From positions 1 to 34,556 of IMG/VR virus record IMGVR_UViG_3300046170_000088: a stretch of DNA of 34,556 nt; one strand, 5' to 3'. Source of the stretch: a virus. Position numbers and translations under genes: made by a program. A model generated the notes under the pieces. The model ran no database searches. It worked only from the letters and a program-made list of their open reading frames with translations, and had not been told where the DNA came from. Shown piece after piece: positions 1 through 34,556 of this stretch; positions within the stretch are counted from its first letter, which is position 1; every line of letters begins with the position of its first letter.

Positions 1-4
1 AAAT

Positions 5-1537
5 TTATCCCACTCTGATTATTCTTGATGTCAAGGGTTTCTTGAAATTATACCCTAAAAAGTTCTCGCCACCACTAAAACTTGCAGCGGAACTTGCCAT
101 CGTTAGTGCAAGTGCGTCAGCTTTATCTGGAGACTTAACACCTCTTTTTTTCATTTCGTCCTTAGACTCTATTTTTATTTTTCCAGTTGATGTATATTTA
201 TAACTAGGTGCTGCCAATTCTGATACAAGCTCATCATCATTAGGAAGTCGGCAATTACGCAGCACCAACCAATCTTTGATTGCGAACCATAACTCAGCTC
301 TTAGGTTTAAATAGTTTTTCTTAGTCGATGGTGCTTCAGCAACATTAACTCCTCTTACTGGTAAATTTTGTTCAGCTAGTCTATCTACAACTCCACTACC
401 AAGACCAATTACGTCTATAAGTATTTCTTGTGGTTGTTCTACGACTGTACTGTCGTCATATAAATTTTTAACTGCACCGCATAATTGCATTAAATCCATC
501 GATTTAAAAGTCTTAATTTCAAGAACAGTATTACCTTGTCTTATACATAGTGCAGAATTATCGCCACCAAAACGTGCAACGTCTAATCCCCATACAATAG
601 GTGCTTTTGTTGTTAGTGCCACGTCTCTGTCGACAGCGTTTCTTGCTAGTTCCATTGGTATGACTGAATCATCATCAGCGTTAGGGAACTCGCCTCGTAC
701 TTCTACTCTAGCAACGGTAGAGTCTTCACCGTATTGTTCTAGCATAGTTTGGAAAAGTTTTTGGTCAGTACCCTCGACTGTGCGTGAGTCTATTTGTTCT
801 AGGTTCCAGAACTTACGTTTAGATGTAAAACTTTCGTAGAAAGGCCCTGTATTTCTTCTGGGGTTAGAAAAAGTAAACCAGAAACGATTTTCTGTAGGTT
901 CGGAAAAGAAACCTTCGGAGACTGAGTAAATAGGAGCTGGAATACCCGATGCTTCATCCATTATCAAACATACTCCGTAAGATGAATGGATACCTGCAAA
1001 CGCATCTGGGTTTTCCTCGCTCCATAACTGTGCTTGGGCGTAGTAGTAGCCCGTGTCTATTTTTAAATCTCTTTTAAGTGCTTCTTCAAACCAACCATCT
1101 GGTTTTATGGTGGTAGCAGTTTTAGAGAACCAATGATTGTTAATTGCTAGTGTTAGCCACTTACCTAATTCAGCCCATGTTCTTGAACGAAGCTGTTGTT
1201 CGGTGTTAGCGGTGACGATGATGGTTGAGCCTAGTCTGGTTGATAGCATCCATAGTATTAACCATGCGACAAGGGCGGACTTTCCTATTCCACGACCAGA
1301 AGCAACAGCAAGTCTAAACATTTCTGGTGTTACTTCGCCTTTATTTCGTTGTATGTGAATTGATAAATCTTTTAAAATTTTTTTCTGCCACTCTCTTGGG
1401 CCTGTAAAATCTTCGAGGGGGGTGTCCTTCTGTCCCCAGGGGAAGATAAACATCACAAAGTTGTATGGATCATCTGCAACTTGAGGTGACCAAACTTCGG
1501 TCATTAGTTGTTGTTCAGCTTCAGCACCGTATTTCAT
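5..1537 (-). CDS. terL: Terminase large subunit (packaging ATPase/nuclease)
   Basis: Motor that pumps phage DNA into proheads through the portal and cuts the concatemer. The 510-residue protein shows a Walker A motif GRGIGKSA at residues 81-88, a Walker B LIMDEAS with D194/E195, and an RNase H-like nuclease domain with acidic residues at D319 (GLDVARFGGD), D375 (ILIDVIG) and D471/D474 (DKADAL). The length is normal for the family and both domains look intact. The ATG overlaps the stop of a 29-codon membrane peptide by ATGA, so translation is probably coupled. The stop lies four bases from the window edge, and the portal frame lies just across the join if the molecule is circular. Confidence 0.96.
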   Translation of the reverse strand: MKYGAEAEQQLMTEVWSPQVADDPYNFVMFIFPWGQKDTPLEDFTGPREWQKKILKDLSIHIQRNKGEVTPEMFRLAVASGRGIGKSALVAWLILWMLSTRLGSTIIVTANTEQQLRSRTWAELGKWLTLAINNHWFSKTATTIKPDGWFEEALKRDLKIDTGYYYAQAQLWSEENPDAFAGIHSSYGVCLIMDEASGIPAPIYSVSEGFFSEPTENRFWFTFSNPRRNTGPFYESFTSKRKFWNLEQIDSRTVEGTDQKLFQTMLEQYGEDSTVARVEVRGEFPNADDDSVIPMELARNAVDRDVALTTKAPIVWGLDVARFGGDNSALCIRQGNTVLEIKTFKSMDLMQLCGAVKNLYDDSTVVEQPQEILIDVIGLGSGVVDRLAEQNLPVRGVNVAEAPSTKKNYLNLRAELWFAIKDWLVLRNCRLPNDDELVSELAAPSYKYTSTGKIKIESKDEMKKRGVKSPDKADALALTMASSAASFSGGENFLGYNFKKPLTSRIIRVG

Positions 1538-1623
1538 ATATTTACCAAAATGATGAATAGTAGAAAATTACCAAGTCCAGCTATGGTGGTGATTTCTATT
1601 ATTTCTTTTATTACCTCTTTCAT
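1534..1623 (-). CDS. 29-residue single-span membrane peptide upstream of terL
   Basis: Tiny gene whose TGA overlaps the terL ATG as ATGA. The peptide starts with a charged helix (MKEVIKEIIEI) followed by a hydrophobic stretch (IAGLGNFLLFIILVN), i.e. an N-terminal amphipathic part and one membrane segment. The Shine-Dalgarno is weak (GAG, 6 nt before ATG). The overlap with terL and the clean hydrophobic pattern support a real gene. Function is unknown: it could be a holin-like or regulatory micropeptide, or simply a coupling leader for terL. The real lysis cassette lies at 30.5-31.5 kb, so a lysis role is only a guess. Confidence 0.5.
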   Translation of the reverse strand: MKEVIKEIIEITTIAGLGNFLLFIILVNI

Positions 1624-1872
1624 ATTCTACTCAAAAAAAATTAAAAAAAATTAGCGCAACAGTTACACGTAATATACCCGTGCGAAAAAATGTAAGGGGG
1701 GGTCAATCATTTAAAATCGGAGCATGATTTGTCAGATTGTGGGCGAACCCTTACTGTTAGCAGTAATGCCTTTTATGTGAATTAGCTAACCGCCCTTATT
1801 ATCATCGTTCTTTATATCGTCTTGGTTATTTACCAGTTGTGTCCGAAGCTGTAGACGTTGATTTAACAGCGT
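1624..1872. other. Non-coding gap between terS and the terL leader peptide, with a 6-bp hairpin
   Basis: No open frame of credible length on either strand. It holds A-runs (1630-1650), a G-run at 1695-1701, and a perfect inverted repeat TTACTG-TTAG-CAGTAA at 1751-1766. No U-tract follows the hairpin on either strand, so it is not a convincing terminator. A gap inside the terminase gene pair is a reasonable place for a packaging start (pac/cos) site, but nothing in the sequence proves this. Confidence 0.4.
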
Positions 1873-2298
1873 TTATAACTTTAGGTTTTTAATAGTCGCC
1901 ATAGAGTCGCCAAGTCTATCTTTTGCGCCAGTTAAAACATCATTCAAATTAATAGTAGCGTGAACATTCTCGACTCGATCCTTCCAGGTCTTTGGGTCTT
2001 GGTTCTTTAGATAAAATATCTGGGCAGTTACGTTGCCATCAGTTGCCGAAGTAAAAAGAGAATTAGTAACCTGGGCCAGTCCTTTGGCTTGACCCCTTTT
2101 TAAAGCCTCCTCAAATTCAGCAGAACGCTTTCTTGAACGGTCTATAGTTGACCAAGAAACGCCCATAGCACGGGCAATCTGAGTTGTTCCTAAACCTCTG
2201 GAAGCAAGATTCTCTACCTGTTCTAAATCTAAATTAATTAACTTTCTACCCACTTTTTTGGGTGGTTTCTTGTCGTTTTCAGTCAAAAATTGCTCCAT
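1873..2298 (-). CDS. terS: Terminase small subunit
   Basis: DNA-recognition partner of TerL, expected to bind the packaging site and recruit the motor. The 141-residue protein has a basic N-terminus (KKPPKKVGRK), a helix-turn-helix at about residues 27-58 (ASRGLGTTQIARAMGVSWST), and a central ATDGNVTAQIFYLKNQDPKTWKDR-type segment (about 88-110) that is characteristic of one large class of phage small terminases. It precedes terL in the same direction, as is usual. A Shine-Dalgarno AAGGAG lies about 18 nt upstream of the ATG, further than ideal. It is divergent from the plus-strand small-gene array and shares its intergenic region. Confidence 0.82.
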   Translation of the reverse strand: MEQFLTENDKKPPKKVGRKLINLDLEQVENLASRGLGTTQIARAMGVSWSTIDRSRKRSAEFEEALKRGQAKGLAQVTNSLFTSATDGNVTAQIFYLKNQDPKTWKDRVENVHATINLNDVLTGAKDRLGDSMATIKNLKL

Positions 2299-2378
2299 AT
2301 TTGAAATTTTTTTATGCTCCTTAGACCCCTATCTTACAACATTCTTCATAAAAACCCTAAGTTTTTTTAGCTAACTAC

Positions 2379-2395
2379 TTGTAATATAAGTACAA
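2379..2395. promoter_or_regulatory. Candidate operator, 17-bp dyad (copy A)
   Basis: TTGTAATATAAGTACAA has TTGTA/TACAA half-sites and covers the -35 and part of the spacer of the array promoter. It matches 14 of 17 positions with TTGTTATATTATTACAA at 5957-5973, in the leader of the MarR-like gene. A shared operator for that regulator is an inference. Confidence 0.4.
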
Positions 2396-2407
2396 TTTAG
2401 GGATAAT
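2379..2407 (+). promoter_or_regulatory. Sigma70-like promoter of the rightward small-gene array
   Basis: TTGTAA (2379-2384) and GATAAT (2402-2407) separated by exactly 17 bp, 34 bp before the strong AGGAGGT ribosome site of the first array gene. It is the only good promoter seen ahead of the 14-gene run. A 17-bp dyad overlaps its -35 and spacer, so it is probably repressible. Confidence 0.6.
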
Positions 2408-2440
2408 GTGTAAGTCAACGAAATACTTTAGGAGGTAAAC

Positions 2441-2785
2441 ATGACAAACACTTACACAGAAAACCTAGCAGACTTTGGACCTAGGCAACTAAAAGAAGCT
2501 GGTAAATTATTATCAGCAATCGGGAACGGCTTACCAGATGATTTTTATGACCAAGGAATAAAAGTTGGCTGGAATATAAACTCTGGATATGTCTTTTTAA
2601 CTAATGATGATTACCAAGTTGCTATGTATGATGATGAAAGCGAAGAACTATACAGCTTCTACACTACACCATACGAAGGTAGAGAGGGTTGCTATGAAGA
2701 ACTACTGCAAGAATATGACGACATGCACCCAGAAGACCAAGAGTTCATGAACGACATCAAACAATATAACAGGAAGGTGGCGTAA
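2441..2785 (+). CDS. Conserved small acidic phage protein, first gene of the array
   Basis: 114 residues, strongly acidic (many D/E, notably in the last 50 residues), with a GLPDDFYDQGIKVGWN segment at about 30-45 followed by NSGYVFLTNDDYQVAMYDDE. I recall similar NSG-VFLTN-YQVAM proteins as conserved hypotheticals in other phages; no function is known to me. The ATG follows an excellent AGGAGGT at 2430-2436. Its stop overlaps the next ATG as TAATG. The acidic character would fit a DNA-mimic or protein-binding role, but that is speculation. It is probably the most highly translated gene of the array, given its promoter-proximal position and ribosome site. Confidence 0.85.
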   Translation: MTNTYTENLADFGPRQLKEAGKLLSAIGNGLPDDFYDQGIKVGWNINSGYVFLTNDDYQVAMYDDESEELYSFYTTPYEGREGCYEELLQEYDDMHPEDQEFMNDIKQYNRKVA

Positions 2786-2895
2786 TGAGTAATTCAATAT
2801 TAAACAAAGCAAAAGACACTTTCATTCAAGAACAAGTAGAAGATAGTTTTAATGATTATAAATTTATAATGAGTGTTTTATATGAACCACTTTAA
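2785..2895 (+). CDS. Small protein of unknown function (36 aa)
   Basis: Reads MSNSILNKAKDTF and ends at YEPL. Predicted helical and mixed-charge, with no recognised motif. The ATG overlaps the previous stop (TAATG) and has the ribosome site AGGTGG, both supporting expression. Its end overlaps the next start by 14 nt. Context alone (tight array) makes it believable. Confidence 0.6.
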   Translation: MSNSILNKAKDTFIQEQVEDSFNDYKFIMSVLYEPL

Positions 2896-3010
2896 AAACG
2901 AAGTGAATAAAATGTCTGAAAAAGAATTTAAAGACTATTTAGAAAATGAACTTGGGTACTCAGAAGAAATGATAAGTAATTTATTCAAATTAGAGGCGGT
3001 GCAACAATGA
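2882..3010 (+). CDS. Small helical protein of unknown function (42 aa)
   Basis: Reads MNHFKNEVNKMSEKEFKDYL and ends EAVQQ. Highly charged and helical; the segment FKDYLENELGYSEEMISNLF looks like a short helix-turn-helix-like fold but matches nothing I know. No Shine-Dalgarno is visible, and translation could be coupled to the upstream gene, which it overlaps. An alternative start is the internal ATG at 2912. The stop overlaps the next ATG (ATGA). Confidence 0.55.
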   Translation: MNHFKNEVNKMSEKEFKDYLENELGYSEEMISNLFKLEAVQQ

Positions 3011-3177
3011 AAACGCGATCACACAAAAGCATTATCGGACAACTTCGCAAGAAGTACGGCCTAAAAGATAATACGCCTATTCACAAAGTAGAGCAAATAA
3101 TGACAGCCGAGGACTGGCAAGCGTTTAGCACCGCTTTAACCTTTCCAAATGGTAAACCATCACAAAGGGGGAAATGA
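3007..3177 (+). CDS. Small basic protein of unknown function (56 aa)
   Basis: Basic N-terminus (MKTRSHKSIIGQLRKKYGL) followed by a helical stretch ending PSQRGK. Strong ribosome site GAGGCGGTG before the ATG. ATGA overlaps at both ends (with 2882-3010 and with the next gene) show tight translational packing. No motif recognised; it could bind nucleic acid given the basic N-terminus, but that is a guess. Confidence 0.65.
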   Translation: MKTRSHKSIIGQLRKKYGLKDNTPIHKVEQIMTAEDWQAFSTALTFPNGKPSQRGK

Positions 3178-3374
3178 TGTTGACTAAAAAAGAACTAGAA
3201 AAGAACAACTGGAATATAGTTCCAGAGGGCGTATGGTTTGGCGTTGATTATGCTGAATCACACAAAGTAAACGTATTAGATGTGCTTACTGATTTGTTAG
3301 ACCTTGATACGGATGCCGAGGGTTATAACTTTGTTGTATGTGCATATAAAAAAGAAGGGGGAAATGATGAGTAA
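3174..3374 (+). CDS. Small protein of unknown function (66 aa)
   Basis: Starts MMLTKKELEKNNWNIVPEGV; acidic middle (LLDLDTDAEGY) and a hydrophobic FVVCAY strand near the end. Mixed alpha/beta, no motif recognised. The ribosome site is a G-run (AGGGGGAAATGATG); the second ATG at 3177 has better spacing and would give 65 residues. The same ribosome-site/start sequence recurs before the next gene. Confidence 0.7.
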   Translation: MMLTKKELEKNNWNIVPEGVWFGVDYAESHKVNVLDVLTDLLDLDTDAEGYNFVVCAYKKEGGNDE

Positions 3375-3606
3375 ATTTAACAAACAAAAAACCATAGACA
3401 AAATTGTTGATGATTTTGGCAACTGTAGAATGAATAGTCACTGGTTTTCTAAAAGTGAAACACAGATCGAATGGTCAAGCCATCAAGAAGTGTATTTAAT
3501 ATTACATCAAGATAAAACCTGGGACTATGCCGAACCAAAACATTTAGATATGTATGTTGAGGATTTAGAAGTTCAAGATTTAAAAGAATATGCAGGGGTC
3601 AACTAA
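3364..3606 (+). CDS. Small protein of unknown function (79-80 aa)
   Basis: Start placed at 3364 (or 3367, giving MSKFNKQKTIDKIV), because the ribosome site AGGGGGAAATGATG sits here; an upstream in-frame ATG at 3304 lies inside the previous gene and has no such site. The protein has paired aromatic segments (HWFSKSETQIEWSS, YLILHQDKTWDYAE), suggesting a small beta-rich fold. It overlaps the previous gene by about 10 nt and shares one base with the next start (TAATG). Unknown function. Confidence 0.7.
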   Translation: MMSKFNKQKTIDKIVDDFGNCRMNSHWFSKSETQIEWSSHQEVYLILHQDKTWDYAEPKHLDMYVEDLEVQDLKEYAGVN

Positions 3607-3692
3607 TGGACCTACAAACATTACTAATACTTATGTTCATGGCTTTTTGTCTTTATGGAGTCGCACTAATCATTAAGGATAAAGATAAATGA
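3606..3692 (+). CDS. 28-residue single-span membrane peptide
   Basis: Reads MDLQTLLILMFMAFCLYGVA then LIIKDKDK: one hydrophobic span of about 20 residues with a positively charged C-terminal end. AGGGG lies 8 nt upstream, and both junctions overlap (TAATG before, ATGA after). Too short for standard gene callers. Likely an inner-membrane micropeptide; role unknown. Confidence 0.65.
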   Translation: MDLQTLLILMFMAFCLYGVALIIKDKDK

Positions 3693-3937
3693 TCTTTTCA
3701 ATAAACATCAACGGCTTAATCGTTGACTGGTGCTACACCATAAACAACCATGAGAAGCAGTATCATCAAACATGGATACCTAAACTCAGCGACATACAAA
3801 TAATAACCAAGGAATTAAAGGGTCTTACAGTTAGCGAAGTTAGAAAGCTAATACTTGAAGACATGCAACCAGATATACAAATGGTGAGAGATAACACCAA
3901 CAAGAAGGCGAGAGCCAGGAGGGAAAAAAATGTCTAA
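3689..3937 (+). CDS. Small protein of unknown function (82 aa)
   Basis: Begins with a beta-like segment (MIFSININGLIVDWCYTI), then a helical region (LTVSEVRKLILEDM) and a basic tail (NKKARARREKNV). Ribosome site AAGGA before the ATG; ATGA overlap with the membrane peptide upstream and 8-nt overlap with the gene downstream. No domain recognised. The basic tail also encodes the AGGAGG ribosome site of the next gene. Confidence 0.75.
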   Translation: MIFSININGLIVDWCYTINNHEKQYHQTWIPKLSDIQIITKELKGLTVSEVRKLILEDMQPDIQMVRDNTNKKARARREKNV

Positions 3938-4172
3938 AGATGTAGATAGAATAAAAGAACTAATAGAAATAGAACGCGACCTTAAAACAGTGCCAGTGAA
4001 AGATGTTGAGAGAGTCTATACCGTTGAGTTTATGCCTATTGAATTTAATATATTCGTAGGCAACAAAGCACCAACGAGGGAAGAAGTAGGCAGGGCAATC
4101 ATTCAAGAGATTGAGAATGATACCTTTTATTACAAAGAAGTTATTAAACACGTTAAGCAAGATGATGAATAA
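3930..4172 (+). CDS. Small acidic protein of unknown function (80 aa)
   Basis: Reads MSKDVDRIKELIEIERDL at the start, a beta-like VYTVEFMPIEFNIFVGNKAP in the middle and a helical acidic end. Strong AGGAGG ribosome site. The segment APTREEVGRAIIQEI resembles generic helix N-caps rather than a known motif. Overlaps the membrane peptide that follows by 11 nt. Function unknown. Confidence 0.72.
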   Translation: MSKDVDRIKELIEIERDLKTVPVKDVERVYTVEFMPIEFNIFVGNKAPTREEVGRAIIQEIENDTFYYKEVIKHVKQDDE

Positions 4173-4251
4173 CCTAATAACTAAAATAGTATTTATGACA
4201 ATCTTAATTTGTTTATGGTTATTGTTTCTAATGAACGGTGGTATCAAATGA
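4162..4251 (+). CDS. 29-residue single-span membrane peptide (second in the array)
   Basis: Starts MMNNLITKIVFMTILICLWL and ends FLMNGGIK: a short polar N-terminus and one strongly hydrophobic helix. The ribosome site is weak (AAGCAAG), but it begins inside the end of the previous gene and its TGA overlaps the next ATG (ATGA), so coupling is likely. Same size and layout as the peptide at 3606-3692 but with no sequence similarity. Role unknown. Confidence 0.6.
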   Translation: MMNNLITKIVFMTILICLWLLFLMNGGIK

Positions 4252-4520
4252 AGATTGATCCGCACCAACTAGAACAAGCAACCGCATTTATATTAGAAAC
4301 CAATAAATATATTTACGAACAAGCAAAGGAACTAGCAACGCAACACCTGGAAGCGGAGGACAACAAGAACTTCAAATTTAGGATTAAACGCTATGAGCCA
4401 GAAAGCAAAGAAACGCTTTTGCATTTCGCTGATGAGATAACCGCATGGGCTGAATGTGAAAAGAACTATCCGCTTATGGATTTCATAGATAAATTTTTTA
4501 AAATTAAAAAGGGGTACTAA
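4248..4520 (+). CDS. Small helical protein of unknown function (90 aa)
   Basis: Start set at 4248 (MKIDPHQLEQATAFILETNK): it has a GGTGG ribosome site and an ATGA overlap, while the longer frame from 4209 runs over the membrane peptide. Almost all helical: residues 5-45 form an amphipathic helix pair (YIYEQAKELATQHLEAE), and the end is FIDKFFKIKKGY. No motif recognised. The stop overlaps the next start (TAATG). Confidence 0.72.
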   Translation: MKIDPHQLEQATAFILETNKYIYEQAKELATQHLEAEDNKNFKFRIKRYEPESKETLLHFADEITAWAECEKNYPLMDFIDKFFKIKKGY

Positions 4521-4687
4521 TGATTAGAGTACAAATACACGGAACAACAATTTTTGGATACGTCCGAGGAGACTACAAAGAAAATAATCTCAAAAGAGTT
4601 GCTTTTCTTGACGAGGAAACCAAACAAGTAAGACGAGTCACTAAAAACCAAATTAAAGAAACTTATCAAAAAGAGAGGTATAACTGA
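4520..4687 (+). CDS. Small basic beta-rich protein of unknown function (55 aa)
   Basis: Reads MIRVQIHGTTIFGYVRGDY and later RVAFLDEETKQVRRVTKNQ. The alternation of strands (IRVQIHG, IFGYVRG, KRVAFLD, QVRRVTK) suggests a small SH3-like or OB-like barrel, a fold often used for nucleic-acid or protein binding, but this is only an impression. AGGGG ribosome site; overlaps both neighbours by one base (TAATG, TGATG). Confidence 0.68.
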   Translation: MIRVQIHGTTIFGYVRGDYKENNLKRVAFLDEETKQVRRVTKNQIKETYQKERYN

Positions 4688-4932
4688 TGAACAAAGCTAA
4701 ATTAGTAAAACTAGCAGATGAAGTATTGACTGATATTGATGTTGATTTAGAAAATTTATTAAGAGCAAATTTAGAGGAAGAATTGTGCAATCAACTTCAT
4801 AGTAAATTTTATAATGCTCGTAATTTTCTTAAGGGCAAGCTAGCACACGGTGTTGGTTATGTCGTAGATGAAAAATCTTATAAATCTGTAAAACCAATAT
4901 TAGATGAAGCTATAAATAAGCTGTTAAAATGA
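4687..4932 (+). CDS. Small helical protein of unknown function (81 aa)
   Basis: Starts MNKAKLVKLADEVLTDIDVD; continuous amphipathic helices (LENLLRANLEEELCNQL, ILDEAINKLLK). GAGAGG ribosome site, one-base overlap with the previous stop and ATGA overlap with the next gene. No motif recognised. Confidence 0.72.
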   Translation: MNKAKLVKLADEVLTDIDVDLENLLRANLEEELCNQLHSKFYNARNFLKGKLAHGVGYVVDEKSYKSVKPILDEAINKLLK

Positions 4933-5066
4933 GATTTATTAAAAAAATACAAAAATCAGGTATTTCATGGACAATAAAAAATGAAAAAAAACTTTTTAAA
5001 CATTTTGTAAAAATGGGTAAGTTTCCTAAACAAATTTCTACAAGCGGCAAATTAACGTATAATTAA
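4929..5066 (+). CDS. Last gene of the array, small basic protein (45 aa)
   Basis: Reads MRFIKKIQKSGISWTIKNEK and ends GKLTYN; very basic (about a quarter Lys/Arg) with aromatic residues. It is coupled to the previous gene by ATGA, with no separate ribosome site. It faces the oppositely oriented HTH gene 48 bp downstream. A small imperfect hairpin (TGAGA/TCTCA, 5081-5096) lies between them, without a U-tract. Function unknown. Confidence 0.55.
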   Translation: MRFIKKIQKSGISWTIKNEKKLFKHFVKMGKFPKQISTSGKLTYN

Positions 5067-5114
5067 CCAATCACGGAAGCTGAGAAGGGTATCTCAAACC
5101 CCCTAAAGTATAAA

Positions 5115-5372
5115 TTACTCTTCTTGGCTTTCTCTCTCCAACATCACACCCAAACCAACGAATAAGAAATGCTTATGTTGAACGCCCCTCTTTAGGCTTC
5201 GCAAAACTTTCCTCTCCCCATCAATCGCACACCAAATAATGTTCTGATCCATAAGATTTTGAATACCTTTACTAACGGTCTTCCTGTTCATACCAATCAT
5301 TAACGCCAAGTAGCTAACCGCATCATGGCTTGAATAATCCTGGGCCGAATACCTCTCGCACAAAGCATACAA
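5115..5372 (-). CDS. HTH_36-like DNA-binding protein, C-terminal part after a frameshift
   Basis: Reads as 85 residues from a TTG at 5372 that has GGGAG 9-10 nt upstream. The segment VSYLALMIGMNRKTVSKGIQ and what follows is a clear helix-turn-helix of the type in phage/plasmid replication initiators and HTH_36 proteins. The frame continues upstream without a start to a stop near 5394 and there encodes REKLV, the expected beginning of the first helix (REKLVLYALCERY). The 55-residue gene just upstream ends in the matching DLKG one frame away. The two are probably halves of one protein of about 145 residues. C-terminal residues 55-85 match nothing I know. It may control replication or early transcription. 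Confidence 0.62.
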   Translation of the reverse strand: MYALCERYSAQDYSSHDAVSYLALMIGMNRKTVSKGIQNLMDQNIIWCAIDGERKVLRSLKRGVQHKHFLFVGLGVMLERESQEE

Positions 5373-5385
5373 GACTAGCTTCTCC

Positions 5386-5553
5386 CTACCCTTTTAAATC
5401 GGTTCTGCCCAGATGTTTCTTATACCACTTCCAGACAACCTTCTTCAGCTTCGAATAGCTCTTATACTTCATGGCTACACCGTAGGTTATCAACCCACTC
5501 TTCTCTGGCGTTTCAATCGCTTCTACGACTAACCACCACTTTTCCTTATTCAA
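5386..5553 (-). CDS. N-terminal half of the frameshifted HTH_36-like gene (55 aa)
   Basis: Starts at a TTG directly after the stop of the MarR-like gene, with AGGGCGG about 8 nt upstream. Reads EKWWLVVEAIETPEKSGLIT, a middle YGVAMKYKSYSKLKKVV and ends RTDLKG before TAG. Removing one base at the AAAAGGG run (5389-5395) joins it in frame to the helix-turn-helix part downstream, giving DLKGREKLVLYALCERY, a typical family sequence. Seen directly: the compatible frames. Inferred: that they are one gene. A stand-alone small basic protein is the alternative. Confidence 0.58.
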   Translation of the reverse strand: MNKEKWWLVVEAIETPEKSGLITYGVAMKYKSYSKLKKVVWKWYKKHLGRTDLKG

Positions 5554-5919
5554 CTAACTAACCGCCCTGAGACTAAAATCCCTTTTCGTAAACCATTCAT
5601 TCATTAACACCATCGAGTCTGGGCAAATCGTATAGACTCTCTCCCTCTTATCCTTCCCTACGTCCTTGCACATATACCCTCTCGCGACAAAGTCCTCTAA
5701 CACCGTTGCCACCGTTGACCGACTCCCCATACTGCTAGGCAATAGTTTCACTATTGTTTCAAAATTAATGCTTTTGCTACTCGCGTCAGCAATAGCAACT
5801 TCCAACACCAATAAATAATGCAACGGGTCAGACCACCAGAACGCCATGAAACCTTTACTCCGCTTATTCCTGTAAAACTCATCTCTCGCTTCTATCATTC
5901 TTGCTTCTAACTGTTTCAT
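5554..5919 (-). CDS. MarR-like winged-helix transcriptional regulator
   Basis: 121 residues with a winged-helix layout: scaffold helix about 33-48, helix-turn-helix about 52-80 (GSRSTVATVLEDFVARGYM), and a basic wing (KDVGKDKRERVYTI, about 85-98), as in MarR/PadR-type regulators. No effector-binding motif can be read. The ribosome site is TAGGAG and the leader (5920-6056) holds a possible promoter and a dyad shared with the array promoter. It is a candidate repressor of the small-gene array and of itself, and perhaps the lysis/lysogeny regulator, since no CI-like gene is present. This role is inference. Confidence 0.7.
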   Translation of the reverse strand: MKQLEARMIEARDEFYRNKRSKGFMAFWWSDPLHYLLVLEVAIADASSKSINFETIVKLLPSSMGSRSTVATVLEDFVARGYMCKDVGKDKRERVYTICPDSMVLMNEWFTKRDFSLRAVS

Positions 5920-5956
5920 TGTATGCTCCTATAATTTTCACGATTCATTTAGTGAT

Positions 5957-5973
5957 TTGTTATATTATTACAA
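5957..5973. promoter_or_regulatory. Candidate operator, 17-bp dyad (copy B)
   Basis: TTGTTATATTATTACAA lies 37 bp upstream of the MarR-like start and overlaps its possible -10. It agrees at 14 of 17 positions with the dyad at 2379-2395 over the array promoter. The AT-rich composition raises the chance of coincidence. Confidence 0.38.
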
Positions 5974-5991
5974 CCCAACATTATCGGTAAA
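5962..5991 (-). promoter_or_regulatory. Possible promoter for the MarR-like gene
   Basis: On the minus strand, TTTACC (5991-5986) and TAATAT (5967-5962) are 18 bp apart, about 40 bp before the start codon. A weak -35 makes this tentative; the overlap with dyad copy B would allow autorepression. Confidence 0.35.
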
Positions 5992-6014
5992 TTTTACTGA
6001 TATTTTTTACCCCT

Positions 6015-6043
6015 GAGAGATGAGCCGACAGGCTCACTCTCTC
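6015..6043. other. Strong hairpin beside the iterons
   Basis: TGAGCC-GACA-GGCTCA at 6021-6036 is a perfect 6-bp stem, extended by GAGAGA (6015-6020) against TCTCTC (6038-6043) with a one-base bulge, so about 12 bp in all. No U-tract follows on either strand, which argues against an intrinsic terminator. Its place between the iterons and the AT-rich stretch 5940-6010 suits an origin element, an operator or an mRNA leader structure. Confidence 0.55.
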
Positions 6044-6056
6044 TATTAGTCTAGTC

Positions 6057-6128
6057 TTGGATATATGGGTACCCGTATGGTCAATCATTGGGTATATGGG
6101 TACCCTGCTATTGGGTATATGGGTACCC
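6057..6128. repeat. Three iteron-like direct repeats with GGGTACCC cores (candidate origin)
   Basis: Three copies of an 18-bp unit: TTGGATATATGGGTACCC at 6057-6074, TTGGGTATATGGGTACCC at 6088-6105 and again at 6111-6128. Copies 2 and 3 are identical and copy 1 differs at one base. Unit starts are 31 and 23 bp apart. Each contains the 8-bp palindrome GGGTACCC. They sit just downstream of the primase-helicase module and upstream of the regulator, with an AT-rich stretch nearby. This arrangement is usual for initiator-binding iterons, but operators for a regulator are equally possible. Confidence 0.65.
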
Positions 6129-6130
6129 AA

Positions 6131-6262
6131 TCAAGTATCCTTCTTTTTGTCTTTTTTAGACTCTTTTTTGGTCTTTTTCTTACTAAATATTCTATCCCAA
6201 TTATCCTCAAATATTTTCTTATCTATTTGCCTTGGTCTTTGGTCGCTTCCCTTCCCATTCAT
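6131..6262 (-). CDS. Small basic phage protein (43 aa), GKG-RP type
   Basis: Reads MNGKGSDQRPRQIDKKIFED, then NWDRIF and a lysine-rich tail. The pattern GKGS-x-x-RP ... F-x-x-N-W-D-x-IF is one I recognise as a short conserved hypothetical in many phages. ATG preceded by GGAG at 8 nt; the gene lies 12 bp after the primase-helicase stop, in the same operon. The basic tail suggests nucleic-acid binding. The stop is three bases from the last iteron. Confidence 0.75.
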   Translation of the reverse strand: MNGKGSDQRPRQIDKKIFEDNWDRIFSKKKTKKESKKDKKKDT

Positions 6263-6274
6263 TTCATTTACTCC

Positions 6275-8134
6275 TTAGTCCCAATCAAAGGACTTTTTAT
6301 TTTGATCTAAAATTTCTAAAACTGCGCCACGTCTAACCAAAGTTTTGGTCGCATAATCTACGTTGCCAGAATTACTTTTAACTAGACTGGCTTTTACAAC
6401 TGCCATTCTGTCTACCTCAATACCTTGCTCCAGGCATATCTTTTCGCAAGTATCGTTATCCGCTAACCACATAGCGATAGCAAAACGAACTGAGTCAGTA
6501 ATACTTGAAGCACCACGTATCTCAGCACGGTGCGAAAGTGCATCGTCTGAGTCATTAGTAAGGGCAGATTTTGCCAAGTGATGAACTGTGAGACAGGTAA
6601 TACCTAACCTTGCGCTAATATTTGCACAATAACTACCCCATAACTGGCCAACTTCATTGCTTGAACTAATATTTCCCGTTGTAAATGCTTGTAATGGGTC
6701 GAATACAACCAGTTTTAAATTTGGTATTGTCTTTAATTCTTCTACTAACTCAGTTGCCTGGGACGTAATCCCTTCTTCTCTTAATAAAATCATTGGTTCT
6801 TTTTGTTCTGGAATAGGAAATACATAAACGTCATACTCGGATTGAAAACGTAAACCTAATGGGTCTAACGCATCAATCCTTCTATGCACTTCCCCAAGAT
6901 CATCTTCAGCTGCAAAAATTACAGTAGAGCCTTTTTGTTTTATGGTTTTACCCCACCAATCACCGCCAGTTGCAATGCCTAAAGCTAATTGAATCATTGA
7001 TAAAGATTTACCAACGCCACCGACAGCTGCAATGATGCCTGGTTTACCAAAAGGAATGAAACTATCTACTAACCACTCTATTGGTTTTGGTTCTTCAACC
7101 AAGTTGCGAATAGCATATTGTCTAATATTAAACTTAGACTCTATTAACTCTAACCTAACTTGTTCTAATCCCTTCTCTAAATACAAATCATTGAAATCAC
7201 CAATAATAGAAGGCAATCTGGAAACTGCATTAGTAATACTATTGACTACTTCATTGGCACATTTCTCGCCAATCCCAGAGGTATCGTTATCAAGTGCAAT
7301 AATAAACTTTGCACCTGTTATAGAACGCAATCTCGTACACGCAGAGACACAGAAATTTGCAGAGAATACCACCGCGACAGGTAAACCCGTAGCTTCGTAT
7401 ATAGAGGCTCCTGTTGCATATCCTTCACATAAAATAATTGTTTCTAAACCAGGTAATTCATGCGCTTCACAACCAATTAAGAATACATTTCCTTTAACTT
7501 CACCACCTCCAGCAAACTTTTTACTGCCATCTGGCATGATGTATTGAAGTGACTTTATTTCTGAAACTAATATTCCATTATCATTATTTCTTATGATAGA
7601 ATGCACCCCGATTAATAGGTTTCCATTAATCGTTTTTAAACCATAATTTTTAATCTTTTTATCTGTGAGATACTTATGCTCTATAACTTCATTCGCACCA
7701 GCAAACTTTTCCTTAACGTATACGGCAACTTGTTCATGCTGTATTTTCTTAGCCTCCTCTCGCCTCTTTTGTGCCTCTTCCAGCTTGGTTTGTAATACCC
7801 TTTTTTGCTCGGCAGACATCTCATTAGGATTATAAGAAGTAAACTTGTTTTCTAAATTGGTTCTCCAATTACCATAAACGCACACAAAGTTTTGATCTAA
7901 CTGGTTATAAACATAATACCCAGAACGCTCACCACCCCTATCTGGTCGATGGTTAGGACCAGCACTTACTGAAACTCTAACTAAGTTCCCTGTCGTATCT
8001 AAATAATCAACTAACAAACCATGAGAACGCATCTCATTGATTAAGTCAGCATTAGATTTACTTGTATTACTAAAGGCATAGTTGTCATCTATAACAACGC
8101 CCTTATCTCCATAAAATTGTGTTAAGTCAGTCAT
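6275..8134 (-). CDS. Toprim primase / RepA-like helicase
   Basis: Probable bifunctional replication protein that makes primers and unwinds DNA at the fork. With the start at 8134 (MTDLTQFYGDKG, coupled to the upstream stop by an 8-nt overlap) it has 619 residues. A Toprim domain spans about 230-300: ILCEGYATG with the catalytic glutamate at about 237, and ALDND with metal-binding aspartates at 282 and 284. An AAA_25/RepA-like ATPase follows: Walker A GGVGKS at 372-377 and Walker B VVFDP at 476-480. The N-terminal 100 residues lack an obvious zinc ribbon. An upstream in-frame start at 8173 is possible but lies deep in the previous gene. No DNA polymerase accompanies it. Confidence 0.88.
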   Translation of the reverse strand: MTDLTQFYGDKGVVIDDNYAFSNTSKSNADLINEMRSHGLLVDYLDTTGNLVRVSVSAGPNHRPDRGGERSGYYVYNQLDQNFVCVYGNWRTNLENKFTSYNPNEMSAEQKRVLQTKLEEAQKRREEAKKIQHEQVAVYVKEKFAGANEVIEHKYLTDKKIKNYGLKTINGNLLIGVHSIIRNNDNGILVSEIKSLQYIMPDGSKKFAGGGEVKGNVFLIGCEAHELPGLETIILCEGYATGASIYEATGLPVAVVFSANFCVSACTRLRSITGAKFIIALDNDTSGIGEKCANEVVNSITNAVSRLPSIIGDFNDLYLEKGLEQVRLELIESKFNIRQYAIRNLVEEPKPIEWLVDSFIPFGKPGIIAAVGGVGKSLSMIQLALGIATGGDWWGKTIKQKGSTVIFAAEDDLGEVHRRIDALDPLGLRFQSEYDVYVFPIPEQKEPMILLREEGITSQATELVEELKTIPNLKLVVFDPLQAFTTGNISSSNEVGQLWGSYCANISARLGITCLTVHHLAKSALTNDSDDALSHRAEIRGASSITDSVRFAIAMWLADNDTCEKICLEQGIEVDRMAVVKASLVKSNSGNVDYATKTLVRRGAVLEILDQNKKSFDWD

Positions 8135-8504
8135 CAGCCTGTGCCTTGGAGTTATTGAGATAACTTGACACAAGCCTTCTTATAAAACTAATCCTGTCTT
8201 CTTTAGTCCATTCATGCAGGACAAAGGATTTATTTTTTTTAGAAACTTCTAGGTACGTTGACTTACTATCACTTAGTGCAACAGATAACAGCTCCTCGTT
8301 AATCTGTGCGAAATTTTTAATTTGCTCCATTTTTTTACCTTCTCCAATAAATTTAAGATGTTCATAACAACAGGCACCTTTAATCTTGCCGTTGCGGATA
8401 TGAAGTAGCGGAGAGCTAAGTCCATGACAGTATGAACATAGACTCGGCCTCCGATACTTAAGATCATCATTATTAAAAAGGTAGGTCGTCTTCGTCTTCG
8501 ACAT
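8127..8504 (-). CDS. Small Cys-motif protein of the replication operon (125 aa)
   Basis: Start set at 8504 (MSKTKTTYLFNNDD); the longer frame from 8612 reads over the SSB gene and has unnatural composition. A cysteine cluster at about residues 23-46, CSYCHG ... GACCYEH, resembles a small zinc-binding knuckle. The rest is helical with a charged C-terminus (SFIRRLVSSYLNNSKAQADD). It overlaps the SSB gene by 32 nt and the helicase by 8 nt. Possible roles are a helicase-loading or recombination-mediator-like accessory, but nothing in the sequence decides this. Confidence 0.72.
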   Translation of the reverse strand: MSKTKTTYLFNNDDLKYRRPSLCSYCHGLSSPLLHIRNGKIKGACCYEHLKFIGEGKKMEQIKNFAQINEELLSVALSDSKSTYLEVSKKNKSFVLHEWTKEDRISFIRRLVSSYLNNSKAQADD

Positions 8505-8970
8505 CGCTAGGGAACATTTCCTCTTTATCTTCTTTTGGTAATACGTCTTTAGGGTCAGCGTTTTCTTTAGTAGCAGTAGAACCATAAGGCTTCCAACCAT
8601 TACCAAAGTCATCTTTGACTTCTAAATAACCTTTCTCGCCAACGACTAATTCGCCTTCGACTTTTTTACCCAGAAGTTCATCAGAGTTTTTCATTGATGC
8701 TACTCCCATTGCATTTAGCATTTTCATTAATGACTCTCTGCCTATCTCAACAGGCTTGTCATTATTGTGTGCCATTGTGAACGCATGACTAACTTTTATA
8801 ATCTCGCCCTCTACATCAAAGTGAATCTTTAAAGCCTTCCAACCATTCTTACCCTCAATCATTTCTGACCCAGCGTATTCAAAGTTGTATCTTCCAGGCT
8901 TTACCCTATCTCCACCGCCAGAGCTTTCTCCGACTTCTATTTTATCCAAACCAAATTCTGTTAAATCCAT
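8473..8970 (-). CDS. Single-stranded DNA-binding protein (DUF669-like)
   Basis: 165 residues. The N-terminal 120 have a beta-rich pattern (GRYNFEYAGSEMIEGKNGWKA, IHFDVEG, KVSHAFTM), consistent with an OB-like SSB of the DUF669 type. The tail is acidic and ends in DEDDLPF, which matches the protein-interaction tip of bacterial SSBs (DDDIPF). Ribosome site GGAGGT before the ATG. Its place in the operon with a Sak4-like ATPase, an exonuclease and a primase-helicase fits a role in coating single-stranded DNA during replication and annealing. Confidence 0.83.
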   Translation of the reverse strand: MDLTEFGLDKIEVGESSGGGDRVKPGRYNFEYAGSEMIEGKNGWKALKIHFDVEGEIIKVSHAFTMAHNNDKPVEIGRESLMKMLNAMGVASMKNSDELLGKKVEGELVVGEKGYLEVKDDFGNGWKPYGSTATKENADPKDVLPKEDKEEMFPSDVEDEDDLPF

Positions 8971-9007
8971 GTTATTACCTCCGTAAAATTTAACAATTAA
9001 TAATTAA

Positions 9008-9202
9008 TTACCCAGGGTCGTATTCCTCGTAATCATCTGCTCGACTTATTTCTTCTTCAAGGGCATCAACAACATCTGCTAAGACTCTGTTTGCACCTAA
9101 CGGGAGAATAAGGTCATCATCTCCGTTTTTATCCATACAATCTTCAACTAAAATTTTAGCTTTACGCATAAAGTAAATTAGTTTTTCTTGTTGAGTTGCC
9201 AT
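9008..9202 (-). CDS. Small acidic protein of unknown function (64 aa)
   Basis: Starts MATQQEKLIYFMRKAKILVE and ends with an acidic tail (ADDYEEYDPG). Entirely helical. Its ATG overlaps the TAA that ends the frame-restored Sak4-like gene (TAATG), which both supports this start and shows where that gene should end. No motif recognised. Confidence 0.75.
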   Translation of the reverse strand: MATQQEKLIYFMRKAKILVEDCMDKNGDDDLILPLGANRVLADVVDALEEEISRADDYEEYDPG

Positions 9203-9312
9203 TACTTCGCAATCAGTTTACCAATTTCAGTCCACGTCTTTTCAGCTCTAACTATAAAGTCATCGCCTTCTTCTACGACTGATATTTGTTCTGGTAATCC
9301 GTATCTGTTTTT
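9202..9312 (-). other. Displaced C-terminal coding segment of the Sak4-like gene
   Basis: From the A-run at 9312-9308 the +1 frame reads NRYGLPEQISVVEEGDDF and continues to GKLIAK, stopping at 9204-9202 exactly where the next gene starts (TAATG). NRYGLP after an ESPA-x-VA strand is the usual end of AAA_24/Sak4-like proteins. In the frame as sequenced this is lost and replaced by an arginine-rich tail. Confidence 0.7.
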
Positions 9313-9985
9313 CGGCTACACAAGCTGGGGATTCAGTGGTCACTAATATCCTTCCAGATTGAACAGTCTTACTTGTTAGTCCTTTACTACCTTGAACTTT
9401 TACAGTTCCTTTTTTGTAGTTTAAGAACAAACACATATCACTTGCTTCAAGTACCAAGGCACTTGCTGCTTTGTGCATTTTAAGTTCATGCCTATCGTAT
9501 GCCTCAGTAGACGGATCGTGAAATGCTTTGATTTGGTTATGAGCAATCATAACGATACGCATTTTCTTTTCGTTTCTTAATATATTTACTAAATCAAGAA
9601 CCTCTCTCCAATACTTCAACGCTTCTGCATACCCACGACCATAACCAAAACTTTCAATCGAAGGTTGTTTATGTGCTTCACAAGTCTTTGCATGAATAAG
9701 TGGCTCTAACCAATCTAAACTATCAATAACTAAAGTGTTGTATTCAAGTTCATCTGCATCAACTAAAGATTTTAAATACCCGTGAAAAGTATCGTAGTCT
9801 TTTGATAATGGAAAGTGAGGTATATCTCTGTTGTTAGTTAAGATTCCCAAACCTTCTTCAGTTTGCAAGACAACAGGATTTTTACTTCCTACTGCAAGTG
9901 TTGTTTTACCTAACCCAGATGGGCCATAGATAATTACAATACTTGGTTTTGCTTTTGCTTTCTTTTGTATTGCTGCTAAAGACAT
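9260..9985 (-). CDS. Sak4-like RecA-fold ATPase (AAA_24), frameshifted near the C-terminus
   Basis: Probable single-strand annealing recombinase that works with the phage SSB. Walker A GPSGLGKTT at residues 21-29, Walker B LVIDSLDW at about 85-92, and a VMIAHN sensor-like strand at about 145-150. As sequenced it has 241 residues and ends in an odd RTNISRRRRR tail. Deleting one A from the five-base run at 9308-9312 restores NRYGLP and a 260-residue protein ending at 9202. Start ATG has AAGGAG and overlaps the previous stop (TAATG). Function by family: Sak4 proteins act in phage recombination and replication. Confidence 0.87.
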   Translation of the reverse strand: MSLAAIQKKAKAKPSIVIIYGPSGLGKTTLAVGSKNPVVLQTEEGLGILTNNRDIPHFPLSKDYDTFHGYLKSLVDADELEYNTLVIDSLDWLEPLIHAKTCEAHKQPSIESFGYGRGYAEALKYWREVLDLVNILRNEKKMRIVMIAHNQIKAFHDPSTEAYDRHELKMHKAASALVLEASDMCLFLNYKKGTVKVQGSKGLTSKTVQSGRILVTTESPACVAEKQIRITRTNISRRRRR

Positions 9986-10284
9986 TAGTTAATCTCCTTA
10001 GTAACGCCCTCTATCTTGATAGGCTTTTTGTAAGGCGGTAATTCTTTTTCTAACTTCTCTAAAGTGTTAGCTACATTTTTTCTTACCGCTTCCATGTGAT
10101 GAACAGTTTTAGTTGCTAATTGATATGCTTCATTCAACTGTTGCTCCGCTTGTAAGTCTCTGCTGATTTCTTCTACCAAAGGCGCAGTTGCATCAGTTAA
10201 GTCTCTCTCAAATATCTCTCTAGGGTTTCCATCTTTATCTTGAAAACTTAAGAGAGGTTGTTCCTTCTTCTTTTCATTTACCAT
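9985..10284 (-). CDS. Coiled-coil protein of the recombination operon (99 aa)
   Basis: Start at 10284 (MVNEKKKEQPLLSFQDKDGN) because GGAGG lies 9 nt upstream; a longer frame from 10392 would overlap the exonuclease gene by 107 nt. Residues 35-80 form a heptad-like helix (AEQQLNEAYQLATKTVHHME, NTLEKLEKEL), followed by a proline/lysine stretch. It lies between the exonuclease and the annealing ATPase with a TAATG overlap, so it probably assists one of them. No family assignment with confidence. Confidence 0.75.
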   Translation of the reverse strand: MVNEKKKEQPLLSFQDKDGNPREIFERDLTDATAPLVEEISRDLQAEQQLNEAYQLATKTVHHMEAVRKNVANTLEKLEKELPPYKKPIKIEGVTKEIN

Positions 10285-10285
10285 T

Positions 10286-11020
10286 TTAATTATCCTCCAT
10301 GGATTTATAGGTTTCGCAAACTTCTTTGTGTGAACAGAATTTGCACCAATTTCCAGCATTAAAGCTAGGCTCATCACCCATCGCTTCATCACAAGCTGGT
10401 TTCAGAATATTCAAACCCCAGTCAACTAAGTCGACTGCTTGAATATCCCAAGTTCGTATAGGCCCATCTTTATGAAAGGCTCTTTTGTTTGGTTGTACGA
10501 TTGTCATTTCAATGACTGTATCTTCATTGCCCCATCGTGATAGGCAACCTAGGGCATAGCACATTAGCTGTTCGTTCATCACAACATCTACCGCCCAAGC
10601 ACCAGACTTTAAATCACCAACGACCATTCTATTACCTTCGCCAAGGATAACTGCATCAGCAGTTCCCCAAAGGTCATCATTTATATCTGGAGCATTTACT
10701 TTTTCTTCTACAAGTAATTTACCGTTAAGTTCTTCAGTTCTTTTATTAATATAATCAACATAGATTTCTGCCATGTCGATGTCATCTTGCGTAATATCAA
10801 AACTAAAACCATCTACATCTACTGTTCTACCAAGATAATAGTCAGCTAAAGAAATACCATCTAATCTATTTTTAAGTAAGGCTTCTACCATTTCGTGAGT
10901 AGAAGTACCTCTGGCTGCTGCCATGCTACCTTTACGTTCCGCAGCTGCATTTATCTTTGCACTAGCAGGGCAACGAATAATTCTATTAATACTACTGGGT
11001 GATAATATCGCGTGTGGCAA
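10286..11020 (-). CDS. Cas4/DUF2800-like PD-(D/E)XK exonuclease with Fe-S cysteines
   Basis: Probable exonuclease that prepares single-stranded ends for the Sak4-like annealing protein. 244 residues. Nuclease signature: H42, the GTAD motif with D122, DLK at 136-138 and Q151-x3-Y155. Four cysteines, C17 (RCPAS) plus C226, C229 and C235 (NWCKFCSHKEVC), match the arrangement of Cas4/AddB-type 4Fe-4S clusters. The start is a TTG at 11020 with GAGGAG 7 nt upstream, overlapping the previous gene by 29 nt. DUF2800 proteins are common beside phage SSB and annealing genes. All key residues are present. Confidence 0.85.
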   Translation of the reverse strand: MPHAILSPSSINRIIRCPASAKINAAAERKGSMAAARGTSTHEMVEALLKNRLDGISLADYYLGRTVDVDGFSFDITQDDIDMAEIYVDYINKRTEELNGKLLVEEKVNAPDINDDLWGTADAVILGEGNRMVVGDLKSGAWAVDVVMNEQLMCYALGCLSRWGNEDTVIEMTIVQPNKRAFHKDGPIRTWDIQAVDLVDWGLNILKPACDEAMGDEPSFNAGNWCKFCSHKEVCETYKSMEDN

Positions 11021-11414
11021 GTCCGTACTCCTCTCTTATTAATGATGCAAATAGTTCCGTAGAAATATTCATTGCAACATTGAAATCTTCCATTTCAAAT
11101 AAATTATTTTTAAGTGCGTAAGTGTTAGCTATCATTACGCGCCAGTCTGATCTGTCAGCTCTAAACCATAAGCATGGTAAGAGTCTTACCTTCCTTGCTT
11201 GCGTGGTTGTTTGTTCCCAGAAGTTTTTTAAGTCTCCTGGTGTGATAACTTTTCTTCTTTTAACTTCGATAGCAAAACCATCTAAGCCTAGTAAGTCGTG
11301 GCCACCACCGAATGTTTGTGAGTAGTTAACTTCTAATTGAATACCTAAAAGTTCTTTGATTTCATCAATAACTTCTCGCTCACCTCTGCGACCTTTGTTT
11401 CGCGCGTTGACCAA
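10992..11414 (-). CDS. PD-(D/E)XK nuclease, possible Holliday-junction resolvase-like
   Basis: 140 residues with the compact nuclease layout: GRRGEREV (E12), GGGHDLLGL (D40), and AIEVKRRK (E50, K52), followed by a WEQTTTQA helix (about 66-73) that is typical of small resolvase/VRR-like endonucleases. Start is TTG at 11414 with GGAG at 6 nt, just after the excisionase stop. As the second gene of the early operon, it probably acts on branched or damaged DNA during replication and recombination. Exact substrate cannot be read from the sequence. Confidence 0.78.
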   Translation of the reverse strand: MVNARNKGRRGEREVIDEIKELLGIQLEVNYSQTFGGGHDLLGLDGFAIEVKRRKVITPGDLKNFWEQTTTQARKVRLLPCLWFRADRSDWRVMIANTYALKNNLFEMEDFNVAMNISTELFASLIREEYGLATRDIITQ

Positions 11415-11415
11415 A

Positions 11416-11598
11416 CTACTCTCCGACTTGTGATGTTTCTTCTAGCTTTATGATTTCTTCAAACTTGTATCTAACTTGACCACCTAGCTTTACATAAGAT
11501 GGGCCTTTGCCATGTGAACGCCAGTTCTCTAAAGTTCTTGGAGACATTCCCCATCGCTCAGCAAGTTCGTTTTGATTTAAAAATATTTTTTCTTCCAT
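11416..11598 (-). CDS. xis: Excisionase-like HTH protein (AlpA/HTH_17 type)
   Basis: 60 residues: FLNQNELAERWGMSPRTLEN then SHGKGPSYVKLGGQVRYKFEE. This is the MerR-like winged HTH of the excisionase/AlpA family (ELAERWGMSPRTLENW, then a KxGxxVRY wing). It is the first gene of the leftward early operon and lies about 0.4 kb from the integrase gene, the usual place for a directionality factor, although integrase is in a separate transcription unit. It could equally be an early transcription regulator. Ribosome site AGGT; a promoter lies 32 bp upstream. Confidence 0.72.
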   Translation of the reverse strand: MEEKIFLNQNELAERWGMSPRTLENWRSHGKGPSYVKLGGQVRYKFEEIIKLEETSQVGE

Positions 11599-11629
11599 GT
11601 TGTTTACCTATTACTGTGTGGATTATGTT

Positions 11630-11659
11630 ATTCTACTCGAAGTAATTTTAATAAAGCAA
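11630..11659 (-). promoter_or_regulatory. Promoter of the leftward early/replication operon
   Basis: On the minus strand, TTGCTT (11659-11654) and TAGAAT (11635-11630) are 18 bp apart and 32 bp before the excisionase-like start. It reads into the replication operon (xis to primase-helicase). A hairpin just upstream (11673-11690) might be its operator. Confidence 0.5.
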
Positions 11660-11672
11660 GTGACTGAGCAAA

Positions 11673-11690
11673 AATAATAGAAATATTATT
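11673..11690. promoter_or_regulatory. AT-rich inverted repeat in the xis/DUF3310 divergent region
   Basis: AATAATA-GAAA-TATTATT, a perfect 7-bp stem with a 4-base loop, between the two divergent genes. Could be an operator for both units; being pure A/T it may also be chance in this AT-rich DNA. Confidence 0.35.
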
Positions 11691-11761
11691 CAGATTTAAA
11701 CTTCAGAAATAAATTACAGAAAAATTATCAATAAAATTTAATCATTAATTTGGAGGAATAA

Positions 11762-12037
11762 ATGAGTATAGATAACGTAACTCCTGGAGAGTGGGACAGA
11801 GCTAGAATGAAAGCAACACAAAAACAAATTGGTGGAAGCCATTATAAAGATAAAGGTATTCAACCTTTAGAGTACGCGTATAGCAATGGACTAACGCCTA
11901 ACTTAACCAATGTAGTTAAGTATGTGACTAGAGAGAAAGAAGATAGAGTGAAAGACTTACGAAAAGCTATTCACTATATCGAACTTGAATTAGAAATGGT
12001 CTATGGTGTTGACCCAGAAGGTAATCCAATAGACTAA
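11762..12037 (+). CDS. DUF3310 family protein
   Basis: 91 residues with the DUF3310 signature: QIGGSHYKDKGIQPLEYAYS (about 21-40), then NVVKYVTREK and DLRKAIHYIELELE. This domain is common in phages, sometimes called nucleotide-kinase-like by annotation transfer, but its activity is not established. Strong GGAGGA ribosome site. It is the only plus-strand gene between the small-gene array and the end of the window, and it converges with integrase: the two stops overlap by 4 bp. The last 15 residues (YGVDPEGNPID) are variable in the family. Confidence 0.88.
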   Translation: MSIDNVTPGEWDRARMKATQKQIGGSHYKDKGIQPLEYAYSNGLTPNLTNVVKYVTREKEDRVKDLRKAIHYIELELEMVYGVDPEGNPID

Positions 12038-13113
12038 TTAGACATCATTATCTTGGTCATGTAGTCGCCTACGTTTTGCATTTCTTTGATTGCTCTTGGC
12101 TCTCTTACTTTACGATAACGTAAAACAGCAGACATACTCTTATGACCAGATAGTTTCATTAGTTCTGGTAGTTCCATAATCTCACCAGCCATAGTACAAA
12201 AGTTATGTCTTAGATCATGCAACCTTAGTTCTGGTCTACCAATCTTTTTAGCTAGTTGTTTCCACATCTTGACAGGGTAATCTACATCTAAGATGTATTC
12301 TCCCTTTCTCTCTAGCTTATTAATAACCATCATAGCTTGATTGCTTAGATAGATGACTCTATCTTCATTAGTCTCATGGTCGGTCTTATGTTCGCTTAGA
12401 ACTATCTTGTTATCTTTTAAATCAGACCACTTGGCACTGCCTATCTCACTCTTACATCTACCGCCAGAGTGCATACAAAGTTCTATGTAATCTAAAGAGC
12501 TAACAAAGTTAGGTCGAACAGTTTGTCTTTTAATGTTTATTTGTCTTTGTAATTCAGCAAACTCTTTGTCTGATATTTCATTCTCACTAATCAGTTCTTT
12601 GTTTAGTTTAATTTTACAAGGGTTTATTTCTACAAGTGACAATGCTATCGCATGGTTATAACAACCAGATATCATTTGGACAACTCTGTTAGCAGCATAA
12701 GAACCTCTTTTAGATATTTCTAAATGTAATCTTGTAATATCACCCCTAGTTATATCTGTTAGATTTCTTTTACCTAAATCATTCTTAACATCTTTATCCC
12801 ACATTCTTACATACTCGCCAGGCTTACCGTTCTTGTTAGGCATAGCAACTCTTCTTTTATTTTGTATTAACTTATCAATGTAATATTCAAACGCTTGATT
12901 TAAAGTTTCTCCGCCTCTGGTATTTAATGGATCAATACCTTGTGCAACTTCACCAAGTATTTGTTGTGCTTTGTTTCTTGCTACATTAATTGGTATGTCT
13001 CTAGTACCAAGAGTAAGTTCTCTCTTCCTTCCATTAATGCGATAGAAAACTCTATAAGTTTTTTCTGTGATTAATAAATTGTTTACCTTTGTATCTCTTT
13101 TATATCTAGCCAT
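12034..13113 (-). CDS. int: Tyrosine-type integrase
   Basis: Catalyses integration into, and with an excisionase excision from, the host chromosome. 359 residues from the ATG at 13113, which has GGAGG 8 nt upstream; an in-frame TTG at 13128 overlaps that ribosome site and is less likely. N-terminal DUF4102-like arm-binding region (about 1-70), core-binding region about 70-170, and a catalytic domain with R219 (SGGRCKSEI), K243 (EHKTD), H299-x-x-R302 (LHDLRH), H324 (SGHKS) and nucleophile Y333 (LRYRKV). All catalytic residues are present, so it looks functional. attP lies about 0.17 kb upstream of its start. Confidence 0.95.
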   Translation of the reverse strand: MARYKRDTKVNNLLITEKTYRVFYRINGRKRELTLGTRDIPINVARNKAQQILGEVAQGIDPLNTRGGETLNQAFEYYIDKLIQNKRRVAMPNKNGKPGEYVRMWDKDVKNDLGKRNLTDITRGDITRLHLEISKRGSYAANRVVQMISGCYNHAIALSLVEINPCKIKLNKELISENEISDKEFAELQRQINIKRQTVRPNFVSSLDYIELCMHSGGRCKSEIGSAKWSDLKDNKIVLSEHKTDHETNEDRVIYLSNQAMMVINKLERKGEYILDVDYPVKMWKQLAKKIGRPELRLHDLRHNFCTMAGEIMELPELMKLSGHKSMSAVLRYRKVREPRAIKEMQNVGDYMTKIMMSN

Positions 13114-13135
13114 AACTCGTACCTCCAAGCAGAGT

Positions 13136-13170
13136 CGCCATACAGTCGACAGCTTGGTGTCGAAATGGCG
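13136..13170. promoter_or_regulatory. Two-part hairpin in the integrase leader
   Basis: CGCCAT (13136-13141) pairs with ATGGCG (13165-13170), and inside them TCGACA (13146-13151) pairs with TGTCGA (13158-13163) around a 6-base loop: 12 pairs with an asymmetric internal loop. It lies between the integrase promoter and ribosome site, so it would sit in the leader RNA. It could also be a protein-binding dyad for integrase or a regulator. Confidence 0.5.
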
Positions 13171-13195
13171 TGTATTTTAATTACCTATTTAGTAG

Positions 13196-13225
13196 ATTAT
13201 AAGTTGAATCTTGTAAAGAAAACAA
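13196..13225 (-). promoter_or_regulatory. Integrase promoter
   Basis: On the minus strand, TTGTTT (13225-13220) and a consensus TATAAT (13201-13196) are 18 bp apart, about 83 bp upstream of the integrase ATG. The leader between them carries the two-part hairpin. Confidence 0.6.
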
Positions 13226-13282
13226 GGGTTTTTAGGGAAATAATGTACAGTCAAGAAACTGTGTGATTGTTAAATTTCTGCC

Positions 13283-13309
13283 TGCGCTACCAGGCTGCGC
13301 TACTCCCCG
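13283..13309 (-). other. attP: attP core: 5' part of a tRNA-Pro gene
   Basis: Read on the minus strand, 27 nt match positions 1 to about 27 of a bacterial tRNA-Pro: acceptor strand CGGGGAG, TA, then a D-arm with GCGC/GCGC stem and AGCCTGGTA loop. After this the sequence diverges (no anticodon arm, T arm or 3' end), so it is not a gene. Position beside integrase and the abrupt end of identity are what an attachment core looks like. The host attB would then be a tRNA-Pro gene. The extent of the crossover region cannot be set without the host. Confidence 0.7.
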
Positions 13310-13332
13310 ACTAGGTGAATAAACACCAGAAA

Positions 13333-13806
13333 TCAGCCATTTATTGCAGTTTTTTTAGTACCAGAAGTCGACTCATTTTTGTCTTGTCGACCATTAGTCG
13401 CCAAAATAATCGACTCCATAGCTTCTTTTAAACTATCAATAGAATTGGTTGATTTCATAATTTCGTCCTTTATCGTGATTTGTGTTGTTTGACAATCACA
13501 AAAGGCTCTAAAGCATACGGTCTGGTATTCAAGATTAACCATTGCGATTATATCTATTTGATTTTTATTATAATGTCTTCCTTTTGTGGTATTGCCTTTG
13601 CGAATATCAAATCGCCAATTTTTATATTTAGATTCTATATGTGTGACTGTTTTAACTTGGCATCTATATAGTTTATGTTTCCACTCAAAGATTACATCGG
13701 CATGGGATGTATGAGGCATTATTGTAACGGTGTCTGATTCTCTCGCCAGAACTGAGCAGGTTAAGTATTCGCCACTCCTACCTATTCGCTCCGTCTTGCG
13801 TGTCAT
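13333..13806 (-). CDS. PD-(D/E)XK_5-like endonuclease, last gene of the late region
   Basis: 157 residues. Motif order: GRSGEYLTCSVLA (E13), SHADVIFEW (D37), YRCQVKT (Q50, K52), then IDIIAMV (D85). The QVKT form instead of E-x-K is usual in the PDDEXK_5 family, so activity is possible. The C-terminal 40 residues are hydrophilic and probably disordered. The gene overlaps the end of the 1316-residue virion protein by 29 nt and its stop is 24 bp from the attP core, so it is the attP-proximal gene of the late operon. Possible roles: host DNA damage, superinfection defence or DNA repair. Confidence 0.7.
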   Translation of the reverse strand: MTRKTERIGRSGEYLTCSVLARESDTVTIMPHTSHADVIFEWKHKLYRCQVKTVTHIESKYKNWRFDIRKGNTTKGRHYNKNQIDIIAMVNLEYQTVCFRAFCDCQTTQITIKDEIMKSTNSIDSLKEAMESIILATNGRQDKNESTSGTKKTAING

Positions 13807-16800
13807 AGTTTTCTAAGAAAGTTTCAGCTGTGATACCTTGTGAGTTTAGTAAAGCCTTTATATATTTAGGCTGCCTATTGAAGGCTGCTTTTGCAAATGC
13901 TTCTTCATTTATTCTGTTCTCTTTTATGTAATCATTAGCAGCATCTCTTAAAAGTTTTAAAGACTGTCTTAATAAAACATTTTTTTCTTGGTTGTTTTTT
14001 GATTGATATTGTTCGCTTTGAACCAGAACGGGTATAACTGTTTCTATTAAAGGTCCTAAATATTCTGCTCTTGTTTGATCTACAACAGCGTTACCAGAGT
14101 AAGGTAATATATCTCTTCTTTTATAACCAAGTCTATCGAACTCTCTTTCCGCTATATTCTTTTCTTCTCTTACAGTAGCACCAGTAAGCTGTCTTGTTAA
14201 TGGTCCTGGTACTTCTGCACCCACAATCGGTAATTTGACCGTATCAGGTCTTCCAGGTGCAGCCGCTCTGGTTGGTGATTGTAGTTCTGGAAACTGCTCT
14301 CTTACTATGGGTATACTTGTTTTTAATCTATTGGTTGTATCAGTTAAAAATTCACCTGTAGGAACTGGTGCTCTAAAGTCTTGTTCTTGTTCTATAAAGT
14401 CATTAAACATTCTTAGCGGTGTTAAAAAACCACCAAGTACATCAGACACATAATCAGACATAAACTTGTTTACTTTTTCTTCTGTATCTAAACCACCTAA
14501 ACCATCTAGTAAGTTTTGTATTAACTGTAAACTTGCACCAGCTCTAAACTGTGCTCCTGATAATGCTTGTAAAATATCTTTTGCATCACCCCAGTTACGA
14601 CCAGATTCAATTCTTGTAATAACATCGGCAACAAATAAATATGGAGTAAGTGGAAAGTAAGGCCTCATGTCTACTGTTTTACCTTCAGTAGTTTCTAGTT
14701 CATACCATTTATGATCCTCTGCCATTCCTTTTCTTTTAGCTTCTATTGTTGCCATTAATATAGTCGAACCAATAACGGCTTGGCTAAATGCAGTAGTATC
14801 TCCCGCTGCAATCTTTTTAATTTCTTTTGGTCTTAATAATAATCCAAATCCAACTGGACTATGTTTAAACTGAAACTCAATAGCATTAGCCATAAACCTA
14901 GCAAAAGGAATTAAACCAGTAGTAACAAATGGAATAGAGTTAGATAAATCTACAAATGCTTTTAGTGCTTTATTTGTTGGTGTTTTTGCATAAGTAAAAA
15001 ACAAAGCATCATCTACTGCTTTCTCTATATCAGATGCATTCAGGTGTTTAAGTAGGTCTTCATTTATTTCTACTTTATTAATATCAATACCTTTTAAAGC
15101 CAGGGTATCTTTTATAGATGTTGCAAACATTCCTCTTCTGTACCAGAACTCTTGCATACGGTTTAAGAAGTTGAGTCCGTCAACCATCTTCTGTGCACCT
15201 TTTAATACTTTTGATTTAGATGAGTCTGCTACTTCAGATGCATATTTTGTGAACAGTCTATCACTTTCATTAACATAATATTTTGTTAAAAAGTCTGTAA
15301 TTTCTTTAGCCTTCTTTTTATTTTTTGTAAGGTTCATTAACAAACCAAAAGATTTTGTATAATCAACTGGTACTGTTTCTTTTCCAAATGCTTTTCTTAA
15401 AGGATTAAAGGTTCTATTTAAAATATCATCGAATGATTCTATAAGTGTTCGCATACCAACTCTACCAAGTTGAGCTGTATTGTTTCTCATTGCTGTAGCT
15501 ATCTGGCTAACTAATAAACCTCTTCTTATGTTATCAAGCTCTCTAATTATATCTGTGTATTCTTTAGCAAAATTTGCATACCAACCTTCATCAGGTGCAA
15601 TCTCACCAAGCTCTTGACCAATTCTTTTCATTGTTTTACTAGCCGTGCTTAGTTGTTGCATACGTCTTGCTGAATCAGATATGCTTTCTTTAAATACTGT
15701 AGATAGTTCTTCAACAGTTAGATTATTCTTTTTAAGAGTTTCTACAAACTTATCCATAAACTTAGGACTAGAGTTTGCTAACAATACTGCTTCTTTTAAT
15801 TGGTCTGATATTCTTACATTTGGATTTCTTGGTATTTCAAGTTCATCCATTATTTGCATACCAACATCAATAACCCTTTGGTTTAAACCAGTAGTAGTAT
15901 CAGTTTGAAAATCTCTACCATCTGGTGCTGGGTCAATAACATCTTCTGCTTTTACATTATTAATATTGCCACCACTTGATGCTGCTTGTATTTCATCTGC
16001 ATACATTTCAAGAGGTACTTCATCTCTTGCTGGTGGAAGTCTGTCATTTATAATATCGTCATAAGTTTGCATGACTTCTTGGTCTGTCATACCTTTGTAA
16101 TTAATATTATTGTCGTTTAAAACTTTTCTTACAGTTTTAGCTTGATCGGTTTTTCTTTGCCACTCTGCATATATAGCAGCATCTTCTGGATGTGGTGTGT
16201 TATTATTTAAATCTTCTAATACCCTATTAGTCATACCAGTGTCGCTAGTATCAACTTGACTATAGAATCCGTCTTCCATCATAGAGTTTGCTACATCATC
16301 TAAATCATCCAGAGTATTTCCTTCTTGGTTTTGACCAGCTTTAAATTTTCTTTGTATGTTTCCAGACGCATCTTCAAATATACCTTTTAGTTCACCAGAC
16401 CTTTCTCCGTCTTTAATCTTACCAATGTAGTCTGTAGCAGTTCTTACTTTAGGCTCTTTAGTAACTTTTAATATTTCTGGAATCTTAGTACCACGCTTCG
16501 GTGTTTCTACTTTAGGTGTTGCAAGTTTAAAATTATCTAAAGAGTCTTGTTTAATAAAAAATTCTTTTAATTTATTTGCAGTATTTTTTGGATTATCATA
16601 ATCAATTTTAAAACTTACTCTACCACCAAGGATTCCATAATCCTCTGGAATATTATTAAGCTCTGGTGAAACAAATCCTTGCTTAGCACTTAACTTTGGA
16701 ACTCCCTCAACCTTGACTGGGTCAACCCCGATTTTAATTAATTCATCATCAATCTGTTTTTTTATATCTACTTTGGGTGCAACAACCTCTGGTGTAACTG

Positions 16801-17728
16801 GTGTTTCTGCTACTGGTGTGTCGACAAGCTCACCCTTTGGACCAACAAAAGTTTCTTTTAACTCTTCTGGTTTTGGTGGAAGAACAAAGTCCTCTCCTTC
16901 TTTAGTGACACTTGGTACAACATTGTTTTTATTTTTAAAATATGCAGCAGTTCCACCTATTGAACTACCAAAAACACCACCTACTCCAGCTCCAAATAAT
17001 GCTGACTGTCCAGACTCACCAAAGTCAAAGCCTTCTCTTTGACCAGACATTATTCTGGTAGATTGTCTTAAAGCATTATCAACTGTTGAATAAGTTGCAC
17101 CCTCTATGGCTCCAATCTTTGCTCCCTGTATTGCTCCTTGTTTTACAAACTCTTTAATAGATTGTTTGGTTGCTTCTTTAGCACCAGCTCTTGCAACAAG
17201 ACCAGCACCCAATGTTCCTATACCCACATAAGTAGATGGATCAGAACCAACACCTTTTATAAATCTACCAACTCCAGCCCAACTAATTTTCTTGTTGTCG
17301 TACATATCCATTGCTGTAACAAAATCTTCTTTTTGTTGTTGGTTGGCAAACTGAAATAAATCAAGTGCTTCATTACCCATTTTAGGAATATTGTAATTAA
17401 ACCAACCCATGTATCTTAGGGCGTAATCTGCATATTCTTTATCGGAGTTTAGTTTTTTAGGTTGACCATCTTTTTCAACACCGAAGGTTGTGCCTTCGTT
17501 AAATTCATAAATACTTTTTGCAACTTTAATCCATTCAGGATTTTTTTTCAATTCAGCTTCAGATAGTTTTCCATCGTTTTCTGTAATTTGTTCTGGAGTA
17601 GGAGGAATAATAAAACCATCAGATGCAATGTTTTGTATAGCTTTATCATCTATATCAGATGGTGGAGGTATTTTGAATCCCCCTCCTTCTTCCTCTTTGG
17701 GTGGGGGTGGTATGATAAAATCTACCAT
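13778..17728 (-). CDS. Large internal virion / DNA-ejection protein (1316 aa)
   Basis: By size and position (last structural gene, after two other candidate ejection proteins) this is probably the large ejection protein that forms or supports the conduit across the host envelope, as T7 gp16 does. No lysozyme or transglycosylase motif is visible. The N-terminus has proline motifs FIIPPP (residue 4), FKIPPP (18) and FIIPPT (39), with a fourth, FVLPPK, at 280. Glycine-rich hydrophobic segments at about 165-182 and 242-262 could insert in membranes. The middle (400-650) is charged and variable; the C-terminal half is helical. Composition matches its neighbours and no break is seen. Confidence 0.75.
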   Translation of the reverse strand: MVDFIIPPPPKEEEGGGFKIPPPSDIDDKAIQNIASDGFIIPPTPEQITENDGKLSEAELKKNPEWIKVAKSIYEFNEGTTFGVEKDGQPKKLNSDKEYADYALRYMGWFNYNIPKMGNEALDLFQFANQQQKEDFVTAMDMYDNKKISWAGVGRFIKGVGSDPSTYVGIGTLGAGLVARAGAKEATKQSIKEFVKQGAIQGAKIGAIEGATYSTVDNALRQSTRIMSGQREGFDFGESGQSALFGAGVGGVFGSSIGGTAAYFKNKNNVVPSVTKEGEDFVLPPKPEELKETFVGPKGELVDTPVAETPVTPEVVAPKVDIKKQIDDELIKIGVDPVKVEGVPKLSAKQGFVSPELNNIPEDYGILGGRVSFKIDYDNPKNTANKLKEFFIKQDSLDNFKLATPKVETPKRGTKIPEILKVTKEPKVRTATDYIGKIKDGERSGELKGIFEDASGNIQRKFKAGQNQEGNTLDDLDDVANSMMEDGFYSQVDTSDTGMTNRVLEDLNNNTPHPEDAAIYAEWQRKTDQAKTVRKVLNDNNINYKGMTDQEVMQTYDDIINDRLPPARDEVPLEMYADEIQAASSGGNINNVKAEDVIDPAPDGRDFQTDTTTGLNQRVIDVGMQIMDELEIPRNPNVRISDQLKEAVLLANSSPKFMDKFVETLKKNNLTVEELSTVFKESISDSARRMQQLSTASKTMKRIGQELGEIAPDEGWYANFAKEYTDIIRELDNIRRGLLVSQIATAMRNNTAQLGRVGMRTLIESFDDILNRTFNPLRKAFGKETVPVDYTKSFGLLMNLTKNKKKAKEITDFLTKYYVNESDRLFTKYASEVADSSKSKVLKGAQKMVDGLNFLNRMQEFWYRRGMFATSIKDTLALKGIDINKVEINEDLLKHLNASDIEKAVDDALFFTYAKTPTNKALKAFVDLSNSIPFVTTGLIPFARFMANAIEFQFKHSPVGFGLLLRPKEIKKIAAGDTTAFSQAVIGSTILMATIEAKRKGMAEDHKWYELETTEGKTVDMRPYFPLTPYLFVADVITRIESGRNWGDAKDILQALSGAQFRAGASLQLIQNLLDGLGGLDTEEKVNKFMSDYVSDVLGGFLTPLRMFNDFIEQEQDFRAPVPTGEFLTDTTNRLKTSIPIVREQFPELQSPTRAAAPGRPDTVKLPIVGAEVPGPLTRQLTGATVREEKNIAEREFDRLGYKRRDILPYSGNAVVDQTRAEYLGPLIETVIPVLVQSEQYQSKNNQEKNVLLRQSLKLLRDAANDYIKENRINEEAFAKAAFNRQPKYIKALLNSQGITAETFLENYDTQDGANR

Positions 17729-17732
17729 AGTA

Positions 17733-18566
17733 TTACTCTGATATTATTTTATTAGCTATTAAATTTTTTATAACGCCTTCTCTTGTAGCTCCTGGATTAA
17801 GTTGCATTGCTTGATTAATGATTTCATTTGCACTCATTGATCCGTAAGAATTATTAGTTACTGTATAGTTTTTTGTTGAGTTATTTTGTCCACTTGTATT
17901 ACCAGATATCAAGTTAGCAATACTTTTATTAAGATAATTTATACTTCCAGTTTTAATATAATCATCGTAAAAATCTAATTCAGATGTTGTTAAATTAGGA
18001 GAAGTTCTACCATTAGTAGCTATTTCAATTTTTATTTTAGCGGCAAGATCGTCATACTTTTGTTTAGTAGTTTTAATTTTGCCAGGAGCATTAGGTAAAA
18101 CTGGTGTCTGGTCATCTGCATAATATTGAACACCATTTTGTAAAACTATTCTTCTTTCAGAACCTTTCGGTTTGTTGTACATATAATTATAAGCAGCTTG
18201 TTTTCCAAATAACTCATAAATTCTTTGTGCTTCAGGAGGTAATGATGCAATTAATTTTGCTTCATCTCTTTTTTGTTTTTCCTCTTTTGCTCTAGCTATC
18301 TCTTTAGCTCGTCTAGCATCTATGTTGTTTAAAAACTGTGCTTGCGCTCCAAAGTTACCAGATTGACCAGCGTTCATTGCTTGTAAAGATTCTGCAAAGT
18401 TTCTTAACTTGCTAAAACTCTCAGCTCTTTTTCTATTTTTTTCTTCCTCTTCGGCTTGTTTTGATTTAGCTTCAAGAATAGGGTTTATGTCTATACCAAG
18501 TGAGCCTGTAGGATTATTATTTATTTCCAAAAATCCCATGGGGTCGTTAAAATTATAAGTCTTCAT
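17733..18566 (-). CDS. Internal virion / ejection protein (277 aa)
   Basis: Start at the second ATG (18566, MKTYNFNDPMGFLEI) because AGGAG is 6 nt before it; the ATG at 18572 abuts the AGGAG. Residues about 30-105 are a highly charged coiled coil (EAKSKQAEEEEKNRKRAESF, AKEIARAKEEKQKRDEAKLI). The C-terminal half is Asn/Ser/Thr-rich (SGQNNSTKNYTVTNNSYGSM) followed by a short helical domain. It is packed 4 bp from the 1316-residue gene and directly follows the Gln-rich protein, so it is probably the middle of three ejection proteins. No enzymatic motif. Confidence 0.65.
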   Translation of the reverse strand: MKTYNFNDPMGFLEINNNPTGSLGIDINPILEAKSKQAEEEEKNRKRAESFSKLRNFAESLQAMNAGQSGNFGAQAQFLNNIDARRAKEIARAKEEKQKRDEAKLIASLPPEAQRIYELFGKQAAYNYMYNKPKGSERRIVLQNGVQYYADDQTPVLPNAPGKIKTTKQKYDDLAAKIKIEIATNGRTSPNLTTSELDFYDDYIKTGSINYLNKSIANLISGNTSGQNNSTKNYTVTNNSYGSMSANEIINQAMQLNPGATREGVIKNLIANKIISE

Positions 18567-18575
18567 AACCATCTC

Positions 18576-19868
18576 CTATGTAGAAAATATACCACCTTGG
18601 CCAAACAAGGTATCAAGTGATGTGATTGCACTGCCAATTCTACCCGCACTACCCTGATCGTAAGTTTTTGTTATATTTGGGTCCATGCCAAATACTGAGC
18701 TTGACAATAAACCAAGTTGTTGAGGACCGTAATTTAATCCTCTCATAAACTCGCCATATCCAGCATCCATTCCAGCTTGTGATAGAGCTTGTGCTGATCT
18801 TCCTTGATTACCAAGTAGACCTAAGTTTTGATATTGATTTTGTACTTGGTTATTTAATAAACCTTGTTGGAATTGTCTGTTTTGCATTTCTAATTGTGGT
18901 TGCGTAAATCTTGCTCTATTAATAGCATCCATGTTAGCCATGTTCATTGCGTTGTTATAAGAGCCTTGCTGTAAACCAAACTGGTTTAATGCACTTTGGT
19001 CGGCACCAAATCTTCTTGCGTCTAGTTGTGCTTGATTTTGTGCAACATCGCCAAGTAAACCTTGTCTTGCTAATCCAGCTTGTTGACCAAAAGTTGCATT
19101 TTGCATTGCAACAGCTCTATCTGCATCAGACATATATTGGTCTGCTGAAAACTGTCTTCCTATGTCTTGACCAGCTAATGATGTCGCTCTGTCAAAACCT
19201 TGCGCTCTTAAATCACCAGATAACTTACCAGCCTGTTCTGCAAAGTTTCTATTTGTTTCTGCTTCTAATATAGCTGAACGTGAACCACCAAATGCACCTC
19301 TTCCGATTGCTGCATCTTGGTCGCTTTGTAATTGCATCTGTCTTGCTCTGTTTAAATCACCAAGTGTATTGTCTATAACTTGTGATTGAAAAGGATTTTG
19401 ATATGCACTTAAATTTGTATCTAATAATGATTGTGGTTTTACATCTCTTATAGCACCACGATTAACTGAAGCACCGCTATATAAATCTACTGGAGCTATG
19501 TTTGCTGCCTGTTGCATTGCTGCTGGTTGTAACTGTGTTGCTGTACCAGTAAAAGGTGTGACTGTTGGTGCTCTTAAACTTTTACCTAATAGAGTTTGTA
19601 AACCTTGTTGCGGATTATATCGTTGGCTTTGATTAAACAAACCTCTGGTTGCATCCATACCAGCTAATTGGTCTGGATTATATCCTGCTACTCTTGGGCC
19701 AGTGTAAGGAACAAAAGGTTGGTCCGCTATACCTTTAGCTTTATTGTATAAATCATCGTAACGAGCCTGTGTCGCTGGATCAACGCTTTGTGTGGCAGTA
19801 TCTCCACCACCTTTCATAGCTCCGTATACTGCACTTCCTGCTGTAATGTATGGTAATGCTTGTGCCAT
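18576..19868 (-). CDS. Gln-rich internal virion / DNA-ejection protein (430 aa)
   Basis: A segment YQNPFQSQVIDNTLGDLNRA with AIGRGAFGGSRSAILEAE (about 160-205) is one I recognise in structural or DNA-injection proteins of many marine and P22-like phages. Gln, Asn and Ala are very abundant from 160 to 370, giving long helices. The N-terminus MAQALPYITAGSAVYGAMKG is hydrophobic and could be a short membrane anchor. Located between the gp13-like protein and the coiled-coil virion protein. Probably ejected with the DNA. Confidence 0.75.
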   Translation of the reverse strand: MAQALPYITAGSAVYGAMKGGGDTATQSVDPATQARYDDLYNKAKGIADQPFVPYTGPRVAGYNPDQLAGMDATRGLFNQSQRYNPQQGLQTLLGKSLRAPTVTPFTGTATQLQPAAMQQAANIAPVDLYSGASVNRGAIRDVKPQSLLDTNLSAYQNPFQSQVIDNTLGDLNRARQMQLQSDQDAAIGRGAFGGSRSAILEAETNRNFAEQAGKLSGDLRAQGFDRATSLAGQDIGRQFSADQYMSDADRAVAMQNATFGQQAGLARQGLLGDVAQNQAQLDARRFGADQSALNQFGLQQGSYNNAMNMANMDAINRARFTQPQLEMQNRQFQQGLLNNQVQNQYQNLGLLGNQGRSAQALSQAGMDAGYGEFMRGLNYGPQQLGLLSSSVFGMDPNITKTYDQGSAGRIGSAITSLDTLFGQGGIFST

Positions 19869-19878
19869 AATAATTCCT

Positions 19879-20304
19879 TTATAATTCCTTTACTAATAAA
19901 TTCATTTCTTTAAACCCATGAGGTTTTAATTTTCTTATCCAACCCTTGCGACCACCACCAATAATTTTCTTGCAATCACATTGTTTGGCAAATTCTTCTA
20001 GGCTGGGTAACATTTCTATTACTTCTTTGTAGTTTCCAGCTACCAGATTAATACTTAAAACTCTGTATCTTGGGTATTCTGCAAATTCAGTTATTATTAC
20101 TGAATCTTTGTTGGGCCAAATAAACATTTCTCCAGCCCTTATTTTTTCTTTAATATCAGTTAAATTATACATATCTTGGTGCTTTAATGCACGAAGAATA
20201 TGGTGTTCTAACCTTTCAAACTCTACTTCCCAGTCTTCTTTAGACTGTTGTGGAGGTGGAGAGTGTTCCGTTGTCTGCGACACTAACTTTATATTTTGTT
20301 CCAT
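19879..20304 (-). CDS. GNAT-fold-like internal virion protein (T7 gp13-like)
   Basis: 141 residues; ends with CDCKKIIGGGRKGWIRKLKP then HGFKEMN, a pattern (cysteine, GGRxGW, then GF) typical of small acetyltransferase-fold proteins in phage ejection-protein clusters, including the T7 gp13 group. A catalytic acetyltransferase role is not evident; in such phages it is treated as a structural or assembly factor. The ATG at 20304 lacks a clear ribosome site and overlaps the upstream gene by 65 nt, so coupling or a later start is possible; no later good start exists before residue 45. Confidence 0.62.
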   Translation of the reverse strand: MEQNIKLVSQTTEHSPPPQQSKEDWEVEFERLEHHILRALKHQDMYNLTDIKEKIRAGEMFIWPNKDSVIITEFAEYPRYRVLSINLVAGNYKEVIEMLPSLEEFAKQCDCKKIIGGGRKGWIRKLKPHGFKEMNLLVKEL

Positions 20305-20467
20305 TTGGACTTACCAATACTAATTCGGTAGCATCGCCACCGTTTATTTGTATTCTTTCACCTTTGTTGAAAGTCATACCTGTTTGATATTCTATCTCTG
20401 ATATTAAATAGTTAAGATAGTTTTTATCGTAATCTTCACCTGGTCGTGTTAGTGTTTTTCTTGCCAC
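20240..20467 (-). CDS. Small virion-associated protein of unknown function (75 aa)
   Basis: Starts with GTG at 20467, overlapping the tail-nozzle stop (TAGTG). Reads KTLTRPGEDYDKNYLNYLIS, then GERIQINGGDATELVLVSPN and GTKYKVSVADNGTLS: a helical N-terminus and a small beta domain. I recall similar short proteins following tail genes in other phages, without a function. The long overlap (65 nt) with the next gene is unusual in this region. Confidence 0.7.
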   Translation of the reverse strand: MARKTLTRPGEDYDKNYLNYLISEIEYQTGMTFNKGERIQINGGDATELVLVSPNGTKYKVSVADNGTLSTSTTV

Positions 20468-21966
20468 TATCTACGACCTCTGTTTCTTAAATCTAATCGT
20501 ATATTACCAACCTGAAACATCTGGTCAGTATCGCCAGTTACTTTCATACGAACTTGTCTGGCTGTAAATCTTGCATCAGTGTAACCATCACTATTAAAAG
20601 TAAAGTTACCAAAATCTGTTTCTGCTCCGAGTGGTGTAAATTTTCCTGTAAAACTTATAACAACACCAGGTAATGTATTTGCTTCTTCATCGGGTAGTAT
20701 CTGATTACATTGCACATAGTTATCACCGTTACCTATTTCGATAGGTCCTGATTGTGCGTAAGGTACTGCTGCACCTAAATTCTCTGAATTGTTTAATGTT
20801 GTGCTGTCATGCTGATAAACATTACCAAGTGAATCACATGCAATCGGATAATCAAAGACACCTTGGTCGATCCAACATCCTCTATCCATTTCACCGATTG
20901 ACCAAACATTATCAACATAGTTCCAGATGACATATTTGTTTGGTGTTTGTTGTGCATCCCCTGAAGGGTAGAACCACCATATTTCATTAAAGTTTGAGTT
21001 GTGTCCACCGCAAGCAATACGTCTATATTGATATCTAATATTATCAAATACATGGTCATGCACATCACATTTAATTTCTTTAACTGAACCATCAAAAACA
21101 AAGAAAGAGTTTTCACCCATCCATGCTAAGAAGTTTCCAGAACTTACTATTGTTCTTGGTGATGCAGTTTTACAGTTAGTACCAGCATCTTGAATACCGT
21201 ATATAAAAGGAGAACCAGTATAGTAAAGTCTTGCTATACCTGTATCGGTAAAGATGATGACATCTGTTTGCCATTTAATACCACTTAATATTCTACCGCC
21301 TGTTGGTATTTGTAAATCACCAGCTGTATTGGTTGCTGCGGCTGTCCAAGTAGTGCTTGCTTCTCTTGATGACCATTGTACTTTTCTAGGATCGCCACCA
21401 GCACCTAGAGCTATGACATGACGTTCATTGGTTACGAGAACACCAGAACATCCTGTAGGAGAATTGGTTAGCTGTGCGCCTATGGTTGATGGTGCAGAAG
21501 GCGACCATTTATAAATCTTGCCATCACTTGCACAACAGAAAAGTAAGTCTTCACCAAAGTTATCAAAAGACCATGATTTAGAATCAAAGAATAATCCAGA
21601 TTGTGACCTAGCATCTCCGTAGTCTTCTACATTATAGTTATATGCACCGTATCCAAGTGGGTCAGTTGATTGGTCAGATACAAAACCAGAAGGAGTGATG
21701 TCATACCAAGTTCCATCATGGTTAACATATATTTTTTGTCTTGTACCTACAGCTAAAACCTTTTTACCAGAATTAGTAATGTACGCAAACATTCCTGTTG
21801 GCGTACCTGTTAAAGCAGTTGTTCTTATTTTTTCCCAACCACCAATAGGTCGTAGAAAACCATTTTGAAAACGCACTAAATTACTATCAGTCCAACGCCC
21901 TTTGTTAGCGTAGTCTGTTCCATTGGTGACTACTCCAGCGGGAGGAGTGACTGGTAGTAAAGGCAT
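20467..21966 (-). CDS. Tail nozzle / tail tube-like protein (beta-propeller type)
   Basis: 499 residues. The start MPLLPVTPPAGVVTNGTDYA followed by KGRWTDSNLVRFQNGFLRPIGG (about 22-43) is a common signature of podovirus tail nozzle or stabilisation proteins (T7 gp12/P22 gp10-like beta-propellers). Repeated WxxD/G turns (TWYDITP, KWSPSAP, DNVWSIG) support a propeller. The protein would extend the portal-adaptor channel and be the point to which fibres attach. C-terminal QVRMKVTGDTD segment looks like a jelly-roll edge. No start-proximal ribosome site is visible. Confidence 0.78.
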   Translation of the reverse strand: MPLLPVTPPAGVVTNGTDYANKGRWTDSNLVRFQNGFLRPIGGWEKIRTTALTGTPTGMFAYITNSGKKVLAVGTRQKIYVNHDGTWYDITPSGFVSDQSTDPLGYGAYNYNVEDYGDARSQSGLFFDSKSWSFDNFGEDLLFCCASDGKIYKWSPSAPSTIGAQLTNSPTGCSGVLVTNERHVIALGAGGDPRKVQWSSREASTTWTAAATNTAGDLQIPTGGRILSGIKWQTDVIIFTDTGIARLYYTGSPFIYGIQDAGTNCKTASPRTIVSSGNFLAWMGENSFFVFDGSVKEIKCDVHDHVFDNIRYQYRRIACGGHNSNFNEIWWFYPSGDAQQTPNKYVIWNYVDNVWSIGEMDRGCWIDQGVFDYPIACDSLGNVYQHDSTTLNNSENLGAAVPYAQSGPIEIGNGDNYVQCNQILPDEEANTLPGVVISFTGKFTPLGAETDFGNFTFNSDGYTDARFTARQVRMKVTGDTDQMFQVGNIRLDLRNRGRR

Positions 21967-21968
21967 GA

Positions 21969-22244
21969 TTAAGAATTATCTGCTATGTAACTTTTACCAG
22001 TTGAGATCGCAGTTGTATAAGATGTTTTATCTTCTGAACTACCAGCTACATCTGGAGTCTCATCATCTTCATCAACAGGTTCATACGCTAAAACGATTTC
22101 CAAGTGGTCTACGTTTCTTTGTACCATATCGTTGATTTCTGATTGCTCCATGCCTTCAACATTCCAACTTCCAGCGTTTACACCGTTGATAAGTGTTACG
22201 CTATCTGTTGCTGCTGTTAAGACTTCGCTTACTGTTTGTGCCAT
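21969..22244 (-). CDS. Small protein between fibre and nozzle genes (91 aa)
   Basis: Reads MAQTVSEVLTAATDSVTLIN, then an acidic middle (PVDEDDETPDVAGSSEDK). The segment EGMEQSEINDMVQRNVDHLE is helical. The ATG is 1 bp after the fibre stop, with AGGAGAAT upstream. Probably a fibre chaperone or minor tail component, but no family is recognised. Confidence 0.65.
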   Translation of the reverse strand: MAQTVSEVLTAATDSVTLINGVNAGSWNVEGMEQSEINDMVQRNVDHLEIVLAYEPVDEDDETPDVAGSSEDKTSYTTAISTGKSYIADNS

Positions 22245-22245
22245 A

Positions 22246-24951
22246 TTATTCTCCTTTTAAAGTTTGTATTTCGGCTTTTAATTCATCTACTTGCGTAGAA
22301 AGTTCTTGAACTGCTTTTACTAATACTGGTATTACTGCAGCTTCTCCAACTTCTTGTTGACCTGTTTCTCTTACATCCCACATTTTAAAACCATCTTGCA
22401 ATTCAGGATGATTATCAACAGCTTCCTTAACTTCTTGAGCTATAAAACCATGATTAGTAAATTCGTTTTTGTAGGTTTCTGTAGAGCCTTTTTCATAAGC
22501 ATCAAACTCTTTAGGTAAATCTCCTTTAGCTTTGTATTTAAAAGTTCTAGGTCTTAAATCATTTATAAAAGATAATCCTGCTTCTGCATCTGTAATATCT
22601 TTTTTAACTCTTTCATCAGAAACTGTTGACCATGTTGTATTACCGTGTGCAGCTCTTATATCATCTACTCCTTGACCAAGTGTAGTATAACCTGCTACTG
22701 CATTTATATTAAATCCAAAACCGTTTGCATAGTCCGTATCAACTGCACTTGTACGAGCTTGATAACCTAGTAGAGTATTACCAGTACCTGTAGTTAAAAC
22801 TACTGTAGCATTACCTGTGGATTCTCCCATACAAACATTATGCTGTCCTGTAGTTATTCCACCACCAGCAGAATTTCCCATGATTGTATTACTACTTCCT
22901 GTAGTAATAGCATCACCAGCTATACGACCTACTACTGTATTTCCAGCACCTGTAGTGTTTGATTCTAAACAACCATATCCAACTGCTGTGTTGTTACTAG
23001 CAGTTGTATTGTTTAATAAAGCATCATGTCCTACAGCCGTATTATTTGAACCAGTAGTATTTTGTTGTAGTGAAGCATACCCTAAAGCCGTATTATCTGA
23101 AGCTGTAGTATTTTGTAATAAAGAGTTCATACCAATAGAGGTATTTCTTACACCAGATGTTGTATCTTCTTGTGATTTTGAACCTACAGCAGTATTACTA
23201 TGACCTGTGTTTGATAATAAAGCAGCATAACCAAGAGCTGTATTGTTTGATGCTGTTGTATTACTAGCTAATGCACTTCTACCTAAAGCAACATTTTGAA
23301 CACCTGAAGTATTAGCATTTAATGCAAAACCACCAACACCAGTATTATCTGCACCTGTAGTTAATCTTAAAGCCTTGAATCCTATACTAGTATTTAATTC
23401 GGATGAAATATTTGTAAGTAAAGATTCATAACCAACAGCAGTATTTCCATCTGCAGTTGTATTAGCAGCAAGTGCTGAACTACCAACAGCTACGTTTCTG
23501 TCACCTGTAGTGTTTGCGTTTAACGAAAGATAACCAATTGCTGTGTTGTTAGATGCGGTAGTATTATCCGCAAGAGCAACATGACCAATAGCTGTATTAT
23601 TACTACCAGTAGTATTGTAAAGCATTGCTTGTTGCCCTATTGCAATATTAGAAGCACCAGTTGTGTTTGTTCCTAGTGCGTTATGACCTATTGCGTTATT
23701 ACCAGTTGCAGTAGTATTAGCATCTAGTGCATTTGCTCCAACTGCTACGTTTGATGTACCTGTAGTGTTTGCTTTTAAAGATTCAAAACCAATAGCTGTA
23801 TTATTCGCTGCTGTTGTGTTTTCCCTTAATGAGTTATAACCAAGTGCTGTATTATTAGCTCCTGTTGTATTAAAAACTAAGGATAAATTACCAACTGATG
23901 TATTATATGAAGCTGTAGTGTTTCTAGTTAGTGCATCAGCACCTACTGCTACAAGCCCTGTACCAGTTGTATTAGCACTTAAAGAACTCATACCAATAGC
24001 TGTGTTGTTAGATGCTGTGGTGTTTGCATCTCCTGCTAGACCACCAATAAATGTATTATATATGCCTGTGGTTACATCTGCTCCTGCATTAGTACCTACA
24101 GCAGTATTATAAGAGTTAGTAGCAGATGAATAATTTTGAGCCTCTAAAGCAAAAGAACCTACTGCGACATTTGCTCCTCCTAAAATATTAGCACCTAAAG
24201 AATTGTACCCTATAGCTACGTTATTATTAGCTGTAGTATTGGCATCAAGAGCTAAAGTACCTAATGCGGTGTTTTGAGTACCTGTAGTGTTTGATATTAA
24301 AGCATCATTTCCAACTGCGGTATTGTCAGACGCTGTACTATTTGAACCTAAAGTTCCTCTACCTAAAGCAGTATTGTTTGAACCTGTTGTATTACTTTCT
24401 AAAGCACCTGTTCCAACACCTACATTATCATTACCAGTTGTATTTGCCCCCAAGGCCAAATATCCAACAGCCACGTTTGGAGTTCCTGATGTGTTTGCAT
24501 ATAAAGCATAATGACCTATAGCAGTATTATTATTACCACTTAAAGAACCACTAATTAAGGCTGCACCACCTAAAGCTACGTTGCCTGTACCAGTTGGATA
24601 ATTACCATTAAGTTTAATTGTTCCACCTTCTATTGAGGCATTACCGCTTACAGTTAAACCTGTAAGAGTTCCTACGCTAGTTATGTTGGTTTGTGCTGCT
24701 GTAGCAAGTGTACCAGTAATAGATGTGCTTGCTGATAAAGTTGTGAATGATCCAGCTGCTGCTGTAGTGCCACCAATGACAGAACTATCAATTACTGCTC
24801 CGTCTAAGTTTAATGCTACTGAAGTACCATTAGATGCAAATATTCCATCAAGAGTATCGAGGTCAGCGTTTAGCTTTGTACCCCAGGTATCAGTAGATGC
24901 TCCCACTTCTGGTTTAGTTAAATTTAAATTCGTTGTAAATGTATCTGCCAT
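22246..24951 (-). CDS. Long tail fibre with YadA-like head repeats and a self-cleaving S74 chaperone
   Basis: 901 residues, probably a trimeric receptor-binding fibre. Residues 1-45 ([20 protein letters not shown]) are a common phage-fibre N-terminus that docks to the tail. Residues 124-741 are about 36 repeats of 17 residues, consensus N-T-A-I/V-G-x-x-A/S-L-x-x-N-T-T-A/G-x-x, as in YadA-like trimeric adhesin heads. The C-terminus from about 770 is an intramolecular chaperone of endosialidase (peptidase S74): SDERVKKDI with catalytic S778-D779, NHGFIAQEV, and a final coiled coil ([14 protein letters not shown]). After trimerisation it would cut before S778. All motifs are intact. Confidence 0.9.
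22729..24582 (-). repeat. About 36 tandem 51-bp coding repeats in the fibre gene
   Basis: The 17-residue adhesin repeats correspond to about 51-bp DNA units running for 1.85 kb, broken by a few longer units (one at about residue 270, one near 715). Units are diverged in sequence, so precise recombination is less likely than in perfect repeats, but copy-number change remains plausible. Confidence 0.75.
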
Positions 24952-24964
24952 AATTTATTCCTGT

Positions 24965-25618
24965 TTATGCTGCGATGTCAGTCCAATTAGTATTTGTTGA
25001 GGACTGATCTGTCCAAGTTGTTGTAGCTGGTGTTTGGTCTGTGTAAATAGTATCTGCTACAGTCTGGTCTTCCCATTTTAAACTACCTATCGCAGAAAAA
25101 CCACTTGTTTGTTGAATACTAGAAGTGCCAGTTTGAACCAATGAACCAGTTACATCTAAGTTAGTTGTAGCGTTTATTTGACTTGCTGCTGATACGATAA
25201 AGACACCAACAGCCGTTACGTTTGTAGATGCGGTAATATTTGATTCACCAACATCAATTTGTGTGCCTACTGCACTAAGACTTGAAGATGCTGCCATTAG
25301 CACGCCACCAATATCTATTTGAGTACCTACGGCTGTTAGGCTAGATGTTGATGATATGCTTGTCGCACCAAATTTAATTCTAACACCAGTCGATGTAAGA
25401 CTTGATGTTGCTGTGATTTGTGAAGCACCTTGTATTGGGACGAGTCCAACTGCTGTGACACTAGAAGAAGCTGTTATTGAAACTTCTCCAGTTACAGGTA
25501 CAACACCAACCGCAGTTAGGTTTGATGTTGCTGTGATTGAGCTTTCAGCTAATTCAAATTGTGGTGATCCCCAGTAAGACTTACCGTATCCACCAAAACC
25601 ATAGCCAACTGAAGCCAT
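24965..25618 (-). CDS. Beta-repeat tail protein with 20-residue repeats (217 aa)
   Basis: N-terminus MASVGYGFGGYGKSYWGS is Gly/Tyr-rich. Residues about 26-185 are eight repeats of 20 residues, each like S-I-T-A-T-S-S-L-T-A-V-G followed by a variable strand, suggesting a beta-solenoid or stacked beta-sandwich. The C-terminus has three spaced Trp/Tyr-Thr-Asp motifs (IYTDQ, TWTDQ, NWTDI) about 10 residues apart. Located just upstream of the long fibre gene, so a second fibre or adhesin part is likely. No catalytic motif. Confidence 0.68.
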   Translation of the reverse strand: MASVGYGFGGYGKSYWGSPQFELAESSITATSNLTAVGVVPVTGEVSITASSSVTAVGLVPIQGASQITATSSLTSTGVRIKFGATSISSTSSLTAVGTQIDIGGVLMAASSSLSAVGTQIDVGESNITASTNVTAVGVFIVSAASQINATTNLDVTGSLVQTGTSSIQQTSGFSAIGSLKWEDQTVADTIYTDQTPATTTWTDQSSTNTNWTDIAA

Positions 25619-25622
25619 GTTA

Positions 25623-26006
25623 TTACGCTACAGTTATGTCTATAGCACCTGCATTAAATCTAAATACATCTCCAGTAGAAACAGTTTTGCTAGTGGTTAA
25701 ATTACCATAAGCAAGTAAGTTACCAGATGATGAAGCGTCAAAAACACCTACTGCAACAACAGTACCATAATTAGCTGTAGCTGTTGGGTATTCTATTGCT
25801 GATGTGTTTGATGCTGTATCGTTAGTAACAGTAAAAGCTGCTGTTTGTCTTGCATAAGCTCCGCCTGAAACTTCTGTACCACCACCAGTATCACTTGGTG
25901 CTGATGTATATAATGCTACATATAATGTTGCTGGAGCTGTATAGGCTGATCCACCAAATACATGACCAACAACTTTGTTCTCTAAATAATCTGAAAATCC
26001 AGCCAT
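25623..26006 (-). CDS. Tail/fibre-associated structural protein (127 aa)
   Basis: Reads MAGFSDYLENKVVGHVFGGS, then ATLYVALYTSAPSDTGGGTE and VSGGAYARQ, a recognisable conserved domain of phage fibre or baseplate-associated proteins (LYVALYTSAP-GTEVSGGxYARQ). Beta-rich, Ala/Thr/Val-rich, no catalytic motif. First of the three fibre-type genes after the adaptor. Confidence 0.75.
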   Translation of the reverse strand: MAGFSDYLENKVVGHVFGGSAYTAPATLYVALYTSAPSDTGGGTEVSGGAYARQTAAFTVTNDTASNTSAIEYPTATANYGTVVAVGVFDASSSGNLLAYGNLTTSKTVSTGDVFRFNAGAIDITVA

Positions 26007-26020
26007 TCTATTCTCCTTTA

Positions 26021-26668
26021 TTAATTACCGTAGTAATAATTTCTTTTTTGTTTTTTTCCGTAAGTTCTTCTTCGCATCATTAAAGAACCTTTACCAAATG
26101 CAGCTTTCTCTTGTTCGAGTCTCATTTCTTCTAATGCCTTCTCAAACTGTTGAGTGAACATTGGTATTCTTTCATCTTCCATTAAAAAAATAGAAGCGTG
26201 TTTTAATGCACCATATAAATAAACATCTGGGTGCGAGACTGATACAAAGTTACTTGTATTGGAATCACTTAATGCAGATATTTTAGCATAGTAAGTTAGT
26301 TGTAGGGTATATTCTCCATCAGGAGTTGGTGCTAATTCTATAGAGTCATCAACCATTGCATAGTAGACAGGTTGGCCCGTAGAGTTGTTGTTTGATTTTC
26401 TATAGACATCTAAGGACTCTATAGATTGTTGGAATAAAGGACTGAAATCGTTTGATGTAATTTCTACATTAATTGCCTCTATCCAATCTGTTGGAACTGT
26501 TAAATATTGTGAGTCAGCTGTAGCCGTTGCTCTTTTAATCATGTCTTTGGTTCTTAATCGTCTATTAAGTTCCGCTTCGACATTATCGATAAACGTATCT
26601 ATATCAGACGTTAAATCTGATCTATTAAGATAATTTGCTATTGCTGTTTTTAATTCTGAATATGTCAT
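26021..26668 (-). CDS. Head-tail adaptor (SU10 adaptor / gp11-like)
   Basis: Ring protein that joins portal to tail. 215 residues: MTYSELKTAIANYLNRSDLT, then AELNRRLRTKDMIKRATATA and YLTVPTDWIEAINVEI, a pattern typical of SU10-type adaptor and T7 gp11-like proteins. The C-terminus is basic (MMRRRTYGKKQKRNYYYGN), as expected for a protein near DNA. The start overlaps the previous stop (ATGA). Confidence 0.82.
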   Translation of the reverse strand: MTYSELKTAIANYLNRSDLTSDIDTFIDNVEAELNRRLRTKDMIKRATATADSQYLTVPTDWIEAINVEITSNDFSPLFQQSIESLDVYRKSNNNSTGQPVYYAMVDDSIELAPTPDGEYTLQLTYYAKISALSDSNTSNFVSVSHPDVYLYGALKHASIFLMEDERIPMFTQQFEKALEEMRLEQEKAAFGKGSLMMRRRTYGKKQKRNYYYGN

Positions 26669-26964
26669 ACTTTACCTTGCCAAGTTCTAAATACTTTATT
26701 ATCTGGGTCGTTGAGCCATTGTTTCCATTTAGCTCTATCTTTTGACCAGCCTTCGCGTAATGCCTTTTGCCAAATCACCATAGGGACTTCAGCAATGTGT
26801 CGCATATCTTTTCCAGGCTTAAGTGTATTGTCTCTTAGTTTCTTAACGTGGTCAATGACGGGAGCAACATCTTGAGTCGTATGATAAACCAGCTTGTCAT
26901 CTTCAGTAATGAACTCTGATTTATAACCAGTTTTATGGTCGGTGATTGTACGTTTTGTTGCCAT
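26665..26964 (-). CDS. Conserved small virion-module protein (99 aa)
   Basis: Starts MATKRTITDHKTGYKSEFIT, then KDMRHIAEVPMVIWQKALRE and WLNDPDNKVFRTWQGKV. The HIAEVPMVI-x-KALREGW and WLNDPDNKxFRTW pieces are conserved in many phages between capsid and adaptor genes; function not established, probably head completion. No ribosome site is visible; a strong UUCG-loop hairpin ends 13 nt before the start codon and may influence its translation. Confidence 0.8.
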   Translation of the reverse strand: MATKRTITDHKTGYKSEFITEDDKLVYHTTQDVAPVIDHVKKLRDNTLKPGKDMRHIAEVPMVIWQKALREGWSKDRAKWKQWLNDPDNKVFRTWQGKV

Positions 26965-26977
26965 ATTAAATAAGGGC

Positions 26978-26997
26978 GGGAGAGCCGAAGCTCTCCC
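26978..26997 (-). terminator. UUCG-tetraloop hairpin after the capsid gene
   Basis: Minus-strand RNA forms GGGAGAGC-UUCG-GCUCUCCC, a perfect 8-bp stem with an especially stable loop, 14 bp after the capsid stop. What follows is GCCCUUAUUU, too weak a U-tract for efficient termination. It is best read as a leaky terminator or an mRNA-stabilising end that raises capsid expression over downstream genes. Confidence 0.6.
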
Positions 26998-27011
26998 TAA
27001 TTCTAACTAAC

Positions 27012-27953
27012 TTATGAAGTAGTTAAGTCAGCAACTATACCGTGAGCAGCTTCGTTGCTCATTTCTAGTCCGTACTCAGTCACAATCATTTTAGTTTGGG
27101 CATCCCCGACAGTAGCGATATCAACTGTTTTAAAGTCTCTTAAGAAAGAAACTTTAGCATAGTCTGGATCAACTAATAATAGTGATCTTTCTCTGCTGAA
27201 GTTAGATGGAATGATTTTTAACTCACCAAAGTCTGAAGCATAAATAGAAACAGAAGCCTCTACTGTGTTTGCATCAACCATTTGTCTTGAGTTAGTTCTA
27301 CCTGTGAAACCAGATATTTTCTGCTTGTTTACAGGACCACAGATTGCCATTGAAGGCTCTCCACCGTTTGTGAAACAAGATTGTAATACTGCTTTAAGCA
27401 AAGTTTCAGTTAAAGCTCTTTGAGTTCCGTCTGTTGGAGCTGTTCCGCCACCAGTAGGTGCGCCTGCTGCTGCTTTACTGTAATTGGATTTTATCCAAGA
27501 TTCAAAGCCACCAGTTTTTCTAGCTGTTGTTGCGTTACCAGTTGTTTTACCACCATTTTGACAGAGAGCTGTTTCCATGTCTCTTTTCAATGCTTTAGCC
27601 ATAATAGCTAATTGATGAGCCATTTCTGACTTCTTACCAGCTGGGTCAGATGCTTGTTGAGAACCAGATACAGTTGCATCTCTTGAAGAGATCATTGCAA
27701 CATTACTAACTCTAGTTGTAGCTGTAGAAGCTGAAGTAGCTCCGTCTAATCTAAAGCCTTCTAGTTCACCAGCTGCATCAACAGTTGGTAGAGTTTCTGT
27801 TTGCCAATCGAAAACTACGTTCTTGATTGAGTTTTTACCAATAGCACTCATAAAAGGAGTAGCTTGTGGTGAGATGTTATAAATTACGTCACTCAGTTGT
27901 TCTCTATCGGAAGTCGCTGAGTAAGTATCAAATGCGTTTGTTACTTTTGCCAT
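27012..27953 (-). CDS. Major capsid protein (DUF5309 / SU10 type)
   Basis: 313 residues of HK97-like fold type. MAKVTNAFDTYSATSDREQL and IYNISPQATPFMSAIG at the N-terminus, WQTETLPT at about 50, and RDATVSGSQQ at about 90 are typical of DUF5309 capsid proteins. Towards the C-terminus LLLVDPDYAKVSFLRDFKTV and IVTEYGLEMSNEAAHGIV fit the same family. It follows the scaffold gene and is followed by a strong hairpin, as expected for the most abundant virion protein. Confidence 0.88.
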   Translation of the reverse strand: MAKVTNAFDTYSATSDREQLSDVIYNISPQATPFMSAIGKNSIKNVVFDWQTETLPTVDAAGELEGFRLDGATSASTATTRVSNVAMISSRDATVSGSQQASDPAGKKSEMAHQLAIMAKALKRDMETALCQNGGKTTGNATTARKTGGFESWIKSNYSKAAAGAPTGGGTAPTDGTQRALTETLLKAVLQSCFTNGGEPSMAICGPVNKQKISGFTGRTNSRQMVDANTVEASVSIYASDFGELKIIPSNFSRERSLLLVDPDYAKVSFLRDFKTVDIATVGDAQTKMIVTEYGLEMSNEAAHGIVADLTTS

Positions 27954-27980
27954 GATATTTATTTCCTATGTTTAAAAAGT

Positions 27981-28973
27981 TTATATAATTTGTTCAAATA
28001 ATTTAGCTGCATCCTGGACCTTTCCAGTCTTAGCTAATTTTTGACGCGCTCTTTTCACAGGAGTTGTTGTCTTAGGTACGTTTGAAGTGCCAGGTCTTGC
28101 GGTTCGAGCTGCCGCTTTCTTTTCAGTTGGTTTCACTTTAGTCGCTTGTTGTGTCTTATGTTGTAGCCATGCGTTTCTTAAACCAAGTAAAACTCGGTAG
28201 TCATAAACGCTGTCCATCTCTTGAGGTGTGTACCCCAAAACATTAACACCGTAATTACGAATTGCCATCTTTTCTTTTGATGCCATTTCGTTATCTTGCC
28301 ATTCTGGTATTTGTTCAAGTAATTGTTGATTACCGTATTCAACAAATTGTTGAAGTTTCTTTTGCTGTTCCGCTTGAGACTCTTGTTGGAGTCTTTGTGA
28401 TTCAGCTTGTACGGCTTGCAACTTTTGCTTTTTCTCATTCCAGATGTCTTTTTCACGGACATAAGCAATAGGGTCTGCTTCGTAAAGTGCGTTCCAATCT
28501 GGCTCGTTTTGTAACTCGCCCTTCAAAGTCGCTTCCATTTTTGGTAACAACTGTGAATAAATTGCGTCTTTTTGAGAAACCTCTTGTTGTTGAGCTTCAA
28601 TAGCTTTTCGCTGTTGAGCTAACTCCTGAGTTTTTCTCGTATAATCTCTTTGGCGACTGTATCCGTTTTGGAGTTCTTCAAGCGTGACCTCTGTATCTTC
28701 ACCATCTACTTTAATTGTATATAGCTGTGGTTGCTCGGACTCCTCTTCTTCTACTTGATCTTCTTGAGGTTCGTCTTCATCTACATCTTCTTCAAGCTCT
28801 TCTTCGTAAGGTTCGTTATCTTCGATAACTTCATCTTCGTTGACTAGCTCTTCTGATGCTTGTTCTTCTATTTCGTTTTCTGGTTGCTCGTCTGGAGTCA
28901 AAAAACTTTCAAAAGATTGTTCTGTCTCTTGCATGTTTGTTTGTAAACCAATCGGCTTTGCGTTGTTGGTCAT
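27981..28973 (-). CDS. Scaffolding protein
   Basis: Start at 28973 (MTNNAKPIGLQ): AAGGA lies 6 nt upstream, while the ATG at 28979 abuts it. 330 residues: a very acidic region (about 30-85), a YTIKVDGEDTEVTLEELQNG motif, and a long charged coiled coil (about 105-215, Gln/Glu-rich), ending in a basic tail (TARPGTSNVPKTTTPVKRAR). The architecture (acidic, helical, basic C-terminus that binds capsid protein) and the place directly upstream of the capsid gene fit a scaffold. No protease domain is seen. Confidence 0.82.
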   Translation of the reverse strand: MTNNAKPIGLQTNMQETEQSFESFLTPDEQPENEIEEQASEELVNEDEVIEDNEPYEEELEEDVDEDEPQEDQVEEEESEQPQLYTIKVDGEDTEVTLEELQNGYSRQRDYTRKTQELAQQRKAIEAQQQEVSQKDAIYSQLLPKMEATLKGELQNEPDWNALYEADPIAYVREKDIWNEKKQKLQAVQAESQRLQQESQAEQQKKLQQFVEYGNQQLLEQIPEWQDNEMASKEKMAIRNYGVNVLGYTPQEMDSVYDYRVLLGLRNAWLQHKTQQATKVKPTEKKAAARTARPGTSNVPKTTTPVKRARQKLAKTGKVQDAAKLFEQII

Positions 28974-29024
28974 AATCATTCCTTAAAAATGTAAAGTAAT
29001 ATTTTAACAATACTTAGTTAAATT

Positions 29025-29285
29025 TTACACAACTTTGTGCAATCTTCCTAATTGGGCTTTTGTAATTTTACCCTTCTCTACGATTATACGCAGATGTCTT
29101 TCGACCTCTGGTAGTAGTTTGATTGCTTTGTGTAAATTTTCTCTTTTACTTATATCATCTTGCTTAGATGATAACCATAAATTTATGTATTCATTTTTAA
29201 GTTCTTCGATTGCGTTTGTGAAAGTTTCAGCGTTAAGAATTAACTCTGCTTCGTTTGAATTTAAAATATCTTCTTGTGATGGCAT
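29025..29285 (-). CDS. Small helical protein upstream of the scaffold (86 aa)
   Basis: Starts MPSQEDILNSNEAELILNAE and ends LGRLHKVV. All helical with regular heptads (IEELKNEYINLWLSS, LLPEVERHLRIIVEKG). No motif recognised. Its place between the lysis cassette and the scaffold suggests a head-assembly accessory. Confidence 0.7.
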   Translation of the reverse strand: MPSQEDILNSNEAELILNAETFTNAIEELKNEYINLWLSSKQDDISKRENLHKAIKLLPEVERHLRIIVEKGKITKAQLGRLHKVV

Positions 29286-29291
29286 AAATGT

Positions 29292-30539
29292 TTAACTTAG
29301 ATTGTCTAATATTTTTTGTATTCCAGACATGTTTAATGGTTTGTAGCCACTAGCAATTTGTTCATCAAATCCTGTATGTGATATGTGTAAGTTTGGATTA
29401 CCTGCTCCACCAAATCCACCGAATATATCTCTAGGTGGATCGTCATATCTATCTACAGGTATATTTACACCACCAATACCTTTATCAAGATAATAAGGAT
29501 CATCTGGAGTTGCGCTTCTTACTGTGGCTGGACCGATTGGAGGAAAAGGATTTGGAACAATACCATCATTAATATCAGCTTGTGTAAATCCTTCTGGATT
29601 AGCAGCTGAATAACTCATGCTTGGTGCAATCATGTTAGCTACGTTGCTTCCATCCGCTATAGACATTGCATAATCTAGTCCGCTTGAATAAGGGCCAGCA
29701 ACACCAGTAGCGGTTTGTTTTGTTTCTGTGGGGTCTGACTTATCAGTCACATCATTATTTGCGTCATCTATATCAACAATTTGTGTGCCACCACTTCCAA
29801 AGTCTCCACCATTATAATCAGAAATATTTATGTTTGTTATATCTTCAATAGATGGGCCAAAGATATCTGGATTATCTTTTGTATCTTGTATAAAAAGTTG
29901 TTGTCCTAGAGAGTCATAACCTTTGTTAATTTTTTCAATAGGTTGATTGTAAATACCTGGTAAGTCTCTATTACCAAAAAGTTCTTCCCCTAACGAACCA
30001 TAGCTTTTATCTTCAATAGAAAAATTATCATTATTTATTTTAGGGTCTACATTAAAGCTATTTAAAATCTCTGCTCCTATTCCTAATCCTGGTACTGATG
30101 CTTTAACTACAGCTTCCATAATATCTGGAACAGCTGTATTAAAAGTTCCACCAACAGGATATTCTTCTATGTATGCTTCTTGGTGTAAAGGACTCTTAGT
30201 TATAATGTCTTGTATTTCTGTTTGATATAAATTTCTTCCAGAACCATCACCAGCATCTATGTTTTGTAATATGTCTTTATTTTTTTGCAGGTCTTGTAGT
30301 TGTGTTTTAACAACTTCTTTCATCATGTCTTCTTGAAGCATATCGTTAGAAATGTTTAATCCAGGTTGTCTATTACTAGACATTTCATTTGTTACTGCTG
30401 GTAAAGAGGGTACGGAAAAAACAGAAGGAACATCCACAGCTGGTTGTTGTATGAACGAAGGTGCATAGTTGCTGTTGTTGTTGAGAGAAGGAGTAGAGTA
30501 ATCTATCCCACCCATTCTAAAATTTCCTTTTATAGCCAT
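29292..30539 (-). CDS. Low-complexity protein of unknown function between lysis and scaffold genes (415 aa)
   Basis: Starts MAIKGNFRMGGIDYSTPSLN; rich in Asn, Asp, Pro, Gly and Ser throughout, with few hydrophobic cores. Two related segments, KSYGSLGEELFGNRDLPGIY and KGYDSLGQQLFIQDTKDNPD (about 178 and 208), look like an internal repeat (YxSLGxxLF). No membrane segment or catalytic motif. It is in the right place for a virion component but its role is not recognised. Confidence 0.68.
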   Translation of the reverse strand: MAIKGNFRMGGIDYSTPSLNNNSNYAPSFIQQPAVDVPSVFSVPSLPAVTNEMSSNRQPGLNISNDMLQEDMMKEVVKTQLQDLQKNKDILQNIDAGDGSGRNLYQTEIQDIITKSPLHQEAYIEEYPVGGTFNTAVPDIMEAVVKASVPGLGIGAEILNSFNVDPKINNDNFSIEDKSYGSLGEELFGNRDLPGIYNQPIEKINKGYDSLGQQLFIQDTKDNPDIFGPSIEDITNINISDYNGGDFGSGGTQIVDIDDANNDVTDKSDPTETKQTATGVAGPYSSGLDYAMSIADGSNVANMIAPSMSYSAANPEGFTQADINDGIVPNPFPPIGPATVRSATPDDPYYLDKGIGGVNIPVDRYDDPPRDIFGGFGGAGNPNLHISHTGFDEQIASGYKPLNMSGIQKILDNLS

Positions 30540-30548
30540 AATTAATTC

Positions 30549-30785
30549 CTATCCTGCTATTAGTTTATCAATTTTTTCATCTAATTTGTCTAATCTATCA
30601 AAAATTCTTTGCATATCTAAATGAAGGTCTTGTTTGGTTGCGTAGCGTGATGGGATTTCTTCTCTGGTTTTGTTGAGGAGTATTTCTACTCGCTGAATAT
30701 CTGAAGCGTTAGTACGAATACTATAGATGATAGGAACATACACTAACGTAATGATTGCGTTCCAAAATAAAATAGGGTTGTCCAT
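30549..30785 (-). CDS. Membrane-anchored coiled-coil lysis-cassette protein (78 aa)
   Basis: Start at the ATG at 30785 (MDNPILFWNAIITLVY), which overlaps the endopeptidase stop (TAATG) and has GGAG at 6 nt; a TTG at 30797 is less likely. One membrane helix (about residues 5-22), then a long coiled coil (IQRVEILLNKTREEI, IFDRLDKLDEKIDKLI). The topology matches inner-membrane spanin (Rz-like) or holin-associated proteins. No outer-membrane partner (Rz1-type lipobox) is seen. Confidence 0.68.
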   Translation of the reverse strand: MDNPILFWNAIITLVYVPIIYSIRTNASDIQRVEILLNKTREEIPSRYATKQDLHLDMQRIFDRLDKLDEKIDKLIAG

Positions 30786-31156
30786 TAATAACTCCAAATA
30801 TGTGGTCTTGGTCTGTTTGGTTGTTCTTCCGAAATATCTAAATGTATAAATCGAGAATTGCCTTTTTGGTTTACGCCAATACCAGTAAATCCATAATCTC
30901 TAGCTTTCGATACAATCTGGAGTGCTTTATCTCCTCTTACATATACATCAGCAGCTAGTCCTTCTGCATGAGTTCCTGGAGTTTTTTTCTTCGCTTCTAT
31001 GGGGTGGTCTTCACACCTGTACCCAGAGGTTATAACAAAGGGAAAATCCAGCTCTGTTCTTAGTGATTGTAACTTATTTATTAGTTCGTGTGAAATACCA
31101 TTTTTACCACAATGTTTGCAAGCAAACTCTTCTTCTTTAAAGTTTACCCAAGACAT
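30785..31156 (-). CDS. Endolysin, M15-family D-Ala-D-Ala-type peptidase
   Basis: Cleaves peptidoglycan cross-links for lysis. Start at 31156 (MSWVNFKEEEFACKHCG); upstream sequence in the same frame is holin sequence in another frame. 123 residues with zinc ligands H63 and D70 in GTHAEGLAAD and H105 in FIHLD; D107 is part of the HxD motif. Ends HIWSY. A CKHC pair at 13-16 may bind zinc as well. Overlaps holin and the next gene by TAATG at both ends. Confidence 0.88.
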   Translation of the reverse strand: MSWVNFKEEEFACKHCGKNGISHELINKLQSLRTELDFPFVITSGYRCEDHPIEAKKKTPGTHAEGLAADVYVRGDKALQIVSKARDYGFTGIGVNQKGNSRFIHLDISEEQPNRPRPHIWSY

Positions 31157-31527
31157 TATTTTCCTACGCCCTTTACTCTTTCGTATGATCTTAGTCCGCC
31201 AAGACCAAGCATACCCATAAGGACGGGTAGCATAGTTGATGTATCTGCTTGCGGTACGATAATACCAAAAGGAGCTGCGAGAGGACTGATTAAAAAGTTT
31301 ACAGCAAAACCACATACACATATCCAAGCTGTAGCTGGTCGCCAAGAAGATTGAAACCAATTACCTTTAGCTTCTTCTTTGTTTACTTCTATTTGCGCTT
31401 TAGCGATTTCATGGATATGTTTTTCAGACATAGTTGCAATTTCATGTGCAATCTTTTGTTTCGTGTCTGCGTCTGGAATAAACTTATCAAGAAGTTCGCT
31501 TACTGGTTTTATTAGTTTTTCTATCAT
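31156..31527 (-). CDS. Holin (GTA-holin/3TM family)
   Basis: Makes the inner-membrane lesion that releases the endolysin. 123 residues: a cytoplasmic helical part (1-55), the family motif NWFQSSWRPATAWICVCGFA (56-75), a first hydrophobic stretch about 66-92 (possibly two spans) and a second about 98-113 (TMLPVLMGMLGLGG), then RSYERVKGVGK. The NWFQxSWRPxTAW and GLGGLRSYERVKG motifs are diagnostic of this family. The ribosome site is weak (AAGAAA). Stop overlaps the endolysin ATG. Confidence 0.88.
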   Translation of the reverse strand: MIEKLIKPVSELLDKFIPDADTKQKIAHEIATMSEKHIHEIAKAQIEVNKEEAKGNWFQSSWRPATAWICVCGFAVNFLISPLAAPFGIIVPQADTSTMLPVLMGMLGLGGLRSYERVKGVGK

Positions 31528-31609
31528 AATTTCTTAGTTTGATTAATGCTTTTAATTTTGAAAAAGAATTAACTGTTTGTTTTTTTGGTTTCTGTTGTTT
31601 TGTATTCAT
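31487..31609 (-). CDS. Possible 40-residue basic protein overlapping the holin start
   Basis: Reads MNTKQQKPKKQTVNSFSKLK, then ALIKLRNYDRKTNK. It is open and basic but has no ribosome site and overlaps the previous gene and the first 41 nt of holin. It could serve to couple holin translation. Weak case; kept because the helix KLKALIKLRNYDRK looks protein-like. Confidence 0.25.
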   Translation of the reverse strand: MNTKQQKPKKQTVNSFSKLKALIKLRNYDRKTNKTSKRTS

Positions 31610-31724
31610 GTGAATATTTATTAAAAAGTTTTTCTGCCTTTCTTTTAAAAGACCATTCTAAAAATTTACCAAGTAAGTAAGACAAGTTACTTTTAAGACT
31701 TAGCTTTTTTCTTGGCTGTTTCAC
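31569..31724 (-). CDS. Small basic amphipathic protein (51 aa)
   Basis: From a GTG at 31724 (GAG 4 nt upstream) reads KQPRKKLSLKSNLSYLLGKF then LEWSFKRKAEKLFNKYSHEY. Basic, with an amphipathic helix; a shorter version starts at TTG 31685. It overlaps the previous gene by 32 nt. Plausible as a DNA-binding or membrane-active peptide near lysis genes; unrecognised. Confidence 0.42.
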   Translation of the reverse strand: MKQPRKKLSLKSNLSYLLGKFLEWSFKRKAEKLFNKYSHEYKTTETKKTNS

Positions 31725-31860
31725 TTAACTCGTTAAAATGAAATAGCCTTACACTTGTTGCAGTGTGATTTTTATTAGAATGTAAATGTCCGTTAGGCAT
31801 TTTGTGTGTATTGCCTTTGTATTCGGTTCCATCTCTTTTAAAGTGTTTTACGCCTCTCAT
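31693..31860 (-). CDS. Conserved small phage protein (55 aa), GVKHFKRDGTEY type
   Basis: Reads MRGVKHFKRDGTEYKGNTHK, then MPNGHLHSN and RLFHFNELSETAKKKAKS. The pattern KRDGTEYKGxxHKMPNG ... LFHFxELSxTAKKKA is a short conserved hypothetical I recognise from other phages. His-rich and basic. Its ATG overlaps the previous stop (TAATG). Function unknown, possibly nucleic-acid or metal binding. Confidence 0.78.
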   Translation of the reverse strand: MRGVKHFKRDGTEYKGNTHKMPNGHLHSNKNHTATSVRLFHFNELSETAKKKAKS

Positions 31861-31988
31861 TATTTTTTCCTCTTCTTAGGAAAACCAGCTTTCATATTTG
31901 CGTAGGCTTTTTTAGTAATAGTAGATTTCTTTTTAGTTCTACTATTTTTGTTTTTCTTTCTGTTATTTATATTTTCATATAGTGACAT
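31860..31988 (-). CDS. Conserved small Lys-rich phage protein (42 aa)
   Basis: Reads MSLYENINNRKKNKNSRTKK, then STITKKAYANMKAGFPKKRKK. The MSLYxNIxxRKK ... YANMKAGFPKK pattern is frequent in phage genomes as a tiny conserved gene. Over a third Lys/Arg, so probably DNA- or RNA-binding and possibly a virion component. Good AAGGAG ribosome site. Confidence 0.8.
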   Translation of the reverse strand: MSLYENINNRKKNKNSRTKKKSTITKKAYANMKAGFPKKRKK

Positions 31989-31998
31989 AGTTATCTCC

Positions 31999-32250
31999 TT
32001 ACCATTTTTTGCAAGACCAATATCTTGCGGTTAATTTACTAGGCGGATTAGTGTCACACTTGTGCCTAGCTCTAAATGATTTACGTCTTGCTGGTTGATC
32101 TTTTTTAATTGTCATTTTAGGATCACCAAAGCGAATAAGTTTTATGGTTTCACCAACCTTTGCCAAGACAGCAAACTTCTTTGACTTTCCTGGTGTACGT
32201 TTAGGTTTATTATAACCAGCGAACCTTTCGCCTCTATATGTTATTGCCAT
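31999..32250 (-). CDS. Conserved small basic phage protein (83 aa, DUF6321-like)
   Basis: Starts MAITYRGERFAGYNKPKRTP, then FAVLAKVGETIKLIRFGDPK, and ends RKSFRARHKCDTNPPSKLTA plus RYWSCKKW. The SFRARHKCD and LTARYWSCKxW motifs with an N-terminal YRGExFxGYNKPKRTP are shared by many marine phages near portal genes. Cys pairs could bind zinc. Function unknown; located right after the portal-proximal gene. Confidence 0.82.
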   Translation of the reverse strand: MAITYRGERFAGYNKPKRTPGKSKKFAVLAKVGETIKLIRFGDPKMTIKKDQPARRKSFRARHKCDTNPPSKLTARYWSCKKW

Positions 32251-32252
32251 AG

Positions 32253-32435
32253 TTAATGTATTAAAGTTACTTTAGAAGATATTAGTTCTGAGTCGTGAGG
32301 TATTTGTAAAAATACCAAAGCAACTCTTTTAGCATCTTCCAAGCTCTTAGCTTTTATATCGTTACCGCAGTAGATAAAATCTCCGTCAAGAAATTCTAAG
32401 TCGTAAATCTTATCCGATTGGTTGGTTATTGCCAT
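32253..32435 (-). CDS. Small protein after portal (60 aa)
   Basis: Reads MAITNQSDKIYDLEFLDGDF, then KAKSLEDAKRVALVFLQIPH. One beta strand and one helix; the AKSLEDAKRVA segment resembles generic small-domain helices. It overlaps the portal end by 26 nt. No motif recognised. Confidence 0.65.
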   Translation of the reverse strand: MAITNQSDKIYDLEFLDGDFIYCGNDIKAKSLEDAKRVALVFLQIPHDSELISSKVTLIH

Positions 32436-34556
32436 TGGTAAACATTCCTTGCGATTGGTTTTTTGCTACCTGTCTAATCGCTTCTCTATCTCTTTCCATA
32501 ATTGCATTTATTTCAGCAACATTTACTTGCGCACCGTACTTAGCTTGTAGTTCAGCTATCTTCAGTTTTAAATCAGCTTCATGTTCATCACGGTTTCTGT
32601 CGTCATCCATAATGATTTTCATTCTATCTGTCTCTGCATCAATGATAGCTTTTTGTGCTAAGTTCTGAGCTTTCATTGCTTCAGCTTGAGCCAACATTTC
32701 TTCTGGTGAAGGTTTAGCTGGTTCTTGTGGTTGCGGAGGCATAGGCGGTACAGTTGTATTTATAAATGTTGTTGCATCTTTAAATCCAGCCATCTCAATC
32801 ATTTTAGTTAAAGTGTTTGCGTACTGCTGTAAATTAACCAAAGGATTGTTAGGTCCTAATGTTTGTAATATTTGTTCTTGCTTTTGTGATAGTGCTGTTA
32901 GGACTTGGAACTTTTCTTCGTCAGAGTTTTTAGAAATACCAACATTAATTACCATGTCTTTATCAGCATCCCAATATCTAGGATCAACAGGAATGAACTC
33001 GTTGTTTAATCTCATCATGTCTTGACCTTCTTGGTGTTTGATTACAAGTGAGTTTACAAGTTTAAATAAATCTTTCATACCGTCAGCAAAGTGACGACAG
33101 ATAAGTTCTACTCTTCCTTGTGCGCCAGACATAGTAGCAGTTACAGCTGCGGAAGTTGTAGATTGTAATGCTTCTGCATTAAGTCCAGCCGAAGCCTTAG
33201 AAACGCCTGTACGGTTCTCCTTTGCTTCGTCTAGGTAAGACAATACTGGGAAGGCTTCTTTACCAACGAAAGGCACAGAGAAAGGCTGAACCATTCCTGG
33301 TGCTCTCATTCTAATTGGTTGTCCTATGTCAGTATTAAGAACATCGTCAATATTAACTTGTCCTTCTACTATACCCATTCTCGGGAAGATGGCGTGGCCT
33401 AGACTATCAAGGGTATCTCTCATTATCTGAGATTTAGCTGCTTGAATAGGCATCAAGTAGTCCGCGGGGCATGAGCCAATGGAGGTATGTGGCTCTGGAT
33501 CGGGACAGAAGAGTGTAATAGGTAAATCATCCCAGGGTGTTGAATTAACAATATTTAATCCATTCCCTACAGTGCATACTCTAATCCTTTCATCTATACC
33601 ATCACCATCTAAATCATAAAAAACATAATGTTCTATATAAAGAACACTTTTACTATTACTGTCTGCTCTATCAACACCAGTAAAATCTGCGTATGGATTT
33701 CTTGCTTGTTCTAAGTCGTAGGAGTCTTCATCGACTGCGCTTCCAGAACCAGCGAACTCTTCCATTTGTTCTTTGTCATATCCCATAGCCACTAAGTCAC
33801 TTACAGTCTTAACCATTCTGTGTGCAACATAAGGTGATGAGTTTAAATCTCTTGCATGTCTTGATATAAGTATTTCTTCCGTTGGTACTGCTTCGATAAC
33901 CACTTGGTCTTTAGCTTTAACTCTTCTTATTTTAACATCGTAACTAGCTGGAGTTTCTTGTGTTATCTCTTCGCCAGTTTCAGGATTCATAATTGTCATG
34001 CTTTGCATTTCAATTTTTTCTTCAATAACTTCTACGTTAGGGTCAAGGGTAAGAGCTTGATAAGCCTCTGGAGAAATGTCTGTGTATTCGTGAGTTGATG
34101 CAGTAATGCTGTCATCCCAATAGGCTTTTACAAAACCAGTTTTTCTTATAAGTGCATCTTTGAACGCATCGTATAAAACTTTGAAGCCTGGATTTTTTTG
34201 TTGGATGACGTAGTTAATGTAATCTGTTTGTTGTTTGGCAAGTTGTATGTCCTCTGGGCCGTGAGGTATAAACTCTACTATTTTGGTTGTACCAAAAAAT
34301 GTACGCATGATGGAAGGCAACATGAATAACACGCTGTCTCTAACATCGGTTGATACAAATTCTGATTGCATAGAACTTTGAGCTGTTGGAGAATTACCAA
34401 GGTAATAATCAGTAGCGTCAGCTCTGTCCTGGTCTATTTGGTCGATGAAGTCTTTAGCGTCATCCATTTCGGATTTAAGTACGCCTTGTAGTTCTTCTTC
34501 ATTGTAAGAATCTTCTACTTGTAACTCTTCGATTGCTTGATCTTTGTCGTATTCCA
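32410..34556 (-). CDS. Portal protein (start at the window edge)
   Basis: Dodecameric ring at the capsid vertex through which DNA is packaged and ejected. At least 714 residues are readable, starting EYDKDQAIEELQVEDSYNEE, in frame to the edge; the last two bases (TG) would complete an NTG start. The body has portal motifs: YLGNSPTAQSSMQSEFVSTD (after the N-terminal arm), GFVKAYWDD, GLNAEALQSTTSAAVTATMS and QGRVELICRHFADGMKDLF, matching the P22/SU10-like portal class. The C-terminal 120 residues are coiled coil (EEMLAQAEAMKAQNLAQKAI). An ATG at 34467 exists but would remove the conserved N-terminal arm. Confidence 0.9.
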   Translation of the reverse strand, partial: EYDKDQAIEELQVEDSYNEEELQGVLKSEMDDAKDFIDQIDQDRADATDYYLGNSPTAQSSMQSEFVSTDVRDSVLFMLPSIMRTFFGTTKIVEFIPHGPEDIQLAKQQTDYINYVIQQKNPGFKVLYDAFKDALIRKTGFVKAYWDDSITASTHEYTDISPEAYQALTLDPNVEVIEEKIEMQSMTIMNPETGEEITQETPASYDVKIRRVKAKDQVVIEAVPTEEILISRHARDLNSSPYVAHRMVKTVSDLVAMGYDKEQMEEFAGSGSAVDEDSYDLEQARNPYADFTGVDRADSNSKSVLYIEHYVFYDLDGDGIDERIRVCTVGNGLNIVNSTPWDDLPITLFCPDPEPHTSIGSCPADYLMPIQAAKSQIMRDTLDSLGHAIFPRMGIVEGQVNIDDVLNTDIGQPIRMRAPGMVQPFSVPFVGKEAFPVLSYLDEAKENRTGVSKASAGLNAEALQSTTSAAVTATMSGAQGRVELICRHFADGMKDLFKLVNSLVIKHQEGQDMMRLNNEFIPVDPRYWDADKDMVINVGISKNSDEEKFQVLTALSQKQEQILQTLGPNNPLVNLQQYANTLTKMIEMAGFKDATTFINTTVPPMPPQPQEPAKPSPEEMLAQAEAMKAQNLAQKAIIDAETDRMKIIMDDDRNRDEHEADLKLKIAELQAKYGAQVNVAEINAIMERDREAIRQVAKNQSQGMFTNGNNQPIG

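Follow-up and report, generated by a model that had tools for sequence, protein, structure and literature searches.

Positions 2441-5066 of the window, the whole 34,556-nt stretch of DNA analysed here, hold a block of 13 small genes that most plausibly forms an accessory anti-defence or host-takeover operon, probably expressed early and exchanged gene by gene. What is inherited is the single gene within a transcript that the genes share, and not the block as a fixed module. The window comes from IMG/VR and is a contig of an uncultured phage of podovirus type with an integrase; the phage group carrying the block has these traits as well and is marine. With relatives taken from the 80 listed of 479 TerL-positive stretches, at least 84 related loci (59 complete) carry the block between terS and the replication genes, as 3-14 small genes on one strand behind a conserved leader.

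Architecture of the block and its borders

The initial annotation described fourteen overlapped genes. The 14 rightward ORFs and their overlaps are real, but ORFs 2 and 3 are a single gene (g2+g3), leaving 13 genes of which one is broken. The 1-nt insertion that splits it, near 2888, is missing from all five relatives covering the site, and the unsplit gene is present in L003, L016 and L127, which rules out 14 separate genes. All 13 window junctions overlap, by 1, 4, 8 or 11 nt and by 14 nt at the g2/g3 split, and complete blocks have 503 junctions, of which 351 are overlapping or abutting. As had been stated, the block runs opposite to the replication and late genes, with terS/terL and the replication genes on the other strand of the window; in the relatives' blocks, called ORF length amounts to 145,674 bp on the block's strand against 462 bp on the opposite one. 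The right-border gene is interrupted here too: the window has an insertion near 5388 that is missing in 50 of 50 relatives. The features are as follows.

1873-2298, minus strand: left border, terminase small subunit, divergent (phrog_309, 3.1e-30); block anchor in all relatives
2379-2407, plus strand: promoter-like site TTGTAA-17-GATAAT, a sequence pattern with AGGAGGT downstream
2424-2440, plus strand: leader ribosome site TACTTTAGGAGGTAAAC ahead of the first gene; core shared with relatives' blocks
2441-2785, plus strand: g1, 114 aa, acidic (net -16), leading-slot gene; median dN/dS 0.14
2785-3010, plus strand: g2+g3, single 74-aa gene split by the 1-nt insertion
3007-3177, plus strand: g4, 56 aa, among the commonest block genes (cluster 1, 48 members); median dN/dS 0.12
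3174-3374, plus strand: g5, 66 aa, 40 viral loci; median dN/dS 0.08
3367-3606, plus strand: g6, 79 aa, 10 loci; median dN/dS 0.12
3606-3692, plus strand: g7, 28 aa, apparent single-span membrane peptide (cluster 2, 35 members); median dN/dS 0.26
3689-3937, plus strand: g8, 82 aa (cluster 4, 29 members); median dN/dS 0.13
3930-4172, plus strand: g9, 80 aa; median dN/dS 0.15
4162-4251, plus strand: g10, 29 aa, apparent single-span membrane peptide (cluster 5, 15 members); median dN/dS 0.38
4248-4520, plus strand: g11, 90 aa, the block's most constrained gene, 35 loci; median dN/dS 0.05
4520-4687, plus strand: g12, 55 aa (cluster 3, 31 members); median dN/dS 0.15
4687-4932, plus strand: g13, 81 aa, 11 loci; median dN/dS 0.58
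4929-5066, plus strand: g14, 45 aa, basic, last gene; 3 members only, near-identical
5115-5553, minus strand: right border, convergent gene on the replication side; a block anchor in relatives

Purifying selection acts on most block genes, with median dN/dS of 0.05-0.38 for g1 and g4-g12 and 0.58 for g13; g2 and g14 were compared with near-identical homologues only, and g3 in one informative comparison. The earlier remark that no gene carries a known enzyme motif holds, with no significant Pfam or PHROG match for any window ORF; the best was g11 to nSTAND3 at 20 bits, below the 27.2-bit cut-off. The two single-span membrane peptides that it named, g7 and g10, were read as such by eye here also. 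An Rfam search of the window returned zero families, and no tRNA was found.

The single promoter and the AGGAGGT site proposed for the block are both present in the expected place, but the promoter pattern by itself is not above chance, with 10 promoter-like sites in 1500-6300 against 15.5 expected. The assignment is supported because such a site recurs at the block start among relatives, lying at the equivalent place in at least 33 of 73 distinct relatives against 8 expected, a lower bound given that the regex scan used is blind to TATCAT-type -10 boxes. Unrelated first genes in relatives' blocks are preceded by the leader core ACTTTAGGAGGTAA, which was counted 64 times there and 0 times in 1.01 Mb outside. 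One promoter would drive one polycistronic message over 3-14 small genes, and the stop/start overlaps, by holding the ribosome-binding site of the next gene, would be expected to couple translation along the chain.

Gene order and single-gene turnover

Homologous blocks with genes conserved in order, whose absence from related phages would by the initial annotation's own standard have refuted its claim, were found: 149 of 158 co-occurring gene pairs keep one order throughout where shuffles expect 17%, a figure that overstates independence since the blocks are related by descent. This test omitted cluster 0, where single linkage merges the g9 and g11 families. The conserved blocks bear out the suggestion of an accessory block of the early or host-takeover type, with early timing probable.

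Within this order, block genes are gained, lost and replaced singly, even between phages with 97-100% TerL identity. Relative to the start codon, 67 of 91 breakpoints fall within -14..+6 and 123 of 141 within -16..+4, and the breakpoints coincide with the stop/start overlaps. Each junction appears to be a self-contained stop, ribosome-site and start signal, so that single genes could be swapped without harm to their neighbours and with the order kept. Sak4, an exonuclease, RusA and an integrase are all encoded by the phage; exchange may proceed through the first three at short homology, or through illegitimate recombination and selection.

The initial annotation had the genes acting together as one undescribed system, and the lone promoter, the overlap at every junction and the conserved order would all suit such a machine of 13 proteins. 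In addition, g4, g7, g8, g10 and g12 co-occur above expectation (210 against 127 pairs), although relatedness also predicts co-occurrence of downstream genes. The turnover of single genes, seen even between phages with near-identical TerL, nevertheless weighs against the claim, and, L003 aside, no two relatives share the complete window gene set. A fixed module is rejected on this turnover, and a single co-acting machine is very improbable.

Junction sequences shared between unrelated genes

Short ribosome-site junction sequences, for example GAGGTGGCGTAATGAGT, are reused between unrelated genes. The following junctions of this kind were located in the window, the two repeat copies being read directly from its sequence.

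2773-2790, plus strand: junction GAAGGTGGCGTAATGAGT, VA-type linker (ribosome site, stop, start), shared between clusters
2993-3010, plus strand: junction GAGGCGGTGCAACAATGA, VQQ-type linker, connecting 9 left and 9 right clusters
3165-3179, plus strand: junction AAGGGGGAAATGATG, copy 1 of a 15-bp direct repeat that borders g5 on both sides
3355-3369, plus strand: junction AAGGGGGAAATGATG, copy 2 of the repeat

The VA-type linker connects 15 left and 19 right clusters, and 18 of 156 left clusters end in -VA against 0.3 expected. The AAGGGGGAAATGATG junction after g4 precedes 9 different right clusters, and the g2+g3 gene, which carries the VQQ-type linker in the window, has the VA-type one at its end in L310. 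There is about an even chance that the reused junctions are convergent, being good coupled ribosome sites and no linkers with a part in exchange, and that the mosaicism stems from illegitimate recombination and selection. Among coupled junctions, nonhomologous pairs at least 85% identical also occur outside the block, at 0.14% against 0.50% inside, and of the 63 IMG/VR loci with the 17-mer, 44 or 45 belong to other viruses, where the 17-mer almost always sits at an in-frame gene end, both of which are consistent with convergence. However, 18 of the 63 loci fall in this small phage group, the Ala codon is GCG in 14 of 18 clusters against 13% usage (p = 8e-10), the VQQ-type and LNQ-type linkers are equally shared though they are poor Shine-Dalgarno sites, and two linkers are found on one and the same gene, depending on the phage.

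A C-terminal -EVA acting as a protein tag, such as a degradation signal, rather than a DNA-level junction would account for -VA at the ends of 18 upstream clusters with some synonymous variation (GTG, GTA, GTC, GTT). Both codons, however, deviate strongly from local usage, the sequence always overlies the ribosome site of the next gene, and QD, VQQ, QTQ and LNQ ends are found at other junctions, which makes a tag scarcely probable.

The leading slot, g1 and comparison with known systems

The leading slot is filled by one of about 10 mutually exclusive genes, including g1 and clusters 8, 10, 11, 21, 28 and 37, with 2 co-occurrences against 21.7 expected; this exclusion may be due to a single physical slot, not a single function. 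An Ocr-like protein, cluster 37, is a leading-slot alternative in relatives (phrog_2568, 2.4e-6) and ArdA is the third gene of the L128 block (PF07275, 4.7e-16), placing likenesses to T7 Ocr and to ArdA near the promoter in relatives' blocks. These sequence matches suggest an anti-defence role for the leading positions, and since one leading-slot alternative is Ocr-like, the likeliest job of the products would be early counter-defence and host takeover. Families named as anti-defence were matched by only 2 of 150 cluster representatives, most of which were unmatched in the profile libraries, with no useful match in NCBIfam; the window's own 13 genes gave no match to the Ocr or ArdA families. 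The idea that leading-slot proteins are all acidic DNA mimics was rejected (acidity against the rest, p = 0.13; two of ten neutral or basic).

The genes could instead be morons, cargo tied to lysogeny and active in the prophage, not at the start of lytic growth, which would protect or modify the lysogen, for example through superinfection exclusion. The integrase of the phage, the block's own sigma-70-like promoter and opposite orientation, and the two apparent membrane peptides would agree with such cargo, but the Ocr and ArdA families act on incoming DNA, and no moron-type defence genes were recognised in Pfam, PHROGs or NCBIfam. We consider cargo of this kind unlikely and favor the early accessory operon.

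Within that operon, g1 would probably be a counter-defence protein. Its family is found in viruses of bacteria and of archaea, with HTVC034P gp03, BcepSauron gp59 and Drs3_00037 as members, and in alignments g1 has the conserved columns of the family (G13, P32, F35, N45, S48-G49, V51-F52-L53, N55, G83, D99). The predicted fold is confident (AlphaFold2 mean pLDDT 94) and the model gave three strong matches in BFVD, the Drs3 homologue among them (E 1.3e-8). Against the PDB (Foldseek, VIA-align) there was no significant match, the top Foldseek row being ArdB at noise level (E 1.3, TM 0.25), and the g1 profile against solved-structure sequences gave a best value of 0.03, to CdiI immunity proteins, which is not significant. 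Neither profile nor PDB fold comparison matched g1 to Ocr or ArdA, a result that a distant relation could escape. For g1, plasmids gave zero matches at E 1e-3, and prokaryote genomes one, on a 4.7-kb Bacteroidota MAG contig that is itself perhaps viral. A fuller reading, in which the junctions form an exchange system of portable linkers working by short-homology recombination, the leading slot holds counter-defence and g1 represents a new anti-defence family, is tentative and on balance doubtful.

In layout the block resembles the nin region of lambda and P22, where packed, mostly nonessential small early-operon genes with ATGA overlaps are mosaic between phages (PMC8022706); the term "chain of interlinked genes" for that region is credited there to Kroger and Hobom (1982). 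Co-directional small genes form a stop/start-overlapped chain here too, whereas ATGA is just one among several overlap types. No Pfam or PHROG match to nin proteins (NinB, NinG) was found in the window genes or the 150 cluster representatives, and the block works like a nin region without being one by descent. The T4-type hyperplastic early regions, as portrayed in PMC4503421 and PMC3950731, have small early genes shuffled at short conserved intergenic sequences, among them the PeSLs that these papers attribute to Arbiol et al. (2010), a promoter and stem-loop between genes. As far as those accounts describe them, PeSLs differ from the shared sequences here, which are overlapping stop, ribosome-site and start junctions within one transcript. 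A T4-type PeSL region was rejected, as overlapping genes leave no intergenic room for promoter/stem-loop cassettes.

Orphan small ORFs become an ordered catalogue of about 200 protein clusters, all from a single position in this phage group and organised by slots, with exclusive leading genes, fixed order and reused junctions. If the leading slot serves counter-defence, its uncharacterised members, g1 first, become ranked anti-defence candidates. The junctions likewise offer a testable case for single-gene exchange without operon breakage, a long-standing question of phage mosaicism.

Downstream of the leading slot, the g5 family is strongly conserved in other marine viruses (25 invariant columns in 32 sequences); its predicted fold has a mean pLDDT of 67, below use for structure search, and g5 and g11 had zero matches in 50,697 phage records. 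Finally, gp03-gp06 of Pelagibacter phage HTVC034P place a g1 homologue (56% identity) within a run of small same-strand genes, with a weak g5-like match (35%) downstream of it and the other block genes unmatched. That run differs from the block in having gaps between most of its genes and a different genome around them.

The phage and the reading frames of its block

The chain of small rightward genes at 2441-5066 (+), here called the block, lies between terS and the replication genes of a phage with several recognisable functions. The window is an IMG/VR virus record of 34,556 bases.

Functions recognisable in the window
5-1537: TerL
6275-8173: primase/helicase
9260-9985: Sak4-like annealing protein
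10286-11020: exonuclease
10992-11414: RusA resolvase
12034-13128: integrase
27012-27953: major head protein
32410-34467: portal

Among annotated phages, the window TerL is nearest to those of environmental phages (50% identity), followed by epsilon15-like podoviruses (36%). A megablast search of the first 25 kb against phage records returned no match, and the sole match in a distant DNA search with 1800-6300 was HTVC034P, over the first block gene, g1. Beside the integrase, a 91-aa ORF at 11762-12037 (+) matches phage nucleotide-kinase families in its C-terminal part only.

Re-examination of the sequence bore out the frames, overlaps and promoter described in the initial annotation, with one correction: its second and third ORFs, listed as separate, are halves of one 74-aa gene (g2/g3). 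This gene is unbroken in three related loci (L003, L016 and L127), and the extra base near 2888 that splits it is lacking in all five relatives covering that site. Frameshifting indels that set the window apart from nearly all relatives covering the site were found at 1885, 2888, 5388 and 9313; the C-termini of terS and Sak4 are among those affected. At 5115-5553 (-), ORFs 5115-5372 and 5386-5553 form a single gene in relatives and are separated in the window by a 1-nt insertion near 5388, absent from 50 of 50 relatives. Such indels suggest sequence errors or private mutations of the contig; because there are several, an assembly or sequencing error is a likely source of the extra base near 2888. 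Selection could be properly judged in g1 and g4-g13: the median dN/dS lay at 0.05-0.38 in g1 and g4-g12 and reached 0.58 in g13.

Gene exchange within a conserved order

Scans with g1, TerL, g11, g5, g13 and g6 gathered 84 distinct blocks, of which 59 are complete, reaching from terS as far as the first gene on the replication side. Complete blocks hold 3-14 genes, with 145,674 bp of called ORFs on the block strand versus 462 bp on the other, and 351 of their 503 junctions overlap or abut. BLAST clustering placed the block proteins in 202 clusters (108 single-member); genes are termed unrelated when BLASTP similarity is absent at E 1e-4, a definition that leaves room for distant kinship between clusters. 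The order of block genes is nearly invariant and their content variable: 149 of 158 co-occurring pairs always keep the same order (17% in shuffles), and phages with TerL 97-100% identical range from having nearly all of the window's block genes in common to having less than half of them.

The unit of change is the single gene. Where the left gene is the same and the right one differs, 67 of 91 independent breakpoints lie at -14 to +6 relative to the start codon; the mirror cases have 123 of 141 at -16 to +4. A breakpoint near the junction is expected by construction where neighbours differ, so the informative part is its sharpness. For the adjoining terS (1873-2298, -), identity ranges between 47 and 98% in phages whose TerL is about 100% identical, and thus terS too seems to be exchanged.

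This kind of block is already known. Exceptionally tightly packed genes with ATGA overlaps are likewise reported for the lambdoid nin region (PMC8022706), and in T4-type phages small early genes are known to be shuffled where conserved sequences lie (PMC4503421, PMC3950731). The novelty lies in the phage group, in g1 and g5 as conserved but uncharacterised families, in a leading slot (the first gene places behind the promoter) whose occupants exclude one another, and in the reused in-frame junctions.

Reused junction sequences

Phage mosaicism has been suggested to be seeded by short conserved sequences at boundaries, yet most boundaries lack them (PMC3029335), and phage recombinases favour short homologies (PMC3945230). 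In the block, GAGGTGGCGTAATGAGT is repeatedly found at the junction after the first gene, and its junction group connects 15 left-hand with 19 right-hand clusters. Upstream clusters ending in -VA number 18 of 156 (0.3 expected), and in 14 of these 18 the Ala codon is GCG, which makes up 13% of Ala codons. Further junction families are GCGGTGCAACAATGA, GAGCAAGACTAATG, GAGCAAACACAATGA and GAGCTGAACCAATGA. One gene may bear different linkers: the window's g2/g3 gene has GAGGCGGTGCAACAATGA at its end, its counterpart in the related locus L310 has GAGGTGGCGTAATGAGT, and the genes that follow differ; clusters 55 and 56 each have versions that carry an appended (V)EVA and versions that lack it. A 15-bp direct repeat of the junction flanks g5 (3165-3179 and 3355-3369).

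Part of every linker is a plain ribosome-binding site. Coupled junctions elsewhere are alike too: nonhomologous pairs reach 85% identity in 0.14% of cases outside the block, against 0.50% inside. Across all of IMG/VR the 17-mer linker occurs at 63 loci, in 18 of which the upstream gene is clearly a block gene of this group (one more is doubtful); the remainder are other viruses, nearly all likewise with the 17-mer at in-frame gene ends. Convergence therefore does produce this sequence, yet its occurrences are concentrated in the block. Recombination at linkers may explain the reuse, and so may common descent combined with selection for an effective coupling site.

The leading slot and the conserved families

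Unrelated first genes have the leader TACTTTAGGAGGTAA in common, whose core occurs 64 times in blocks and 0 times in 1.01 Mb outside. An imperfect inverted repeat at 2377-2393, possibly an operator, overlaps the promoter -35 region (TACTTGTAATATAAGTA in the window, TACTTGATATATAAGTA in many relatives). Ten clusters (7, 8, 10, 11, 21, 28, 37, 47, 56 and 61), that of g1 among them, are confined to the first or second position. Exactly one is present in 60 of 83 blocks and two in 2 blocks; these 2 co-occurrences compare with 21.7 expected, and none of 5000 shuffles was as low. Proteins of the leading slot have a median length of 117 aa, against 65 aa for the rest of the block (p = 2e-6). Mean net charge is -8.5 or lower in six of the ten clusters, with no significant difference in charge from other block proteins (p = 0.13). 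Cluster 37 matches the Ocr-like PHROG 2568 (2.4e-6), and in the related locus L128 the third gene, directly after a VA-type linker, is an ArdA (PF07275, 4.7e-16).

On the basis of this anatomy and of what is established about Ocr, ArdA and overlapping gene pairs, we infer how promoter use, timing, coupling and function may fit together. Transcription of the block by host RNA polymerase would start from the promoter at 2379-2407; ribosomes would load at the strong leader site and move down the chain by reinitiating at overlapping stop and start codons. The output would be a set of small proteins, the first being the leading counter-defence candidate, and gene exchange at junctions would renew the set.

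The g1 family is found on about 100 viral contigs and in HTVC034P, BcepSauron, BcepSaruman and the archaeal virus Drs3, is almost absent from genomes, and gave no plasmid match at E 1e-3. Its alignment of 70 sequences has 13 invariant columns. AlphaFold2 models g1 with a mean pLDDT of 94, and no solved structure gave a significant match. Other marine virus groups carry homologues of g5 (loci L129-L167), likewise placed among strings of small genes on one strand; these often converge on a terminase-small-subunit-like gene of another type, and two g5 copies (L153 and L154) share one 65-kb contig.
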